Origin: Humibacillus sp. DSM 29435
GTDB taxonomy: Bacteria; Actinomycetota; Actinomycetes; Actinomycetales; Dermatophilaceae
Reading direction: 5' to 3'
Length of the DNA: 64,000 nt
Assembly: GCF_001758225.1 (NCBI RefSeq)
Contig: NZ_MAST01000023.1
Location: 1-64,000 of the forward strand
Shown here: piece after piece, positions 1 to 64,000 of the stretch
Position numbering within the stretch: position 1 is the first letter of the stretch
Layout of the letters: each line of letters opens with the position of its first letter
Notes under the pieces: generated by a model
Databases searched by the model: none
Told to the model about the DNA's origin: nothing
What the model saw: the letters and a program-made list of their open reading frames with translations, nothing else
Program-made: the position numbers and the translations under genes

Positions 1-260
1 CCCGCCACGGTCCGATCCCCGCGGTCGGATGCCGTCCCAGCTACGACCAAGCCCGCCACGGTCCGATTCCCGCGGTCCCAAACGCACGGACCCCACCGGC
101 ATCCAGCCGCGGTCCGATTCCCGTGGTCGGATGCCGTCCCAGCGACGACCAAGCCCGCCACGGTCCGATCCCCGCGCTCCCAGGTTCACGAACCCCACCG
201 GCATCCCGCCACGGTCTGATTCCTGCGGTCCGATTTCCGTCGTCGGATGCCGTGCCTGTG
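1..260. repeat. Left array of 51-base palindromic repeats
   Basis: The shared core GTCCGAT (GTCTGAT in the last copy) lies at 10, 61, 112, 163 and 214, exactly 51 bases apart, and the array runs off the left edge. One unit type carries an inverted repeat, ACGGTCCGA, about nine bases, then TCGGA, two bulged bases and CCGT, followed by a tail ending GACGACCAAG. The second type keeps the left arm, loses the right one and ends in CACCGGCATCC. All frames are open through the array only because the unit is a multiple of three, so predicted proteins here are artefacts. The same family resumes three bases after the next gene. Confidence 0.9.
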
Positions 261-305
261 TATGACGTCCGCGCCATCAGCGTCTCGTCGGTCACCATTC
301 ACTGC

Positions 306-1235
306 ATGTCGAACTCCGTCACCCCGAGTGAGCCATTCAACGCATGCGGCTCAACCGGCTCCGGGCTCACGTCGTGGGAACTGCGTAAGCACTATCGCAT
401 GCTGTTTCGAGGGGTCTACGTCAGCCGCGAGACGCCGATCACCGTTCACCTGCTCGGTCAGGCGGCGCTCCTCGCGGTCGAGGCGGGCAGCCACCTCTCA
501 CATCACACGGCCGCGCAGCTCTGGGGCGCGGTCGTGCCTGATGATCCTTCAGTGCACGTCAGCTCGCGACGATCCCGAGCCCAGCGACCAGGCATCGCGG
601 CGCATCGCGTGAAGGCCGGCCAACACGTCGTCACCCGGCGAGGACTCCGCCTGACATCGCCGGGTCAGACCTTTCTCGACCTCGCACACCTGCTGAACCT
701 GGTCGACCTCGTCGTGCTCGGAGACTCCCTGGTCAAGGCCAACCGACTGAGTCCGGCCGACCTCGTGACCCTTGCTGCCGATCACCGCGGGCCACACTCC
801 AAGCTCGCCCGTCGCGCGGCTGGTCTCGTTCGCTCCGGAGTTGACTCGGCAATGGAGACCCGACTGCGTCTGCTGATGATCTTCGGCGGACTACCCGAGC
901 CCGAGGTCGACCACCGCGTCCATGCCGCCGACGGCAGCCTGCTCTACCGCTTCGACCTCTGCTACCTCCCTTGGCGACTGTTGGTCGAGTACGACGGCCG
1001 GCACCACGCGGCCGACGATCAGTGGCACTCCGACATCGCCCGCGACGAGCAGTTCGACTCCTGGGGGCTGCGTAAGATCGTCGTGGTTGCGGGTGACATC
1101 TACCGCACACCTGCCAACACCCTGACGCGGATCCGACACGCCATGCGTGAGCAGGGGATGCCGGTACCTCCTTTGTCCAACGAGTGGCGGCGGCACTTTC
1201 CGAGCCGCTCAGACGACCTGGCCGAGCCCGCCTAA
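306..1235 (+). CDS. DUF559-domain protein (Vsr-like endonuclease fold)
   Basis: 309-residue protein of the actinobacterial DUF559 type. The N-terminal half (about residues 20-130) resembles the AbiEi-like winged-helix and linker region common in these proteins. The C-terminal part (about 215-270) has the DUF559 core: RFDLCYLPWRLLVEYDGRHH, then a WHSDIARDEQF stretch and a GLRKIVVV strand, matching the D..ExDG..H pattern of the restriction/Vsr-like fold. The frame stays open upstream into the repeat array, but the ATG at 306 gives the family's usual N-terminus, so the upstream 61 codons are not counted. Nuclease activity is inferred from the fold; biological roles of DUF559 proteins are largely unknown. 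The gene stands alone between two arrays of the same repeat. Confidence 0.8.
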   Translation: MSNSVTPSEPFNACGSTGSGLTSWELRKHYRMLFRGVYVSRETPITVHLLGQAALLAVEAGSHLSHHTAAQLWGAVVPDDPSVHVSSRRSRAQRPGIAAHRVKAGQHVVTRRGLRLTSPGQTFLDLAHLLNLVDLVVLGDSLVKANRLSPADLVTLAADHRGPHSKLARRAAGLVRSGVDSAMETRLRLLMIFGGLPEPEVDHRVHAADGSLLYRFDLCYLPWRLLVEYDGRHHAADDQWHSDIARDEQFDSWGLRKIVVVAGDIYRTPANTLTRIRHAMREQGMPVPPLSNEWRRHFPSRSDDLAEPA

Positions 1236-1237
1236 AC

Positions 1238-1850
1238 CCCGCCACGGTCCGATCCCTGCGGTCGGACACCGTCCCGACGACGACCAAGCCCGCCACGGTC
1301 CGATCCCTGCGGTCGGACACCGTCCCGACGACGACCAAGCCCGCCACGGTCCGATCCCTGCGGTCGGACACCGTCCCGACGACGACCAAGCCCGCCACGG
1401 TCCGATCCCTGCGGTCGGACACCGTCCCGACGACGACCAAGCCCGCCACGGTCCGATTCCCGCGGTCCGAGGCGCACGAACCCCGCCGGCATCCAGCCAC
1501 GGTCCGATTCCTGCGGTCGGATGCCGTCCCAGCTACGACCAAGCCCGCCACGGTCCGATTCCTGCGGTCGGATGCCGTCCCAGCGACGACCAAGCCCGCC
1601 ACGGTCCGATTCCCGCGGTCGGACACCGTCCCAGCGACGACCAAGCCCGCCACGGCCCGATCCCTGCGGTTCCAGGCACACGCACCCCCGCCGGCATCCA
1701 GCCACGGTCCGATTCCCGCGGTCGGATACCGTCCCGACGACGACCAAGCCCGCCACGGTCCGATTTCCGCGGTTCCAACCGCACGAAGCCCACCGGCATC
1801 CAGCCACGGTCCGATTCCCGCGGTCCGATCCCAGCGGTCGGATGCCGGTC
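1238..1850. repeat. Right array of 51-base palindromic repeats
   Basis: Twelve further copies of the left-array repeat, with cores at 1247, 1298, 1349, 1400, 1451, 1502, 1553, 1604, 1655, 1707, 1758 and 1809. Spacing is 51 bases, once 52. The first four units (1238-1441) are identical, which points to recent tandem duplication; later ones diverge and mix the two unit types. The two bulged bases in the right arm are CA in some copies and TG in others, while the paired arms TCCGA/TCGGA and ACGG/CCGT are kept. The first unit starts three bases after the DUF559 stop codon. No open frame here looks like a real gene. Confidence 0.9.
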
Positions 1851-1883
1851 GGACGGGTATGGAGCGGTGGTTAAGCCGGTCTC

Positions 1884-1906
1884 GTTGTCCGCTTGTGGCG
1901 AACAAC
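1884..1906. promoter_or_regulatory. ClgR-type operator upstream of clpC
   Basis: A 23-base imperfect palindrome with core CGC-TTGTG-GCG at 1890-1900 and outer arms GTTGT / ACAAC. CGC-N5-GCG is the core recognised by ClgR, the activator of clp genes in Corynebacterium, Streptomyces and Mycobacterium. It lies about 30 bases upstream of the putative -35 of clpC, a suitable place for an activator. The clgR gene itself is not in this window. Confidence 0.65.
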
Positions 1907-1937
1907 TCGGAGACTTGAGCCCGCTGCGCTCAGGATG

Positions 1938-1963
1938 GGAACAGGAAAGCCGCCGACGTCGTT
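1938..1963 (+). promoter_or_regulatory. SigR/SigH-type promoter for clpC
   Basis: GGAAC at 1938-1942 and GTT at 1961-1963 are separated by 18 bases, fitting the GGAAT-N18/19-GTT consensus of the thiol-stress sigma factors SigR (Streptomyces) and SigH (Corynebacterium, Mycobacterium), whose regulons include clpC. A weaker TAGAAT -10-like hexamer lies at 1997-2002 without a clear -35. Confidence 0.5.
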
Positions 1964-2035
1964 GGTCGGGATGTGCTCGTCCACAGCGCGCACCGATAGA
2001 ATCGAGATATCTGCTCGATCAGTCAGGAGAAGAGC

Positions 2036-4648
2036 ATGTTCGAAAGATTCACCGACCGGGCCCGGAGGGTGGTTGTCCTCGCGCAGGAGGAAGCACGCCT
2101 GCTCAACCACAACTACATCGGTACCGAGCACATCCTCCTGGGTCTGATCCACGAAGGCGAAGGCGTCGCCGCGAAGGCCCTCGAGTCGCTCGACATCTCG
2201 CTCGAAGCGGTCCGGGCCCAGGTGCAGGAGATCATCGGCCAGGGCCAGCAGGCCCCGACCGGTCACATCCCCTTCACGCCCCGCGCGAAGAAGGTGCTCG
2301 AGTACTCGCTGCGCGAGGCGCTGCAGCTCGGCCACAGCTACATCGGCACCGAGCACATCCTGCTCGGCCTCATCCGCGAGGGTGAAGGCGTCGCCGCGCA
2401 GGTGCTCGTCAAGCTCGGCGCCGAGCTGAACAAGGTGCGCCAGCAGGTCATCCAGCTGCTCTCGGGCTACCAGGGCGGCCAGACCGGCGAGAAGGCCGGT
2501 GCCGGAGTCGGCGCGGCCCAGGGCGAGGGCACCCCCGCGGGGTCGCTCGTGCTCGACCAGTTCGGCCGCAACCTCACGCAGGCGGCCCGCGAGGGCAAGC
2601 TCGACCCGGTCATCGGGCGTGAGAAGGAGATCGAGCGCGTCATGCAGGTGCTGAGCCGACGCACCAAGAACAACCCGGTGCTGATCGGTGAGCCGGGTGT
2701 CGGCAAGACCGCCGTCGTCGAGGGCCTGGCCCAGGACATCGTCAAGGGCGAGGTGCCCGAGACCCTCAAGGACAAGCAGCTCTACACACTCGACCTCGGT
2801 TCGCTCGTGGCCGGCAGCCGCTACCGCGGTGACTTCGAGGAGCGCCTGAAGAAGGTGCTCAAGGAGATCCGCACCCGCGGCGACATCATCATCTTCATCG
2901 ACGAGATCCACACGCTCGTCGGGGCCGGCGCGGCCGAGGGTGCCATCGACGCAGCGAGCATCCTCAAGCCGATGCTTGCCCGCGGTGAGCTGCAGACGAT
3001 CGGCGCGACGACGCTCGACGAGTACCGCAAGCACATCGAGAAGGACTCCGCCCTTGAGCGGCGCTTCCAGCCGATCCAGGTGGCCGAGCCCACGCTGCCG
3101 CACACCATCGAGATCCTCAAGGGCCTGCGTGACCGCTACGAGGCCCACCACCGCGTCACCATCACGGATGCCGCTCTCGTGGCGGCCGCCAACATGGCCG
3201 ACCGTTACGTCAACGACCGTTTCCTGCCCGACAAGGCGATCGACCTCATCGACGAGGCGGGCGCGCGACTGCGCATCCGCCGGATGACCGCTCCGCCAGA
3301 CCTGCGCGAGTTCGACGAGAAGATCGCCGTGCTCGTTCGCGAGAAGGAGTCGGCCATCGACGGCCAGGACTTCGAGCGCGCGGCCCGGGCCCGTGACGAC
3401 GAGAAGCGCCTGCTGCGCGAGAAGTCCGAGCGCGAGGCGCAGTGGAAGTCGGGCGACATGGACGTCGTGGCCGAGGTCGACGAAGAGCTCATCGCCGAGG
3501 TTCTGGCGGCCAGCACCGGCATCCCGGTGTTCAAGCTGACCGAGGAGGAGAGCAGCCGCCTGCTGCACATGGAAGACGAGCTGCACAAGCGGATCATCGG
3601 TATGGACGAGGCCGTCAAGGGGCTCAGCCAGGCGATCCGTCGCACCCGTGCCGGCCTGAAAGACCCCCGTCGTCCCGGCGGCTCGTTCATCTTCGCCGGT
3701 CCGACCGGCGTGGGTAAGACCGAGCTGGCCAAGACGCTCGCCGAGTTCCTCTTCGGCAGCGAGGACGCCCTGATCCAGCTCGACATGTCGGAGTACTCCG
3801 AGAAGCACACGGTGAGCCGGCTGTTCGGCTCTCCTCCCGGCTACGTCGGCTACGAAGAGGGCGGCCAGCTCACCGAGAAGGTGCGGCGCAAGCCGTTCTC
3901 GGTCGTGCTCTTCGACGAGGTCGAGAAGGCCCACCCGGAGATCTTCAACTCGCTGCTGCAGGTGCTCGAAGACGGTCGCCTCACCGACTCTCAGGGCCGC
4001 ATGGTCGACTTCAAGAACACGGTCATCATCATGACGACCAACCTCGGCACCAGAGACATCTCCAAGACCTCGCTCGGCTTCTCGGCCGGGCCCGACACCC
4101 TCTCCGACTACGAGCGGATGAAGGCCAAGGTCATCGACGAGCTGAAGCAGCACTTCCGGCCCGAGTTCCTCAACCGCGTCGACGACACCATCGTGTTCCC
4201 GCACCTCAACCGGTCCGAGATCACGCAGATCGTCGACCTGGAGATCGCCAAGCTCGACAAGCGGCTCAAGGACAAGGACATGGGGATCGACCTCACGCCC
4301 GCGGCCAAGGACCTGCTCGCCCGGCGCGGCTACGACCCCGTGCTCGGTGCGCGTCCGCTGCGTCGCACCATCCAGCGCGAGATCGAGGACGCCCTGTCGG
4401 AGAAGATCCTCTACGCGGAGTTCGTCTCGGGGCAGTACATCAAGGTCGACACCGAGGGCGAGGGCAAGGCGGAGAAGTTCACCTTCTCCGACATGGCCCA
4501 CCCCGACTCGGCGCACCGGCCGTCCGACGACCTCGCCGAGATCGTCGACGGTCCCGCCCTCGACGACGCGCTCAGCGTGAACGTGACGAGCGGACCAGTT
4601 GTGCCTGACGACCGCTTCCCCGACAGCGCCATGGGTGGCGAGCGCTGA
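2036..4648 (+). CDS. clpC: ATP-dependent Clp protease ATP-binding subunit ClpC
   Basis: 870-residue AAA+ unfoldase that feeds substrates to the ClpP peptidase in the cytoplasm. Two Clp_N repeats fill the first 140 residues (both contain [12 protein letters not shown]). Walker A1 GEPGVGKT is near residue 218, followed by Walker [15 protein letters not shown]-like coiled segment lies at about 421-465, Walker A2 GPTGVGKT near 554 and Walker B2 [11 protein letters not shown] after it; the sensor region [16 protein letters not shown] closes the second module. The C-terminus is an acidic tail of roughly 50 residues, as in many actinobacterial ClpC. The ATG at 2036 has AGGAGA upstream. It is monocistronic: own promoter region upstream, strong hairpin after the stop. 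Confidence 0.97.
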
Positions 4649-4674
4649 CACCGAGGTAGGCAGGCGGACCGACC

Positions 4675-4711
4675 CGAAGGGGGCCGAGGACATCGTCCTC
4701 GGCCCCCTTCG
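4675..4711 (+). terminator. Hairpin terminator after clpC
   Basis: Perfect 17-base-pair stem with an ATC loop, CGAAGGGGGCCGAGGAC pairing with its complement, 26 bases after the clpC stop. The downstream tract is only weakly T-rich (GTGTTCCTTC), which is common for actinobacterial terminators. Confidence 0.8.
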
Positions 4712-4828
4712 GCGTGTTCCTTCACCTCGGATGCCGCAGAACCGTCATCCCGGGGTCGTACGCCGGTCGCACAGGAGCAGACCGTGGCCGGACGCGGCGG
4801 CCGGGCGGCGGCCACGAGAGTGGACGCC

Positions 4829-5695
4829 ATGAGCAACCACATCAGCCCTGACTGTTCCGACGCCCGGATGCCGCTGGGCGCGACCGGTGCCCAACGGCAT
4901 CCGAGCGCGTCAGCGACATCCACGCCGCTCGACCTCTTTGCCCGCAGCCTGGTCATGCGCTACGGCCGGGATGCGGCTGCTCCCCCCGCGCTCGGGGGGG
5001 TCGACCTGCGAATCACCGCAGGCGAGACGGTGGCCGTGATGGGCCCGTCCGGCTCGGGCAAGACGACGCTGCTGCACGTGCTCGCGGGCATCGCGGCACC
5101 GACCTCCGGCCAGGTGCTGTGGAAGGGGCTGGACGTGGCCCGGATGTCCGATCGCGACCGAACCTCGTTGCGCCGACGAGACTTCGGGTTCGTGTTCCAG
5201 CAGGGGATGCTGCTGCCCGAGCTGCCTGCCGTCGAGAACGTCGCCCTGCCCCTCATGATCGACGGAGCCCGCCGCGGTGAGGCGATGAAGCGGGCGCGGG
5301 CGTTGTTCGCTCCGCTCGGTCTCTCGGGTCTGGAGAGCCGGCGCCCGGGTGAGCTGTCGGGCGGGCAGGCCCAGCGCGTAGCCATCGCGCGAGCCCTGGT
5401 GGCCCGCCCCGGGGTGGTGTTCGCCGACGAGCCGACTGGCGCCCTCGACCAGACCACAAGCGCCGAGGTGATGGGTCACCTCACGGCGCTGCCCCGCCAC
5501 TCGGGAGCCTCGCTCGTGCTGGTGACCCACGACGAGAACGTTGCCGCATGGTGTTCTCGCACGATCAGTCTGCGCGACGGGCTGCTGACCAGCGACGTGC
5601 GCCGTGCACCCGTCACAGCATCGACTGCAACCGGCGCGACCGGCGCAACCGGCGCAACCGGCCCGGCGGCCACGACGTTCTCCGGGCGCTCCTGA
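4829..5695 (+). CDS. ABC transporter ATP-binding protein (MacB/LolD type)
   Basis: About 288 residues. It hydrolyses ATP to drive the partner FtsX-like permease encoded immediately downstream. Walker A GPSGSGKTT is near residue 72, the signature LSGGQAQRVAIARAL follows, then Walker B VVFADEPTGALD and the switch histidine in VTHDEN; the EPTGALD form is typical of the MacB/LolD/FtsE group. The first 45 residues are unconserved, so a start at 4957 (MRYGRD) is possible; the ATG at 4829 is chosen for a weak GAGAG upstream. The extreme C-terminus is a low-complexity GAT repeat from four 9-base tandem units (5627-5662). The stop codon overlaps the permease start (ATGA). The substrate cannot be told from sequence. 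Confidence 0.9.
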   Translation: MSNHISPDCSDARMPLGATGAQRHPSASATSTPLDLFARSLVMRYGRDAAAPPALGGVDLRITAGETVAVMGPSGSGKTTLLHVLAGIAAPTSGQVLWKGLDVARMSDRDRTSLRRRDFGFVFQQGMLLPELPAVENVALPLMIDGARRGEAMKRARALFAPLGLSGLESRRPGELSGGQAQRVAIARALVARPGVVFADEPTGALDQTTSAEVMGHLTALPRHSGASLVLVTHDENVAAWCSRTISLRDGLLTSDVRRAPVTASTATGATGATGATGPAATTFSGRS

Positions 5696-7026
5696 TGAGG
5701 GCCGCGCTGCAGCTGGCCTGGAGCCTCCGATCGGCGGGGGCCCGCGAGAACCGGGTGCCCGGCCTGCTCGCGGTGCTCGCGTTCGCGGTGGCCACGGCGG
5801 CCCTGCTCGTGTGTCTCGGCGGGCTCGGGGCCTTCGAGGCGCGGGGCGCCGTCACTGAGTCGGGCAGCCGCTACCTGTCGGCGTCCGACGCGGCCCAGCT
5901 CGCCGATCTCTACGTCACCCTCGCCTGGATCGCCACGACGTGCATGGTCGTGCCGATCCTCACCCTCGGAGGCGTGGCGGCCCGCCTCGCGATCGCGCGA
6001 CGGGACCAGCGCCTCGCAGCTCTACGCCTGGCGGGTGCGACGTCGGGGCAGGTGACGGTGATGACCCTGGCCGAGGCCGCCTTGCAGGCGCTGGTCGGCG
6101 CCGCGGCGGGAGTCGTGCTCTATGCCGTCTCCCTTCCCCTGGTCGCGAGGCTCACGTTCCAGGAGCGGCCGTTCGGCATCGGCGAGCTGGTGGTGCCGGC
6201 GTGGAAGCTGGCCGCGGTGCTGGTCGGTGTCGTGCTCGTGGCCGTCGTGTCGGGCCTGTCGAGCCTGGCCCGTGTGGTGATCAGCCCGCTGGGGGTCGCT
6301 GCTCGCACGAGTCCCAAACGACTCAGCGTGCTGCGGGTCGGTGTGGCTGTCGTCGCGTGTGTCGCCTGGGTGCTGGTCATCACCCCGATGAAGGCGCCGG
6401 AACGCGGTCTGATCGTGGTGCTGCTCGGTGCCGTCATCCTCGCGGTCAACGCCGTGGGCCCGTTCTTCGTCATGCTCGTCGGCAAGGTCATCGCCCGGTT
6501 CGCGCCCACGGCCACCACCTTGCTGGCGGCGCGGCGCATCGTCGACGACCCGAGGAGCACGTGGCGCGCGGTCGGCGCGTTGGGCCTGGCCATCGTCGTG
6601 GTCGGGTTCACCAGCGTGGTCAGCGCGGCCTCTCACGATGCGCCGGGTGACACCCTGGGGACCGACCTCGGCACGGGGGCGATGGTCACCCTGGCTGTCA
6701 TCACCATCGTCGGGGCCACCTCGACCGGGGTGGTGCAGGCCGCTCGGGTGCTCGACCAGCGCGAGCAGTACCGCTCCCTCTCCCTCGCGGGCACCAGCCT
6801 GCGCACGCTGCACCGGGCCCGCACCGTCGAGATCGCCCTGCCGCTCGCGGTCACCATGCTGGTCTCGGCCGGGTTCGTGCTGGCGCTCGTGCTGCCGTTT
6901 GCCAGCGCCCTGAACGGCGGTCTCGTCGTGCGGTTCGCGGTAGCGGTGGCGGCTGCCGGTGCACTGACGTTCGCCTCGGTGCTGTCGTCGCGGTCACTGG
7001 TGCGCCAGGCTGCGCTGGCCGGGTGA
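5695..7026 (+). CDS. FtsX-like ABC transporter permease
   Basis: 443-residue multi-spanning membrane protein, partner of the preceding ATPase. Its ATG overlaps that gene's stop by four bases, so the two are translationally coupled. Long hydrophobic helices begin near residue 20. The segment around RRDQRLAALRLAGATSGQV followed by LVGAAAGVVLYAV is the characteristic FtsX pattern, a cytoplasmic loop leading into a transmembrane helix, and a second related segment near the C-terminus (EQYRSLSLAGTSLRTLHR) repeats it. This is the duplicated FtsX arrangement of exporters handling lipids, peptides or antibiotics. The frame is open further upstream, but that part shadows the ATPase gene. No regulator is adjacent. 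Confidence 0.88.
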   Translation: MRAALQLAWSLRSAGARENRVPGLLAVLAFAVATAALLVCLGGLGAFEARGAVTESGSRYLSASDAAQLADLYVTLAWIATTCMVVPILTLGGVAARLAIARRDQRLAALRLAGATSGQVTVMTLAEAALQALVGAAAGVVLYAVSLPLVARLTFQERPFGIGELVVPAWKLAAVLVGVVLVAVVSGLSSLARVVISPLGVAARTSPKRLSVLRVGVAVVACVAWVLVITPMKAPERGLIVVLLGAVILAVNAVGPFFVMLVGKVIARFAPTATTLLAARRIVDDPRSTWRAVGALGLAIVVVGFTSVVSAASHDAPGDTLGTDLGTGAMVTLAVITIVGATSTGVVQAARVLDQREQYRSLSLAGTSLRTLHRARTVEIALPLAVTMLVSAGFVLALVLPFASALNGGLVVRFAVAVAAAGALTFASVLSSRSLVRQAALAG

Positions 7027-7048
7027 ACCCGTCAACTACGGTGGCACG

Positions 7049-8248
7049 GTGATCTTCGACGACCAGCACCCACTCCCGGATGCCGTGCAGCTGCCAGTCC
7101 GTTCGAGGAGTCGCCCACGCCGGGCCGGGGCCGTCGCTGCCGTCGCTGCCGTCGCCGCCGTTGGCCTGCTGGCGAGCGCGTGTTCGAGTGGCGACCCCGC
7201 CGTGGTGGCAACCACGGGGTCGACGAGCAGCCGACCCACCGCCGACGGAGCCACGGGGCCATCGGCCTCGACGCCGGCGACTGCCGGTTCCGCCGTCTCC
7301 GGGGCGCCCGCTGCGCTGACCGCACTTGTGGCCAAGCGCTACGGCGGAACGGTCCCCACCAAGGCAAGCGCAAAGACCGGAACCTGGTTCGGCACCCCGG
7401 TGGCGGTCGTCACCGCCGGCGACGACGTCACCCTCGCAGTCGGCCCGACCTGGCGGGTCGTGGGCGGCTGGTGGCCCTCGCTCGGCCAGAAGACGCCCGA
7501 GCTGGGAAAGGCCGGTCCGCGGTTCGTGCTCGCCATCGGCTCTGACGCTCGGAAGGGCCAGTCACTCGAACGCTCCCGTGCCGACGTGCTGCAGGTCATC
7601 GGCACCGACGGCAAGGGCGGCGGCGGTGTCATGGGCATGGCCCGAGACCTGTGGGTTCCCCTCAGCACCGGCGGTCGGGGAAAGATCAACTCCGCCATGG
7701 TCTTCGGTGGCCCGAAGGCCCAGCTCGCAACGGTGAAGAAGGTGACGGGCCTGCCCCTCGAAGGCTACGTCGTCATGGGGTTCTCGGGTTTCACCACGGT
7801 CGTCGACGACCTCGGTGGCATCCCGATCGTCGTGCCTCAGACCGTCGATGCCTCGCACGCCGACCTCGTCATCAAGAAGGGCCCACAGACGCTCAGCGGC
7901 AAACAGGCGCTCGCTTACGCCCGGGAACGAAAGACGCTGCCCGACGGCGACTTCGGCCGGTCCCGACACCAGGGCGAGATCATCCTGGCCGCAGCGGTCA
8001 AGGCGAAGCTGGCTGGCCCACAAGCGATCCCGGCCGCCTTCACGAGCTTCTCGAAGGTAGGCAAGACCAGCCTCTCGGCCGAGCAGATGCTCACCTACGC
8101 CGCCGGGCTCTACACCCTCAACCCTCTGCAGGTCGGGCGCGACGTGGCCAAGGGCGGCTTCGGCACGGCGAGCGGACAGTCGATCGTCATACTGGGCACG
8201 GAGGCAAAGAAGCTATTCACCTCCTTCCGCGACGGCAACCTGTCGTGA
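7049..8248 (+). CDS. LytR-CpsA-Psr (LCP) family lipoprotein
   Basis: 399 residues, GTG start. A basic N-terminus (RSRSRPRR) precedes a hydrophobic stretch and the lipobox-like LLASAC, predicting a lipoprotein on the outer face of the membrane; most LCP proteins use a transmembrane anchor instead. After a Ser/Thr/Ala-rich linker the LCP domain spans about 154-320: VLAIGSDAR, RADVLQVIG, MARDLWVPL, KINSAMVFGGP, DDLGGIPI and the motif ARERKTLPDGDFGRSRHQGE with the conserved arginines and aspartate. LCP enzymes transfer undecaprenyl-linked glycopolymers (teichoic acid, arabinogalactan, capsule) onto peptidoglycan. The next gene overlaps its stop by four bases. Confidence 0.9.
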   Translation: MIFDDQHPLPDAVQLPVRSRSRPRRAGAVAAVAAVAAVGLLASACSSGDPAVVATTGSTSSRPTADGATGPSASTPATAGSAVSGAPAALTALVAKRYGGTVPTKASAKTGTWFGTPVAVVTAGDDVTLAVGPTWRVVGGWWPSLGQKTPELGKAGPRFVLAIGSDARKGQSLERSRADVLQVIGTDGKGGGGVMGMARDLWVPLSTGGRGKINSAMVFGGPKAQLATVKKVTGLPLEGYVVMGFSGFTTVVDDLGGIPIVVPQTVDASHADLVIKKGPQTLSGKQALAYARERKTLPDGDFGRSRHQGEIILAAAVKAKLAGPQAIPAAFTSFSKVGKTSLSAEQMLTYAAGLYTLNPLQVGRDVAKGGFGTASGQSIVILGTEAKKLFTSFRDGNLS

Positions 8249-8751
8249 CCGGCCAGGCCCCCGTGATCCGTCGCGCGCGCACCGCCGATATTCGCGGCAT
8301 CCGTGCTCTCGTGGCTCCGCTGGCCGAGCAGCGCGTGCTCGTGGCCAAGGAGGCCGTCACCTACTACGAGAACGTGCCTGACTTCGTCGTCGCCGAGCTC
8401 GACGGCCGGCTGGTGGGCTGCGGAGCGTTGCACGTCATGTGGGAGGACCTCGCCGAGATCCGCACTCTGGCCGTGGCCCCTGAAGCGTTGGGCAGCGGCC
8501 TCGGGGGGCGCATCCTCGAGACGCTCGTCGGTGAGGCTCGCGCACTGGGGGTGCAGCGGCTCTTCTGTCTGACCTTCGAGACGCGGTTCTTCGAGCGGCA
8601 CGGCTTCAAGGAGATCGAAGGCCAGGCGGTGTCGGGCGAGGTCTACGCCGAGCTGCTGCGCTCGTACGACGAGGGGGTGGCCGAGTTCCTCGACCTCGAG
8701 CGGGTCAAACCCAACACCCTCGGCAACCACCGGATGCTGCGCACGCTCTGA
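8245..8751 (+). CDS. ArgA-type amino-acid N-acetyltransferase (GNAT)
   Basis: 168-residue GNAT enzyme starting at a GTG that overlaps the LCP stop. It has the hallmarks of the short actinobacterial N-acetylglutamate synthase (Rv2747 type): RRARTADIRGIRALV at the N-terminus, VGCGALHVMWEDLAEIRTLAV, the acetyl-CoA loop GSGLGGRIL, LFCLTFETRFFERHGFKEIEG and the C-terminal VAEFLDLERVKPNTLGNHRM. The predicted reaction is acetylation of glutamate (or glutamine) by acetyl-CoA as the first step of arginine synthesis. The assignment rests on close recall of that family. Pairing with a cell-wall LCP gene is unexpected and may only reflect co-transcription. Confidence 0.88.
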   Translation: MTGQAPVIRRARTADIRGIRALVAPLAEQRVLVAKEAVTYYENVPDFVVAELDGRLVGCGALHVMWEDLAEIRTLAVAPEALGSGLGGRILETLVGEARALGVQRLFCLTFETRFFERHGFKEIEGQAVSGEVYAELLRSYDEGVAEFLDLERVKPNTLGNHRMLRTL

Positions 8752-8763
8752 GCGGGGCGACGA

Positions 8764-9651
8764 CTACTCCGGCGGCGGCAGCCGATGGGCGAGCTCGTGC
8801 AGCAGGGCATCGACCGCAGGCGACCTGGCCTGGAGCCGGGCGATGACGCTGAGCTCCCAGACGAGCGGCTCGGCCAACGGCACCGCCGTGACTCCGGCGG
8901 CGTCAGCCACCGTCTGCACCGGCACGACCGCGACGCCGAGACCGGCCGCCACGTAAGCCGGCACCGTCGACAGGTCAGGCACCTCGATCGTCACCCGACG
9001 GCGCATCCCGGCCGCCCGTAGCCATTCGTCGGCCACCGTGCGGGTGCCGAAACCCGTTGGCATCTCGACGAAGTCGTCATCGAGGAGGTCGGCGAACGAG
9101 ACGACGGCATCGTCGGCACGGGGATGTCCGTCGGGCAACACCGCCACGAACGGCTGACGTCGCAGCAGCTGGTGGTGAACGCCCACGAGGTCAGCCACGG
9201 CGAGTCCGCAGAAGGCGACGTCGACCCGGGAGCGCCGCACGTCGTCGACGAGACCGGTCGACCCACGCGGCGAGGTTCGCATCACCAGCTCGACGCCCGG
9301 GTGGTGCCGGTGAAAGCTGCCGAACACGATGGGCAGCTCGAGCGACTCGAGATTGGTCAACAGTCCGACACGCAGCCGGCCCCGCACCTGGCCGTCAGCG
9401 AGAGCACCGAGGTGGCGCATCTCAGCGACGGCTTCAAGGGCCGCCCGGGCGTGGGGCAGCAGCTCCCGCCCGGCCGGGGTGAGTGAGACCTGCCGCGTCG
9501 ACCGCTCGAAGAGCCGGGCCCCGGTCTGGCGCTCGAGGGCCCGGATGCCGGCCGACACGGTCGACTGCACCGCCTGCACGCGGTCCGCGGCCCGGGTGAA
9601 GCTGAGCTCGTCGGCGACGGCCACGAAGAACTCGAGGTGCCTGGTGTCCAT
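8764..9651 (-). CDS. LysR-family transcriptional regulator
   Basis: About 295 residues. The N-terminal winged helix-turn-helix covers roughly residues 1-60 (MDTRHLEFFVAVADELSFTRAADRV, then QSTVSAGIRALERQTGARLFE). The rest is a periplasmic-binding-protein-like effector domain. I place the start at 9651 because MDTRHLEFF is the canonical LysR N-terminus; an ATG five codons upstream (9666) is possible. The gene is divergent from an MFS transporter, the classic LysR layout, so it probably controls that transporter and itself through the palindrome between them. The effector is unknown. Confidence 0.93.
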   Translation of the reverse strand: MDTRHLEFFVAVADELSFTRAADRVQAVQSTVSAGIRALERQTGARLFERSTRQVSLTPAGRELLPHARAALEAVAEMRHLGALADGQVRGRLRVGLLTNLESLELPIVFGSFHRHHPGVELVMRTSPRGSTGLVDDVRRSRVDVAFCGLAVADLVGVHHQLLRRQPFVAVLPDGHPRADDAVVSFADLLDDDFVEMPTGFGTRTVADEWLRAAGMRRRVTIEVPDLSTVPAYVAAGLGVAVVPVQTVADAAGVTAVPLAEPLVWELSVIARLQARSPAVDALLHELAHRLPPPE

Positions 9652-9679
9652 GACGACATTATCCATCGGAAAAACCGTT

Positions 9680-9694
9680 CAATCAGCCTGATTG
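9680..9694. promoter_or_regulatory. LysR operator candidate (perfect palindrome)
   Basis: CAATCAG-C-CTGATTG, a perfect 7+1+7 inverted repeat in the intergenic space between the divergent LysR and MFS genes. It is AT-rich against a GC-rich background. Position and symmetry fit a LysR binding site. Confidence 0.55.
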
Positions 9695-9736
9695 TCTTCG
9701 TTGGACTTGTTGAATCCTGAAGTGCACCATGGAAGG

Positions 9737-10996
9737 ATGCACAGTGCGACAGAGCCCGGCCGGCTGCGGCCGGCGGTGACGGCACCGACGCCCGCGGCCA
9801 GAACGCACGGTCGTGGGTTCTGGGTCGTGGTGGCCGTGTTCGCCGTGCTGATGGCCTTCACCACGCTGCCCACGCCGCTCTACCCGCTCTACCAGCAGCG
9901 CGACGGGTTCCCGACCTTCGTCATCACGCTCATCTTCGCGGCCTACGGCTTCGGGGTGATGGCGGGGCTGTACCTGACCGGGCACGTGAGCGACTACCTT
10001 GGTCGACGCAAGGTCATCATGGCTGCCGCGTCGATGGAGCTGGCGAGCGCCATCATGTTCACGCTGCTCGCCGACACGACCAGCCTGCTCATCGCCCGCT
10101 TCCTCTGCGGCGTCGGCATCGGCGCCCTGACCGCCACCGCCACGGCCCACCTCTCCGAGCTCCGCTCGGTGGCGCGCCCGCGTGAGGACGGAAGCTTCGC
10201 CTCGACAGCGGCCGGCGTGGTGAACACCGGTGGGCTTGCACTCGGCCCGCTCCTGGCCGGCTTGCTGACCCAATGGCTCCCCGCTCCCCTCACCGTGCCG
10301 TTCGCCGTTTGGGTGGTGCTGATCGTCATCGCCCTGGTCGCAATGCTGTTCGTCCCCGAGACGGTGCCCGAAGACACCGTTCGACCCCCCTACCGGCCCC
10401 AACAGGTTCACATCGACGACTCAGCACGGCCAGTCTTCGCCGCGACGGCCGTGGCAGCAGCATCCGCCTTCTCGGTGCTCGGCGTGTTCACCTCATTGAC
10501 GGCCAGCTTCGTCGGCGGCACGCTTCACCACCACTCACGGCTGTTGAGCGGAGCCATCGTCTTCGGCGTGCTCGGGGCGTCGGCACTCTCGCAGGTGTTG
10601 CTCGGCAGCCGGTCGGTGGGGCTTCGGCTGCGCACCGGGATGGCTCTGATGGCAACCGGTCTCGTACTCGTAGCCACCGCCAGCCTGAGTCAGTCACTCG
10701 TCCTGTTCGTGGTGGCAGGCGTGCTGGCCGGAGCCGGCGTCGGGCTGGTGTTCAACGTGGCCCTCGCCACCGCGGCGCGCGTCAGCTCCTCCGAGCACCG
10801 CGGCGGCACCCTGGCCGGCATGTTCCTCGCCGCCTACGCGGGTATTACGGTGCCGGTCATCGCAGCCGGGCTGGCCCTGACCTGGTTCCCGGCCGTCGGT
10901 GTGCTCGCCACCTTCGCACTCGTCGTGCTCGTGGCGGTACTGGTGTCGACGGGCCGCATGATCGCCCTCGACGGCCCCGGCGCCTCTCACGACTGA
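9737..10996 (+). CDS. Major facilitator superfamily transporter
   Basis: About 419 residues with some twelve predicted membrane helices. The motif-A-like loop after helix 2 reads GHVSDYLGRRKV, supporting a proton-coupled MFS permease, probably an exporter of the drug/sugar-efflux type. The frame is also open from a TTG at 9692, but that codon lies inside the palindrome; ATG 9737, with GGAAGG directly before it, is preferred although the spacing is short. The divergent LysR gene is the likely regulator. The substrate cannot be inferred. Confidence 0.88.
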   Translation: MHSATEPGRLRPAVTAPTPAARTHGRGFWVVVAVFAVLMAFTTLPTPLYPLYQQRDGFPTFVITLIFAAYGFGVMAGLYLTGHVSDYLGRRKVIMAAASMELASAIMFTLLADTTSLLIARFLCGVGIGALTATATAHLSELRSVARPREDGSFASTAAGVVNTGGLALGPLLAGLLTQWLPAPLTVPFAVWVVLIVIALVAMLFVPETVPEDTVRPPYRPQQVHIDDSARPVFAATAVAAASAFSVLGVFTSLTASFVGGTLHHHSRLLSGAIVFGVLGASALSQVLLGSRSVGLRLRTGMALMATGLVLVATASLSQSLVLFVVAGVLAGAGVGLVFNVALATAARVSSSEHRGGTLAGMFLAAYAGITVPVIAAGLALTWFPAVGVLATFALVVLVAVLVSTGRMIALDGPGASHD

Positions 10997-10998
10997 GC

Positions 10999-11961
10999 TC
11001 AGCCGGGCACGAAGTCGATTCGCGTCTCCGTTCGAGGCCACCCGGCATTGGCGAAAGCCCGGACCATCGGCCGGTTCGTCGTGTCGGTGTCGGCGATGAG
11101 CACGGTCGCACCGGCGTCGACGAGCGCCTCTGTCGCCAGTCTCACGAGCTCCGCCGCGTAGTGGTGACCCCGGTGCTCGCGAGCCACCCCGACGAAGAGC
11201 ACGAAGGCCCGACCACCCGGCATGGCCAGGAACGACACCATGCCCACGACACGGCCTGCGTCGTCGTGGGCCAGACGAATGCAGTCGACCGGATCCGCCT
11301 CCAGCAGGTAGTCGAGAGCCTCGGCGCAGGCGGCGTCGAACCCGGCGCGATCGACCGTGGCGGCATCGTGCACGTCGAGCGTGCCGGCCATGGCGGCGCG
11401 GTGTACCGCCGCAAGCCGGGGGTCGGCGGCATCCGTCAGCTGCTCGAGTCGTAGTAGCGGTCGAAAACCAGCGGGCCCGCCCCTGTGGTCGGCCGTCGGG
11501 AACTCGTAGTGGCACCGTTCGACGAAGACCCGCCACCCGGCATCCGTGAGGGCATCAGTCGACGGGGCCACCCTGGCGTCGTGCGCTCCCGCGTCGGGAG
11601 GAGCGAAGACCGACACCTCCTGGAACCCGTGGCCGCGCGCCTCCCCTAGCGCCCAGTGCACGAGCCGGGCAGCCTCGTACGGGTCCGGAGGAAGGCTCAT
11701 GACGTCGATGCCGAAGGGAGCACCCTGCTGGGAGCCGATGCCGGCGAGACCGCCTGTGACCTCGCCCGCCACGTTGCGGGCCGCCCACACCCACTTGGGC
11801 CGTCGTCGCCCCGAGCCGAACGCGTCGTCGAGGTGTCGCCGGGTGCGCAGCCGACGCTGAGTCGGCGAATCGAGGGGCGGAGCGAGCCCCGCGACGATAC
11901 GCACTGCCTCCTCGACCGAGGTCGGCTGGAACAGATCGTTGTCACTTTGTTGGTCTGCCAT
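10999..11961 (-). CDS. GNAT-family acetyltransferase
   Basis: About 320 residues. The C-terminal half is a recognisable GNAT domain: AGRVVGMVSFLAMPGGRAFVLFVGVAREHRGHHYAAELV is the strand-4/acetyl-CoA-loop region, followed by ATVLIADTDTTNRPMVRAFANAGW, the usual end of the fold. The N-terminal half (including VGGLAGIGSQQGAPFGIDVMSLPP) looks like a second, degenerate GNAT repeat. The ATG at 11961 (MADQQSDND) is preferred to one 13 codons upstream. The gene converges on the MFS gene, whose stop is only three bases away. The acceptor substrate is unknown. Confidence 0.82.
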   Translation of the reverse strand: MADQQSDNDLFQPTSVEEAVRIVAGLAPPLDSPTQRRLRTRRHLDDAFGSGRRRPKWVWAARNVAGEVTGGLAGIGSQQGAPFGIDVMSLPPDPYEAARLVHWALGEARGHGFQEVSVFAPPDAGAHDARVAPSTDALTDAGWRVFVERCHYEFPTADHRGGPAGFRPLLRLEQLTDAADPRLAAVHRAAMAGTLDVHDAATVDRAGFDAACAEALDYLLEADPVDCIRLAHDDAGRVVGMVSFLAMPGGRAFVLFVGVAREHRGHHYAAELVRLATEALVDAGATVLIADTDTTNRPMVRAFANAGWPRTETRIDFVPG

Positions 11962-12160
11962 CGGCGCCGAACGTAGACCCCGATGGCACTCCGCCGCCAC
12001 GCAATTTCCGCGGGACAGCCACGCGAGGGGACCTGCCTACGGTGGCCGGGTGCTGGCAGAGCGGGCCGTCAGAGCAGCTGACTGCCGGTTGGGCTCGGAG
12101 CCGGTGAGGTGCGGACGCGTCGCGGGACCAAGGGGGTGAGTCCGCGAATATGCTTCCGGC

Positions 12161-13138
12161 ATGAGGGTGGTCATTCCCGGAGGAACGGGTCAGGTCGGAG
12201 GGCTGCTTCGCCGCGCGCTGCACGATCGCGGCGACGAGGTCACGGTGCTGAGCCGTCGCCCGGAGGACCTGGAGCACGGTATCCGACATGTCGTTTGGGA
12301 CGGCCGGACGCTCGGCCCCTGGGCCACCGAGCTCGACGGCGCCGACGCTGTCATCAACCTGGCGGGGCGCACGGTGAGCTGCCGCTACACCGATGCGAAC
12401 CTGCGCCAGATGATGGACTCCCGCGTCGAGTCGACGAGGTTGGTCGGTGCGGCGATCGCCCGGGCTGCGCAGCCCCCGAAGGTCTGGCTGCAGATGAGTA
12501 CCGCGACGATCTACGCTGACTCGCGCAGCCGAGGTGACGACCGGCCACACGACGAGGCCGACGGTGTCATCGGCGGTGAGGAACCCGGCGTTCCGCTCTA
12601 CTGGGAGTACAGCGTGCGCATCGCGCGCCGGTGGGAGGAGGCGCAGGCACAGGCCGAGGTGCCGAGCACGCGTCGGGTGGCGTTGCGCACCGCCATGGTC
12701 ATGACGCCCGACCGTGGCGGAGTCTTCGACTACCTGTCGTGGCTGGCCCGGCTCGGCCTCGGAGGGCCCGTGGCCGGCGGTGAGCAGTACGTCTCGTGGA
12801 TCCACGGCGACGACTTCGTCCGCACAGTGGAGCTACTGCTCGACCGCGACGACCTCGCCGGCGCCTTCATCGTCGCAGCACCCGATCCGGTACCGCAACG
12901 ACAGCTGATGCGCTCCCTTCGAGCAGCGTGGGGTGGGCGCCCCGGCCTGCCCGCCACCCGGCTCATGGCGCAGGTCGGGGCGTTCGCCCTGCGCACCGAC
13001 ACCGAACTGCTGCTCAAGAGCCGTCGCGTCGTGCCCACCCGGCTGCTCGATGCAGGGCTCACCTTCCGGCATCCGACCTGGGATGCCGCTGCCCACGATC
13101 TCGTCGCCCGGTCACGGAGACTGCACAGTCAAAAGTGA
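12161..13138 (+). CDS. TIGR01777-family NAD-dependent epimerase
   Basis: 325 residues of the SDR39U1/YfcH-like extended SDR group. The N-terminus MRVVIPGGTGQVGGLL is the dinucleotide-binding glycine motif, followed by DGADAVINLAGRTVSCRYTD, a strong TIGR01777 signature, then the SRVESTRLVGAAI helix. The C-terminal DUF1731-like part (PATRLMAQVGAFALRTDTELLLKSRRVVPTRLLDAGLTF) closes the family architecture. The active-site YxxxK is less clear than in classical SDRs, as is usual in this family. Biochemical function is unknown for most members. The gene stands alone; 160 bases upstream contain nothing recognisable. Confidence 0.88.
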   Translation: MRVVIPGGTGQVGGLLRRALHDRGDEVTVLSRRPEDLEHGIRHVVWDGRTLGPWATELDGADAVINLAGRTVSCRYTDANLRQMMDSRVESTRLVGAAIARAAQPPKVWLQMSTATIYADSRSRGDDRPHDEADGVIGGEEPGVPLYWEYSVRIARRWEEAQAQAEVPSTRRVALRTAMVMTPDRGGVFDYLSWLARLGLGGPVAGGEQYVSWIHGDDFVRTVELLLDRDDLAGAFIVAAPDPVPQRQLMRSLRAAWGGRPGLPATRLMAQVGAFALRTDTELLLKSRRVVPTRLLDAGLTFRHPTWDAAAHDLVARSRRLHSQK

Positions 13139-13427
13139 GGGGTCACCCTCAACGAACTAGCCTGATACGCATGCCGTCTCAGCCGAGGGTCGTGCTGCAT
13201 GCGCTCAGTGTCGAGGATGCCGGAATCATCAGGCTGGAGCGCCGCCCGCCGCCCGCCGCACTGCGAGGACAAGGTGGCGGTCGCGGTCGCAGGGCGCCGG
13301 CCGCCGGGTCCACCAGCGGTCGTCATCGGAAGCCCGCTCTGCCCCCTTGAGAGAGCTTTGATCAACCGGGCAGCCACACTCGCTGCCAGACGCGCGTTCG
13401 GCGCCTCCGCGTGGCTACGAGCAGACG
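13139..13427. other. Intergenic stretch without a recognisable gene
   Basis: Between the convergent epimerase and Rieske genes. Short open frames exist on both strands but none shows a family motif, good start context or consistent codon use. A few short Arg/Pro-rich translations could be remnants of a decayed gene, but I cannot support that. Confidence 0.5.
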
Positions 13428-13524
13428 GTGCGCGGTTGACACCTGCGACGCCGAACCGGTGCCAGACGCACAACCTGCTGTGCGGTTGGCACCCGAGAAG
13501 CCAGGCGGGTGCCAGACGCACAAC
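13428..13524. repeat. Cluster of small inverted and direct repeats
   Basis: GGTGCCAGACGCACAAC occurs at 13458 and again at 13508, and related inverted copies (GTGCGGTTGGCACC at 13480-13493, GTGCGCGGTTGACACC at 13428) lie between and before them. Copies 13458-13474 and 13480-13493 fold into a hairpin with a 7-base outer stem (GGTGCCA/TGGCACC), an internal loop and a 4-base inner stem. It ends just before the Rieske gene, between convergent genes, so it may act as a terminator for either. Confidence 0.7.
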
Positions 13525-13539
13525 CGGCCGGACGCCGGG

Positions 13540-14568
13540 TCAGGCGCCGTAGACCTCACCGCGGTCGCGCAGCAGCCAGCGCCGCTCGGCGTAGGCCATG
13601 TCGTCGACCCACAGCTGCCTCTGGGTCGCGGCGACCGCCGGGCGGATCAGCCCGGCCACGGCCCGGGCGACCTGGAAGCCCTTGCGGGGCGAGTGCGCGA
13701 TCGTGGCCTCGGTCATCACCGTGACCGGCTTGCCCTGGTCGTCAGTGCCGAGGGCGGTGGCGTGGGTCTCGACGACGCTACCCGCGCCCTCACCGTCCAT
13801 GATCGTCATGACGATGGTGCGCGCGTCGGGGCAGGTGAACTCGGCCCGCACCGGCACGCCCCAGCGCTTCGACACGCGGAAGGCGACGTCGACGGTCAGC
13901 ACCTCGTCACTCGAAGCGGAGTCATCGACGGTGAGGTCGCTGAAGGCGTAGGGGTGGTACCAGGTGCCGTGCCAGGGGTCGAGGCGGTTGGCGATGATGT
14001 CCTGCGGCTCGCACCGGCCCCGCAAGGTGATGACGGTGGCGAACGACTGGTGCATCGGCGGGCGCGACGTGATCACCGGGAGGTCGCCGAGCGACTCCCC
14101 CTCGGTCGGCAGCCGCACCCAGAGCAGCACGCCGTCGTCGTGGGCCGGGAAGGTGAGCCAGTCGCGGCGCACCCCTTCGCTCAGGGCCAGCCCGTGCCAG
14201 CGGCAGTAGACCTGACCGTGCATGACCTCGCAGTCCTCCAGCAGCGCCCCCAGGTGCGGGCACGCACCTGGCCCGGCCTGAAGCACGCCGTTCTCGCCGC
14301 GCCACAGCACGACCTCGCGGCCCATGACGGTGCGCGTCACCGACCGCGTCAACCCGAGGTCAGGCGAGCCGCCGACGACGTGCCAACCGCCGGGGTCGCG
14401 ACCCTGGGCGACCTCGAACGCCTTGCGAATACGGGCCGGACGGGCCTGCCGCCACGTGCCGGCCAGGTGGTCACGCGGCTCGGCCGGCATCCGCCGCAAG
14501 GGGTTGACGGGGCGCCCGGCCGGCCGTCCGATCGGGGCGGCGTCGGGCGTGGTGCGCAAGGTGGTCAT
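13540..14568 (-). CDS. Rieske [2Fe-2S] protein of the carotenoid operon (DUF5914-like)
   Basis: 342 residues. The Rieske cluster motif is CPHLGALLEDC...CRWH: C-P-H, then C-x2-H about fifteen residues later. The C-terminal two-thirds resembles the DUF5914 region found in actinobacterial carotenoid clusters rather than a normal ring-hydroxylase catalytic domain. Its ATG overlaps the crtB stop (ATGA), so it is the last gene of the crtE-crtI-crtB operon. It probably oxidises or hydroxylates a carotenoid intermediate; exact chemistry is not established to my knowledge. No dedicated ferredoxin or reductase is adjacent, though a ferredoxin-reductase-like protein is encoded at 36.5-37.8 kb. Confidence 0.82.
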   Translation of the reverse strand: MTTLRTTPDAAPIGRPAGRPVNPLRRMPAEPRDHLAGTWRQARPARIRKAFEVAQGRDPGGWHVVGGSPDLGLTRSVTRTVMGREVVLWRGENGVLQAGPGACPHLGALLEDCEVMHGQVYCRWHGLALSEGVRRDWLTFPAHDDGVLLWVRLPTEGESLGDLPVITSRPPMHQSFATVITLRGRCEPQDIIANRLDPWHGTWYHPYAFSDLTVDDSASSDEVLTVDVAFRVSKRWGVPVRAEFTCPDARTIVMTIMDGEGAGSVVETHATALGTDDQGKPVTVMTEATIAHSPRKGFQVARAVAGLIRPAVAATQRQLWVDDMAYAERRWLLRDRGEVYGA

Positions 14569-15470
14569 CAGATCATCACTTTCGTGCGGGGTGGGCCGGC
14601 CACGAGGATGCGCGAGCTCACCGCGGCCTTGCGCCACGTGGGAACCCGAGCCCTCGTGCTGAACACGTCGAAGTCGTTCTCCTCGATGAGCTCGAGAATG
14701 CGGGCGTAGAGCGTGCGGGCGGTCGCGACGCAGCGGGCCGACGAGGTGGGCAGCAGCGCGATGCCGGCATCGGCGCGGTGGTAGAGCTCGCGGTTGCGCT
14801 CGAGCTGAAAGCGCATCAGCTCACGCCACTCGCGCGTCACGGTGCGCGCCCAGGGGTCGGCCCCGAAGCGGCGCAGGTCCTCCTGAGGCACGTAGACCCG
14901 CCCACGTTCGAGATCTTCGCCGATGTCGCGCAGGAAGTTGGTCAGCTGGAAGGCCAGGCCGAGCGCCTGCGCCGGTTCGAAGGCCGCCGACGACTTCGGT
15001 CGCAGCACCGGCAGCATCATCTCGCCGATGACGGCGGCCGAGCCGTCCATGTAGCCGAGCAGGTCGTCCCAGGTCTCGTAGGTGGTCTGGGTGAGGTCCT
15101 GGGCCATCGCGCCGAAGAAGCGCTCGAAGCACTCGTCGGGGATCTCGCACGAGCGCACGCTGTGACCGACGGCAGCAATGACGGGGTCGTCGGTGGGCTC
15201 ACCCTGCGCCACTCGTCGGAACTGGTCGGCGAACTCGTGCAGCGCCGCCGTGGTGCGGGTGACGTGATCAGGCCCCGTGGCCCCGGGAGCGTCGACGATG
15301 TCATCGGCCAGCCGGCACAGCGCGTACACGGCGTAGACGTGGCGGCGTCGTTCGGGCGGCAGCAGCAGCGTGCCCCAGTAGTAGGTCGTGCCGTGCTCGC
15401 GGGTGATGCGGGCACAGCGCTTGTACCCTTCCTCGAGCTGGGCTGCCGACGCGGTCGAGATCGCTGTCAC
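14568..15470 (-). CDS. crtB: Phytoene (squalene/phytoene) synthase
   Basis: 300 residues, GTG start overlapping the crtI stop. It condenses two geranylgeranyl diphosphates into 15-cis-phytoene. The two aspartate-rich motifs are visible: LCRLADDIVD near residue 54 and LTNFLRDIGEDLERGRVYVPQEDL in the second half. YYWGTLLLPPERRRHVYAVYA is the typical N-terminal helix. The frame is open far upstream, but only as a shadow of crtI; VTAISTASAAQLEEGYKRC gives the family's normal beginning. Confidence 0.95.
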   Translation of the reverse strand: MTAISTASAAQLEEGYKRCARITREHGTTYYWGTLLLPPERRRHVYAVYALCRLADDIVDAPGATGPDHVTRTTAALHEFADQFRRVAQGEPTDDPVIAAVGHSVRSCEIPDECFERFFGAMAQDLTQTTYETWDDLLGYMDGSAAVIGEMMLPVLRPKSSAAFEPAQALGLAFQLTNFLRDIGEDLERGRVYVPQEDLRRFGADPWARTVTREWRELMRFQLERNRELYHRADAGIALLPTSSARCVATARTLYARILELIEENDFDVFSTRARVPTWRKAAVSSRILVAGPPRTKVMI

Positions 15471-17014
15471 GAGCGCCCCGCCTTCGTCAGCCGACGGATG
15501 CCGCTGAGCTTGCTGCCGTTCGTACCGGCGGCGAGCGCCTTGCCCGTCGCGGGCAGGTACGAGCTGACCCGCTGGGCCGCCAGCTTGCCGCTGATCAGCA
15601 CCATCGGCACCCCGACACCGGGCACCGTGCCCGAGCCGGCAAACACCAGGCCCGGCACGCGCTTCTCGACGTTGGCCGGGCGGAAGGGGCCGGTCTGCAA
15701 GAAGGTGTGGGCCAGCGCGAACGGCGTGCCCTCGTGCATCCCCATCTGCTGCCACTCCACCGGGGTCACGAACTCCTCGCTGACGACCTCGGTCGGGTAG
15801 CCGTTGCGCTCCAGGAAACCGTGCAGCCGCTCCTTCATCGGGCCCCGCTCCTTGGCCCAGTCGATCGAGCTCGACAGGTTGGGCACCGGCTCGAGCACGT
15901 ACATCACCGAGTCACCGGAGGGGGCGAGCGTCGGGTCGGTCAGGGTCGGCACCGTGACGAGCCGCGACGGGTCGGGCATCAGCGTCTTGTCGTCGATGAG
16001 AGCCCGGAAGCTGCCGTTCCAGTCGTCGCCGAAGTGGATGTTGTGGTGGCTCGTGCCCGGCGCCGGCTGGCCCTTGGCCCCGACGTGCCACACGACAGCC
16101 GAGGGCGAGTAGCTGCCCGAGCGCACCAGCCGCGGGGCCTTGAGCTGCGGCAGCAGCTTGTCGTAGGCGGTGGGCAGGTCGAGGGTGCACACCACGGCAT
16201 CCGCCCGGATCTGCTCACCATCCTCCAGCACCACCCCCGCCACAGCGCCCCGGCGGTCGAGCGCGAACCGGTCGACGGTGGCGTTGTACCGAACCTCAGC
16301 CCCCGCCTTGGCCACGGCCGCCGCCATCGCGGCGGGCACGGCATCCATGCCGCCCTCGGGGAACCAGACGCCCTCGATGGAGTCCATGTAGGTGATGACC
16401 GCGTAGAGCGCGAGCGCCTTCTCGGGCGACAGCCCGGCGTAGAGGGCCTGGAACGAGAAGAGCCGGTGCAGCCGCTCGTCCTCGAACCAGTCGCGGATGA
16501 CCGGGCCGAGGCGCCGGAAGCCGCCGAGGCGAACCAGCTTCGCGGCGGCGCCGGGCGAGCCGAGCAGGTCGAGCGGCGAGTCGAAGTTCGCGTCGATGAA
16601 GTGCGGCATCTCGACGCGGTAGAGCTGGCGCAGCCAGGCGGCGAAGTCGACAAAGGCCGCAGCGTCGACGCTGCCGCAGGTGTCGGAGATCTCCTGCCGC
16701 ATCGCCTCGACGCCGTGCCGCACCATGATCTGGCTGCCGTCGCTGTAGCAGGCCCGGTAGGCCGGGTCGAGCAGCCGCATCGGCAGCACGTCGCCGATCG
16801 AGGTGCCGATGGCGCGGAGGGCGTCGTTGACCAGGTCAGGCATCGTCATGACCGTGGGGCCGGTGTCGAAGGTGAACCCGTCCTGGTGCAGCCGCAGACC
16901 GCGGCCACCGGCCGTGTGGTGGCGCTCGACCACCGTCACCTCGTGGCCCTGTCCGATGAGATGGCAGGCAGCGGACAGGCCTGAGAGGCCCGCCCCGATA
17001 ACAACGACGCTCAT
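15467..17014 (-). CDS. crtI: Phytoene desaturase
   Basis: 515-residue FAD-dependent desaturase converting phytoene towards lycopene by successive dehydrogenations. The N-terminus MSVVVIGAGLSGLSAACHL is the dinucleotide-binding motif, followed by VVERHHTAGGRGLRLHQDGFTFDTGPTVM, highly typical of CrtI. The C-terminal FAD-binding end is GLVFAGSGTVPGVGVPMVLISGKLAAQRV. The ATG overlaps the crtE stop by four bases and its own stop overlaps the crtB start, so crtE, crtI and crtB are coupled. How many double bonds are introduced cannot be read from sequence. Confidence 0.96.
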   Translation of the reverse strand: MSVVVIGAGLSGLSAACHLIGQGHEVTVVERHHTAGGRGLRLHQDGFTFDTGPTVMTMPDLVNDALRAIGTSIGDVLPMRLLDPAYRACYSDGSQIMVRHGVEAMRQEISDTCGSVDAAAFVDFAAWLRQLYRVEMPHFIDANFDSPLDLLGSPGAAAKLVRLGGFRRLGPVIRDWFEDERLHRLFSFQALYAGLSPEKALALYAVITYMDSIEGVWFPEGGMDAVPAAMAAAVAKAGAEVRYNATVDRFALDRRGAVAGVVLEDGEQIRADAVVCTLDLPTAYDKLLPQLKAPRLVRSGSYSPSAVVWHVGAKGQPAPGTSHHNIHFGDDWNGSFRALIDDKTLMPDPSRLVTVPTLTDPTLAPSGDSVMYVLEPVPNLSSSIDWAKERGPMKERLHGFLERNGYPTEVVSEEFVTPVEWQQMGMHEGTPFALAHTFLQTGPFRPANVEKRVPGLVFAGSGTVPGVGVPMVLISGKLAAQRVSSYLPATGKALAAGTNGSKLSGIRRLTKAGRS

Positions 17015-18201
17015 GAGTTTCTCCAGGCAGTGGCGTGGGCGAGGGCGGTGAGGTTCTCGACCCCGAGTGGGTGCAGGTCGGCCTCGTCGAGCTGGGCCAG
17101 GGCAGCATCCAGCTCGTGCGCGATGCGGCGCTCGACCTCCTCGCGCACCCCGGCCTCGACCATCAGCTGCTGCAGCACGGGCACGTCGTCGGGGGTGATC
17201 TGCGCCGACGCCCCGAGGTAGCGTTCGCTCACCTCGGGTGGTAGCAGCCGCCTGGCCTCCGCGAGCAGCACGGTCGCCTTCGAGGCCAGCAGGTCGTCGC
17301 CGACCGGTTTGCCGGTCGCGGCCGGGTCGCCCCAGACGCCGAGCATGTCGTCGCGCAGGGCGAAGGCCTCCCCCAGGTGCTCGCCGTAGTCGGTCAGCGC
17401 CGTGAGTGTGCAGGGGTCGGCGCCGGCCGCAAGGGCCCCGAGCAGCAACGGGCGCTGGATCGTGTAGGCACCCGACTTGAGCCGGGCGACGCGTCGGGCG
17501 TGGCCGATGTCGCGCCGACGGGCGGCCGCCGCCGTGACGTCGAGCAGCTGGCCGTGCACGAGCTCGCGCAGCATCTCGCGCCACAGGTGCTGCAGCGACG
17601 CAGGCGCCCCCGCGATGAGCACCGACGCCTCCGACAGGGCCAGGTCTCCGAGCAGAATGGCCACGCTGTCGCCGAAGAGCACCGAGTCGCCGAGGGCGCC
17701 CTGGTCGGCGTGGGCCTTGGCGGCGTCGACGTGCGGAGTCGGGCGACCGCGTCGCGAGTCGCCACGGTCCATCACGTCGTCGTGCACGAGCGCGAACAGG
17801 TGCAGCAGCTCGAGGGCAGCACCGGCGCGCACCATCTCGTCATGGCCACCACCGCGTGCGGGCCCGTGGGAGGCCACCCAGCCCCAGTGGCACATCAAAG
17901 GACGCAGCCGCTTGCCTCCGGCCGGGAGCAGCCAGCTGAGCAGCGTCGCCGGAAGCTCGTCGCTCAGCACGTCGACCGGCTCGGGGGCGCGGTCGAACCA
18001 CCCGGCTGCAATATCTTCGCAGACGGATCGGAGCATCTCGTCGATTCCAGCCATCGTTCGCTCGGCGTCGACCCGAGGGTCGAGCGCCACGGCCACCTCA
18101 CCGAGGTACCGACCCGCATCGGCACCCTGGAGGTGGTGTTCGCGAAGTTTCAGGCGTGCTCCCTGGTGCAGGGTTAGGTCTGTCTGTTCCTCCGGGCTCA
18201 C
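17011..18201 (-). CDS. crtE: Geranylgeranyl diphosphate synthase (polyprenyl synthetase)
   Basis: 396 residues, GTG start. First gene of the carotenoid operon; it supplies C20 precursor to CrtB. The first aspartate-rich motif is LVHDDVMDRGDSRRGRPTPH; the second is ALRDDMLGVWGD, where the normal DDxxD reads DDMLGVWGD, a form common in actinobacterial CrtE/IdsA proteins. GGKRLRPLM, the upstream substrate-binding loop, is also present. About 60 N-terminal residues precede the conserved domain, so a later start is possible. Upstream about 100 bases separate it from a minus-strand small membrane-protein gene that may share the transcript. Confidence 0.92.
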   Translation of the reverse strand: MSPEEQTDLTLHQGARLKLREHHLQGADAGRYLGEVAVALDPRVDAERTMAGIDEMLRSVCEDIAAGWFDRAPEPVDVLSDELPATLLSWLLPAGGKRLRPLMCHWGWVASHGPARGGGHDEMVRAGAALELLHLFALVHDDVMDRGDSRRGRPTPHVDAAKAHADQGALGDSVLFGDSVAILLGDLALSEASVLIAGAPASLQHLWREMLRELVHGQLLDVTAAAARRRDIGHARRVARLKSGAYTIQRPLLLGALAAGADPCTLTALTDYGEHLGEAFALRDDMLGVWGDPAATGKPVGDDLLASKATVLLAEARRLLPPEVSERYLGASAQITPDDVPVLQQLMVEAGVREEVERRIAHELDAALAQLDEADLHPLGVENLTALAHATAWRNS

Positions 18202-18310
18202 GGTGCTCCTCTACGTGGCGGACCCCGCCGCTACTGATGTACCCATCTTGCCCCAGTTCTGCGCAAGTCTCACTCGAGGCACGCGCGGGCGCCTCGAGCC
18301 GCGGGTCGAT

Positions 18311-18625
18311 TCAGGTGGAGCTGCGTCGTTCGCGGGCCGACCGCACGCCCGCCTTGACGAGAGCGACCGGCAGCAGGAGGGTCGCGATGGCTGTCACGAG
18401 CCACACGATGAGGGTGGCGAGCACCCACGTTCTGACCCCACCCGCGACCTTCAGCGAGGATCCAAGCAGGCTTGTCGCCAGCAGCGCCACGAACGTCGAG
18501 ACGAGCCCCATTCCCCCGAGCAGCACCCGAGCGTGGCTGTCAGCCAGCTTCGTCAGGAACGGGGCCGCCACGCTCTGGACTGCCGCGTAGATGACGACGG
18601 TGAAGCGGAACCCACCGAAGGTCAC
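18311..18625 (-). CDS. Small integral membrane protein, unknown function
   Basis: About 104 residues from the GTG at 18625. Three hydrophobic helices are visible: FTVVIYAAVQSVAAPFL, VLLGGMGLVSTFVALLATSLL and TWVLATLIVWLVTAIATLLL, followed by a basic C-terminus (VRSARERRSST), so a positive-inside cytoplasmic tail is likely. No family is recognised; it vaguely resembles small holin-like proteins. The frame is open much further upstream, but that part runs through the divergent YCII gene. An ATG at 18793 would add about 56 residues with no clear character. Confidence 0.55.
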   Translation of the reverse strand: MTFGGFRFTVVIYAAVQSVAAPFLTKLADSHARVLLGGMGLVSTFVALLATSLLGSSLKVAGGVRTWVLATLIVWLVTAIATLLLPVALVKAGVRSARERRSST

Positions 18626-18814
18626 GGAGAAGCCGTCGGCGTCGCTGACCGGTGTGCTGCGTGCGGAAAGTCGGGTTTCACCCGTGCGGGTGACGGGCCC
18701 TGGGCTCGCCCGGTTGAACCGGGACCGCTTGGATGTCGAGAACGAGAAGTTGGCATCGACGTCACCCCTGCACGGGCCGAACGGCCGCCCCATTCCAACC
18801 GGAGGAGCACCGCC

Positions 18815-19186
18815 ATGAAGTACGTCATCCTCATCCACTCCAACCCGCAGCCGTGGGGTCACCCCACCGGTGACTTCCTGGCCGAGACCCGTGACCTGCC
18901 GCAAGCGCAGCGCGACGCCAACAACGCCGGTTTCGAGCAGCTGCTGACCGAGCTGTCCGAGCGTGGCGAGCTCGTCGGCGGTCAAGCGCTCGGCGACCCG
19001 TCCGAGGCTCGGCTCTACCGTTCGCAGTCGGGCCAGACAGTGGCGACCGACGGGCCCTACTCCGAGACCAAGGAGCACTTCGCGGGCTTCTTCATCGTCG
19101 ACGTCGCGAGCCCCGAGCGCGCCCACGAGATCGTCGCGCAGTTCGTCGGTCCGGGCGAGACGATCGAGCTGCGGTCGCTCATGTGA
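18815..19186 (+). CDS. YCII-domain (DGPF) protein
   Basis: 123 residues. MKYVILIHSNPQPWG starts the single ferredoxin-like YCII domain; ATDGPYSETKEHFAGFFIVDVAS carries the DGPF-type motif with the conserved Asp and Gly, and the C-terminus ends IELRSLM. The start is well supported by GGAGGA at 18801-18806. YCII proteins of this kind are often linked to ECF sigma factors in actinobacteria, but none is adjacent here; catalytic roles have been suggested for some members. The gene reads toward the stem-loop array that follows it. Confidence 0.88.
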   Translation: MKYVILIHSNPQPWGHPTGDFLAETRDLPQAQRDANNAGFEQLLTELSERGELVGGQALGDPSEARLYRSQSGQTVATDGPYSETKEHFAGFFIVDVASPERAHEIVAQFVGPGETIELRSLM

Positions 19187-19211
19187 GCTCTGGCCCCCTC
19201 CCCGCTCACAC

Positions 19212-19494
19212 TTTTTGCGCGACGCGCGGCGCGACGCGCAAAAAAGGTCGGATTCACGACACCACCTGCGCGACGCGCGGCGCGACGCGCAAAAGAGGTC
19301 GGATTCACGACACCACCTGCGCGACGCGCGGCGCGACGCGCAAAAGAGGTCGGATTCACGACACCACCTGCGCGACGCGCGGCGCGACGCGCAAAAGAGG
19401 TCGGATTCACGACACCACCTGCGCGACGCGCGGCGCGACGCGCAAAAGAGGTCGGATTCACGACACCACCTGCGCGACGCGCGGCGCGACGCGC
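19212..19494. repeat. Six GC-rich stem-loops in a 51-base tandem array
   Basis: The element GCGCGACGCGCGGCGCGACG recurs at 19217, 19268, 19319, 19370, 19421 and 19472, exactly 51 bases apart, and the bases between copies are identical (tail ...GGATTCACGACACCACCT). Each forms a long hairpin: TTTTTGCGCG, an A-A mismatch, four more pairs and a CGG loop in the first copy, with shorter A/T flanks in the later ones. The array fills the gap between the convergent YCII and narK genes, so it may block read-through or be a REP-like element. The fixed 51-base period equals that of the unrelated array at 1-1850. The continuous 17-residue-repeat open frame across it is an artefact. Confidence 0.9.
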
Positions 19495-19546
19495 AAGCGG
19501 GGTGGTTGGGGCTCGTCGAGGTGGGGGTGGGGTGGCGGCGGTTTGG

Positions 19547-20776
19547 TCAGGCGGGGACCCGCTCGGCCCGGCCCGTCTTGATGCCGAGGTAGGTGAAGGC
19601 CAGCGCGGCCAGGGCCACGATCGACAACAGGGTCAGGCCCACGCCGTAGCCCGGCAGCAGGATCTCGTAGGTGGCGCCCATCACGAGCGGTGGGAAGTAG
19701 CCACCGAGGCCGCCGGCGGCACCGACGAGACCGGTCACGGTACCGACGCGCTCGGGCGGAGCCTGCCGTGCCACCCAGGCGAACACGCCGCCGGTGCCGA
19801 GGCCGAGGAAGAAGGCCAGCACCACGAAGGTGATACCGGCGGGGACCTCGAGCGGCGGTTCAAAGGCCACCGCGATCGCCAGCACCGCCGTTCCGAGCAG
19901 CGAGATGCCCATCACGGTGCGGGGCCCGATGCGGTCGGAGAGCACGCCCCCGAGGGGTCGGGCTACGACCGCTGCGATGGCGAAACCCGCCGTTCGGGTG
20001 CCCGCCGACGTGAGGTCGAAGGTGTAGACGTCCTTGAGGTAGGTCGGCAGGTAGGTCGAGAAGGCCACGAAGCCACCGAACGCCACGGCGTACAGCAGCG
20101 ACATCTGCCAGGTCACCGGTAGCGCGATGGCGGCCTTCAGCTTGGGCATGACGGGGTCGGTGTTGGGCGACCATGTCGGCGAGTTGCGCATGGCCGTCCA
20201 GCAGAGAGCAGCCGTGGCGACCAGGGCCACGGCGATGATGACGTGGGTCATCGTGTAGCCGAACCAGCCGACGAACCGGGGCGTGAACGCCGATGACAGC
20301 GCGGTGCCACCCATTCCGGCCCCGAAGATGCCCGTCGCGAATCCGCGCCGGTTCGCCTGGTACCAGGAGTTCGCGAAGGGGATGCCGACCGCGAACGTGG
20401 TGCCGGCAATGCCGAGGAAGAACCCGACGAGGATCATCATCGGGAACGACTTCGCGTTGCCCGCGACGGCGAGCAGCAGCACGAACGGCACCGTGACCAA
20501 GGTGAGCAGGGGGAACATCAACCGGCCGCCGTAGCGGTCGGTCATGGCCCCGACCGGGATGCGGCCCACCGACCCGACGAGCACCGGGGTCGCGACGAGC
20601 AGCGCCTTCTGGGTGCCCCCGAGCGACATCTCCTCCGTGTAGCGCACGCCCAGCGGGCCGATCAGGTTCCAGGCCCAGAACGTGATCGCGAAAGCCCAGG
20701 TGGCCAGAGCCAGGTTCTTGCCCTGGCCGGTCAGGTCGGGGGCTACCGAACCCGGGGTGGCGGTCGATCGGCTCAT
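19547..20776 (-). CDS. narK: Nitrate/nitrite transporter NarK (MFS)
   Basis: 409 residues with about twelve membrane helices. Family features of the nitrate/nitrite porter group are the glycine-rich helices ending GIAGTTFAVGIPFANSWYQANRRGFATGIFGAGMGG and, in the second half, RPLGGVLSDRIGPRTVMGISLLGTAVLA; a similar loop PVGAMTDRYGGRLMF follows helix 2. Start 20776 is chosen because AGGAG lies five bases upstream of it, too close to the alternative ATG at 20779. It follows narI by 74 bases on the same strand, so narGHJI-narK is probably one transcript: uptake of nitrate or export of nitrite for the reductase. Confidence 0.92.
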   Translation of the reverse strand: MSRSTATPGSVAPDLTGQGKNLALATWAFAITFWAWNLIGPLGVRYTEEMSLGGTQKALLVATPVLVGSVGRIPVGAMTDRYGGRLMFPLLTLVTVPFVLLLAVAGNAKSFPMMILVGFFLGIAGTTFAVGIPFANSWYQANRRGFATGIFGAGMGGTALSSAFTPRFVGWFGYTMTHVIIAVALVATAALCWTAMRNSPTWSPNTDPVMPKLKAAIALPVTWQMSLLYAVAFGGFVAFSTYLPTYLKDVYTFDLTSAGTRTAGFAIAAVVARPLGGVLSDRIGPRTVMGISLLGTAVLAIAVAFEPPLEVPAGITFVVLAFFLGLGTGGVFAWVARQAPPERVGTVTGLVGAAGGLGGYFPPLVMGATYEILLPGYGVGLTLLSIVALAALAFTYLGIKTGRAERVPA

Positions 20777-20850
20777 CATGTCTCCTGCGCTGTGGGCGGG
20801 TCGTCGATGTGTCGGGCCGTGCAAGGGGATGAGACGGGCAGCAGGCGGGG

Positions 20851-21603
20851 TCAGCGTTGCCGGTCGCGGTCGGTGGTACCGACGCCGCTCCAGCCCGGCC
20901 GCCCCGACCGTGAACCCGAGGAGCCCTCACGGTCACGGCTGCGGTAGACGATGTACGGGCGGAACAGGTAGTGCAGCGGAGCGGTGAAGGCGTGCACCAG
21001 CCGCGTGAACGGCCACAGGGCGAACAGGCCCATGCCGACCAGCGCGTGGATGTGGAACTGGATCGGCGCCGCGGCCATCGAGGCCACGTCGGGGCTCAGC
21101 AGGAACACCGAGCGGAACCAGGGCGAGACGGTCTCGCGGTAGTTGTGCGCCTCGCTTCCGGCACCGACGCTGACGAGCGTCGTCCATAGCCCGAGCACGA
21201 TGGCCGCGATGAGCAGTACGTACATGAGCTTGTCGTTCTTGGTGGTCGCCATGAACACCGGCCCGGTGGTGCGTCGGCGGTACACGAGGATGAGGATGCC
21301 GGCCAGCGTGCAGAGCCCGGCGATACCGCCGAAGAGCAGCGCGTTGAAGTGGTAGAGCCCCTCGCTGACTCCCACCGCCTCGGTCCATGACTCGGGGATG
21401 ACGAGCCCGCCCACGTGTCCGAAGAAGACGAGCAGGATGCCGAAGTGGAAGAGCGGAGACCCGATGCGCAGCAGCCGCGACTCGTAGAGCTGCGAGGAGC
21501 GGGTGGTCCAGCCGAACTTGTCGTAGCGGTAGCGCCAGACCGTGCCGCCGACGAGGCTGGCGATGCACAGGTAGGGCAGCACGCCCCAGAGAAAGGCGTC
21601 CAT
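20851..21603 (-). CDS. narI: Respiratory nitrate reductase gamma subunit (cytochrome b)
   Basis: 250-residue membrane anchor that oxidises quinol and passes electrons through two b hemes to NarH. It begins with MDAFLWGVLPYLCIASLVGGTVWRYRYDKFGWTTRSSQ, the standard NarI opening. Heme-ligand histidines are in RIGSPLFHFGILLVFFGHVGG and, near the end, QFHIHALVGMGLFALWPFTRLVHAF. The Arg/Ser/Gly-rich tail after about residue 220 is unconserved. The start has AGGAGG six bases upstream and shares one base with the narJ stop. Confidence 0.97.
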   Translation of the reverse strand: MDAFLWGVLPYLCIASLVGGTVWRYRYDKFGWTTRSSQLYESRLLRIGSPLFHFGILLVFFGHVGGLVIPESWTEAVGVSEGLYHFNALLFGGIAGLCTLAGILILVYRRRTTGPVFMATTKNDKLMYVLLIAAIVLGLWTTLVSVGAGSEAHNYRETVSPWFRSVFLLSPDVASMAAAPIQFHIHALVGMGLFALWPFTRLVHAFTAPLHYLFRPYIVYRSRDREGSSGSRSGRPGWSGVGTTDRDRQR

Positions 21604-22301
21604 CACTGACCTCCTGCTGCGGCGACCGGTTGCAGTGGCAGCAGCCGCGGGTCGTACGGGTCGAGGCCGACGGTCTCGGTGGGTGGCCCGCTCATGCCGA
21701 CCATCACCATGACGGCTGCCCGATCGGCCGGTGACTCGCCCGGCAGGGTGGCACACACGGCCGTGACCACAGCGGCATACGGGCTCCTCGCCTCGTCGAG
21801 CGCGATGCGCAGCAGCTCGAGACTCGCCCGGTACTCCTGAAGCAGCGCCGCACCGGCGACCGGATCGGCGCAGGCCGCGAACTCCAGCACCATCGGGAGG
21901 TAGTCGGGCAGCTCGCCGTGGGTGTCGACGAGAAAGCCGCTGGCGCGGTAGGCCGACTTGAACCGGCCGAGCACCTCCCCGCGCCGACGGGTGTCGCCGT
22001 CGGTCCAGTAGGAAAGGTAGAGGGCGTGCTTGCGACTGAGGTCGAAGGTGTCGACGAAGCTGCGCTGCAGCTCGTCGAGCGGCCGCGAGGCGAGATGCTC
22101 CAGCAACGGCAGCATCATCCGCGCCGGGGCCGAGTCGTGTTGCTCTGCCAGGGCGCTCGTCATCGTCGGCAGCCGTTCGATGAGCCCGGTGTCGGGGTAG
22201 TCGAGGCACCACGAGGCGACCTGGTGCACCACGCGGTCATCCGAAGACCGACGGCGAGCCGAGTCGCGACCGGCTCGCGCGCCCCGACGAAGGTTGATCA
22301 C
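21603..22301 (-). CDS. narJ: Nitrate reductase molybdenum cofactor assembly chaperone
   Basis: 232 residues, GTG start overlapping the narH stop (GTGA). NarJ is a cytoplasmic chaperone that binds apo-NarG and is needed for cofactor insertion; it is not in the final enzyme. The helical TorD/NarJ fold is indicated by VASWCLDYPDTGLIERLP near residue 30, YVDTFDL-like FVDTFDLSRKHALYLSYWTDGDTRRRG and ELPDYLPMVLEFAA. The first 25 residues are basic and unconserved, so the real start could be internal. Confidence 0.95.
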   Translation of the reverse strand: MINLRRGARAGRDSARRRSSDDRVVHQVASWCLDYPDTGLIERLPTMTSALAEQHDSAPARMMLPLLEHLASRPLDELQRSFVDTFDLSRKHALYLSYWTDGDTRRRGEVLGRFKSAYRASGFLVDTHGELPDYLPMVLEFAACADPVAGAALLQEYRASLELLRIALDEARSPYAAVVTAVCATLPGESPADRAAVMVMVGMSGPPTETVGLDPYDPRLLPLQPVAAAGGQ

Positions 22302-23986
22302 GACCCTTGCCCCTTGCCGCTGGGGAAGAGCCCGGGCGGTGCGCCGTTGCCGTCCCAGTTGAGCAGGTTGACCCGCCCCTGCAGCTCGCCGCCGGAGTCG
22401 GTGGTCATTGCCGTGTCGGATGTCTGTCGTCGTTTCAGCGCGTTGAACGTCTCGACGGCCACCGGGGCCGGTTTGCCGCTCGCCTCGCCGAAGGGGCCCG
22501 ACTCGTACATGCCCGGGCCCTCGTCGAAGTCGAGGGAGCAGCCGATCTCCTCCAGCTCGTGCGCCCGCTCGACGTGGGCGGTCGGGATGACGTAGCGGTC
22601 GGAGTACTTCGCGATCGCCATCAGCCGGTACATCTCGTAGAGCGTCTCCTCGCTCATCCCGACGGACTCGGGGATAGACGGGTCGCCATCGCGACCCAGC
22701 GAGACGTCGCGCATGTAGGCCCGCATCGCCGCCAGCTTCTGCAGCACGCCAGTGATGACGTCGGTGTCGCCGGCCGTGAACAGCTCGGCCAGGTAGTCGA
22801 CCGGGATGCGCAGGGCGTCGATGGCGCCGAAGAGGGTCTCGCGGCTCTCCGCGTCGTGGCCCTGGTTCGCCAGCACGTCGACGATGGGCGAGAGCGGCGG
22901 CACGTACCAGACCATCGGCATCGTGCGGTACTCCGGGTGCAGTGGCAACGCCACGCGGTAGGTCTTGGCGAGAGCGTAGACCGGTGAGCGCCGGGCCGCG
23001 TCCATCCAGTCGTCGGGGATGCCGTTCGCCTTCGCCGCCGCCTTGACCTCCGGGTCGTTGGGGTCAAGCAGCAGGTCGAGCTGAGCCTCGTAGAGGTCCT
23101 GCTCGTCAGGGGTGGTGGCCGCCTCGGTGACCCGGTCGGCGTCGTAGAGGAACAGCCCGAGGTAGCGCAGCCGCCCGACGCAGGTCTCGGAGCAGACCGT
23201 CGGCAGGCCGACCTCGATGCGGGGGTAGCAGAAGGTGCACTTCTCGGCCTTGCCGCTCTTGTGGTTGAAGTAGATCTTCTTGTAGGGGCAGCCGGTGATG
23301 CACTGGCGCCAGCCCCGGCAGCGGTCCTGGTCGACGAGCACGATGCCGTCTTCCTCACGCTTGTAGATCGCACCCGAGGGGCACGACGCCACGCAGGAGG
23401 GGTTGAGGCAGTGCTCACAGATGCGTGGGAGGTAGAACATGAAGGTCTTCTCGAGCTCGAACTTGACCTTCTCCTCCGACTCGCGCCGCACCGAGTTGTT
23501 GAGCTTCTCCACGATCGGGTCGAGCTCGCCCATCTCGCTGGCCCCGCCGAGGTTGTCGTCCCAGTTGGCCGACCACGTGATCTTGGTGTTCTCGCCGGTG
23601 ATGAGCGACTTGGGCCGGGCCACCGGGAAGTCGTCACCGAGCGGCGCGGTGATGAGGGTCTGGTAGTCGTAGGTCCACGGCTCGTAGTAGTCGGCGAGCT
23701 TGGGCATGACCGGGCTGGCGAAGATGCCGAACAGCTTCTGCACGCGGCCGCCGGCCTTGAGCTTGAGGTTTCCCCGCTTGCCGAGCTCCCAGCCGCCCTT
23801 CCAGGTCGCCTGGTCCTCGTAGCGTCGCGGGTAGCCCTGACCGGGCCGCGTCTCGACGTTGTTGAACCAGACGTACTCGGTGCCGGCCCGGTTCGTCCAC
23901 GCCTGCTTGCAGGTCACCGAGCAGGTGTGGCACCCGATGCACTTGTCGAGGTTCATCACCATGCCCATCTGGGCCATGACTCGCAT
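22298..23986 (-). CDS. narH: Respiratory nitrate reductase beta subunit (Fe-S)
   Basis: 562 residues. It relays electrons from NarI to NarG through four iron-sulfur clusters. The four cysteine groups are intact: CIGCHTCSVTCKQAW at the N-terminus, CEHCLNPSCVASCPSGA, CRGWRQCITGCPYKK (Trp in the second position marks the 3Fe-4S cluster, as in E. coli) and CTFCYPRIEVGLPTVCSETC. The C-terminal half matches NarH throughout. The start at 23986 shares one base with the narG stop (TGATG); an ATG three codons in is possible. Confidence 0.98.
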   Translation of the reverse strand: MRVMAQMGMVMNLDKCIGCHTCSVTCKQAWTNRAGTEYVWFNNVETRPGQGYPRRYEDQATWKGGWELGKRGNLKLKAGGRVQKLFGIFASPVMPKLADYYEPWTYDYQTLITAPLGDDFPVARPKSLITGENTKITWSANWDDNLGGASEMGELDPIVEKLNNSVRRESEEKVKFELEKTFMFYLPRICEHCLNPSCVASCPSGAIYKREEDGIVLVDQDRCRGWRQCITGCPYKKIYFNHKSGKAEKCTFCYPRIEVGLPTVCSETCVGRLRYLGLFLYDADRVTEAATTPDEQDLYEAQLDLLLDPNDPEVKAAAKANGIPDDWMDAARRSPVYALAKTYRVALPLHPEYRTMPMVWYVPPLSPIVDVLANQGHDAESRETLFGAIDALRIPVDYLAELFTAGDTDVITGVLQKLAAMRAYMRDVSLGRDGDPSIPESVGMSEETLYEMYRLMAIAKYSDRYVIPTAHVERAHELEEIGCSLDFDEGPGMYESGPFGEASGKPAPVAVETFNALKRRQTSDTAMTTDSGGELQGRVNLLNWDGNGAPPGLFPSGKGQGS

Positions 23987-26900
23987 CAGTAGGTCACCTC
24001 CTGTGAGCGCTTGCGAACGGTCGAGATGATGTCGCGCTGGTTGCCGGTCGGCCCCAGGTAGTTGAAGGCGTACGACAGCTGCGCGTAGCCGCCGATGAGG
24101 TGGCTCGGCTTGACGAGCAGACGCGTCACGGAGTTGTGGATGCCACCACGCCGACCAGTGGCCTCCGACTTCGGCACGTCGATGGTGCGCTCCTGCGCGT
24201 GGTGCACGTAGACCACGCCCTCCGGCATCCGGGGGCTGACGATGGCTCGACCGACGAGCACGCCGTTGGCGTTGACGCACTCGACCCACTCGTTGTCGGC
24301 GACGTCGATGGCCGCGGCATCCTGTGGGCTCATCCAGACGCCCACTCCACCCCGGGAGAGGGAGAGCATGAGCAGGTTGTCCTGGTACTCCGAGTGGATC
24401 GACCACTTCGAGTGCGGCGTCAGGTAGCGCACGGTGATCTGCTTGCTGCCATCGGGGCCGAGCTTGGGCTCGCCGAACAGGCGGTGCATGTCAAGGGGCG
24501 GTCGGTAGATCGGCAGCCCCTCCCCCATGTCGAGCATCCAGTCGTGGTCGAGGTAGAAGTGCATGCGGCCGGTCAGGGTGTGGAACGGCTTGAGCCGCTC
24601 GATGTTGACCGTGAACGGTGAGTAACGCCGCCCCCCGGTCTCAGAGCCTGACCACTCGGGCGAGGTGATGACGGCCATCGGCGCCGCCTGGGTGTCGGCG
24701 AAAGTGATGTGCTTCTCCTCCGACCCTTCGGCGAGGTCGGCGAGCCGCTTGCCCACCCGCTTCTCGAGGGTCTCGAAGCCCTGCTTGGCCAGATGTCCGT
24801 TCGTGGTTCCCGAGTAGGTGAGGATCGCCTCGGCCATCTTCGAGTCGGTGTCGATGGCCGGTCTGCCGTCGGCCGCGCCCCCGAGCATGACCCCGTTCTT
24901 CTCCGAGAGCCGAGCGCTTTCGGCCTCGACGCGGTAGGTGACGTTCTTGACGGTGAACCCGAGGGTGTCGGCGAGCGGTCCGACGGCCGCAAGCTTCTCG
25001 GCAATGGCGGTGTAGTCGCGTTCGACGACCTGAAAGACGGGCATCGTCTTACCGGGCGTGCCCGGTTGCCCCGTGTCGCGCCAGTCGACGACCCGGCCAC
25101 CCGGGTTGGCCGTCTCGCCGGGGGTGTCGTGCTGCATCGGCACGCTGACGAGGTCTTTGCGCACCCCGAGGTGCTTCTTGGCCATCGACGAGAACTTCTC
25201 GGCGAGCAGGTGGAACATCTCGAAGTCGCTCTTGGCCTCCCATGGGGGGTCGATGGCCGGGGTGAAGGCGTGCACGAAGGGGTGCATGTCGGTCGAGCTG
25301 AGGTCGTGCTTCTCGTACCAGGTCGCGGCTGGGAACACGACGTCGCTGAGCAGGGTGGTGGAGGTCATTCGGAAGTCGGCCGACATGAGCAGGTCGAGCT
25401 TGCCCTCGGGCGCCTCGTCGTGCCAGGCGACCTCGGACGGCCGGGGGGCGTTCGGGTTCTCGGTGCCCATGACGTTCGAGTGGGTGCCGAGCAGGTGCTT
25501 GAGGAAGTACTCGTTGCCCTTGGCCGAGCTGCCCATCAGGTTGCTGCGCCACAGCACGAGCGTGCGGGGCCAGTTCTCGGGGGCATCGACGTCGGCGATC
25601 GAAGGCGTCAGGGTGCCGTCGTGCAGGGCGTTCGCCACGTAGGCCGCCGGACTGGCGGCCTCCCCCGCCTCGACCGCAGCCGTGGCGTCTTCGGCAATCT
25701 GGAGCGGGTTGGCGCTGAACTGTGGGTAGAACGGCATCCAGCCCATCCGGGCGGACTGCGCGATGGTGTCGGCCGTGTGCTTGCCGGCCAGGTGCCCCTT
25801 CGCCAGTGGCGAGTTGAGGGAGTCGGCCGAGTAGCCGTCGTTGCGCCACTGGTCGGTGTGCATGTACCAGTAGGCCGTGCCGATCATCGTGCGCGGCGGC
25901 CGCTGCCAGTCGAGGGCGTTGGCGAGCGAGACCCAGCCCGTGATCGGGCGACACTTCTCCTGGCCCACGTAGTGCGCCCAGCCGCCGCCGTTGCGGCCCA
26001 TGCAGCCGGTGAGCATGAGGAGGCTCAGGATGGCCCGATACGTGACGTCGCCGTGGAACCACTGGCAGATGCCGGCGCCCATGATGATCATCGAGCGCCC
26101 CTGCGACTCCTCGCTGTTCGTGGCGAACTCGCGGGCGATGCGGATGCACTGCTCGGCCGAGACCCCGGTGATCTCGGCCTGCCAGGCGGGCGTGTACGGG
26201 GTGCTGGGGTCGTCGTAGCCGCTCGCCCAGTCGCCCGGCAGCCCTTCTCGCCCGACGCCGTACTGCGCGAGCATGAGGTCGAACACGGTGGTGACGAGGT
26301 GACCGCCGATCTCACGCGCCGGCACCCCCCTGCTCAGCACCGAGCCCGTGCCGTCGGTCTCGACGAAGGCCGGCAGCAGCACCTCGACCGGGCGGGCCGG
26401 GTCGCCGGCGAGGGTCAGCGCAGGGGTCACCCCCTCGAGATCGAGGTTCCACTTACCCACTCCCGACTCGGCGTAGCGGAAGCCCATCGACCCGTTCGGG
26501 ACGACCGGCTCGCCCGTGTTCTGGTCGAGCAGCACCGTCTTCCAAGCATTCTCGTCGGCGGCGTCTGCCCCCGGGAGGTCGGCGGCCATCAGGAACTTGC
26601 CGGGCACCATCGCCCCGGCGACGGCGTGCTCGCCCTCGGCCGGCTCAAGACGGATCAGGAAGGGCAGGTCGGTGAAGCTGCGGATGTAGTCGGTGAAGAA
26701 CGGCACCTCGCGGTCGACGAAGAACTCCTTGAGCGTGACGTGGCCCATCGCCATCGCCAGCGCCGCGTCGGTACCCGCCTGGGCCGGCATCCACTCGTCG
26801 GCGAACTTCGTGTTGTCGGCGTAGTCGGGGCTGACCGAGACGACCTTGGTTCCGCGGTAGCGCACCTCGGTCATCCAGTGCGCGTCGGGGGTTCGGGTGA

Positions 26901-27726
26901 CGGGGACGTTGGAGCCCCACATCATCAGGTAGGTCGAGTCCCACCAGTCGCCCGACTCGGGCACGTCAGTCTGGTCACCGAACACCTGCGGGCTGGCGAC
27001 GGGAAGGTCGGCGTACCAGTCGTAGAAGGAGGTCATCACTCCGCCGATGAGCTGGATGAACCGCGTTCCGACGCAGTGCGACACGATCGACATGGCCGGG
27101 ATGGGCGAGAAGCCGGAGACCCGGTCGGGGCCGTACGTCTTGATCGTGTGCACGTGTGCGGCCGCGGCGATCTCGACGGCCTCGCCCCACGACGCCCGCA
27201 CCAGCCCGCCCTTGCCGCGGGCCTGCTGGTAACGGCGGCGGCGTTCGGGGTCGGCGGTGATCTCGGCCCACGCGAGCACGGGGTCACCGAGCCGGGCCTT
27301 CGCCTCGCGGTACATCTCGAGCAGTACCCCGCGCACGTAGGGGTAGCGCACCCGCGTCGGCGAGTAGGTGTACCAGGAGAAGGCGGCCCCGCGCGGACAG
27401 CCGCGCGGCTCGTACTCCGGGCTGTTCGGGCCCACCGAGGGGTAGTCGGTCTGCTGGGTCTCCCAGGTGATGATGCCGTCCTTGACGTACACCTTCCACG
27501 AGCACGACCCGGTGCAGTTGACCCCGTGGGTCGAGCGGACAACCTTGTCGTGGCTCCAGCGGTCACGGTAGAAGATGTCGCCCGCGCGCCCACCTTCACG
27601 GAACACCGCTCTGCCGTCGGAGGTTTCGTCCCACTTGGTGAAGAATCGACCGGCCTTGAGCAACGCGCTCGACGCCGCACCGTCGATCTCCGCGGGCGCC
27701 TTGCTCTCGCGCCTCGTGTCAGACAT
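23986..27726 (-). CDS. narG: Respiratory nitrate reductase alpha subunit (molybdopterin)
   Basis: 1246 residues, the catalytic subunit that reduces nitrate to nitrite at a bis-MGD molybdenum centre on the cytoplasmic face. The N-terminal FS0 cluster motif HGVNCTGSCSW (one His, then Cys) is present, as is GCPRGAAFSWYTYSP. YDWYADLP and MMWGSNVPVTRTPDAHW are in the expected molybdopterin-binding order, and the C-terminal GPTGNQRD domain is complete. Length equals the family norm, so the gene is intact. It is the first gene of narGHJI-narK. No clear Shine-Dalgarno precedes the ATG, and the 127 bases upstream show no obvious DosR or FNR box. Confidence 0.98.
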   Translation of the reverse strand: MSDTRRESKAPAEIDGAASSALLKAGRFFTKWDETSDGRAVFREGGRAGDIFYRDRWSHDKVVRSTHGVNCTGSCSWKVYVKDGIITWETQQTDYPSVGPNSPEYEPRGCPRGAAFSWYTYSPTRVRYPYVRGVLLEMYREAKARLGDPVLAWAEITADPERRRRYQQARGKGGLVRASWGEAVEIAAAAHVHTIKTYGPDRVSGFSPIPAMSIVSHCVGTRFIQLIGGVMTSFYDWYADLPVASPQVFGDQTDVPESGDWWDSTYLMMWGSNVPVTRTPDAHWMTEVRYRGTKVVSVSPDYADNTKFADEWMPAQAGTDAALAMAMGHVTLKEFFVDREVPFFTDYIRSFTDLPFLIRLEPAEGEHAVAGAMVPGKFLMAADLPGADAADENAWKTVLLDQNTGEPVVPNGSMGFRYAESGVGKWNLDLEGVTPALTLAGDPARPVEVLLPAFVETDGTGSVLSRGVPAREIGGHLVTTVFDLMLAQYGVGREGLPGDWASGYDDPSTPYTPAWQAEITGVSAEQCIRIAREFATNSEESQGRSMIIMGAGICQWFHGDVTYRAILSLLMLTGCMGRNGGGWAHYVGQEKCRPITGWVSLANALDWQRPPRTMIGTAYWYMHTDQWRNDGYSADSLNSPLAKGHLAGKHTADTIAQSARMGWMPFYPQFSANPLQIAEDATAAVEAGEAASPAAYVANALHDGTLTPSIADVDAPENWPRTLVLWRSNLMGSSAKGNEYFLKHLLGTHSNVMGTENPNAPRPSEVAWHDEAPEGKLDLLMSADFRMTSTTLLSDVVFPAATWYEKHDLSSTDMHPFVHAFTPAIDPPWEAKSDFEMFHLLAEKFSSMAKKHLGVRKDLVSVPMQHDTPGETANPGGRVVDWRDTGQPGTPGKTMPVFQVVERDYTAIAEKLAAVGPLADTLGFTVKNVTYRVEAESARLSEKNGVMLGGAADGRPAIDTDSKMAEAILTYSGTTNGHLAKQGFETLEKRVGKRLADLAEGSEEKHITFADTQAAPMAVITSPEWSGSETGGRRYSPFTVNIERLKPFHTLTGRMHFYLDHDWMLDMGEGLPIYRPPLDMHRLFGEPKLGPDGSKQITVRYLTPHSKWSIHSEYQDNLLMLSLSRGGVGVWMSPQDAAAIDVADNEWVECVNANGVLVGRAIVSPRMPEGVVYVHHAQERTIDVPKSEATGRRGGIHNSVTRLLVKPSHLIGGYAQLSYAFNYLGPTGNQRDIISTVRKRSQEVTY

Positions 27727-27853
27727 TGCGGCGCCGAGACGAAGCGAACCAGACCGACACCAGCGTCACGGGGAGCATGACCCTGAGACTGCCACCTGGC
27801 GTAGTAGATGGCTAGTCAGGAGCACCTCACCGCGCGTCGTGTCGGGTAGGGCT

Positions 27854-28804
27854 CTACTGTGTGGTTGTCACTGCCGGAAAGGCGCCCGATCTCAGAAGGG
27901 CACCCGGCAGCCGCTTGCCCAACCGCTCCTCGAGCCAGGCCACGGTCTCGATCGTCGCCGAGAGGTCGACGCCGGTGCTGACTCCGGTTCGCTCGAAGAC
28001 GTACAGCAGGTCTTCGGTCGCGACGTTGCCCGTGGCGTTCGGCGCGAAGGGACACCCCCCGGCCCCCCCGATGCTCGCGTCGAGCGTCGTCACCCCGGCT
28101 GCGATCGCGGCCACCGCGTTGGCCACACCGGTGTGCCGGGTGTCGTGCAGGTGCACCCGCAACGGCAGGTCGGAGCCACCCACCGCACGGGCCATCGCGA
28201 ACCGGTCGGTCAGGTCTGCCGGCACCGCCACCCCGATGGTGTCGGCGAGCGCCAGCTCGTCGGGGCCGGCGTCGACCACTCGAGCCACGACCTCGCGCAG
28301 GCGCGCCGGCGGCACCTCCCCCTCGAACGGGCAGCCGAAGGCCGCCGCCACGGTCACGGTGGTGAAAACACCTGCTGCCCGGGCCTCGCGGACGATGTCA
28401 GCCGCGACGAGACAGCCCTGCTCGGTCGTCGTGCCCTGGTTGCGCATGCTGAAGGTGTCGCTCGCCACGACGACGACATCGACCTCGTCGACCCCGGCGG
28501 CGAGGGCCCGCAGAAGGCCACGCCGGTTGAGCACCAGACCGGCATAACGGATGCCGTCGGGTCGCGGCAGCGCCGCCATCAACGCGTCGGCGTCGGCCAT
28601 CTGGGGCACCCGCGCCGGGTTGACGAAGCTGGTCACCTCAATGCGTCGGTGCCCGGCCCGGACCGCTCGCGCGACCAGCTCGAGCTTGTGCTCGGTCGAG
28701 AGCACCGTGGCCTCGTTCTGCAGACCGTCGCGCGGCGACATCTCGACGAGCTCGACGACAGCGGCCACCCCTGTGGGGTGGCTGCTGGTCGCCTCACTCG
28801 GCAT
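27854..28804 (-). CDS. HMG-CoA lyase-like enzyme (HMGL family)
   Basis: 316-residue TIM-barrel lyase. VEMSPRDGLQNEATVLST is the N-terminal HMGL motif with catalytic Arg-Asp; VHLHDTRHTG carries the metal-binding histidines; GGAGGCPFAPNATGNVATEDLLY is the C-terminal signature with the active-site Cys. It is expected to cleave a 3-hydroxy-3-methyl- (or similar) acyl-CoA to acetyl-CoA plus a keto acid. Its start at 28804 overlaps the upstream cysteine hydrolase by 11 bases, so it is the last gene of the catabolic operon. HMG-CoA itself, citramalyl-CoA or another branched acyl-CoA could be the substrate. Confidence 0.92.
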   Translation of the reverse strand: MPSEATSSHPTGVAAVVELVEMSPRDGLQNEATVLSTEHKLELVARAVRAGHRRIEVTSFVNPARVPQMADADALMAALPRPDGIRYAGLVLNRRGLLRALAAGVDEVDVVVVASDTFSMRNQGTTTEQGCLVAADIVREARAAGVFTTVTVAAAFGCPFEGEVPPARLREVVARVVDAGPDELALADTIGVAVPADLTDRFAMARAVGGSDLPLRVHLHDTRHTGVANAVAAIAAGVTTLDASIGGAGGCPFAPNATGNVATEDLLYVFERTGVSTGVDLSATIETVAWLEERLGKRLPGALLRSGAFPAVTTTQ

Positions 28805-29429
28805 GACGCTCCTCGAGGTAGTCGATCGCGTCGGCCTCGTCGACGACCTCCGCGTACTTGGCCTCGAGGTCGCGCAGGCTGGCCTGGTGAGCGGCCTCGT
28901 TCCGGTCGCCCACCGACTGCCGCACGACGAGGGGCACGAAGCCGTGCTGCACGGCATCCACCGCGCTCGCCCGGATGCACCCCGACGTGCTGACGCCGAC
29001 GATGATGAGGGTGTCGACGTTCTGGCGCCGCAGGGTCTGCGCCAGCCCCGTGTCGAAGAACGCGCTTGCGTACTGCTTGGTGATGACCATCTCGCCGACG
29101 ACCGGGGCCGTCTCGGGCACGATCTCGCTCGGAGGCCCGCCCCCGAAGAGCAGGCGGAGCGCGCCGACCTTGCGCACGAAGTGGCCACCGTCGGACCCGT
29201 CCGGGGCGTACTCGACGCGGGTGTGCACCACCGGCACGCCACAGTCGCGGGCAGCCGCGATCACCCGAGCGGCGGAGCGGACCGGGCCCATCGAGCCGAT
29301 GTAGAAGGGGCTCGACGGGTCGGTGTAGGCCCGCATCAGGTCGACCGACAGCACGGCCGGGTGCCGCCCGGGCACCAGGTGGCCGCCGAAGGAGTCGGGC
29401 TCGGCGGTCACCTCGCGGTCAGCGTTCAC
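28794..29429 (-). CDS. Isochorismatase-like cysteine hydrolase (N-carbamoylsarcosine amidohydrolase type)
   Basis: 211 residues of the cysteine-hydrolase superfamily. The catalytic triad is visible: Asp30 in AVLSVDLMRAY, Lys in VITKQYASAFF (about 116) and Cys in GVSTSGCIRASAVDA (about 151). The spacing and the SGCIRASA motif are closest to the N-carbamoylsarcosine amidohydrolase branch, which releases ammonia and CO2 from N-carbamoyl compounds. It sits directly after HyuB, overlapping its stop by four bases, where a carbamoyl hydrolase would act on the HyuAB product. The substrate is inference. Confidence 0.85.
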   Translation of the reverse strand: MNADREVTAEPDSFGGHLVPGRHPAVLSVDLMRAYTDPSSPFYIGSMGPVRSAARVIAAARDCGVPVVHTRVEYAPDGSDGGHFVRKVGALRLLFGGGPPSEIVPETAPVVGEMVITKQYASAFFDTGLAQTLRRQNVDTLIIVGVSTSGCIRASAVDAVQHGFVPLVVRQSVGDRNEAAHQASLRDLEAKYAEVVDEADAIDYLEERHAE

Positions 29430-31297
29430 AGCGGGATCGGAGCCCGGGGCGCCGGTAGCCCGGTCTCCTCCAGGGCCCGTTCGAGGATCGTGGCCAGGGG
29501 CGGGCCCATGTTGAACGTGGGCAGCGGGTCAGGTCGGCCCTGCGCCATGGTGGCTCGCAACGCGGCCGTCTCTGCCTCGTCGACCTGGCCCCGGTCGTCG
29601 CAGACGACGCCGTAACGGCGGCCACCGTCGGCCGTGACGAGGCCGCGGCGCACCTCGAGCCCCACGAGCTGCGGGTCACGAGCGAGGGGGTCACCCCAGC
29701 CGCCCCCGCCCCAGGTGACGAAGTGGAGCAGGTCACCGATCGCGACGGGAACGTCGATCACCTTGCTGCCGAGCACCTCGCTGGAGCCGTCGGCCCGTTC
29801 GAGCCACTTGCGGCTGCGCGCACCCGGCTCACCACCGTTGACGCCCCACGGGTAGGTGAGCCACCGGTCGTCGTGGATGGCGATGGTGCCGCCCTCAAGG
29901 AAGCGGTAGGCCACGTCGACGGCGTTGCCGCCGCGGTGCAGACCAGAACCGCCGGTGTCGGCGACGGTCTCCCAGCGCTCGATGCGCAACGGGTAGTACG
30001 ACTCGAGGTACTCGCACGGGATGTTGACGAACGAGGGCCACAGGGAGTGCCCGTCGGGCCCGTCTCCGATCGGCCGACCGGGGATGCCGCCGAAGCCGAT
30101 CGAGTAGAGCTGGAACCACTCACCCTTGCGGTCTCCGGTGGAGTAGTTGCCCGAGTACATGAAGTGCGGCGACGAGGAGAAGCCGGCGGCGTTGAGCAGG
30201 TCGGGGTTGGTCTGCCCGAGCAGGCCGCCGAAGAGGTCGAAGACCCGGCCGATGCCGTGGTTGCGGGCGTTGAGAGCGGCCGGATAGGTCGGCTTCCAGA
30301 ACGACTTCTCCGGGATGATCACGTCGACGAGCGGGTAGAAGCCGTCGTTCCAGAGAATCTGCGGGTCGGCCACCGTGATCATGTAGATGCCGAAGAACAT
30401 CCGTACGAGGTTCTCGTTGATGTAGTAGTTGATCGGGCCCTGCGCCTGCGGGCTCGAACCGGTGAAGTCGAGAACGACCTTGTCACCGTGCCGGGTCAGG
30501 CTCAGCTTGAGCTCGTAGGGCCCGAAGCCGAGGCCGTCGTCGTCGATGTAGTCGGTGAACGAGATCGTCTCGCCCTCCTTGAAGACCAGGGCGAGGAGGG
30601 TCTTCATGGCGCGGTAGTTGCGCTCGAGCAGGGCGTCGAGGGCCGAGTTGTAGGTGTCGACGCCGAACCGGGCGCAGGCCTCCTGGATGCGCCGGGATGC
30701 CGTGCGGCAGGCCGCCACGATGCCGTTGAGGTCGGCCCGGTTCCAGTCGGGCTTGCGCACCTGGTTGAGGATGATGCGCAGGGCGTCGTCGTCGAGCACG
30801 CCCTTCTTGTAGAGGCGGAAGGGCGGGATGATGACGCCCTCCTCGAAGATCGTGCGGGCGTCGGTGGGCATCGACGCCGGCGTCTTGCCACCGACGTCGG
30901 ACATGTGCCCGAACATCGACGACCAGCCGACGATCCGGCCCTCGACGTAGATCGGCATGACGACGAGCCAGTCGTTGGCGTGGCTGATGGCAGCGCCGCA
31001 GGAGTAGGGGTCAGACGTGAGCAGCACGTCACCCTCCTGGATGTCGCCGTGGAAGTTGTCGAGGAAGTCAGGGATCGACAGGCCGAACTGGCCGACCATC
31101 ATCTTTCCCTCGGCATTGGCGATGAGGGGGAACTCGTCGTGCTGCTCGCGGATGCCGGGCGAGAGTGCCGTGCGGAAGAGCACCTCGTCCATCTCGTAGC
31201 GGGCGTTGCGCAGCCCGTTCTCGATGAGGTCGAGGGTCACGAGGTCGACGTCGACGGAGCGGAACGGTTCGTCGGAGGTCTGGATCAGTCGGGCCAT
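29426..31297 (-). CDS. hyuB: Hydantoinase B / oxoprolinase-type subunit
   Basis: 623 residues of the Hydantoinase_B family, partner of the HyuA-type ATPase encoded upstream. The N-terminal DLVTLDLIENGLRNARYEMDEVLFRTALSPGIREQHDE is typical, as are LLTSDPYSCGAAISHANDW and LDFTGSSPQAQGPINYYINENLV. The C-terminal GGGGWGDPLARDP is the family's usual end. These pairs perform ATP-dependent opening of cyclic amides (N-methylhydantoin, 5-oxoproline) or ATP-dependent carboxylation (acetone, acetophenone). The substrate cannot be settled from sequence alone; the neighbouring carbamoyl hydrolase favours ring opening. Confidence 0.92.
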   Translation of the reverse strand: MARLIQTSDEPFRSVDVDLVTLDLIENGLRNARYEMDEVLFRTALSPGIREQHDEFPLIANAEGKMMVGQFGLSIPDFLDNFHGDIQEGDVLLTSDPYSCGAAISHANDWLVVMPIYVEGRIVGWSSMFGHMSDVGGKTPASMPTDARTIFEEGVIIPPFRLYKKGVLDDDALRIILNQVRKPDWNRADLNGIVAACRTASRRIQEACARFGVDTYNSALDALLERNYRAMKTLLALVFKEGETISFTDYIDDDGLGFGPYELKLSLTRHGDKVVLDFTGSSPQAQGPINYYINENLVRMFFGIYMITVADPQILWNDGFYPLVDVIIPEKSFWKPTYPAALNARNHGIGRVFDLFGGLLGQTNPDLLNAAGFSSSPHFMYSGNYSTGDRKGEWFQLYSIGFGGIPGRPIGDGPDGHSLWPSFVNIPCEYLESYYPLRIERWETVADTGGSGLHRGGNAVDVAYRFLEGGTIAIHDDRWLTYPWGVNGGEPGARSRKWLERADGSSEVLGSKVIDVPVAIGDLLHFVTWGGGGWGDPLARDPQLVGLEVRRGLVTADGGRRYGVVCDDRGQVDEAETAALRATMAQGRPDPLPTFNMGPPLATILERALEETGLPAPRAPIPL

Positions 31298-31300
31298 GGC

Positions 31301-33421
31301 TCAGTTCTCCGTGTTCTCTGGGTGCTCAACACTGTCGGTGTTCTGGGGGGTCTGACCGGTCGGTGGGACGGGGCGGATCAGCAGGGCCCCGCTGCGGTGC
31401 ACGGTGGCTGCGTGGCCCGGCAGCACCAGCGTCGTGGAGTCCATCTCGGTGACGATGGCCGGCCCCTCGATGATGTTGCCCGCCTGAAGCCGGTCGCGGT
31501 CGTAGACAGCGGCCTCGACCTCGGCGCCCTCGACCCAGATCGGGCTGCGCAGACGCAGAGCCGCGCTGGGGTCGGCGCTGCCCTCCTGCCGAACGGGCGC
31601 GCTGAGGTCGGGTCGGGGTCCGCTGACGGTGGCGCGCACGGTGACGAGCTCGTGCTCGTTCTCGAGCACGAACGAGAAGAGCCGCTCATGCTCGACGTCG
31701 AACGACGCCTGCAGGGCGGTCAGACCGGCACCCGCACCGTTGAACGTCTCGATGTCGATGACGACGGGGATCTCGAACCCCTGGCCGTGGTAGCGCAGGT
31801 CAGCAGCGTAGGTCAGCACGTGCTGCTCCTCGGGAACTCCCTGGGCGGTCAGTGTGGCCTGTGCCTCTCCGGCGAGCTCGTCGAGGATGGCTCGCAGGCT
31901 GTCGTCGGTCATCTCGGTGAAGCGGCGCACCAGGGTGCGGACCGACTCGTCACGCAGGTTCGTCGTGGCGTCGCCATAAGCGCAGAGCACCCCAGGGGCG
32001 GGCGGGATGATGACCGGCCAGGAGCCCATCAGCCGGCCGAGGGCGTTGGCGTGCAACGGGCCGGCGCCACCGAAGGCGACGAGCGCGAAGTCGCGCGGGT
32101 CGTAACCCTGCTGCACAGAGACCAGCCGTAGGGCCCCGTACATGTTCTCGTTGACGATGTCGATGATGCCCGCGGCCGCGGCCTCGACCGAGGGGAGGCT
32201 GGTCGCGTCGGCGATGGTGGCGACGGCCTTCGTGGCCGCCTCGCGGTCGAGCGAGATCTCGCCACCGGCGAGCTCGCTGGGCAGGTAGCCCAGCACGACG
32301 TTGGCGTCGGTGACCGTGGGCTGCTCGCCTCCGGCCGCGTAGGCCGCCGGGCCGGGAGCCGCTCCCGCCGACTGAGGTCCGACGCGCAGCGCCCCGGTCA
32401 GCGGTGGAACGTGGGCGATCGACCCGCCGCCCGCACCGACGGTGCGCACGTCGACGGAGGTGGCCCGGACCGTGAGGTCGCCGACCTTGGTCTCTCGACC
32501 GACTCGCGGCGTGAAGTTCTGCACGAGCGCCACGTCGGTCGAGGTGCCACCCATGTCGAAGGTGATGAAGTCGGGGAAGCCGGCCTGCTCAGCAACCCAG
32601 GTGGCGCCGGCCACTCCTCCGGCGGGGCCGGAGAGCAACAGGTTGACGGGGTTGTCGGCGGCGAACCGCGCCGAGACGAGACCCCCGTCGCTGCGCAGGA
32701 TCGACAGGCTGCCGATGATGCCGGCCTCGCTCAGCTGTGACTCGAGGTTGGCGACGTAGCGGGCCACCCTGGGCTGCACGGCAGCGTTGGCCACCGTCGT
32801 GAGGGTGCGTTCGTACTCGCGCAGCTCGGGCAGCACGGACGAGGAGATCGAGACCGACAGCCCGGGGAGCACCTCGGCGGCGATCTCGGCGACGCGTCGT
32901 TCGTGGTCGGGGTTGGCGAACGAGTTGATCAGGCTGATGCTGAGCGCCTCCACCTGCTGCTCGCGCAGCACGGCCAGCTGCGCGCGAACGTCATCCTCGT
33001 CGAGGGGGGTGACGACCTCACCGGTGCTGCCGATGCGGCCGATCACCTCGACGGTGTCCTCGAGGGCGGCGAGCGGCTCGGGCTTGGGCCAGATGATCCA
33101 CCCGGCCAGCCCTCCCGGAACGAACGAGCGGGCGATCTGGAGCACCTGCCGGAAGCCTTTGGTGGTCACCAGACCGACGCGGGCCCCCTTGCCCTCAAGG
33201 ATCGCGTTGGTGGCCACGGTCGTGCCGTGCAGCACCTCGCTGATCTCGGCCACGGTGACTCCGGCGGCGGCGCAGGCCCGCTCGATGCCGCGCAGCACGC
33301 CGATCGACTGGTCGTCAGGGGTGGATGCCGTTTTCGCGAGATGGGTCTCGCCCGTGTCTTCGTTGATCAACAGGATGTCCGTGAACGTACCGCCCACGTC
33401 GACCCCCAGCCGGTAGCTCAT
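31301..33421 (-). CDS. hyuA: Hydantoinase A / oxoprolinase-type ATPase subunit
   Basis: 706 residues. MSYRLGVDVGGTFTDILLIN is the ASKHA nucleotide-binding start; HGTTVATNAILEGKG is the second conserved motif, and DFITFDMGGTSTDVALV with VGAGGGSIA lie in the middle of the Hydantoinase_A domain. FALVAFGGAGPLHANAL completes the pattern. It couples ATP hydrolysis to substrate activation in complex with the B subunit encoded next (three bases separate the genes). Family members include N-methylhydantoinase, 5-oxoprolinase and acetone carboxylase subunits. Confidence 0.93.
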   Translation of the reverse strand: MSYRLGVDVGGTFTDILLINEDTGETHLAKTASTPDDQSIGVLRGIERACAAAGVTVAEISEVLHGTTVATNAILEGKGARVGLVTTKGFRQVLQIARSFVPGGLAGWIIWPKPEPLAALEDTVEVIGRIGSTGEVVTPLDEDDVRAQLAVLREQQVEALSISLINSFANPDHERRVAEIAAEVLPGLSVSISSSVLPELREYERTLTTVANAAVQPRVARYVANLESQLSEAGIIGSLSILRSDGGLVSARFAADNPVNLLLSGPAGGVAGATWVAEQAGFPDFITFDMGGTSTDVALVQNFTPRVGRETKVGDLTVRATSVDVRTVGAGGGSIAHVPPLTGALRVGPQSAGAAPGPAAYAAGGEQPTVTDANVVLGYLPSELAGGEISLDREAATKAVATIADATSLPSVEAAAAGIIDIVNENMYGALRLVSVQQGYDPRDFALVAFGGAGPLHANALGRLMGSWPVIIPPAPGVLCAYGDATTNLRDESVRTLVRRFTEMTDDSLRAILDELAGEAQATLTAQGVPEEQHVLTYAADLRYHGQGFEIPVVIDIETFNGAGAGLTALQASFDVEHERLFSFVLENEHELVTVRATVSGPRPDLSAPVRQEGSADPSAALRLRSPIWVEGAEVEAAVYDRDRLQAGNIIEGPAIVTEMDSTTLVLPGHAATVHRSGALLIRPVPPTGQTPQNTDSVEHPENTEN

Positions 33422-33431
33422 GGTGCGCTCC

Positions 33432-34649
33432 TCAGATCACGCCGGCCGAGTGCAGCGACGCGATGTCGTCGGCGCTCAGACCCAGCAGGTGGTGGTAGAT
33501 CTCTTCGTTGTGCTCGCCGAGCTCGGGCCCGACGCGACGCACCGCTCCCGGTGACTCCGAGAGCTTGGGAACCACGTTGTGCATGGCGAACTCCCCCAGC
33601 TCGGGGTGGGTGAGCCGCACGATCGCCTCACGGGCCGCGAAGTGCGGGTCGGCGAACATGTCGCGCGCCCGGAAGATGCGCCCGGCCGGTACCCCACCGC
33701 CGTGCAGTCGCTCGAGCAGCTGGTCGGCGGGGACCGTCGAGCTCCACCGGGCGATGCGCCCGTCGAGCTCTTCCATCGACTCGCCGCGAGCGCTGTGCGT
33801 GGCGTAGCGGGGGTCGTCGGCGAGCTCGGGCTCGCCCATCACCTCGGCGAGCCGGCGGAAGACCGTGTCCTGGTTGGCGGCGATGAGCACCATCTCGCCG
33901 TCGGCAGTCGGGTAGACGTTGCTCGGCGAGACGTTGGGCAGGGTGGTTCCGGTGCGTTCACGCTGGTAGCCGGCAACCTGGTACTCCGGCAGCAGCGACT
34001 CCATCATCGCGAGCACGGCTTCGTAGATCGCCGAGTCGACGACCTGCCCACGACCGGTACGGGTGCGGTGGTGCAGGGCGACGAGGGTGCCCAGGCAGGC
34101 GAAGGTGGCGGCCAGGGAGTCACCCAGGGAGATGCCGGCACGGGCCGGAGGTCGGTCGGGATCGCCGGTCACGTAACGGATTCCGCCCATCGCTTCACCG
34201 ATCGAGCCATACCCGGCGCGAGCGGCGTACGGGCCGGTCTGGCCGAACCCGGTGACGCGGGTGATGATGAGCCGCGGGTTGATCTTCCACAGCTCGTCGG
34301 GCGAGAGGCCCCACCGCTCGAGGGTTCCGGGGCGAAAGTTCTCGAGCAGCACGTCGGCGTCGGCCACGAGGCGTCGCACGAGCTCTTGGGCCCGGGGGTC
34401 GCGCAGGTTTGCGGTCACCGACTTCTTGTTGCGGGCCACCACCGGCCACCAGAGCGACTTGCCGTACGGCTTCTCGCGGCCCCATTCGCGCATCGGGTCG
34501 CCGCGACCGGGGTCTTCGATCTTGATGACCTCCGCCCCGAAGTCACCGAGCAGCTGGCCGCAGAAGGGACCGGCCAACAGCTGGCCGATCTCGATCACGC
34601 GAAGGTCATCGAGTGGAAGGCTGCCCGGTTCGGTCACGCCTGGCCTCAT
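33432..34649 (-). CDS. CaiB/BaiF family CoA-transferase
   Basis: 405 residues of type III CoA-transferase. PLDDLRVIEIGQLLAGPFCGQLLGDFGAEVIKIEDPGRGDPMR is the N-terminal family motif; ITRVTGFGQTGPYAARAGYGSIGEAMGG and AGISLGDSLAATFACLGTLVALHHR contain the catalytic Asp (in SLGDSL). It would form or exchange a CoA thioester on a carboxylate, preparing it for cleavage by the HMG-CoA lyase-like enzyme at the operon's other end. The start at 34649 follows the usual N-terminus; the open frame beyond it is a shadow of the GntR gene. First gene of the operon, divergent from GntR. Confidence 0.92.
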   Translation of the reverse strand: MRPGVTEPGSLPLDDLRVIEIGQLLAGPFCGQLLGDFGAEVIKIEDPGRGDPMREWGREKPYGKSLWWPVVARNKKSVTANLRDPRAQELVRRLVADADVLLENFRPGTLERWGLSPDELWKINPRLIITRVTGFGQTGPYAARAGYGSIGEAMGGIRYVTGDPDRPPARAGISLGDSLAATFACLGTLVALHHRTRTGRGQVVDSAIYEAVLAMMESLLPEYQVAGYQRERTGTTLPNVSPSNVYPTADGEMVLIAANQDTVFRRLAEVMGEPELADDPRYATHSARGESMEELDGRIARWSSTVPADQLLERLHGGGVPAGRIFRARDMFADPHFAAREAIVRLTHPELGEFAMHNVVPKLSESPGAVRRVGPELGEHNEEIYHHLLGLSADDIASLHSAGVI

Positions 34650-34758
34650 TTCGTATACATTGCGGCCCGAGAAGGGCAACTGCCTACGCTGGCTGTCGCT
34701 CAAAAAGTAGGTGACCGGCGCACGCTGGTCAAGAGTTGTCTCGCGATTGCATACAGTT
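34647..34758. promoter_or_regulatory. Divergent control region with two GTATAC-like sites
   Basis: Two related AT-rich sites lie between the divergent CaiB and GntR genes: CGTATACA at 34652-34659 and TTGCATACAG at 34747-34756. FCD-type GntR repressors commonly bind palindromes built on TGTATAC. Site one sits within a few bases of the CaiB start, site two about 45 bases before the GntR start, fitting repression of both directions. Confidence 0.45.
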
Positions 34759-34802
34759 AGTGCTTCCTGGTGTCTGACTCGGCCTGATACGTTCGGCCCA
34801 TC

Positions 34803-35561
34803 ATGAACAGCAACTCCACCGGGCCGACGGCGGGCGCCTCCGAGGTCCTCGCCGCCACGACTGATCCGTTCACGACGACTGACGCGTCGGCCTCGGGACG
34901 GGCCGCCGAACGGGCCTACACCGCCATCCGGCAGCAGATCCTCGCCGGGGAGCGCGGCGGCGGGGAATGGCTGCGCGAGGGTGAGCTGGGCACGGCCCTG
35001 GGCGTCAGCCGCACGCCGGTGCGCGAGGCCCTGCGCCGGCTGGCAGCTGAGGGACTGGTCAGCCACGAGCGCAACCGCGGCGTTCGGGTGCAGAACTGGA
35101 GCGCCCACGACCTCGAGGAGATCTTCAGCCTCCGCACCGTTCTCGAGCCGTGGGGCACCGCGCTCGCCGCCGAACGCGGGGTCGCCGACACCGATCTGCT
35201 CGACGAGCTCGCGCACCGGATGGACCGCGCCGCGAGTGGGCCAGTGCCTGACGTCGAGCGAATCGCCCCTCTCAACAACCAGTTCCACCGCCACATCCTC
35301 GAAGCGTCCGGCAACGCCCGGCTCGTCACTCTCGTCGCGTCTGTCGTCGACGTGCCTCTCGTCTCACGCACGTTCTCGAGGTACGGCCCAGAGTCGTTGC
35401 GCCGCAGCGTCGCCCACCATCACGAGATCGTGAACGCCCTCAAAGCGCACGACCCTATCTGGGCCGAGTCGGTCATGCGGTCGCACGTGAGATCGGCCTG
35501 GGCCGCGCTGAGAACAAACGATGGCGATGGCGCGGCGGAGGCGACGTCAGCTGACGGCTGA
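34803..35561 (+). CDS. GntR-family regulator, FCD (FadR) subfamily
   Basis: 252 residues. The winged helix-turn-helix spans about residues 38-100 (ERAYTAIRQQILAGERGGGEWLREGELGTALGVSRTPVREALRRLAAEGLVSHERNRGVRV). The all-helical FCD domain follows, with LNNQFHRHILEASGNARL and RRSVAHHHEIVNALKAHDP supplying the usual metal-binding His residues. It is divergent from the CaiB-HyuAB operon and is its probable repressor, released by a pathway metabolite. The gene ends in three GCTGACG heptamer copies (35550-35570), which overlap the stop. Confidence 0.93.
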   Translation: MNSNSTGPTAGASEVLAATTDPFTTTDASASGRAAERAYTAIRQQILAGERGGGEWLREGELGTALGVSRTPVREALRRLAAEGLVSHERNRGVRVQNWSAHDLEEIFSLRTVLEPWGTALAAERGVADTDLLDELAHRMDRAASGPVPDVERIAPLNNQFHRHILEASGNARLVTLVASVVDVPLVSRTFSRYGPESLRRSVAHHHEIVNALKAHDPIWAESVMRSHVRSAWAALRTNDGDGAAEATSADG

Positions 35562-35609
35562 CGGCTGACGGCTCACCGGCATCCGCACCCGTGGGTGCTT
35601 GGCCGTCGT

Positions 35610-36503
35610 TCAGACCTCGAGACCACGATCTCGCGGGGGTGTCCCGGCGTCGGCGTGATCGTGGAGGGAGAGGAACCGGGCGGGTCGGGGAAGGTCGGGT
35701 CCGCCCTCGTCGAGCCAGCGACTGCTGGCTTGCCGGGCGCGCCCGATCAGCTCGTCGGCGTGGCTGAAGTCGGCAGCCGACACGGTGACCGGACACAACG
35801 GTGGCAGCACGTGGATCATGGCCCCCGGCAGGGGGTTCTCCAGGTCGGCGATGAGTCGCTGCTGAACCAGAAAGCTGATGGAGTGAACCGCGACCCCGAG
35901 CGCTGAACGTGGGGCTTCGACGAGGGCGCAGGGCACCCCGGCCGGCAGCACATAGACCTCGGTGGCACCGAGGTGCACGGCGTGGTGCACCCCCGACGGG
36001 GCGGACAGAGCCCCGTCGATGAGCCAGCGACCCCTTCGCCACACGGGTGGGAAGACTCCGGGTATCGCCGCGCTGGCCCGGACCGCCTCGCTCGGGCTGC
36101 CCGACGAGATCAGCGCCGCTTGCCCGCTGAGCAGGTCGGTGGCGAGCGCATGCACGGGAATGGTTGCGTCGCAGAGGTCGTCGATCTCACAGTTGTTGCG
36201 AACGAGCTCTCCGAGGCGCTCGCTGGTGCTCACGGCCGGGGCCCGGCCCGCCAGCCCGCGCAGCACCCGAGCGGGCCGGACCGGGAAGATGTCGCGGCGA
36301 CGAAGCTGCGTCCAGATGCGGCTCAGCCCCGCCAGGGAGTCGGCCGACATGCCGTGCTGGGCCACCCAGACGGCGTTGACCGCCCCGGCCGAGGTGCCGA
36401 CGAGCAGGTCGGGCGCGATGCCCTGCTGGGCGAGGGCCTGGAGCATGCCGACCTGGACGGCGCCCAGACTGCCCCCTCCGGAAAGCACGAACGCGGTGGT
36501 CAT
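35610..36503 (-). CDS. Patatin-like phospholipase/esterase
   Basis: 297 residues. VLSGGGSLGAVQVGML is the oxyanion-hole loop (GGG), GTSAG carries the nucleophile Ser38 and the DGA box is in WLIDGALSAPSGV, giving the Ser-Asp dyad of patatin-fold lipid acyl hydrolases. It is probably a soluble or membrane-associated lipase like those of the RssA/NTE-like group. Its start overlaps the stop of the preceding flavoprotein by four bases (ATGA), so it is the third gene of a folE-flavoprotein-patatin operon. The substrate is unknown. Confidence 0.9.
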   Translation of the reverse strand: MTTAFVLSGGGSLGAVQVGMLQALAQQGIAPDLLVGTSAGAVNAVWVAQHGMSADSLAGLSRIWTQLRRRDIFPVRPARVLRGLAGRAPAVSTSERLGELVRNNCEIDDLCDATIPVHALATDLLSGQAALISSGSPSEAVRASAAIPGVFPPVWRRGRWLIDGALSAPSGVHHAVHLGATEVYVLPAGVPCALVEAPRSALGVAVHSISFLVQQRLIADLENPLPGAMIHVLPPLCPVTVSAADFSHADELIGRARQASSRWLDEGGPDLPRPARFLSLHDHADAGTPPRDRGLEV

Positions 36504-37816
36504 GAGGCCGGGTCGGGCGTGAGGTCGGGCGCGGGCTCGGGCGCGGGCTCGGGCGCGGGCTCGAGCCGGTTCCCCACGACGCCCTTCTGCCCCTTGGTGA
36601 TGATCGGCTCTCGCGGGTCGGCGAGCACGCGGGGATCGACGGGGGCCCGGCTCGCGACGAGCATTGATACGTCGTCGATGGTGTCCCAGACGTTCACGTG
36701 CATCCCGGCGAGCACCCTCCCCTCGCCCACCCAGAAGGCCATGAAGGCCTGGTCAGCGGGGTCGCCGCGCAGCACGACCTGGGTGCTGGTTCCGCGGGGA
36801 ACGTGGCCCGCGTACTCGAGGCCCGCGTCGTACTGGTCGGAGAAGAAGTACGGCACCACGTCGTAGTCGACGTGCTCACCGAGCATGGAGCGCCCAGCCG
36901 CGAAGCCGCCCGCATGGGCGTTGGCCCAGTGGTCGACCCGAAGGTGCTGCTGCAGAGTCGGGTTGAACCAGTTGGCGACGTCGCCGGCGGCGAACACGTC
37001 GGGAGCCGAGGTGCGCAGCGACCCGTCACAGAGGATGCCGTTGTCGACCTCGATGCCGGCGCCCTCAGCCAGCTGCGTGTTGGGAGTGATGCCGACCCCG
37101 ACGAGCACGGTTGCGGCCGTAAGGTGTTCTCCGGCGGTGGTGACGACGCCGGCGACGTCCCCGTTCTCGTTGCCGAGCAGACGGTCGACGCCGGTGCCCA
37201 ACCGGAAGCTCACCCCGTGTGCGGTGTGCAGGTCGCGGAAGTACGCGCCGACCTGGGCGCCGACGACGGCATGAAGGGGCGTCGGCTGCGGTTCGACCAC
37301 GGTCACCTCACAACCGAGACCTCGGGCGGCGGCGGCCACCTCGAGCCCGATCCACCCGGCGCCGATGACCACAACGGGGCCCGCGGCCCTGAGGCGGTCG
37401 CGCAGGGTCGTCGCCTGGTTCATGGTGCGGAGACAGAGCACGTTGCCCAGGTCGGCGCCGGGCACGGCGAGTCGCCGTGGCGATGAACCCGTGGCGATCA
37501 GAAGGCGGTCGTAGGACAGCTCGCCACGATCGCTCAGGGTCAGCGTGTGGGCCTTCGTCTCGAGACGGGTCGCGCGCACCCCCAGGCGGAGATCGACCTC
37601 CCGCTCCGAGTACCACTCCACCGGATGCAGCACGGCCGTCTCGGGGCCGGCGGCACCGGCCAGGACCGCCTTGGACAGGGGCGGACGGTCGTACGGCAGC
37701 GTCGGCTCGCTACCGACCAGGATCAGTGGGCCCTGGTGGCCGCCGTCGCGAATGGCCTCGACGGCCCGCGCCGCAGCAAGCCCGCCGCCGACGATCACGA
37801 AAGTCTCGGCGCTCAT
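36500..37816 (-). CDS. FAD/NAD(P)H ferredoxin-reductase-like oxidoreductase
   Basis: 438 residues. FAD motif VIVGGGLAAARAVEAIR at the N-terminus; NAD(P)H motif VVIGAGWIGLEVAAAARGLGCEVTVVE in the middle; the closing FAD contact TSAPDVFAAGDVANWFNP. A C-terminal reductase domain follows, as in putidaredoxin or rubredoxin reductases, so it may supply electrons to a ferredoxin or Rieske-type oxygenase. The extreme C-terminus is a low-complexity PAPEPAPEPAP tail encoded by 12-base tandem units (36529-36564). The start shares a base with the folE stop. No ferredoxin gene is adjacent, so the partner is unknown. Confidence 0.9.
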   Translation of the reverse strand: MSAETFVIVGGGLAAARAVEAIRDGGHQGPLILVGSEPTLPYDRPPLSKAVLAGAAGPETAVLHPVEWYSEREVDLRLGVRATRLETKAHTLTLSDRGELSYDRLLIATGSSPRRLAVPGADLGNVLCLRTMNQATTLRDRLRAAGPVVVIGAGWIGLEVAAAARGLGCEVTVVEPQPTPLHAVVGAQVGAYFRDLHTAHGVSFRLGTGVDRLLGNENGDVAGVVTTAGEHLTAATVLVGVGITPNTQLAEGAGIEVDNGILCDGSLRTSAPDVFAAGDVANWFNPTLQQHLRVDHWANAHAGGFAAGRSMLGEHVDYDVVPYFFSDQYDAGLEYAGHVPRGTSTQVVLRGDPADQAFMAFWVGEGRVLAGMHVNVWDTIDDVSMLVASRAPVDPRVLADPREPIITKGQKGVVGNRLEPAPEPAPEPAPDLTPDPAS

Positions 37817-38478
37817 CACGACCTCCTGACCAGGTCGAAGAACTCCTGTCGCGTTCGCGGATCCTCGCGCATCAGCCCGTGCAGGGCCGAGGTCAGCGTG
37901 AGGGTGCCGGAGGCTTGGACGCCGCGCATCGACATGCACAGATGTTCAGCCTCGATGACGACGCCGACACCCTGCGGCTCGAGGTGCTCCTGAAGCCAGT
38001 TGGCCACCTGCTGGGTGAGCCGTTCCTGAACCTGGAGGTCGCGGGCGAACATCTCCACCACCCTGGCCAGCTTCGACAACCCGAGGATGCGGTCGGCGGG
38101 CAGATAGGCGACGTGGGCTACCCCGTTGAAGGGCAGCAGATGGTGGGCACACAGCGAGTGAACCGGGATGTCACGCACGAGCACGAGGCCGTCGTAACCG
38201 TCGTCGTTGGAGAAGGTGGTCAGCTCGAACGGTCGAGGACTGAGCAGCTCGACGTACGCTGCCGCGATGCGACGGGGGGTGTCGGCCAGGTGGGGGCTGT
38301 TCGTGTCACGGCCCAGCGCCCGGAGCAGGTCGGTCGCGGCCTGCACGACGCCGGCCTCGTCCACCCCGGCGCTGTCGCGGACCACGTGCAGCCCGGCGAC
38401 CGGCCCCTCGCGCTCGGCCGGGCCGTGACCGGGGTCGTAATGAAGGCCCGCGGGCGAGGGGGTGGTCATGACCTGCAC
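37816..38478 (-). CDS. folE: GTP cyclohydrolase I
   Basis: 220 residues. Converts GTP to 7,8-dihydroneopterin triphosphate plus formate, first step of folate and tetrahydrobiopterin synthesis. The zinc ligands are visible in VHSLCAHHLLPFNG (Cys and His) and in the later EHLCMSMRGVQ. LGLSKLARVVEMFARDLQVQERLTQQVANWL is the expected core helix region. Isolated from other fol genes and grouped with a flavoprotein and a patatin, so it may be a second FolE copy with a regulated role. The first 40 residues are unconserved. Confidence 0.95.
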   Translation of the reverse strand: MQVMTTPSPAGLHYDPGHGPAEREGPVAGLHVVRDSAGVDEAGVVQAATDLLRALGRDTNSPHLADTPRRIAAAYVELLSPRPFELTTFSNDDGYDGLVLVRDIPVHSLCAHHLLPFNGVAHVAYLPADRILGLSKLARVVEMFARDLQVQERLTQQVANWLQEHLEPQGVGVVIEAEHLCMSMRGVQASGTLTLTSALHGLMREDPRTRQEFFDLVRRS

Positions 38479-38500
38479 TTTCTAAAAGAACGCATGACTG

Positions 38501-38529
38501 ATGTTAGAACGCTCCGTCTGTATCGTCAA
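38501..38529 (-). promoter_or_regulatory. Sigma-70-type promoter for the folE operon
   Basis: Read on the minus strand: -35 TTGACG (38524-38529), 17-base spacer, -10 TAACAT (38501-38506), close to consensus. GCGTTCT occurs twice, once running into the -10 and once 21 bases downstream before TTTAGAA, a plausible two-site operator for a regulator. The region is AT-rich for this genome. Confidence 0.65.
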
Positions 38530-38970
38530 CAGGAACCGACTTTAGACTTCTGGGGTTGTCGATATTCGACGCGTTCAGGCCGCAGGCCTTCCCACGCCAA
38601 GGTCGTGGCTGTCGCATGCTCTCGGCGGCCCCCACCGATGTTCAGGCCATTCGTGCGCACCGCTGGGCAGGCGCCGTGGTTGCGCAGGCGAAGTGGTTGC
38701 GCAGGGGCCGTGGCTGGGTGCCCGGACGGCGGCGGCCCACGGCGCCCACAGGTCACACCGCATCGCGCGACCCTGCTGGAGGTCGTGCCGCCTGGCCGGA
38801 GCGGGCCGGTGGGGCGTGCGGGTGCAGGCGTCAGCGTTCTGTCGGTGACCGACCGCGACCCACCGTTCAGACTGCGCTGAGTCGTCATCCTGGGCGCGCG
38901 CGCGTACCTGCTCCCGAGCGGCTGCAGGATGCCGCTGGCTGCGAGCTGCGTTCACGCGCCGGATCCTAGG
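38530..38970. other. 441-base region without a recognised gene
   Basis: Open frames exist on both strands but none has a recognisable domain or a Shine-Dalgarno at a sensible start. A direct repeat of GTGGTTGCGCAGG lies at 38676 and 38693. It lies between the divergent folE promoter and the aldo/keto reductase gene, so it may hold promoter elements for the latter, but I see no clear ones. Confidence 0.4.
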
Positions 38971-39855
38971 ATGGAGCACGTGCAGACCCGGAGACTAGGA
39001 CCGTTCATGGTGTCGGCGGTGGGCCTCGGGGCGATGCCGTTCTCGATGGGCGACCGAGTCAGCCCCGACCGAGAGCAGGCGATCGCGACCGTGCACGCCG
39101 CCCTCGACGCCGGCGTGACCTACATCGACACCGCCGACATCTACGCGCCCAGCTGGGACACCATGGGCCACAACGAGGAGGTGGTGGCCGAGGCACTGTC
39201 ATCACGCAGTGACACCAGCGAGGTCATCGTCGGCACGAAAGGTGGCATCACCCGAGGGCCGGGCGAGAGCTGGGGTCGCGACGGCTCCCCCGACTACCTG
39301 CGCCGCGCGGTTGAGGCGTCCCTGCGAGCACTACGGCGGGAGGTCATCGACCTGTACCAGTGGCACCGCCCAGACCGGTCACGCGTGTACGGCCAGGTGA
39401 TCGAGACGTTCAAGGCGCTCCAGGACGAGGGCAAGATCCGGGCCATCGGCATCTCGAACGCCAACATCGAGGAGATCGACGTCGCCATCGAGGTGCTCGG
39501 CGAAGGTGGACTCGCATCGGTTCAGAACGAGTTCTCGCCGCGTTTCCGGTCGAGCCGCTCCGAACTCGAGCACTGCGGCCGGCACGGAGTCGCCTTCCTG
39601 CCCTGGAGCCCCCTCGGCGGAACCGGCGGCGGCAGCAAGGAGGTCGGCCAGGCCTACCCCGTGTTCCAGGAGATCGGCGAACAGCACGGAGTGAGCCCGC
39701 AGCAGGTCGTGATCGCCTGGGAGCTGTCTCTCGGTGACCACGTCATCCCCATTCCCGGCGCGAGCCGACCGGCATCCATCACCGACTCCGCCAAGGCCGT
39801 GCACCTGAGGCTCACCGACGACGAGCTCACCCGGATCGAGGGCCAGTTCCGCTGA
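38971..39855 (+). CDS. Aldo/keto reductase
   Basis: 294 residues of the AKR TIM barrel. RRLGPFMVSAVGLGAMPFSMG at the N-terminus; catalytic Asp and Tyr in YIDTADIYAPSWDTMGHNEE, Lys in VIVGTKGG and His in IDLYQWHRPD; the NADPH-binding end is VIPIPGASRPASITD. It reduces a carbonyl group with NADPH; the substrate is not predictable. The ATG at 38971 (MEHVQTRR) is chosen; a GTG three codons later is possible. A short tandem repeat (AGAGCCTGAAGCCC) follows the gene at about 39887-39920. Confidence 0.93.
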   Translation: MEHVQTRRLGPFMVSAVGLGAMPFSMGDRVSPDREQAIATVHAALDAGVTYIDTADIYAPSWDTMGHNEEVVAEALSSRSDTSEVIVGTKGGITRGPGESWGRDGSPDYLRRAVEASLRALRREVIDLYQWHRPDRSRVYGQVIETFKALQDEGKIRAIGISNANIEEIDVAIEVLGEGGLASVQNEFSPRFRSSRSELEHCGRHGVAFLPWSPLGGTGGGSKEVGQAYPVFQEIGEQHGVSPQQVVIAWELSLGDHVIPIPGASRPASITDSAKAVHLRLTDDELTRIEGQFR

Positions 39856-39918
39856 GCAGACGGGCGCGCGGCCACCGCCGCACCAGAGCCTGAAGCCCAG
39901 AGCCTGAAGCCCAGAGCC

Positions 39919-40491
39919 TCAGTGCACCGCGCTGCCTCGGCGGCGCCACCATCCGAGGACCCCCATGACCGCCCGGCCGGCGGGCTTGGCCACGGCTGCC
40001 GTGTCGGGCAGGTAGCCCATCTGCTGCATGGTGCTGGCGGCGTCGAAGTAGAAGTGGTCCTCCTTGAGCCGGCCGTTTCGCATCTCGACCATGCTCATGG
40101 CTCGGATCTCCAGGCGACGGCCGCTCGCCGGGAGGCCGAACATCGACCCGAGGTGCGTGCCCCGGATGACGTACTCCTCTGCGACGTACCTGCCCCTGGG
40201 CACCCGCAGGGTGACCTCGAGCTCGAGATCGGGAAGGGCCCGGAAGAGGCTCTCCAGAAAGGCGCGCACGGCAACCTTGCCGTCGTAGACCTCACCCATG
40301 GCGATGTTCCGCCAGACGATGTCGTCCTCGTACCGCTCGAGCATCGCCGCGATGTCGCCGCGGTTCCAGTGCGGCAAGACGCTGCTGAAGGCGTCGACGT
40401 TGGCCTGCTCGTGGGCGAGCAAGGCCACCGATGGCCCCCATTCAGGCTCAACGGAGAGCGAGGGCGCGGTTGCTGTCGTGGTGGTTGTCAT
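39919..40491 (-). CDS. NTF2-like (SnoaL/limonene-epoxide-hydrolase-type) protein
   Basis: 190 residues. The N-terminus is an oddly Thr-rich MTTTTTATAPS, then an NTF2-like cone fold: NVDAFSSVLPHWNRGDIAAMLERYEDDIVWRNI, VRAFLESLFRALPDLELEV, EYVIRGTHLGSMFGLPASGRRLEIRAMSMVEMRNGRLKEDHFYFD. These match the SnoaL-like ester-cyclase/isomerase group. It is divergent from the SCP2-ACAD cluster and may belong to the same pathway. An in-frame upstream extension passes through the inverted repeat at 40519-40548, so the ATG at 40491 is preferred. Confidence 0.85.
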   Translation of the reverse strand: MTTTTTATAPSLSVEPEWGPSVALLAHEQANVDAFSSVLPHWNRGDIAAMLERYEDDIVWRNIAMGEVYDGKVAVRAFLESLFRALPDLELEVTLRVPRGRYVAEEYVIRGTHLGSMFGLPASGRRLEIRAMSMVEMRNGRLKEDHFYFDAASTMQQMGYLPDTAAVAKPAGRAVMGVLGWWRRRGSAVH

Positions 40492-40518
40492 ACCTGGTTC
40501 AGAGCGCGACCAAGGTGG

Positions 40519-40548
40519 GGTGATACCGGATTTTACGGAGGTATCACC
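40519..40548. promoter_or_regulatory. 9+9 inverted repeat between divergent genes
   Basis: GGTGATACC (40519-40527) and its exact reverse complement GGTATCACC (40540-40548), 12 bases apart, centre to centre 21 bases or two helical turns. It lies between the NTF2-like and SCP2 genes, fitting a dimeric regulator of the cluster. No cognate regulator gene is adjacent. Confidence 0.6.
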
Positions 40549-40613
40549 ACCGCCGGGCACCTCTCTGACCCCCGACCAGGCCACAACCCGACACAGCGAA
40601 GCGAGAGTCAACC

Positions 40614-41009
40614 GTGGGCGTTTTCACCAGCAAGCAACAGGCCACCTCGGTGTTCACCACCTTGTTCGGCATCCTGCTCGACGACGAACGGTTCGCCAGC
40701 ACCGTGCGCAAGGAGAACCTCTCCGTCCAGTTCTTCCACTCCGACCCAGACCTGACCGTCTACGTCAGCGCAGACGGGGTGTGGATCGACGAAACGCCAT
40801 CGGCACCAGTCATCTCGATCAAGATGTCCTGCGACAACGCCGATGCGCTCTGGTCCGGACGACTCCTCATGCCGATCGCCCTGGCCACCCGCAAGATCCG
40901 GATCAAGGGCAGCGTCGCCAAGGTCATCGAGTTCGTCCCGCTGCTGCAACCCGCCTTCGACCGGTATCCGTCCATCGCCGCCCAGGCCGGCGTCGGGGCG
41001 GGGGCATGA
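40614..41009 (+). CDS. SCP2-like sterol/lipid-binding protein
   Basis: 131 residues, GTG start. SCP2 fold: VFTTLFGILLDDERFASTVRKENLSVQFFHSDPDLTVYVSADGVWID, then a DALWSGRLLMPIALATRKIRIKGSVAKVIEFVPLL segment. Such proteins bind fatty acyl chains, acyl-CoA or sterols. First gene of the plus-strand cluster; its stop overlaps the start of the acyl-CoA dehydrogenase (ATGA), so the two are coupled. The C-terminus ends GVGAGA, not a di-Gly, so it is not an obvious ubiquitin-like substrate for the ThiF protein of the same cluster. Confidence 0.82.
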   Translation: MGVFTSKQQATSVFTTLFGILLDDERFASTVRKENLSVQFFHSDPDLTVYVSADGVWIDETPSAPVISIKMSCDNADALWSGRLLMPIALATRKIRIKGSVAKVIEFVPLLQPAFDRYPSIAAQAGVGAGA

Positions 41010-42241
41010 TGCACATGGCCCAGCTCGCCGCGCCGAGCGCCACAGACGCCCCCACCCTCACCACCCTTCCCGCCGAGACGCTCGCCCTGCGAGACACCGT
41101 CCGCGCCTGGGCCAACGAGCGGCTGGCTCCGCACGTCCGTCGGCTCGACGAGGACGACGCGGCGGCCTTCGACTGGGACCTCGTGCGAGAGGGCCACAAC
41201 CTCGGCCTGACCCGGCTCGTCGTGCCCAAGCAGTTCGGTGGGCTCGGACAGGGCGAGTTCGGAGTCGCGGTCGCCCTCGAGGAGCTGGCCGCCATCGATG
41301 CCGGCTTCGCGCTCATCTTCGGTGCCACCATGCTCGGTCAGGCGCCGGTACTTCTCTCTGGAGACCCGCGCCTCCAGGCGAGGTTCCTGCCGCTCTTCTG
41401 CGGCGACGAACCCGTGCTCGCCTGCAACGCGATCACCGAGGACCAGGCCGGCTGCGACCTGCTCATCCCCGAGAACGCCCAGTTCGCGCAGGGCGTCATG
41501 CGCGCCCGCCGCGAGGGAGACCACTACGTGCTCGACGGGTCGAAGAAGTTCATCACCAACGGCAAGGTCGCGACGTACGCCACGGTGTTCGCCAACATGG
41601 AGGGACACCCCGGCGCTACCGGCCTGACGTGCTTCGTCGTCATGCTGGACCGGCCGGGGGTCACCCTCGGAGACGTCGCAGACAAGATGAGCTACCGCTC
41701 CTGCCTCGGCACCGAGATGCACTTCGACCACGTCATCGTGCCGGAGGAGAACGTCGTCGGCGGCGAGGGCGGCGGCGTCTACATCAACGTCCAGCAGATG
41801 AACATGGCCCGGGCCGCGGTCGCCGCGATCTCTACCGGCGTCGCCCGGGGAGCCCTCGAACAAGCCATCGAGTGGGCGGGGAAAAGGGTCCAGGGCGGGA
41901 TGCCCCTGCGCAAGCACCAGTTCACGGCCCGAAAGCTTGCCGAGATGTCGGCCAAGGTCGATGCCGCGCGGATGCTCTACCTCAGGGCGGCGCACCTCGC
42001 GGACAACGAGATCCCCGCCCCCGCCTACGAGCCGGCCGTGGCCAAGCTGTTCGCCGACAGGATCGCCATCGAGGTCGCCACGGAGGCCATGGGCTTGATG
42101 GGAGCGCGCGGCTACCTGCGCGACCACGGCATGGAGAAGCGGCTACGCGACGCCCTCGGGGCCCGGATCTACGAAGGCACCCCCGAGGTGCTCGCCCTCG
42201 CTGTGACCGAGGCCATCTACGACGACGACGACGACTTCTGA
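41006..42241 (+). CDS. Acyl-CoA dehydrogenase
   Basis: 411 residues, FAD-dependent. The N-terminal helical domain (ALRDTVRAWANERLAPHV) is followed by CNAITEDQAGCDLL, the FAD-contacting strand YVLDGSKKFITNGKVA, and the C-terminal helices with the flavin-contacting region and YEGTPEVLALAV, whose Glu is in the position of the MCAD catalytic base. It introduces a 2,3-double bond into an acyl thioester, either CoA- or carrier-bound. The start overlaps the SCP2 stop. The very acidic C-terminus (YDDDDDF) is unusual. Placement with SCP2, ThiF and MmpL genes suggests a biosynthetic rather than beta-oxidation role. Confidence 0.93.
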   Translation: MMHMAQLAAPSATDAPTLTTLPAETLALRDTVRAWANERLAPHVRRLDEDDAAAFDWDLVREGHNLGLTRLVVPKQFGGLGQGEFGVAVALEELAAIDAGFALIFGATMLGQAPVLLSGDPRLQARFLPLFCGDEPVLACNAITEDQAGCDLLIPENAQFAQGVMRARREGDHYVLDGSKKFITNGKVATYATVFANMEGHPGATGLTCFVVMLDRPGVTLGDVADKMSYRSCLGTEMHFDHVIVPEENVVGGEGGGVYINVQQMNMARAAVAAISTGVARGALEQAIEWAGKRVQGGMPLRKHQFTARKLAEMSAKVDAARMLYLRAAHLADNEIPAPAYEPAVAKLFADRIAIEVATEAMGLMGARGYLRDHGMEKRLRDALGARIYEGTPEVLALAVTEAIYDDDDDF

Positions 42242-42331
42242 TCGCCTGCGCCGACCACGCCTGTCCACCGACGGCTCGACCACCACCCCCCACCCACAAC
42301 CCACCGACAACTCACAGACAAAGGACCCGCC

Positions 42332-43240
42332 ATGTGCCACGACGCTTCCGGCGAACGCGGAGCGCGGTATGCCGCCGACGTCGTCTCGCTGCATCGCAAC
42401 CTCAGCTTCAGCGCCCTGCTCAGCCAGGTCGACCCGCGCCACCTCATCCACGTGGCCGAGCGCGGCGACGGCCTGCTCACCGTGGCCCTGCAGACCCAGC
42501 ACCTGCCGCACCGCTACCTCGTGGGGCTGCAAGGCTTCCGGCTGGCCCAGTACCTCCAGCTCGGCTGGATCTGCGAGGACGTCATGTACTCCTCAGCCAT
42601 CTTCTGCGAGCCGGTCGACGCGGTGCACCCCCAGGACGTGCACGTCATGACGATGTCCGGCTCCGGGGCGATCCTGGGCTACCTGGCGCTCGCCGGACCG
42701 GCTGAGGGTGATCCCGCCGACCTGCTCGATCCCGACCGCGGCCGCTTCCCCGTCGAGCAGGCTCACAACATCAACCTCTTCGACCACGTCGCCGGCCAGC
42801 CCGGGGTGCGCACCGACCAGGTACGTGAGCTCAAGCGATTCGTCCACGCTCGCACCGTGTCCGACCGCACCCAACGACTACGGATCACCCTCGAGCTGCT
42901 CTTCGGGATGGGACAGGTGCTGGCCCGCATCACCCCCGCCGTCCGGACTCTCGTCGGAGACGTCGAGGAGAACGTCGCCCTGCGTCACCTGCTGCTCGCC
43001 GGCCTCGACGTCAAGCTCATCGAAGGCACGACGCCGCGCCTGACCGAGCAGGATCTGCTCCGCCACGCCTACGTGCAGCGTTCCAGCGTCAAGCCCTTCG
43101 TCGCGCACCTGCCCAGCGAGGAGGAGGTCCAGCAGCGGATCTCCATGCTCGAGTCCACCCTCGACTCGCCAGACCTCTTCGACGCAACGGGCAGAATGTC
43201 GAGGTCGCAGCGCGGCATCCTGACCCGAGTGTCCGGATGA
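42332..43240 (+). CDS. Unrecognised protein, possible GNAT/autoinducer-synthase-like acyltransferase
   Basis: 302 residues. I do not recognise a named family. AAAGGA precedes the ATG. The middle part (VHVMTMSGSGAILGYLALAG, then RFPVEQAHNINLFDHV and VRELKRFVHARTVSDRTQRLRITLELLFGMGQVLARITP) has the strand-then-helix order of GNAT-like folds such as LuxI- and FeeM-type N-acyl synthases; this is weak pattern recognition. A C-terminal helical segment (LPSEEEVQQRISMLESTLDSPDLF) follows. It is 90 bases after the acyl-CoA dehydrogenase and four bases before the VWA gene. Structure prediction would be needed to settle its class. Confidence 0.35.
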   Translation: MCHDASGERGARYAADVVSLHRNLSFSALLSQVDPRHLIHVAERGDGLLTVALQTQHLPHRYLVGLQGFRLAQYLQLGWICEDVMYSSAIFCEPVDAVHPQDVHVMTMSGSGAILGYLALAGPAEGDPADLLDPDRGRFPVEQAHNINLFDHVAGQPGVRTDQVRELKRFVHARTVSDRTQRLRITLELLFGMGQVLARITPAVRTLVGDVEENVALRHLLLAGLDVKLIEGTTPRLTEQDLLRHAYVQRSSVKPFVAHLPSEEEVQQRISMLESTLDSPDLFDATGRMSRSQRGILTRVSG

Positions 43241-43244
43241 CGTG

Positions 43245-44951
43245 ATGAGCTCCTCCCGACACGCACATCGCACCCCGCCGCGGTTCGGTGTCGCCACCCC
43301 CAGGGTCCTTGCCGCGGCCGCGAGCCTCGCCCTGCTGGTGCTGCTCGGCGCCACACTCACCCGCATCGCCTTCGGGAGCAACGAGACGACTGCGAGCTGC
43401 GGCCAGCAGCTGCCGCAGCTACGCGTCGCTGCCGCCCCCGCCATCGCCCCGGTGGTCGCCGCCCTCGGGCACGATCTGCTCGGCGGTTCCGCGGCGCCCG
43501 ACTGCTTCGATGTCGCCGTCCGGTCGGTCGACGCGCGGGCCGAGATCCAGTCCCTCGCAGACGGCGCGACGCGACCGCCCGATGTGTGGATCCCCGACTC
43601 GACGCTCTGGATCGACCGCGCCGGCGTCGAGCGGGTGGCCAAGGCGACCAACGCGGCCTCCGTCGCCAGCAGCCCTCTCGTCATCGCCGTGCCGAGCCGA
43701 GAGGCCGATCGACTGCGTGGCACAGGTATGACAGAGACCATGCCCCGTCCCACCGTGGCCGACCTCGCCGTAGCCACCGCCCAGGGCGACCCCTTCACCA
43801 TCGAGCTGTCCGACCAGAAACTGTCACCGACCCGAGTCGGCACCATTCTGGCCCTGACCGAGGCGACCCGAGGAACGCCCGACGCGCGCGCCTCACTCAC
43901 CGCCCTGCTCCGCAGCGCCCGCGTCACCACAGACCCGACCACCACACGGCTGACGTCTCTTTCACCGACCGCTAGCGTCGGGGTACCGGCATCTGAGCAT
44001 GACGTCTGGGCCGCCCGCCACGACAGCTCCTCAGCGCGACCGGTCGCGATCTACACCGGCGGGGGGGGCTTCGACTTCCCGTATGCCGTGCTGACCACCG
44101 ACCCGGCCACCACCCAGCGGGCCCAACGACTGTTCGACCTTCTCACCAGCGCCCCGGGACAGAGCCGGTTGAAGGCCTCCGGCCTCCGAGACGTCAACGG
44201 GGTCGGAGGGCCCGCGCTCGCCGCCGACCGGGGCGTCGATGGCACAACGAAGATCACCCCGGCCCCCCTGAGCCCACCGTCACTGGCCCAGGCCGAGAAG
44301 GTGCTCGCGACCTCCACCCAAGACGCTCGACTGCTCGCCGTCATGGACATCTCCGGCTCGATGGCCTGGGGCGTGGGCGGCCGCGACACGGCTGGACCCT
44401 CACGTCTGGCCATCGCCACCCGGGCCGCGGCCACCGGCCTGGGGCTCTACCCCCCCAGCACCGAGGTGGGCTTCTGGGTCTTCTCCAAGGACATCGCCGG
44501 CAGCCGCGACTACCGCGAGGTCGCACCCGTGACCCGGCTCGACGCACCTGGCTTCCGCTCCGCACTCACGAGCGCACTGACGCAGGCCGCACCCACGCCG
44601 GGTGGGGACACCGCGCTCTACGCGACGACCCTCGCCGCCGTGCGACAGATGGGCACACACTGGCAACCCGGACGCGTCAACGCCGTGGTGCTCCTCTCGG
44701 ACGGCAAGAACACCGACACCGACGGACCGACGCTCAGCCACGTCGTCTCCGCACTGGAGGCACAGGGCCGCTCGTCCACCCCTGTCCCTGTCATCACCAT
44801 CGCCTTCGGCCCGCAGGGCGACGCGGTCTCACTCGCCGCCATCAGCAAAGCCTCCGGAGGCGCGACCTACCGGGCCAGCACGGCCGACCAGGTGCGACAG
44901 ATCTTTCTCGACGCGGTCGGTCAGCGGGCCTGCCGTCCCAACTGCACCTGA
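43245..44951 (+). CDS. Secreted substrate-binding plus VWA domain protein
   Basis: 568 residues. A hydrophobic segment (VLAAAASLALLVLLGATL) at about 20-40 serves as signal or anchor, so the rest is probably outside the cell. About 50-340 resembles a periplasmic binding protein (LPQLRVAAAPAIAPVVAAL, DVWIPDSTLWIDRAG). A von Willebrand A domain starts near 365 with an intact MIDAS: MDISGS (DxSxS), GGDTALYAT (Thr) and LLSDGKNTDTDG (Asp). The C-terminus has a Cys pair (RACRPNC). Such proteins bind partners through a metal; the partner is unknown. An in-frame GTG one codon upstream (43242) is possible. Confidence 0.88.
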   Translation: MSSSRHAHRTPPRFGVATPRVLAAAASLALLVLLGATLTRIAFGSNETTASCGQQLPQLRVAAAPAIAPVVAALGHDLLGGSAAPDCFDVAVRSVDARAEIQSLADGATRPPDVWIPDSTLWIDRAGVERVAKATNAASVASSPLVIAVPSREADRLRGTGMTETMPRPTVADLAVATAQGDPFTIELSDQKLSPTRVGTILALTEATRGTPDARASLTALLRSARVTTDPTTTRLTSLSPTASVGVPASEHDVWAARHDSSSARPVAIYTGGGGFDFPYAVLTTDPATTQRAQRLFDLLTSAPGQSRLKASGLRDVNGVGGPALAADRGVDGTTKITPAPLSPPSLAQAEKVLATSTQDARLLAVMDISGSMAWGVGGRDTAGPSRLAIATRAAATGLGLYPPSTEVGFWVFSKDIAGSRDYREVAPVTRLDAPGFRSALTSALTQAAPTPGGDTALYATTLAAVRQMGTHWQPGRVNAVVLLSDGKNTDTDGPTLSHVVSALEAQGRSSTPVPVITIAFGPQGDAVSLAAISKASGGATYRASTADQVRQIFLDAVGQRACRPNCT

Positions 44952-44973
44952 GCACACCGAAAGGACCAGCTCG

Positions 44974-45891
44974 ATGACCGTCACCCAGAGCCAGACCGAG
45001 AGCGCCACCGGCGCTCAGCAGTTCTACGCCCAGCTCACCGAGCGCAACCAGGGCTTCGTCTCCGAGCGGGCGCAGCGGCGGCTCTCCGAGGCCGTGGTCC
45101 TCGTCGCCGGTTGCGGTTCGACCGGCGGCGCGGCCGTCGAGCCACTGGTGCGGATCGGGGTGCAGCACTTCCTGTTGGCCGACGTGGGTCGCTACGAGCT
45201 CAACAACCTCAACCGGCAGAACGCCTATCTGGCCGAGCTCGGCGAACACAAGGCGGTCGTCTGCGCTCGCCGGATCGACCAGGTCAACCCGTCGGCGACC
45301 ACCGAGATCCATGAGCAGGGGGTCACCACCGACAACGTCAACGACCTGGTGTCGCGGTGCGACATCGTCATCGACGGCGTCGACGTCACCGAGCCATCAG
45401 GGTGGCGAGCAAAGTTCGCGCTGCACGAGGCGGCGGCGAGTCAGGGCAGGCCCGTTGTGTCCGGCTACGACATGGCGGGCACCCAGTACGTCCGGTTCTA
45501 CGACTACTCACCGGGCGACGCGCCCTTCGACGGCGCCGTGCACCCCGACGACGTGGCGGGCGGAACGATCACGTGGGACCTGCTGAGGCGGGTCGTGCCC
45601 ATGCGCTTCGTCCCCATCGAGATGATCGACCTGGCCCGGGCTCGGGTCCGCGACGGCGACGACGGCCTCTCTCAGGTCGTCTACGCATCCCTGGCCTTCG
45701 GTGCCATCTCGTCACGGATCGTCCTGGCCCTCATGGAGGGCCAGGCGGTCCGCAGACACACCGTGGTCAACGTCGACTCGGCGGTTCGCCCCCCCTGGGC
45801 CAACCTGCTGGTCGCGGCCCGCAAGCCGCTGGCCGCGGTGCTGGCCCTGCGCGACCTGGCAGGGCTGCGGCGAGCGGCACGCCGTGGTTGA
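44974..45891 (+). CDS. ThiF-family E1-like adenylyltransferase
   Basis: 305 residues, preceded by AAAGGA. The Rossmann nucleotide-binding loop is VAGCGSTGGAAVEPLVRIGV near residue 46, then LLADVGRYELNNLNRQNAYL with the conserved Asp and the Arg of the NLNRQ motif. ThiF/MoeB/E1 enzymes adenylate a C-terminal glycine of a ubiquitin-like or peptide carrier, or activate small carboxylates. No obvious catalytic cysteine or zinc-binding CxxC pairs follow, so it may adenylate without forming a thioester. No ThiS/MoaD-like partner or JAMM protease is nearby. Its 3' end overlaps the MmpL start by eight bases. Confidence 0.88.
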   Translation: MTVTQSQTESATGAQQFYAQLTERNQGFVSERAQRRLSEAVVLVAGCGSTGGAAVEPLVRIGVQHFLLADVGRYELNNLNRQNAYLAELGEHKAVVCARRIDQVNPSATTEIHEQGVTTDNVNDLVSRCDIVIDGVDVTEPSGWRAKFALHEAAASQGRPVVSGYDMAGTQYVRFYDYSPGDAPFDGAVHPDDVAGGTITWDLLRRVVPMRFVPIEMIDLARARVRDGDDGLSQVVYASLAFGAISSRIVLALMEGQAVRRHTVVNVDSAVRPPWANLLVAARKPLAAVLALRDLAGLRRAARRG

Positions 45892-48235
45892 CCGGTTCGT
45901 ACGGGGCCTCGGCCGCTGGCGCTGGGCCATCACCGGGGCCTGGGTCGTCGCACTGGTCGTCGCGGGCGTGGTCAGCGTGCCGCTCCCGAGTCTCTTGAGC
46001 GGCGGCGGCTGGTCGGTCGACGGCTCCGACAGTGCGACCGTTCAGGCCGACCTCGCACACGGCTTCGTGGGCCGGGGTACCAGCGATGTGATGGTCGTCG
46101 TCGTCGACCACTGGTACACCAGCGACCAGCCCGGGTTCGCCAAACGAGTGGGCCGCGTCATGAACGACGTCGGCCACGACCGGGGCCTCTCGGTGCGCGA
46201 CCAGGTCGGTTTCTCGACGACGACCGGGCCCCTGCAGCAACGCTTCGTCGGCAAGGACGGACGTACCGCGATCGACCAGCTGGGCCTCGACCTCGAGGAC
46301 GGCACGGCCCGGCGGGTGCTGCCCCAGATGCAGTCCGAGGTCTCGAGTCGCTTCGCCGGCCAGGGCCTCGACGTGACCCTGGTCGGCACGGCCGCCTTCT
46401 GGGGAGCGGTCAACACCCTCAGCGAGGAGGGCCTCGTCCATGCCGAGATGCTGACCTTCCCGCTGATTCTGGTCGTCCTTGTCGGCCTCTTCGGCGGCCT
46501 GGTGGCGGCCTTGGTCTCGCTGGCCGTCGGTGCCACGGCGATCCTGGCGAGCTTCGCCGTGCTCACGGTGCTGGCCGGGCATCTGGAGCTCTCGCTCTTC
46601 GTGCAGAACACCGCCACGATGCTCGGCCTCGGCGTGGGAATCGACTACTCCCTGTTCGTCATCGCCCGGTTCAAGGAGGAGCTCGGACGCGGGAGCACGG
46701 TCGATGATGCACTCGCCACGACCCTGCGCACGTCAGGCGAGACCGTCCTGTTCTCCGGGATCACCATCCTGGCCGCGATGAGCACCCTGTTCCTCGTTCC
46801 GCTCGGGGTGGTCTTCTCGATCGCTCTCGGTGCGGTGGTCGTCGTCGCGTTCTCGGTGCTTGCCTCGCTGCTCCTGCTGCCGGTGCTCCTGCGGCTGCTC
46901 GGGCACCGGATCTCCGCGGGGCGCGTCCCCCTTCTCGGCGCCGGCGCCAGGCGAGGTGCCCACCGCGAACCTCCCATCCGGGGGGCCCATCGTCCCCCCC
47001 ACCTGACCCGCTGGGAACGGGTCGCGCACCGGGTGATGGCTCGGCCCCTCGTGTTCCTCGGGCTCGGGCTCATCCTGCTGCTGACTCTCGCTGCCCCGGC
47101 TCGGTCGTTGACGACGTTCACCCCGGACGCCCAGATCGTGCCTCAGAGCTCGCCGGTGCGGGTGGGCTTCGACCGCGTGCAGGATCAGTTCGGCACGGGA
47201 ACGACCGCTCCGATCCAGGTACTGGTGACGGCTCCGCGCCCGATCACCACGCGAGCGGATGCCGCTGCGCTGGTTCAGCTCGAGCGACGCCTGGCGGCGC
47301 TGCCGTCCGTCGCCCGAGTCGAGTCCGCCCTGCCCGTACTCGCGCTCGCCTCCCCCGTGGCACCGTTCGGCGCGTTGCAGGCCGGCGCCCGCGAGGCCCT
47401 GCCCAGCGGCATCCGCGGCCTGGTGGGGCACTACGTCTCATCGGACGCGACGAAGATGATCTTCGACGTGGTGCCGACGGGGCACGCCGCCGATGCGCAG
47501 ACCAGCGACCTGCTGGGCAGGGTGCATCTCGTGGTGGACGAGTCGTCGATCCCGGGCGCTCGGATCCTGGTGGGCGGCGAGACCGCTCAGGGGATCGAGA
47601 GCAACGCGGTGATCTCGGACCGGCTTCCGGTCGTCGTCGGCGTAATGCTGGTCGTGATCTACCTACTGCTGCTCGTGACCTTCCGCTCGATCTTGTTGCC
47701 GCTCAAGGCGATCCTGATGAACCTCGTCTCTGTGGCGGCCACGTTCGGCGTTCTCGTCATCGTCTTCCAGCACGGGGTGGGCTCGAGCCTGCTCGGCGCC
47801 GAGGGCAGCGGCCATATCCAGAACTTCGTGCCCATCCTGCTGCTCACGCTCCTGTTCAGCCTGAGCACCGACTACGAGGTGTTTCTGTTGAACCGGGTGC
47901 GGGAGGAGTTCGTGAAGACCGGTGACAACACCCGCAGCGTCGCGGTCGGCATGTCGAGCACGGCTCCCCTGATCTCTGGGGCTGCACTGCTGATGGTGGT
48001 CGTCTTCGGCTCCTTCGCCCTCGCCGGCATCCTGCCGATCAAGCAGCTCGGGTTCGGCATGGCGGTGGCCATTGCCATCGACGCGACGATCGTGCGGCTC
48101 GTGCTCGTTCCGGCCACCATGCGGCTCATGGGCGTCTGGAACTGGTGGATGCCGGGACGGCCCCGGCCCGGGGTCATCGCCCGACACCTGGGTCGGGTTG
48201 CCGACCCTGCTGGCGGGATCGCTGAAAGAGGCTGA
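45884..48235 (+). CDS. MmpL-family RND transporter
   Basis: 783 residues with the duplicated RND/MMPL layout. The first membrane helix is GAWVVALVVAGVVSVPLPSLL; the two proton-relay motifs GIDYSLFVIARFKEEL (about 251) and STDYEVFLLNRVREEF (about 660) each have the conserved Asp-Tyr pair. A large extracellular loop lies after helix 1 and another at 400-560. MMPL proteins export lipids and lipid-linked small molecules across the actinobacterial membrane. The GTG at 45884 is used because VVDRFVRGLGRWRW resembles the family start; it overlaps the ThiF stop. It is the last gene of the cluster. Confidence 0.92.
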   Translation: MVDRFVRGLGRWRWAITGAWVVALVVAGVVSVPLPSLLSGGGWSVDGSDSATVQADLAHGFVGRGTSDVMVVVVDHWYTSDQPGFAKRVGRVMNDVGHDRGLSVRDQVGFSTTTGPLQQRFVGKDGRTAIDQLGLDLEDGTARRVLPQMQSEVSSRFAGQGLDVTLVGTAAFWGAVNTLSEEGLVHAEMLTFPLILVVLVGLFGGLVAALVSLAVGATAILASFAVLTVLAGHLELSLFVQNTATMLGLGVGIDYSLFVIARFKEELGRGSTVDDALATTLRTSGETVLFSGITILAAMSTLFLVPLGVVFSIALGAVVVVAFSVLASLLLLPVLLRLLGHRISAGRVPLLGAGARRGAHREPPIRGAHRPPHLTRWERVAHRVMARPLVFLGLGLILLLTLAAPARSLTTFTPDAQIVPQSSPVRVGFDRVQDQFGTGTTAPIQVLVTAPRPITTRADAAALVQLERRLAALPSVARVESALPVLALASPVAPFGALQAGAREALPSGIRGLVGHYVSSDATKMIFDVVPTGHAADAQTSDLLGRVHLVVDESSIPGARILVGGETAQGIESNAVISDRLPVVVGVMLVVIYLLLLVTFRSILLPLKAILMNLVSVAATFGVLVIVFQHGVGSSLLGAEGSGHIQNFVPILLLTLLFSLSTDYEVFLLNRVREEFVKTGDNTRSVAVGMSSTAPLISGAALLMVVVFGSFALAGILPIKQLGFGMAVAIAIDATIVRLVLVPATMRLMGVWNWWMPGRPRPGVIARHLGRVADPAGGIAERG

Positions 48236-48316
48236 GCAGCAACAACGGAAGGGCAGCAACCTGGCGGTACGGCAGCAGGGTGGTGCCGGAGGTGGCGGTG
48301 ACCCCCCGTCGCGCGT

Positions 48317-49315
48317 CTAGGAGGTGTTGGTGCTTCGCCCGCCAAGGGCCGGTTCGGATGCCGCGGCCGCAGCGGGAAGCAGCCGACCCCGTCGTGCGGC
48401 CACCACCGTTCGCGCAGCGATGCCCCCGACCAGCCCCGTGATGGCGGCCAGAACGAGATAGCTGCTGGCGCGGTCACCCACGAAGCGGGTCGAGGCGATC
48501 CAGAACAGGGCCGCTCCGGCGACCGCCGTCCACGAGAACGTGAACGCCCACGTTCCGAGGGAGAACGAGAGCCGGATGTAGCGCGGCAGCAACGGCAGCT
48601 GGGCCGTGACCATCAGCAGGCCGTATCCGGCCAGAACCGCGGCGAAGAAGTCGACGCGACCGCCGTTGGCGAAGAAGTGGGCGAGGCTGGCCACGGCCGC
48701 CGGGGCCACCTCGATGGCCATCGTGGGGGCCAGAGCGTCGGGCAACGGGGGCCGAAAGATCAACCGCGCCAGGATCATCGAACCCATGATCGCCCAGCAG
48801 ACCAGACCCAGGCCCAGCATGACCTGGGCGAACCGCGGCTGCCCGACCTCGGCCAGACCGGCGGAGGCGACGAGACCTCCGGCCACGGTGGGCAGGAAGT
48901 AGCCGGGGTGGAGTCGGCTGAAGTCGGTTCCGCCGCGCATCCAGAACCCGGTGAACCACCCACCGAGCACCAACACGAGCACCGCGAAGACGTCGACGAC
49001 CACGGCCCCAACGACCGGTGCGTACGGCTCGATCCCGTCGGCAGCCAGCAGGATGGGCGTGATGACCGCCAGCGACGCGAACGGCCCGGCCGTCATGTCG
49101 CTCAGGTCGCGCGACCAGGCCCCCGGAGTCGCCACCGCGTACCGCAGGTAGACCACGCAGGATCCGGCCCACACCACCGTCGCGATGGCGGCCAGCACGT
49201 CACTGACCCAGTGCGGCGTCAGGTCGAGATTGGCCGCGATCCGCCAGGACGTGGCGAGGCCGGCCAGGCCGAAGCCCATCCCGAACACGTTGAGCGGGAT
49301 GCGGCGTCGTGACAT
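48317..49315 (-). CDS. TDT/SLAC1-family transporter (TehA-like)
   Basis: 332 residues with about ten predicted helices. The N-terminal FGMGFGLAGLATSWRIA and TVVWAGSCVVYLRY regions, and HPGYFLPTVAGGLVASAGLA in the middle, match the tellurite-resistance/dicarboxylate transporter family. Members transport C4-dicarboxylates, sulfite, chloride or tellurite; the ion is not predictable here. Transcribed on the opposite strand to the MmpL gene, with an 80-base gap at their convergent ends. Upstream, the esterase gene is on the same strand, so a loose operon is possible. Confidence 0.87.
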   Translation of the reverse strand: MSRRRIPLNVFGMGFGLAGLATSWRIAANLDLTPHWVSDVLAAIATVVWAGSCVVYLRYAVATPGAWSRDLSDMTAGPFASLAVITPILLAADGIEPYAPVVGAVVVDVFAVLVLVLGGWFTGFWMRGGTDFSRLHPGYFLPTVAGGLVASAGLAEVGQPRFAQVMLGLGLVCWAIMGSMILARLIFRPPLPDALAPTMAIEVAPAAVASLAHFFANGGRVDFFAAVLAGYGLLMVTAQLPLLPRYIRLSFSLGTWAFTFSWTAVAGAALFWIASTRFVGDRASSYLVLAAITGLVGGIAARTVVAARRGRLLPAAAAASEPALGGRSTNTS

Positions 49316-49368
49316 GGGTCCTCCTGACGGTTCCGGTCGGTGGTCGGCCCCCCGAGCGGGGATGGTCG

Positions 49369-50343
49369 TCAGTCGGTACCAAGGGCCTGTCGCAGAACAG
49401 CGATGGCCTGGGAGATGGCAGCGCGGGTGGCGTGGGTGTCGCGCAGCGGGTTCAGCATCATGAAGTCGTGAATGATGCCGTCGTAGCGGACCGTCGTGAC
49501 GTCGACACCGGCGGCGCGCAGGTGCGCGGCGTAGCCTTCACCTTCGTCGCGCAGCACGTCGGCCTCGTCGACGAGCAGGAAGGCGGGCGGCAGGCCCGTC
49601 AGCTGCTCCGGGGTGGCTCGGTACGGGGAGGCAGTGATCTCGCTGCGCCGGGCGGCATCCGGCAGGTAGGCATCCCAGAACCAGGCCATCCCCTTCGCGG
49701 CCAGGTAATGGCCAGTGGCGAACTGCTGGTACGAGTCGGTGCCCATCCCCGCGTCGGTGACCGGGTAGTACATCGACTGGTGCACGAAGCTCACGTCACC
49801 GCGTTCCTTCGCCATCAACGCAAGGGCCGCGGTCATGTTGCCGCCGACCGAGTCACCAGCCACCGCAAGCCTACTCGGGTCGATACCGTGTGCTGCGCCT
49901 TCGGATCGAAGCCACTGCGCCACCGCATAGCCCTGCTCGATCGCTACCGGGTAGTGCGCCTCGGGCGACCGCGTGTACTCGACGAAGACGATAGCCGCGC
50001 GGGCGCCAACGGACAGCTCGCGGACCAGTCGGTCGTGCGTTGCGGCATTGCCCAGGATCCAGCCCCCGCCGTGCATGTACAGAACGGCCGGCAGAGCATC
50101 CGTGACACCGACCGGTCTGACGATCCGTACCGGCACGTCACCGACGTCGGCGTGGACGGTGACCCATTCGTCGTCGACGTCGACCATCTCGACCGGTTCG
50201 GCCTGAATGTCGTCGAGAACCTTTCGGGCCTGCGCGACCGGGAGTTCGTAGAGCAGCGGGGGTTGGGCGGTCGCGTCGACGACGCTCTGCGCAGCAGCCT
50301 CGAGCACAACGGATCTCACCGTCGTGGTGGTCGTGGTTGACAT
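49369..50343 (-). CDS. HSL-family alpha/beta hydrolase (esterase)
   Basis: 324 residues. YMHGGGWILG is the HSL oxyanion motif, VAGDSVGGNMTAAL carries the nucleophile Ser, LVDEADVLRDE the acid, and IIHDFMML the His, a complete catalytic triad. It hydrolyses carboxylic esters of short or medium chain. The N-terminus is Thr-rich (MSTTTTTTVRS), like the NTF2 protein at 40.5 kb. The ATG at 50343 is preferred to an upstream in-frame codon. Located between the TDT gene and a divergent alpha/beta hydrolase. Confidence 0.92.
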   Translation of the reverse strand: MSTTTTTTVRSVVLEAAAQSVVDATAQPPLLYELPVAQARKVLDDIQAEPVEMVDVDDEWVTVHADVGDVPVRIVRPVGVTDALPAVLYMHGGGWILGNAATHDRLVRELSVGARAAIVFVEYTRSPEAHYPVAIEQGYAVAQWLRSEGAAHGIDPSRLAVAGDSVGGNMTAALALMAKERGDVSFVHQSMYYPVTDAGMGTDSYQQFATGHYLAAKGMAWFWDAYLPDAARRSEITASPYRATPEQLTGLPPAFLLVDEADVLRDEGEGYAAHLRAAGVDVTTVRYDGIIHDFMMLNPLRDTHATRAAISQAIAVLRQALGTD

Positions 50344-50549
50344 GGTGGTCCTTCTTCCAGATCGGTGCGATGCGTTGTCGTTCTGGCAACGTCGCACATC
50401 CAGGCGGGCCGATCCCATCCGGTTGTCCGGAAATGCCTGTCTGGCTGGCCGTGTCGTTCGGCGAGCCCGATGCTGGCACCGTCGTTCTCAAGGCCACGTT
50501 CAGCGGTCGGCCGGACCGCCATGGCCGGGGTTCCACGAGAGGAGACCTG

Positions 50550-51269
50550 ATGAAGTCGACCGTCATTCTGGTTCACGGAGCGTTTGCCGACTCGTCCAGC
50601 TGGGACGGCGTCATCGCGCCGCTGACCCGGTTGGGCCACACCGTGGTCGCGTTCGCCAACCCGCTACGGGGGGTGGCCACCGATGCGGCCCTGCTCACCG
50701 ACCTGGTGTCCAGCGTCGATGGGCCGATCGTGCTGGTCGGTCATTCGTACGGCGGGGCGGTGACCACGAACGTCGACGCCTCCGGTGCAGACGTGGTCGG
50801 TCTGGTGTACGTGGCCGGGTTTGCGTTGTCGCCGGGCGAGAGCTGTGGTGACGCCTCGGCTCTGACGCCCGGGTCGACCTTGGGTGACACCCTCGCGCCG
50901 GTGCCACTCGCGGGCGGCGGATCGGACCTTTACATCACCCAGGAGAAGTACCACCACCAGTTCGCCGCCGACCTGAGCCCCGAGCTGGCTGCGACCATGG
51001 CCGTGACCCAACGACCCGTGACCCAGGCTGCGCTCTTCGAGCCATCAGGGGACCACCCGCTCTGGCGGGACGTGCCGAGCTGGTTCGTCTTCGGCGAACT
51101 GGACCGCAACATCCCCGCCGCGGCGCACCACCTGATGGCCGACCGGGCGGGGGCACGTCGCACCCTCGAGGTGCCGGGCGCCTCCCACGTCGTCGGCATC
51201 TCACACCCCGACCAGACGGTCGAGCTCATCCTGCAGGCCGTCGGGGCCAACGTGGGATCCACAACCTGA
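50550..51269 (+). CDS. Alpha/beta hydrolase (EstC/salicylate-esterase-like)
   Basis: 239 residues. ILVHGAFADSSSWDGVIAPL is the N-terminal oxyanion region, VLVGHSYGGAVTTNV the nucleophile Ser, and the C-terminal DRNIPAAAHHL plus VPGASHVVGISHPDQT supply acid and His. The size and lack of a large cap fit small cofactor-free esterases and lyases of the plant-hormone-esterase-like group. GAGGAG stands seven bases before the ATG. It is divergent from the HSL esterase, with 200 bases between; no operator was recognised in that gap. Confidence 0.9.
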   Translation: MKSTVILVHGAFADSSSWDGVIAPLTRLGHTVVAFANPLRGVATDAALLTDLVSSVDGPIVLVGHSYGGAVTTNVDASGADVVGLVYVAGFALSPGESCGDASALTPGSTLGDTLAPVPLAGGGSDLYITQEKYHHQFAADLSPELAATMAVTQRPVTQAALFEPSGDHPLWRDVPSWFVFGELDRNIPAAAHHLMADRAGARRTLEVPGASHVVGISHPDQTVELILQAVGANVGSTT

Positions 51270-51404
51270 CCCCGGCGGACACCATGTCTGCACCTGATGG
51301 CGGGGATCGAGAACTACCTCGGCTTTCCGTGAGGGGGCGGTGGTGATCTCCTCGGTCCACGCGCACCTGGGCGAGCCGAGACCGGCGCTGACCCCACCCC
51401 GATC

Positions 51405-53267
51405 GTGAGCGGTCAGCCGCGGTCGGGAACGACGCCGTGGTCGGGCTCGCAACGCACCCCTCTTCGGGTGTTCGTGCAGACCGAGACCGGGAGCAGCGTG
51501 CTGCTGCTGCTCGCGGCCCTCGTGGCGATCGGTTGGGTGGCGATCGACCCGAGCTCGTACCAGGCGTTGTGGCAGACGCCCCTCGGGGTGCGGTTGGGGG
51601 CCTTCGAGCTGGGCCAGGATCTTCGTGGGTGGGTCAACAACGGCTTGATGACCTTCTTCTTCCTGGTCATCGGCCTCGAGGCCCGCCGCGCCTTCGACGT
51701 CGGCGACCTGCGCGAGCGGCGCCGGGTGCTGCTGCCCGTGCTGGCCGGGACCGGGGGGATGCTCGCCTCGGTCGGTATCTACCTGGCCCTCAACGCCGGA
51801 AGCCCGGCCGCGAGCGGTTGGGGCGTCGCGTTGTCCACCGACACCGCCTTCGCCCTGGCGCTGCTGGCGGTGGCGCGGGCCCGCCCGCTGCAGCCGCTCC
51901 GGGCGTTCCTGGTGACCGTGGTCGTGGTCGATGACCTCGTCTCGCTGCTCGTCATCGCAGCGGTCTACAGCGGCCCGGTGAGCATCGGCCCCCTGGTGGC
52001 CGGGGTCGGCGTGTTCGGGCTGATCTGTCTGACGGTCTGGCTGCAGGTGCGGGTCGGCGTCTGGTATCTGCTCGCCGGTGTCGTGGCCTGGGCGTGCCTG
52101 TTCGTGTCCGGGCTGGACCCGCTCATCGTCGGGCTCGCCCTGGGGCTGTTGTCGTACGCCCTGCCGGTCAGCACGGACGCGCTCGAGGGTGCCACGACCC
52201 GGATGAGGTCGTTCCGCGAGCAGCCGACCTCCGAGCTGGCTCGGGACGCCCACCGCAGCCTGTCGTTGGCGGTCACCCCGAACGAGCGGCTGCAGCTGGT
52301 GTTCCATCCGTGGTCGAGCTACGTCATCGTGCCCCTGTTCGCGCTCGCGAACGCCGGCATCCCCATCAACGGGCACAGTCTCGGCCAGGCCCTACGCTCG
52401 CCCATCGCGGTCGGGATCACGCTCGCGTACGTGGTCGGGAAACCGCTCGGCATCCTGGGCGCATCGTGGCTGACCCGTACGCTCAGCGGGCGTCGACTCG
52501 AGCCGCCGGTCGGCTGGGCCGCTGTGCTGGGCGGCGGCACCAGCGCCGGCGTCGGTTTCACCGTGTCGCTGCTGATCGCGACCCTGGCCTTCGAGGGCGA
52601 GCAGCAGACCGACGCGAAGATCGGCATCCTCGCCTCGGCGGCGATCTCGGCGGTCATGACCGTGCTCGTCTTCCGTGGGATCGCAACGCTGCCCGCTCGG
52701 CTACGTGCTCGGGCCGTCTTCGGCAGCCTGCCTCCGCTGACCGATCTCACCGAACCGGTCGACCCCGAGCACGACCACATCCGAGGAGACGCTGACGCGC
52801 CCGTGACCCTGCTCGAGTACGGAGACCTGGAATGCCCGTACTGCGGGCAGGCCGAGCCAGCGGTCCGCGAGGTACTGGCCAGCAACACCGACATCCGCTA
52901 CGTCTGGCGCCACCTACCGCTGCGCGACGTGCACCCCCACGCCGAGCTCGCCGCCGAGGCGAGCGAGGCCGCCGCGAACCAGGACCGGTTCTGGGAGATG
53001 CACGACCGGCTGCTGGCCCACCAGGACGACCTCGAGCCCAAAGGCCTGATCGGCCACGCCGACGCTCTCGGGCTCGACGTCGAACAGTTTCGCCAAGATC
53101 TGCGCCGGCACACCGCCGCCGCCCGGATCGCGGCCGACGTCGAGGGCGCCGCCGAGAGCGGGGTGCGGGGAACCCCGACCTTCTTCATCAACGGTCGTCG
53201 CCACCACGGGGTGTACGACCTGGAGGCGCTGCTGGCCGGCATCCGAGAGGCCCGGGAACGAGAGTGA
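51405..53267 (+). CDS. NhaA Na+/H+ antiporter fused to a DsbA-like thioredoxin domain
   Basis: 620 residues, GTG start. The first 430 are NhaA: GLMTFFFLVIGLEARRAF, STDTAFALALLAVARAR with the first conserved Asp (about 143), and VVVVDDLVS (about 172) with the adjacent ion-binding Asp pair. After a short linker the C-terminal 170 residues are a thioredoxin-fold DsbA-like domain: LLEYGDLECPYCGQ has the active-site CPYC and GTPTFFINGRRHHG the cis-Pro loop. This fusion is known in actinobacteria. If the domain is outside it may form disulfides in extracytoplasmic proteins; which side of the membrane it faces is not determined here. GTG 51405 is the first plausible start. Confidence 0.94.
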   Translation: MSGQPRSGTTPWSGSQRTPLRVFVQTETGSSVLLLLAALVAIGWVAIDPSSYQALWQTPLGVRLGAFELGQDLRGWVNNGLMTFFFLVIGLEARRAFDVGDLRERRRVLLPVLAGTGGMLASVGIYLALNAGSPAASGWGVALSTDTAFALALLAVARARPLQPLRAFLVTVVVVDDLVSLLVIAAVYSGPVSIGPLVAGVGVFGLICLTVWLQVRVGVWYLLAGVVAWACLFVSGLDPLIVGLALGLLSYALPVSTDALEGATTRMRSFREQPTSELARDAHRSLSLAVTPNERLQLVFHPWSSYVIVPLFALANAGIPINGHSLGQALRSPIAVGITLAYVVGKPLGILGASWLTRTLSGRRLEPPVGWAAVLGGGTSAGVGFTVSLLIATLAFEGEQQTDAKIGILASAAISAVMTVLVFRGIATLPARLRARAVFGSLPPLTDLTEPVDPEHDHIRGDADAPVTLLEYGDLECPYCGQAEPAVREVLASNTDIRYVWRHLPLRDVHPHAELAAEASEAAANQDRFWEMHDRLLAHQDDLEPKGLIGHADALGLDVEQFRQDLRRHTAAARIAADVEGAAESGVRGTPTFFINGRRHHGVYDLEALLAGIREARERE

Positions 53268-53323
53268 GTCGACAGGCTGCCGCGGCCGGCTGCGGCGACG
53301 AACGAGCCGCACTCTCCCTCGGT

Positions 53324-55507
53324 TCAACCGTCCCGGTGTGGCGCGATCACCGTGTCGAAACACCGGTCGTTCGCGTCTATGACGGGTATCCGCGCCTGAA
53401 GGTGGGTGCCGCGACCCGGTGGGCTCGAGATCGTGAGCACGCCGTCACTGGCCTGCACCCGGTCCTGGAGGCCGGTCAGCCCGGTACCGGCGTCGGCGTC
53501 GGCACCGCCCGCACCGTCGTCGACGACGTTGATGACGAGCACGTCATCGCACAGGGCGACGTCGACGCGGGCACGCCCCGCCCGCGCGTGCTTCACGACG
53601 TTGGTCAACGCCTCGGCGACCACGAAGTAAGCCGTTGTCTCGACCTTCGTAGAGAGACGCGGCGCCTCGACCCGAATGCTGACCGGCAGGGCCAGATCGT
53701 CGGCCAACGACACCACACCCCGCCTGAGGCCACCCAAGGTCAAGGACGCAGGCAGGATGCCGTGCACCAGGTCACGCAGCTCCTGGCTGGCCCGCTCCGC
53801 GTTCCGCAGCGCCTCCGTCAAGAGACGTTCTGCCTGACCGTCGCCGGCCGTCATGGCTTCGCGGGCCAGCTTGAGGTTGATGATGGTGTGCACCAGCTGT
53901 TGCTGGGCCCCGTCGTGGACGTCGCGTTGCACGCGTCGACGAGTCTCGTCGGCGGTGGTGAGCACTCGCCGTCGGGAGGCCAGCAGCGCGTTCTTGTTCT
54001 GGGCTGCAGCAATGGCCGCCGCCGAGAGCTCCGCGAACTGCATGAGGCGGCTCTCGGTGCGCGGTGGGATCGGCGAGCCCGACGTGGTGGTCGACAGCGT
54101 GCCCCACACCGAGCCCTCCACGATCACGGGCACCGTCACCGCCCCGACGATTCCGAGACCGGCCGCAACGGCCGCGAGGGACGTCGCGGCGAAGTCATCG
54201 ACGCGATGCGGTTTTCCGGTCTGCCTGACGATGCCGGTGCCGGTGTCGTCGGTCAGCGGCACCCGCAGTCCTACGGGGGCAGGACTATTGCACGCCGCGA
54301 TCACCATGGCCTCACCCTCGCCGCCGTACCGCATCAGGGCCGCCGCCATTCCCCCCATCAGCTTCGAAGCCTCGCGCGCCGTTGCCTCGAGAACCTGCTC
54401 CAGCGGAGCGCCACGGGCTACGAGCTCCGCGACGATACGCAACGCTGTCTGCTCCTCCGCGACCTCACGCAGCTCGGCCCGGGACTCGGCGGCCGAGATC
54501 CCGGTTCCCGCCAGCTCGGCGAAGCTGACCAGGTGCTCCTCCGTGCCGCCCGGCAGTGGTCGGTCGTTACCGACCACGACGAGGACACCCCAGAGGTGCC
54601 CACGGATGAAGATCGGCACGGCGACCGTTGCGCTGAACCCACGGCCCGCCACGACCTCCGCCCAACCACCCGCAACCCCGGACAGGTCATCGACCCGCGC
54701 CGGACGCCCGGTTCGCCAGACCTGCGGAATGGCGCCCCCACCCTCTACGGAGGCGCGCATCCCGACCGCGATCCCCTCCGGGGCACCGGCCAGGGAGACG
54801 ATGCTCGAGTACCCGTCCCTCCCGAACCGGAGCAAAGACGTGAACTCGACGCCGGCCAGGCGCGCGGCCTGGTCGCTGACCGCCTGCATGACCGCTTCGA
54901 CCGGCGCCTCCCGGGCAGCCAGCTCGGCCACTCGACGCAACGCCGCCTGCTCGGCCGCGAGAGCCTGAGCCCGAGCGCGAGCCTCCGCGTTCACCAACGC
55001 GGCCGCGACCAGCGCGGCGAACTGCTCGAGCCGGCGTTCGGTGTCGGGAAGCAGTCGATGCTCGAGAGAGGTGCAACCGAGAACGCCCCACACCTGGGTC
55101 CCGACGATGATCGGCACACCGACGCTCAACCGGATGCCGCGCTCGTTTCTCGCCTGGGTCAAGGCAGTCTCACTCTGGTGGTCGTCTGAGCGGGCCGGAC
55201 ACCGGGTGCGGCGGATCGCGGCGACCAGCCCCAGGTCGGCAGGCAACGTCAGGCGAGTGCCGACCGCAGAACCGCTCCGGCCCACCCCCACCACGGTGGC
55301 GCACATCTCGCCGTCGACGCGCAGCAGGGTGGTGCACTCTCCCACCAGATCGGCGGCCTCAGCGGCGACCGAGCCGAGGAGAACCTCCTGAGACACCCCT
55401 TGGGCCATCAAGTCGACCACCCGCCGCAGCGCCGCCTGTTCCCGGGCCATGGCTTCGAGCTCGTCGCTGGCCTGCGCGCCGGCGATGGCCGTCACGGCGA
55501 TGCCCAC
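53324..55507 (-). CDS. Triple-GAF sensor histidine kinase (DevS/NarL type)
   Basis: 727 residues, GTG start. Three GAF domains occur in tandem (about 25-165, 185-330, 350-490), each introduced by an EQ.ALR.VA.L helix. The kinase is the HisKA_3 type: RRRVQRDVHDGAQQQLVHTI with the phospho-acceptor His at about 531, then an HATPase_c with DDGAGGADADAGTGLTGLQDRV. DevS/DosS uses such GAFs with heme for redox and gas sensing, but a heme ligand cannot be proved from sequence here. No membrane helices, so it is cytoplasmic. It follows the response regulator gene by 194 bases; no promoter was seen in that gap. Confidence 0.93.
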   Translation of the reverse strand: MGIAVTAIAGAQASDELEAMAREQAALRRVVDLMAQGVSQEVLLGSVAAEAADLVGECTTLLRVDGEMCATVVGVGRSGSAVGTRLTLPADLGLVAAIRRTRCPARSDDHQSETALTQARNERGIRLSVGVPIIVGTQVWGVLGCTSLEHRLLPDTERRLEQFAALVAAALVNAEARARAQALAAEQAALRRVAELAAREAPVEAVMQAVSDQAARLAGVEFTSLLRFGRDGYSSIVSLAGAPEGIAVGMRASVEGGGAIPQVWRTGRPARVDDLSGVAGGWAEVVAGRGFSATVAVPIFIRGHLWGVLVVVGNDRPLPGGTEEHLVSFAELAGTGISAAESRAELREVAEEQTALRIVAELVARGAPLEQVLEATAREASKLMGGMAAALMRYGGEGEAMVIAACNSPAPVGLRVPLTDDTGTGIVRQTGKPHRVDDFAATSLAAVAAGLGIVGAVTVPVIVEGSVWGTLSTTTSGSPIPPRTESRLMQFAELSAAAIAAAQNKNALLASRRRVLTTADETRRRVQRDVHDGAQQQLVHTIINLKLAREAMTAGDGQAERLLTEALRNAERASQELRDLVHGILPASLTLGGLRRGVVSLADDLALPVSIRVEAPRLSTKVETTAYFVVAEALTNVVKHARAGRARVDVALCDDVLVINVVDDGAGGADADAGTGLTGLQDRVQASDGVLTISSPPGRGTHLQARIPVIDANDRCFDTVIAPHRDG

Positions 55508-55677
55508 GACCCGGCACGAACGTGGTGCCGCATCGGGCGGGAGTGACTGACCGTGCCTGCGTTCGCGGAGACGAGAAAGCCCTGCCCGTCCTTATCGAAA
55601 CAGCCCACCCTGGCGGGGAGTACATCCAGAACGGCGGATGCCGCCTGGGCCTGCGCCACGAGCCCCTGTGACATCAA
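55492..55677 (-). pseudogene. Possible PAS-domain remnant upstream of the kinase
   Basis: A 61-codon frame between the response regulator and kinase genes. MMSQGLVAQAQAASAVLDVLPARVGCFDKDGQGFLVSANAG resembles the start of a PAS domain (a leucine/proline hinge then a D-x-DG strand and N). It ends 15 bases past the kinase start, in a different frame. It may be a remnant of an N-terminal domain lost by frameshift; a chance match is equally possible. Confidence 0.25.
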
Positions 55678-55701
55678 CGCCGCGCCATCAGTTCTGAGCC
55701 A

Positions 55702-56379
55702 TCAGCGCAAGGCGTCGCGCTGGCGCACGTACGCGAGAACGGCATGCACGCGGCGATGCTCACTGCTCTCGGACTCGAGGCCGAGCTTACGAAAGATGGC
55801 CGTGATGTGCTTCTCCACCGAGGCTCCACTGATGAACAGCCGCTGGGCGATCCCCGGGTTGGACTTGCCCTCGGCCATGACGGCCAGCACCGCCCTCTCT
55901 CGCTCAGTGAGAGCCGCGAGAAGGTCCCCCGGGCGGTGTCTTCCCAGCATTCGAGCGACGACTTCCGGGTCGAGCACGCTGCCTCCGGCGGCGACCCGCC
56001 CGACGGCATCCACAAAGCTCCCCACGTCACCGATCCGCTCCTTGAGCAGGTAACCGACGCCCTCGGGCCGGTCACCGATCAGGTCAAGAGCCAGTGCTGG
56101 CTCGCAGTACTGAGACAGCACCAGCACCCCGCTCTGCGGCAGCCGGCGACGAATCTGTAGAGCCGCAAGCAACCCATCGTCCTCGCCTCTGGGCGGCATC
56201 CGCACGTCGATGATCGCCACGTCAGGTCGTTCCACCAGAGCTCGACGTAGCAGGTCCTCAGCATCGCCTGACTGCGCCACGACCTCGTGTCCGGCCTCCG
56301 CCAGAATTCGCGCGACCCCCTCGCGAAGCAGAACATCGTCCTCGCCGATGGCCACCCGCAAGGCGGCCCCGGCGCTCAT
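55702..56379 (-). CDS. LuxR/NarL-type response regulator
   Basis: 225 residues. The receiver domain is complete: GEDDVLLREG acidic pocket, phospho-acceptor Asp58 in IIDVRMPP, and the conserved Lys in YLLKERIGD. The C-terminal LuxR helix-turn-helix is LTERERAVLAVMAEGKSNPGIAQRLFISGASVEKHITAIFRKLGLE. It is the likely output of the GAF kinase encoded downstream on the same strand. Its start overlaps the stop of a lone receiver gene, so the two are coupled. Confidence 0.95.
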   Translation of the reverse strand: MSAGAALRVAIGEDDVLLREGVARILAEAGHEVVAQSGDAEDLLRRALVERPDVAIIDVRMPPRGEDDGLLAALQIRRRLPQSGVLVLSQYCEPALALDLIGDRPEGVGYLLKERIGDVGSFVDAVGRVAAGGSVLDPEVVARMLGRHRPGDLLAALTERERAVLAVMAEGKSNPGIAQRLFISGASVEKHITAIFRKLGLESESSEHRRVHAVLAYVRQRDALR

Positions 56380-56747
56380 CCGCGATCCCGCGAGTCGAGC
56401 AGGCTGCGCAAGGTGTCCTCGGAGAGGTCCTCCTTGGCGACGAACCCCAGAGCGCCGGCCCGGTGCGCGGCCGTGACATGGGCTGGGCTGCTGTCTGAGG
56501 AGACCACTACAACCTCTGGGGGCCGCGACATCGCCAGGAGCATTCCGGCGAGGGCGAACCCATCGCCGTCGGGCAGCCTGACGTCGACGATGGCCACGTC
56601 CGGATGGGTCGCAGCCGCGAGCCTGAGGGCCTGCCCGACCCCCTCCGCCTCACCGGTGACGCGGTGGCCCCACCCCGTCAGCACGCGGGCCGCCAGCGCG
56701 CGAAAGCCTGGGTCGTCATCAACGATGAGAATCCTCCGACCGGACAC
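56376..56747 (-). CDS. Stand-alone receiver-domain protein
   Basis: 123 residues, GTG start. RRILIVDDDPGFRALA is the acidic pocket, Asp55 in IVDVRLPDG the phospho-acceptor, and FVAKEDLSEDTL the conserved Lys region. No output domain. Such lone receivers can act as phosphate sinks or connectors between kinases. Overlaps the LuxR regulator start (ATGA), and the two kinases in this window are candidate partners. The frame is open far upstream, but VSGRRILIV is the normal receiver start. Confidence 0.88.
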   Translation of the reverse strand: MSGRRILIVDDDPGFRALAARVLTGWGHRVTGEAEGVGQALRLAAATHPDVAIVDVRLPDGDGFALAGMLLAMSRPPEVVVVSSDSSPAHVTAAHRAGALGFVAKEDLSEDTLRSLLDSRDRG

Positions 56748-56886
56748 ACTCTCATGCTCGCACCCACCTTCGGGTTCCGAAGGTAGGGAGAACCCGAAAG
56801 CATCTTCTGGCGGGCGGTCTGGTCCGTCACCGGCTCGGCGCGCACGCTTCAAAGCGTACGCCGCCAATCGAAGCCGGAGGAAGACC

Positions 56887-57741
56887 ATGGGCACCATCAA
56901 CGTCGGCGCGGAGAACACCGCACCCATCGACCTGTACTACGAGGACAACGGCGCCGGCTCCCCCGTCGTGCTGCTGCACGGCTGGCCGCTGGACAGCCGC
57001 TCCTGGGAGCCACAGCTGCCTGCGCTCGTGCAGGCGGGATACCGCGTCGTGACCTACGACCGTCGCGGGTTCGGCCGATCCAGCCGGCCGAGCTCCGGCT
57101 ACGACTTCGACACCCTGGCCGCCGACCTGAGCGCCGTGATCGAGCACCTGGACCTGCACGACGTCACCCTTGTCGGCTTCTCCTTGGGCACCGGCGAGCT
57201 GGCCCGCTACATCGGCCGGCACGGCACCGACCGGGTTCGCTCCTGCGTCATGATCGAGAGCCTGGCCCCGAGCTTCGCCCAGTCGCCGCAGAACCCGCAG
57301 GGCGCCGACCAGGCTGCCGTCGCCGGGGTGCAGCAGGCCATCCTCAGCGACCGGTACGCCTGGTTGACCGGGCTGCTGGGCGACTTCCTCAACCTCGAGC
57401 AGTACCTCGGCAAAAGGGTCAGTGAGGAGACGGTTCGAGCGATGTGGCAAGCCGGAGCAGACGCCTCACCGCTGGCCACCTGGGCCTGCCCTGAGGGCTG
57501 GCTCGACGACTTCAGCGCCGACATCGCCCGGATCGACGTGCCCACCCTGGTGCTGCACGGCACCGCCGACCGCATCCTGTCGATCGAGGGTCAGGGACGC
57601 CGCCTGCACGCCGCTCTTCCGCAGGCCCGTTACGTCGAGGTCGACGGCGGGCCCCACGTCATGTGTGTCACCCACGCCGATGAGGTCAACCGGGAGCTGC
57701 TCGGCTTCCTCGGCGATGTGTCTGAGGGAAAGCGCTCGTGA
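56887..57741 (+). CDS. Alpha/beta hydrolase (non-heme chloroperoxidase-like)
   Basis: 284 residues. VVLLHGWPLDSRSWEPQLP is the oxyanion loop, VTLVGFSLGTGE the nucleophile (Ser99), LVLHGTADRILS the acid and DGGPHVMCVTHADEV the His. This is the perhydrolase/arylesterase (cofactor-free haloperoxidase) pattern: YDRRGFGRSSRPSSGYDFDTLAADL is typical. GGAGG precedes the ATG. It starts a compact run of four genes (hydrolase, cupin-hydrolase, PPOX, exported hydrolase) and is divergent from the two-component genes, whose promoter it may share. Confidence 0.92.
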   Translation: MGTINVGAENTAPIDLYYEDNGAGSPVVLLHGWPLDSRSWEPQLPALVQAGYRVVTYDRRGFGRSSRPSSGYDFDTLAADLSAVIEHLDLHDVTLVGFSLGTGELARYIGRHGTDRVRSCVMIESLAPSFAQSPQNPQGADQAAVAGVQQAILSDRYAWLTGLLGDFLNLEQYLGKRVSEETVRAMWQAGADASPLATWACPEGWLDDFSADIARIDVPTLVLHGTADRILSIEGQGRRLHAALPQARYVEVDGGPHVMCVTHADEVNRELLGFLGDVSEGKRS

Positions 57742-59030
57742 GCGCGGGACCATCCACGTCGCCGGCACCCGACGCGCTCACGGCCCGGCTGAAGCGCACC
57801 GAAGTGCAGCGCGAGGAGTCCTCCATCCCGGGCCGGCTCATCGTTCAGGTGCTCACCGAGATTCCCGTCGGGGTTGCGTCCGGGTGGCACACCCACCCGG
57901 GCGAGGAGGTCGGCTACATCCTCGCCGGCACCGTCGAGATGGCGATCAGGGGTCGTTCTACGATCGTCCTCCACGCGGGAGACGGCTTCCTCATCCCGCC
58001 GTCCACGCCACACAACGCCACCGACCTCGGCCCCGGCACCGGCCAGATGCTGTCGGTCTACCTGGTCGACCCCGGTCAACCTCTCGCCTCGCTCACCGGG
58101 GGGCTGACCGTGAGACAGCTCCTCCGCGCGCAGACGCCGGTACTCGACATCGCCTACTACGACGAAGGCCCCGCGGACGGTGAGCCGGTCGTGCTGCTGC
58201 ACGGGTATCCCTACGACGTGAACAGCTTTGTCGATGTCGTGCCGCTGCTCGTCCGCGACGGGTTCCGGGTCATCGTGCCGTACCTGCGCGGTCACGGCCC
58301 CACGCGGTTTCTCGACGCCAACACCTGCCGGTCCGGCGAGCAGGCGGCTCTGGGTAAGGACGTCGTCGACCTGCTCGACGCCTTGGGTCTGCCCCGCGCC
58401 ACGCTGGCAGGGTACGACTGGGGAGCCCGGGCGGCGTGCGTCGTCGCAGCCCTGTGGCCGCAGCGGTGTACGGCCCTGGTCAGCGTCAACGGCTACCTCA
58501 TCCAGAACATCGCAGTGGCGGCCACCCCACTGCGGCCTGACCTCGAGGCCGGCTTCTGGTACTTCTTCTACTTTCTCACGGCCCGCGGCGAGGCGGGGTT
58601 GCGCGCCAACCGCCGCGAGATCGCCCACGTCATCTGGGTCCGTAACTCGCCGGCCTGGTCCTTCAGCGAGACCGTGTTCGACACGGTGGCGGAGGCGTTC
58701 GACAACCCCGACTACGTCGACGTCGTGCTGCACTCCTACCGGCATCGTCTCGGCTACGCCGAGGGTGACGAGACCTACGCCGACATCGAAGCGGCGCTGG
58801 CCGGTCAGCCGACCATCTCCGTGCCGACCGTCACCCTCGACGGCGAGGCCGACGGGAACTTCCCTGCCACCGATGGCTCCTCGGCCGCCGCCCGCTTCAC
58901 CGGTCCTCGAACACACCACACCGTTCCGGCGGCCGGCCACAACCTGCCTGCCGAAGCACCAGCGGCCTTCGCCGCGGCTGTGCTCGAGGCCACCGGCCTG
59001 AAGGTGGTGGGCGCGGGGGCCGCGCCATGA
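57738..59030 (+). CDS. Cupin plus alpha/beta hydrolase fusion (epoxide-hydrolase-like)
   Basis: 430 residues, GTG start overlapping the previous stop. Residues about 20-125 form a cupin: GWHTHPGEEVGYILAG with metal-binding His51, His53 and Glu57 and a later PHNATD. From about 140 an alpha/beta hydrolase domain follows: VVLLHGYPYDVNSFVDVV, then LAGYDWGARAACVVA, whose nucleophile is Asp (about 227), as in epoxide hydrolases and haloalkane dehalogenases; the final AAGHNLPAEAP carries the His. The fused cupin could bind a substrate or dioxygenate it before hydrolysis. The order and fusion are clear; function is inference. Confidence 0.9.
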   Translation: MSAGPSTSPAPDALTARLKRTEVQREESSIPGRLIVQVLTEIPVGVASGWHTHPGEEVGYILAGTVEMAIRGRSTIVLHAGDGFLIPPSTPHNATDLGPGTGQMLSVYLVDPGQPLASLTGGLTVRQLLRAQTPVLDIAYYDEGPADGEPVVLLHGYPYDVNSFVDVVPLLVRDGFRVIVPYLRGHGPTRFLDANTCRSGEQAALGKDVVDLLDALGLPRATLAGYDWGARAACVVAALWPQRCTALVSVNGYLIQNIAVAATPLRPDLEAGFWYFFYFLTARGEAGLRANRREIAHVIWVRNSPAWSFSETVFDTVAEAFDNPDYVDVVLHSYRHRLGYAEGDETYADIEAALAGQPTISVPTVTLDGEADGNFPATDGSSAAARFTGPRTHHTVPAAGHNLPAEAPAAFAAAVLEATGLKVVGAGAAP

Positions 59031-59671
59031 GCGGTGCGTACGGGGACGTCGCCTTCACGCGGGACGTTCGAGCGGCCCAGACGCACTACGGGCGAAGTGC
59101 CGCACTGGCCCGGCTGGGCATGGGTGAGCGGTTCGCCAGCGCGGTGGACGAGCCGGAGCAGGCCCTTTCCAGCCTTGAGGCGGCGTTCATTCGCGATCGC
59201 GACGGCTTCTACCTCGCGACCGTGTCCAGCACCGGCTGGCCCTACGTTCAGTTTCGCGGCGGCCCACCCGGCTTCGTCCAGGTGACCGACGAGCACACCC
59301 TGCGCTGGGCGGACTTTCGCGGCAACTGCCAGCTGGTCAGCACCGGCAACCTGTCCGGCTCGAACAAGGTGTCGTTGTTCTTCATGGACTACCCCCGTCA
59401 GGCCCGGCTCAAGGTGTATGGCCATGCCGTCGTGCTCGATGCCCGCGAGGCCAGAGACCAGGTCGAAGAGGTGGCCGTGCCGGGCTACCGGGGCATCGTG
59501 GAACGGGTCGTCACCGTTCGCGTCGTGGCCTACGACTGGAACTGCCCGAGCCACATCACCCCGCGCTACACGATTCCCGAGCTCCAAGGCGTTCTTGGTC
59601 CTCGAGGGAACAGCAACACCCACAACCCAACCGAGGGAGAAGATCATGAGAAGCAAGAGACGCGACGATGA
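59027..59671 (+). CDS. Pyridoxamine 5'-phosphate oxidase-like flavoprotein
   Basis: 214 residues. The split-barrel FMN-binding fold is suggested by IRDRDGFYLATVSSTGWPYVQFRGGPPGFVQV, NLSGSNKVSLFFMDYPRQARLKVYGHAVVL and the C-terminal VVAYDWNCPSHITPRYT. These belong to the PPOX-type/general-stress-like family rather than true PdxH. It probably reduces or binds a flavin-dependent substrate. ATG overlaps the stop of the cupin-hydrolase (ATGA), and the next gene begins 26 bases before this one ends. Confidence 0.87.
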   Translation: MSGAYGDVAFTRDVRAAQTHYGRSAALARLGMGERFASAVDEPEQALSSLEAAFIRDRDGFYLATVSSTGWPYVQFRGGPPGFVQVTDEHTLRWADFRGNCQLVSTGNLSGSNKVSLFFMDYPRQARLKVYGHAVVLDAREARDQVEEVAVPGYRGIVERVVTVRVVAYDWNCPSHITPRYTIPELQGVLGPRGNSNTHNPTEGEDHEKQETRR

Positions 59672-60644
59672 CCGCCAAGGCGACCAGGAGCCATCCGGCA
59701 CGCCCAGGCGTTCGATGCTTGCAGCCGGCGCCGGTATCGCCGTGGGCGCGGCCACCTTGGGCGCGGCCGGTTCGGCGTCCGCCGCCAGCCCGAACACGGT
59801 CGAGACGCTCACTGCGGCTCGGTCGCACGAACCCGGAACCCGGATCCCGGTCGCACCCGGCGTCTCGGTCAACATCTCGGACCAGGATGGTGGCCGACGG
59901 GGCACCGTCGTCTTCGTTCCTGGTTGGCCGCTGTCCTCCGCGACGTTCGAGTACACCTACCAGTTCCTCGCCGACCACGGCTACCGCGCCATCGGCATCG
60001 ACCAACGCGGCTTCGGCCTCTCCGATGCCCCCTACGGGCCGTATGACTACAACGTGTGGGCCCGCGACATCCTGACCGTCCTGCAGAGCCTCTCGCTACG
60101 CAACGTCACCCTCGTCGGTCACTCCATGGGCGCCGCCGTCGCCCTGCGACACGCAGCCCGGTTCGGCAGCCGCATCAGCAAGCTGGTGCTGGCAGAGATA
60201 CCCGCCCCACGCTTCGTCTACGGGTCGAAGTCGGCAGACCTGACGGCCGCGATCAACGGCCTGATCGCCGGCTACGCCACCGACCGGGCGGCGACGGTCC
60301 GGTCGTTCAGCGGCAACTTCTTCGCCACCCACACCGACATCACCACCGACCCGTTCCTCCAGTTCTTCGAACGCCAGTGCCTCGACCAGGCATCGCTGCC
60401 CGCCAGCCGCGCCGGGTTGATCGCCCTCCGCGACACCGACCTCACCTCCGACCTCGCCAAGGTCTCGGTCAAGACCCTCGTCTTCCACGCCATCAACGAC
60501 AAGATCGTGCCGCTCGACCACGGGCAAGCCGTCGCCGACGGCATCCGTCGGGCCAGGCTCGTCACCTTCGCCACGGCCGGACACGCCGTCTACGTCGACG
60601 AACCCGAGAAGTTCAACCGGGAACTGCTCGACTTCATCCGCTAG
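59646..60644 (+). CDS. Exported alpha/beta hydrolase with Tat-type signal
   Basis: 332 residues. The N-terminus has a twin-arginine-like [16 protein letters not shown] motif followed by an Ala-rich hydrophobic stretch and a likely AXA cleavage site (SASAA), so it is exported folded. The mature part is an alpha/beta hydrolase: [16 protein letters not shown], nucleophile in [28 protein letters not shown] and [20 protein letters not shown] precedes the ATG. It overlaps the PPOX gene by 26 bases. Possibly a perhydrolase or lipase; the substrate is unknown. Confidence 0.9.
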
Positions 60645-60646
60645 TC

Positions 60647-62395
60647 ATGACCACGGAGCTACGCGACGGCCGAATCGGCGCGTCGGCCGGCCGTCCGGCG
60701 CCGAAAAGGCCTGTGCGTGCGCGGGTTCTGCCCGGGCTGACGGTGGTGCGCTGGCTCACCACCACCGATCACAAGGTGATCGGCAACCTCTACTTCATCA
60801 CCTCGTTCGGGTGGTTCCTGCTCGGCGGCATCCTGGCCCTGCTGATCCGGGGCGAGCTGGCCGCTCCGGGTCTGCAGATCGTCGACAACCCCGAGCAGTA
60901 CAACCAGCTCTTCACGATGCACGGCACGATCATGCTGCTGCTCTTCGCGACGCCCCTCTTCGCGGGGTTCGCGAACGCGATCATGCCACTGCAGATCGGC
61001 GCCCCCGACGTCGCCTTCCCGCGCCTCAACATGTTCGCGTACTGGCTCTACCTCTTCGGCGGCATCATCGCCGCCGCCGGCTTTCTCACACCGGCCGGGG
61101 CCGCGTCGTTCGGCTGGACCGCCTACGCCCCGCTCTCGGACGTCAGCTACAGCCCCGGCCTCGGCGGCGACCTGTGGGTGTTCGGGCTGGCTCTGAGCGG
61201 GTTCGGCACCATCCTCGGCTCAGTCAACTTCATCACGACGATTCTGTGCCTGCGCGCCCCGGGCATGACGATGTTCCGGATGCCGATCTTCACCTGGAAC
61301 GTGCTGGTGACCTCGCTGCTCGTGCTGATCGCCTTCCCCGTGCTCGCCGCTGCTCTCCTCGCCCTCGGAGCCGACCGCCGCTTCGGCGCGCACATCTTCG
61401 ACCCCGACAACGGCGGCGCCATGCTCTGGCAGCACCTGTTCTGGTTCTTCGGCCACCCGGAGGTCTACATCATCGCGCTGCCGTTCTTCGGCATCGTGAC
61501 CGAGGTCATCCCGGTCTTCTCCCGCAAACCTGTCTTCGGCTACCAGACCATGGTGTTCGCCACGATCAGCATCGCCGGACTCTCGACCGCCGTCTGGGCC
61601 CACCACATGTACGCCACCGGGCAGGTGCTGCTGCCCTTCTTCGCCGTCATGTCGATGCTCATCGCCATCCCGACCGGCACGAAGTTCTTCAACTGGATCG
61701 GCACCATGTGGAAGGGCCAGGTCACCTTCGAGACCCCCATGCTCTGGGCCTTCGGCTTCCTGGTCACCTTCCTCTTCGGCGGCCTCACAGGCGTCATCCT
61801 CGCCAGCCCCGCCCTCGACTTTCACCTCACCGACAGCTACTTCATCGTCGCGCACTTCCACTACACCGTCTTCGGCACCGTCGTGTTCGCAATGTTCTCG
61901 GGCTTCTACTTCTGGTGGCCCAAGCTGACGGGGCGGATGCTCGACGAGAGGCTCGGCAAGATCCACTTCTGGCTGCTCTTCATCGGCTTCCACACCACCT
62001 TTCTGGTCCAGCACTGGCTCGGCATCGAAGGCATGGCCCGTCGCTACCCCGACTACCTTCCAGCAGAGGGCTTCCAGCTGTTCAACCTCGTCTCGACGGC
62101 GGGCGCCGGACTGCTCGGCGTCTCGACCCTCCCGTTCCTCTACAACGTCTGGACGACCTGGCGCCACGCCCCACTCGTCCACACGCATGACCCCTGGGGC
62201 CACGGCGGGTCGCTCGAATGGGCCACCACGTGCCCACCCCCACGGCACAACTTCAGCTCGCTACCCCGCATCCGCTCCGAACGGCCGGCGTTCGACCTGC
62301 ACCACCCTCAAGCCGCGTCGCACCCAGGCCCACCGCCCGACGCAGCCACGTTGGCCGAGGTCACGCCGGCCGGAGTCAGGCCAGACCACAGCTGA
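60647..62395 (+). CDS. ctaD: Cytochrome c oxidase subunit I (heme-copper oxidase)
   Basis: 582 residues with about twelve helices. [13 protein letters not shown] starts the first membrane region; [19 protein letters not shown] contains a low-spin heme ligand His. [18 protein letters not shown] has the His-Tyr cross-link motif with the copper-B ligand, [11 protein letters not shown] the His-His copper-B pair and [13 protein letters not shown] the heme a3/a ligands, so it is a complete subunit I. It starts two bases after the preceding hydrolase stop. Subunits II and III (ctaC, ctaE) are absent here, so it is an orphan extra copy or pairs with subunits elsewhere. The C-terminal tail is Pro-rich and unconserved. 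Confidence 0.94.
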
Positions 62396-62422
62396 CGACA
62401 ACTGGGCGGGTTCGCCCCCGTG

Positions 62423-64000
62423 TCAGCTTCGCTCCCCAGACGACGCGGCGTCTTCCAGCGGAAGGGTTGCGTGCAACGTCGTTCCCACTCCTCGGGGACT
62501 GGTGATGGTGAGCTGACCTCCGCCGGCCTCGACGCGGTCGAGCAGCCCGATCAGACCCGTGCCGCCCACGAGGGCTGCACCACCGCATCCGTCATCGCTG
62601 ACGACGACCGTCACGACGTCGCCGTTCAGCGTCACGTCGACGTCGGCATGGGTGGCGTGGGCGTGCTTCAGCACGTTGTTCAGGGCCTCGGCGATGATGA
62701 AGTAGGAAGTGGTCTCGGTCTTGACCGGAAGGCGTTGCGCGGCCACCCGAACGTCCACCGGCAGAGCCAGATCGGCCGCGAGCGACTCCACCCCGGCGCG
62801 AAGGCCGCCGAGGATCAGAGCCGCGGGAAGGATGCCGTGAACGATCTCTCGGAGGTCGTGGCTGGCTCGGACAGCATGGGCCAACGCTTCCTCGACGAGG
62901 GGCACGGCGGCGTCAGCCTCGTCAAGGACGTCTCGGGCCAGGTTGAGGCTGATGATGGTGTGGACGAGTCGCTGCTGTGCGGTGTCGTGCACGTCGCGTT
63001 GCAGCTGTCGGCGAGTCTCATCCGCCGTCGCCACCACGCGGGCCCGGGAGGCGCGGAGGTTGGCCTTGTTCTCCGCGTTGGCGATCGCGGCCGCCGCCAG
63101 GTCGGCAAACTGCGTCAGTCGCTCGAGTGACTCCTTCGAAGCGGACGTTTCGGGTCTGTCGGTCGCCAAGGCACCCCAGACGCGTCCCTCCACGATGACG
63201 GGCACGACGATTCCGGTGCCGATCCCCAAACGGTCGGTCAGCTCGGTGCGTGCACTGTTGTCGGCGCTGATGGTCGTGGGGCGGCCAGTGCGCAGCACGA
63301 TCTCCAAGCCACCGGAGGCGCGGCCGCGCAACCCGACGACAGCCGGACTGCCTGACGCGGCGACGACAACGGCGTCCTGGCCGGGTCCGTAGCGCAGCAG
63401 CGCGGCAGTGACGTCACCGAGCAGTCGCGAGGCTTCCGTGGCCACAGCGACGAAGACGCTCTCCAGCGCCTCACCGCGGGCGACCAGCTCAGCGACTCGG
63501 CGAAAGGCCGAATGCTCGTCGACCAGTACCTGCCGGTCACGTCGGGCCCGCACCGCCGAGACCGCGGTGCCAGCAAGCTCTGCGAACCTCGTCAGCTGAT
63601 CCTCGATGCCTTGGGGCAGCGGGTCACCGACGGCGACCAGCACTCCCCAGGGTTTGGTGCGGACAAGTACCGGGACGGCCACGATGGTGCTGAAGCCGAC
63701 CCGGTGCGCGACCTGTTGCCACCCGCTGCCCGCAGTGACCGGACCCTCCACGCGAGCCGGCCGGCCGGTACGCCAGACTCTCTGAACCGGACCGTCACCG
63801 CCATCGGTATCGCGCATCCCAACCACGATCCCGTCGGGTGCACCAACAACGGCAACGATCACGCTCGAACCGCTCGGATCGAAGCGCAGCAGGTTGACGA
63901 ACCTCACCCCGGTCAGCCGTGAGGTCTCGGCGACAACCGCTTCGAGCACCTCATCGCCCAAGGTCTCCTGTGCCGCAAGCTCGGCAATGCGTCGGAGCGC
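62423..64000 (-). CDS. GAF sensor histidine kinase, 5' end beyond the window
   Basis: About 525 residues visible; the frame continues across the right edge (ALRRIAELAAQET precedes the visible GAF). At least two GAF domains are present, each introduced by a helix like FRRVAELVARGEALESVF. The HisKA_3 motif RRQLQRDVHDTAQQRLVHTII carries the phospho-acceptor, and HATPase_c follows with VSDDGCGGAALVGGTGLIGLLDRV. It is a paralogue of the kinase at 53-55.5 kb, with the same domain order and very similar linkers. No membrane helices in the visible part. It converges on ctaD, whose stop is 27 bases away. Confidence 0.92.
   Translation of the reverse strand, partial: ALRRIAELAAQETLGDEVLEAVVAETSRLTGVRFVNLLRFDPSGSSVIVAVVGAPDGIVVGMRDTDGGDGPVQRVWRTGRPARVEGPVTAGSGWQQVAHRVGFSTIVAVPVLVRTKPWGVLVAVGDPLPQGIEDQLTRFAELAGTAVSAVRARRDRQVLVDEHSAFRRVAELVARGEALESVFVAVATEASRLLGDVTAALLRYGPGQDAVVVAASGSPAVVGLRGRASGGLEIVLRTGRPTTISADNSARTELTDRLGIGTGIVVPVIVEGRVWGALATDRPETSASKESLERLTQFADLAAAAIANAENKANLRASRARVVATADETRRQLQRDVHDTAQQRLVHTIISLNLARDVLDEADAAVPLVEEALAHAVRASHDLREIVHGILPAALILGGLRAGVESLAADLALPVDVRVAAQRLPVKTETTSYFIIAEALNNVLKHAHATHADVDVTLNGDVVTVVVSDDGCGGAALVGGTGLIGLLDRVEAGGGQLTITSPRGVGTTLHATLPLEDAASSGERS

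Follow-up and report, generated by a model that had tools for sequence, protein, structure and literature searches.

Related biosynthetic pathways

The lipothrenins are made by a siderophore-lipid pathway of Streptomyces, encoded by the lit cluster of Streptomyces aureus LU18118, in which deletion of litL abolishes lipothrenins 1-14, deletion of litM leaves only the L-Thr form, and deletion of litJ has only minor effects, with the acyl chains unchanged (PMC10616846). The same authors call the role of LitL vague, report dehydro side products and propose a dehydration for LitM, not an oxazolone (PMC10616846). In a second group of pathways, an acyltransferase, a ThiF-type cyclase and a flavin oxidase together make oxazolones, and one of their clusters, tyz, adjoins mmpL9 in mycobacteria (PMC10404671, PMC12856293). 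The stieleriacine, thalassotalic acid and kyonggic acid clusters of Pseudomonadota and Planctomycetota, as far as the available portions of their descriptions go, also combine an N-acyl amino acid synthase with a ThiF protein and a nitroreductase or other oxidoreductase; the nitroreductase stands where the locus described here has an acyl-CoA dehydrogenase (ACAD), and neither an MmpL nor an SBP-VWA protein is named in those portions (PMC12479983, PMC7293339). Two other candidates were set aside: paulomycin biosynthesis also has a ThiF protein and an ACAD, but the ThiF, in the available part of its description, is MoeZ-like and accompanied by a cysteine desulfurase, and the 'ThiF' of thiolutin is the name of a methyltransferase and irrelevant here.

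Organization of the locus

The window, the whole 64,000-nucleotide stretch analysed from Humibacillus sp. DSM 29435, carries six tightly packed genes on the forward strand, at the positions given in the original prediction. They encode a small SCP2-fold protein (LitI-type, 40614..41009; assigned through family PF02036 and predicted structure), an ACAD (LitJ-type, 41006..42241; Pfam PF00441/02770/02771 above cut-off), protein X (LitL-type, 42332..43240), which has a predicted GNAT fold and is a likely N-acyl amino acid synthase, a fusion of SBP_bac_11 and VWA domains (43242..44951; both above the Pfam cut-off), a ThiF/E1-like adenylating enzyme (LitM-type, 44974..45891; PF00899, E = 2.5e-28) and an MmpL-type RND exporter (45884..48235; PF03176, E = 1.4e-74). 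Within the run, adjacent genes overlap by 4 and 8 bases or are separated by gaps of 90, 1 and 22 bases. All six genes are present as predicted, but the conserved unit begins at a divergent SnoaL-like gene on the reverse strand (39919..40488; PF07366, E = 3.1e-23), which had been omitted. A locus in another genus (L003) holds the same six genes and the divergent SnoaL-like gene in identical order between different flanks, so the six-gene set is not a product of chance; the SBP-VWA gene of L003 is split over two frames. Searches of the window with Rfam (at the gathering threshold) and for tRNAs gave no matches, and a scan for sigma-70 promoters found none. No clean empty site was found; a genome of the same genus (G001) has both flanks at 83-86%, on different contigs.

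No named pathway with exactly this set of genes had been recognised at first; that view is not supported, as the core corresponds to litI-litJ-litL-litM of the lipothrenin cluster (PMC10616846). Likeness to lit was judged through a relative, L063, not through the lit sequence ON169987 itself. L063 encodes AMP ligase, RNR-like, ACP, GDSL, GMC, SCP2, ACAD, X, ThiF, AurF and DUF4873 proteins of 573/326/87/227/539/123/420/310/300/311/103 aa, in that order, against 573/326/88/228/539/124/421/311/297/311/110 for the corresponding lit proteins (PMC10616846), and where lit has litK its ORF is 132 aa long, not 85. The window shares with lit, as seen through L063, an SCP2-type protein, an ACAD, LitL/X and a ThiF protein of the same order and size, with identities to the L063 proteins of 40% for X, 63% for the ACAD, 46% for ThiF and 25% for the SCP2 protein. 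In contrast, the unit is without the FAAL, ACP, KAS III, GMC, AurF N-oxygenase and DUF4873 proteins of the lit cluster, has an MmpL exporter where lit has an MFS protein, and adds the SBP-VWA and SnoaL proteins. No FAAL, ACP or AurF-type N-oxygenase was detected among the six products or the five neighbours tested (SnoaL, AKR, GTP cyclohydrolase, SLAC1 and esterase). As judged through L063, the core is shared with lit, and the export side here differs.

With OxzAB, TyzACB and TrzAS the window shares the plan of an acyltransferase, a ThiF-like enzyme and a flavin desaturase. The desaturase, however, is a nitroreductase-family oxidase in those pathways and an ACAD here, no nitroreductase-family desaturase being found by Pfam beside or fused to ThiF in the unit, and the SCP2 protein is additional. 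X has no detectable sequence relation to the two TrzA-like acyltransferases with which it was compared (hhalign Prob 0.3 of 100).

Conservation of the core genes

The order SCP2-ACAD-X-ThiF is the same in 19 of the 20 loci examined, with the SBP-VWA gene inserted between X and ThiF in the window and L003, and the core is thus conserved beyond this strain. Among 44 chosen genomes, the cassette ACAD (E <= 1e-100, at most 41 ACAD candidates scored per genome) and ThiF (E <= 1e-30) occurred in all 17 with X and in none of the 27 without it, which marks the core members as cassette-type proteins rather than paralogues. The distance matrices of the four core proteins correlate across 19 loci (Spearman 0.70-0.92), and for each of the six pairs none of 500 permutations reached the observed value, although shared host history is still included in these correlations. 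We conclude that the four core genes are a conserved unit. That the six neighbours have no common function is therefore extremely improbable: every one of the domains is common on its own, but the conserved order and the co-occurrence contradict this explanation for the four core genes, the case being weaker for the SBP-VWA gene alone (2/20 loci). Neither a lack of conservation nor a housekeeping family for X, the two outcomes that would have told against the original prediction, was found.

X gave the first impression of an orphan. A search with its single sequence in 97 relatives returned one match (G033) besides its own genome, and the same type of search found none in 396 genomes of the phylum, on plasmids or on viral contigs; a second query, from L058, likewise had no plasmid match. 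Profile searches overturned this impression. A five-row profile run against the class (394 genomes) found, besides the own genome, only weak matches in G378, G731 and G793 (E 0.002-0.009), and two further weak matches lay in genus g81 (G1251 and G1168). Across Actinomycetota, the same cassette appears in five or more cluster contexts, which differ in their tailoring and export genes. A midpoint-rooted tree, from which L064 was left out, unites the window with L003, L051 and the two lit-like loci at a support of 0.98.

Predicted fold and reaction of protein X

Protein X has no match in Pfam or NCBIfam at E <= 1, in PADLOC at E <= 0.01 or, by sequence, among solved PDB chains at E <= 1. Its AlphaFold model (pLDDT 77.4, pTM 0.81) is predicted to adopt a GNAT fold. 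In VIA comparisons, ranks 1-10 were AHL synthases and FeeM (Z 12.1-13.2, 170-188 residues aligned), including BjaI (Z 13.2, rmsd 3.3, 186 aligned), LasI (Z 12.6) and FeeM (Z 12.4, rmsd 3.5, 179 aligned), with ElaA at Z 12.0 (147 aligned) and the LuxI-type EsaI at Z 10.6; rows within 1 Z count as tied, and these synthases lead the other GNATs by about 1 Z unit. Foldseek placed AHL synthases at ranks 1-7, and FeeM was not among the best 50 matches listed. The structure comparison thus tentatively places LuxI-type synthases and FeeM nearest to the product of 42332-43240, by a small margin, in agreement with the faint N-acyl-synthase character originally suspected. X nevertheless differs from the FeeM and LuxI families in having no sequence match to them and in carrying about 45 extra N-terminal residues beyond the aligned range. 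The LuxI motif is ExxRF, and X carries E166-L-K-R169-F, in which E166 is kept in 20/20 members and R169 in 19/20, the F being variable.

We consider it likely, from the model, that X N-acylates an amino acid. Since X has no detectable sequence relation to the two TrzA-like acyltransferases or, at E <= 1, to any solved chain, this step rests on the predicted fold together with one published deletion, that of litL. For the LitL family, hitherto unassigned, a fold is thus predicted and a probable reaction suggested.

The ThiF-like enzyme

Residues R81, K93, D134 and D137 are invariant in all 20 cassette ThiF proteins, and in the window protein ThiF is the only Pfam domain. Carboxylates are the substrates of known ThiF relatives, and the predicted role as an activating enzyme is supported in the sense of carboxylate activation. 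The adenylation-motif residue D137 aligns with an Asp of four TrzS homologues and so appears to correspond to Asp217, the adenylation-motif Asp given for TrzS (PMC10404671, PMC12856293), a residue common to ThiF enzymes in general. In NCBIfam the enzyme scored 92 bits against generic ThiF models and 72 bits against the TrzS family, and its identity as an oxazolone cyclase therefore stays putative.

The best of these NCBIfam scores belong to sulfur-carrier ThiF models, all below cut-off, and would fit a true E1 or sulfur-transfer enzyme, with the cluster serving to tag a peptide or to form a thiocarboxylate. Zinc-binding CxxC pairs mark the sulfur-transfer E1s (ThiF/MoeB), yet no CxxC occurs in any of the 20 cassette proteins, the only Cys conserved throughout is C47 of the glycine loop, and no ThiS/MoaD-like protein is encoded by the six genes, so that we regard this role as very unlikely. 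A defence role was also considered and rejected: PADLOC E1-E2 models match ThiF (best E 3e-15), but Pfam finds no E2 or JAB domain among the six products.

The ACAD and the SCP2-fold protein

The catalytic glutamate of the ACAD (E390, in YEGT) is kept, and all 19 ACADs with a full-length sequence in the fetched loci have YEG(T/S). Of the 14 X-positive genomes of genus g81, 13 have cassette ACADs with 61-68% identity to the window ACAD, and the fourteenth, G1132, has one with 53%. ACADs normally act on acyl-CoA, and this, with the retained Glu, would suit an enzyme that works on the acyl chain, giving an alpha,beta-desaturated fatty amide, and not on the amino acid. Such a substrate seems to us rather unlikely, because the litJ deletion left the acyl chains unchanged (PMC10616846) and the presence of the cassette-type ACAD follows that of X in the 44 genomes; desaturation of the chain before it is joined, as first envisaged, finds no support here. 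As the effects of the litJ deletion were minor, an essential role of the ACAD is not supported in the lit pathway.

Pfam gave no SCP2 match for the first protein of the window alone. However, PF02036 matches 15/20 members of its family at E <= 0.1 (best 2e-7), the family profile finds the SCP2 chain 4jgx (E 2.9e-6), and the predicted structure (pLDDT 90.7) has SCP2 4jgx_B as its best Foldseek match (E 5e-6); these three lines of evidence bear out the SCP2 assignment.

Proposed pathway

The operon probably, though not with assurance, makes and exports a modified N-acyl amino acid on a lipothrenin-type cassette. X would acylate the amine of an amino acid with an acyl group taken from an acyl thioester, as the predicted fold and the disappearance of every product when litL is deleted suggest, and ThiF would adenylate the resulting N-acyl amino acid at its carboxylate. 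If ThiF works as OxzB, TyzB and TrzS do, attack of the amide oxygen on the activated carboxylate could then yield a 5-oxazolone, a ring with an acidic alpha proton. The alpha carbon of the activated ring might be epimerised, or the ring dehydrogenated across Calpha-Cbeta with the ACAD, unless another enzyme makes the change at these carbons; the greasy intermediate may be held by the SCP2-fold protein, and the product, open or still cyclic, would leave through MmpL. The SBP-VWA protein would act outside, in this lineage only.

Alternatively, in line with what the lipothrenin authors propose for LitM, ThiF might be a dehydratase or epimerase acting on N-acyl threonine without an oxazolone, the product being a plain N-acyl threonine lipid. 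The litM deletion and the dehydro side products (PMC10616846) argue for this, as does the position of the window cassette nearest L051 and the lit-like clade. Nevertheless, only Calpha changes configuration between L-Thr and D-allo-Thr, an inversion that on chemical grounds an oxazolone would explain without water leaving and returning at Cbeta, and the carboxylate chemistry of ThiF relatives also speaks against it; we consider this alternative unlikely. The oxazolone offers a testable alternative for the unexplained LitM epimerisation.

More tentatively, and on balance doubtfully, the ACAD-family enzyme may dehydrogenate an oxazolone that ThiF forms from an N-acyl amino acid, convergently replacing the nitroreductase oxidase of Oxz/Tyz/Trz, with an SCP2-fold carrier and dedicated MmpL export. 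Should an oxazolone prove to be the substrate of the ACAD, the same chemistry would have recruited two unrelated families of flavoenzymes.

Genes of the export side

Asp-Tyr pairs carry protons in MmpL3, and the window MmpL (P0006) has such transmembrane pairs at positions 254 and 663 as well as the MMPL domain, which supports its predicted function as exporter. An MmpL is also present in L003, L051 and L064, and the MmpL form of the cassette parallels tyz beside mmpL9 in mycobacteria.

The SBP-VWA protein has a hydrophobic N-terminal segment, judged by eye, and a DxSGS MIDAS motif (DISGS at 369). Its gene lies in only two of the 20 fetched loci, those of the window and L003, whereas the family is common elsewhere (25/58 genomes, G000 and G033 included), and it therefore looks like an accessory gene, a lineage-specific addition. 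Of the six-gene unit originally proposed, the SCP2-ACAD-X-ThiF core is thus conserved, while the SBP-VWA gene is apparently accessory. At the corresponding position in L003 lies DNA with 80% identity to the SnoaL-like gene, and a homologue is also present in the rearranged cluster of L064.

Organization of the six-gene operon

The six ORFs of the original prediction were all found in place at 40614-48235 (+), encoding in order an SCP2-type protein, an acyl-CoA dehydrogenase (ACAD), protein X (42332-43240), an SBP-VWA protein, a ThiF-like enzyme and an MmpL protein; neighbouring ORFs overlap by 4 and 8 bases or are separated by gaps of 90, 1 and 22 bases, a spacing that fits a single operon. 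Pfam clearly assigned four of the six products. X had no family match in Pfam, NCBIfam or PADLOC, and the SCP2 protein of the window, searched alone, gave no SCP2 match. PF02036 was matched by 15 of 20 relatives of the latter (E ≤ 0.1), the profile of its family found the SCP2 chain 4jgx among solved chains (E 2.9e-6), and its AlphaFold model (pLDDT 90.7, pTM 0.82) gave the same Yarrowia SCP2 as best Foldseek match (4jgx, E 5e-6). The cluster is a real, conserved and probably biosynthetic operon.

A SnoaL-like gene at 39919-40488 (-), divergent from the cluster, is kept beside it in L003 (the related locus described below) and is present in locus L064; it probably belongs to the system. Elsewhere in the window, 51405-53267 (+) appears by eye to encode an Na+/H+ antiporter of the NhaA type carrying a fused DsbA/thioredoxin-like domain at its C-terminus.

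Relationship to the lipothrenin cluster

We regard the operon as a new form of the N-acyl amino acid cassette of lipothrenin type that has an MmpL/SBP-VWA export side. The published table for the lipothrenin (lit) cluster of Streptomyces aureus LU18118 lists litI (SCP2-type, 124 aa), litJ (ACAD, 421), litK (85), litL (311), litM (ThiF, 297), litN (diiron oxygenase, 311) and litO (DUF4873, 110) (PMC10616846). One X-containing locus, L063, carries the same series of genes, beginning with the AMP ligase and running to DUF4873; the domains agree and the lengths are nearly identical, except that the litK position is occupied by an ORF of 132 aa rather than 85; judged through L063 and this table, X therefore very probably belongs to the LitL family. 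When the core proteins (SCP2, ACAD, X and ThiF; L064 left out) were joined and their tree was rooted at its midpoint, the window grouped with L003, L051 and two lit-like loci, with support of 0.98. According to the lipothrenin paper, deletion of litL abolished lipothrenins 1-14, the authors describing their own interpretation of LitL as vague; the litM mutant retained the L-Thr compound alone, and deletion of litJ had minor effects, with acyl chains unchanged (PMC10616846). Among the matches listed from open-licence PMC articles, no paper joined ACAD, ThiF and oxazolone, and none placed the cassette outside lipothrenin.

Predicted fold of X

An AlphaFold prediction from five sequences gave a model of X with pLDDT 77.4 and pTM 0.81 (five models, range 41.9-77.4), for which Foldseek ranked the AHL synthases TofI, BjaI and LasI at positions 1-7, FeeM being absent from the best 50 matches listed. 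The original prediction had proposed comparing the product with LuxI, FeeM and other GNATs, and VIA-align, with rows up to 1 Z apart counted as tied, gave Z 13.2 for BjaI (rmsd 3.3, 186 aligned), 12.6 for LasI (3.6, 182), 12.4 for FeeM (3.5, 179), 12.0 for ElaA (2.7, 147) and just 10.6 for the LuxI-type EsaI, other GNATs scoring lower than ElaA. The predicted GNAT fold is thus firm; the LuxI/FeeM-type subclass is a lead, because AHL synthases come top by a small margin over ElaA and scores up to 1 Z apart count as ties. Across 20 X sequences ten positions never vary; these comprise the first Met and, among others, R70, H104, E142, E166 and D210. The stretch E-L-K-R-F presumably resembles a LuxI motif. 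X had no sequence match among solved chains.

A possible oxazolone mechanism

As described for the Oxz, Tyz and Trz pathways, an acyltransferase acts with a ThiF-like enzyme and a flavin oxidase to convert amino acids into N-acyl oxazolones (PMC10404671, PMC12856293); the cassette has the same three enzyme kinds, its ACAD standing where those pathways use a nitroreductase oxidase. The parallel extends to the MmpL of the window cluster, since tyz is reported to adjoin mmpL9 (PMC10404671, PMC12856293). An oxazolone would render Cα acidic, so that with LitM L-Thr could turn into D-allo-Thr with Cβ untouched, and the dehydrobutyrine by-products would arise by loss of the hydroxyl. By this analogy we infer that an oxazolone may account for the action of LitM, for which the lipothrenin authors prefer dehydration (PMC10616846). 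The cassette ThiF retains the adenylation-motif aspartate present in four homologues of TrzS, the ThiF-like enzyme of Trz, and the YEG(T/S) glutamate is retained in 19/19 ACAD proteins. Sulfur transfer by ThiF is disfavoured, because C47 is the sole Cys conserved in all 20 cassette ThiF proteins and a CxxC motif occurs in none of the 20. Against the oxazolone stand the minor litJ phenotype, the lower score of ThiF on the TrzS family and the missing sequence link between X and the acyltransferase TrzA, X matching neither of two TrzA-like proteins compared with it. Stieleriacines are treated in PMC7293339 and PMC12479983.

Distribution, linkage and origin of the cassette

A profile search found X in three of 186 genomes of the window's family, the window's own genome having a single copy. 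The second, G033 (81% complete), belongs to a different genus, and its contig is identical letter for letter to JAKDLQ010000020.1 (Micrococcales bacterium isolate 43_S57). Its locus, L003, is the sole other full cluster seen, with the six genes and the divergent SnoaL-like gene in the window's order and different flanks; identities to the window are 83% (X), 92% (ACAD), 75% (ThiF) and 89% (SCP2). The SBP-VWA gene of L003 (6675-8362) spans two reading frames, and may be broken or misassembled. The third, G498, is distant, and has SCP2, ACAD, X and ThiF in the window's order, followed by genes for an oxygenase, a transporter of the MFS type and an amidase-like protein.

A ThiF profile search of genome contigs found Streptomyces sp. 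WM6386 (L007) and Nocardiopsis sp. CC223A (L008), besides the G033 record. An X profile built from five rows matched 16 of 392 genomes of genus g81 at E ≤ 0.01; the 14 strong ones (E < 1e-20) hold 15 loci, all taken, and the two weak ones were dropped. We take g81 to be Streptomyces (plasmid records matching L054 are Streptomyces in 15 of 25, those matching L063 in one of only two). With the window, L003, L005, L007 and L008 this makes 20 loci, and the order SCP2-ACAD-X-ThiF is unchanged in 19 of them; conservation beyond this strain, on which the original prediction turned, was thereby seen for this core. The exception, L064, has SCP2, ACAD, ThiF, X, MmpL, SnoaL and a hydrolase, rearranged. 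In the L064 cluster, which lies at 941-6721, a Hydrolase_4 protein sits between ThiF and SCP2, and residues 709-792 of the 1098-aa MmpL ORF match Cupin_2 below the cut-off.

Among 44 genomes of known X status, both cassette-type ACAD (E ≤ 1e-100; scoring covered up to 41 candidates in each genome) and cassette-type ThiF (E ≤ 1e-30) occurred in 17/17 X-positive and 0/27 X-negative genomes, the latter (20 of g81, seven of the window's family) being a non-random choice from the X-profile search lists. Pairwise distances of the four core proteins correlate at 0.70-0.92 over 19 loci, to which common descent of the hosts contributes.

In G001, of the window's genus, the cluster flanks lie at 83-86% identity on separate contigs, C69 and C179 (L085, L086), without the cluster, and cassette X, ACAD and ThiF are all absent from this genome. 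GC per kb is alike in the cluster (65-71%) and its surroundings (67-72%). Because its spread is patchy, the cluster may have been gained horizontally.

Genomic contexts of the core

The MmpL context is shared by the window, L003, L051 and L064. The SBP-VWA gene is in two of the 20 fetched stretches, window and L003, and its family is widespread in relatives (25/58 genomes, the window's own and G033 among them). The loci without MmpL have an oxygenase with MFS (L005, L007, L008, L050 and L061; for L007 and L061 Pfam gives TauD), MFS with KAS II (L055-L060), an amidase-like protein (L052-L054) or AurF (L063 by Pfam, L062 by similarity to L063). Related clusters at L007 10946-17999 and L005 3302-7984 have a TauD-type oxygenase (by Pfam for L007), an MFS exporter and an amidase-like protein, that of L007 also, on reading the sequence, ACP, KAS II and KAS III; they perhaps make a different product class with the same core. 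One genome, G1037, carries two cassettes of different context types (L053 and L055).
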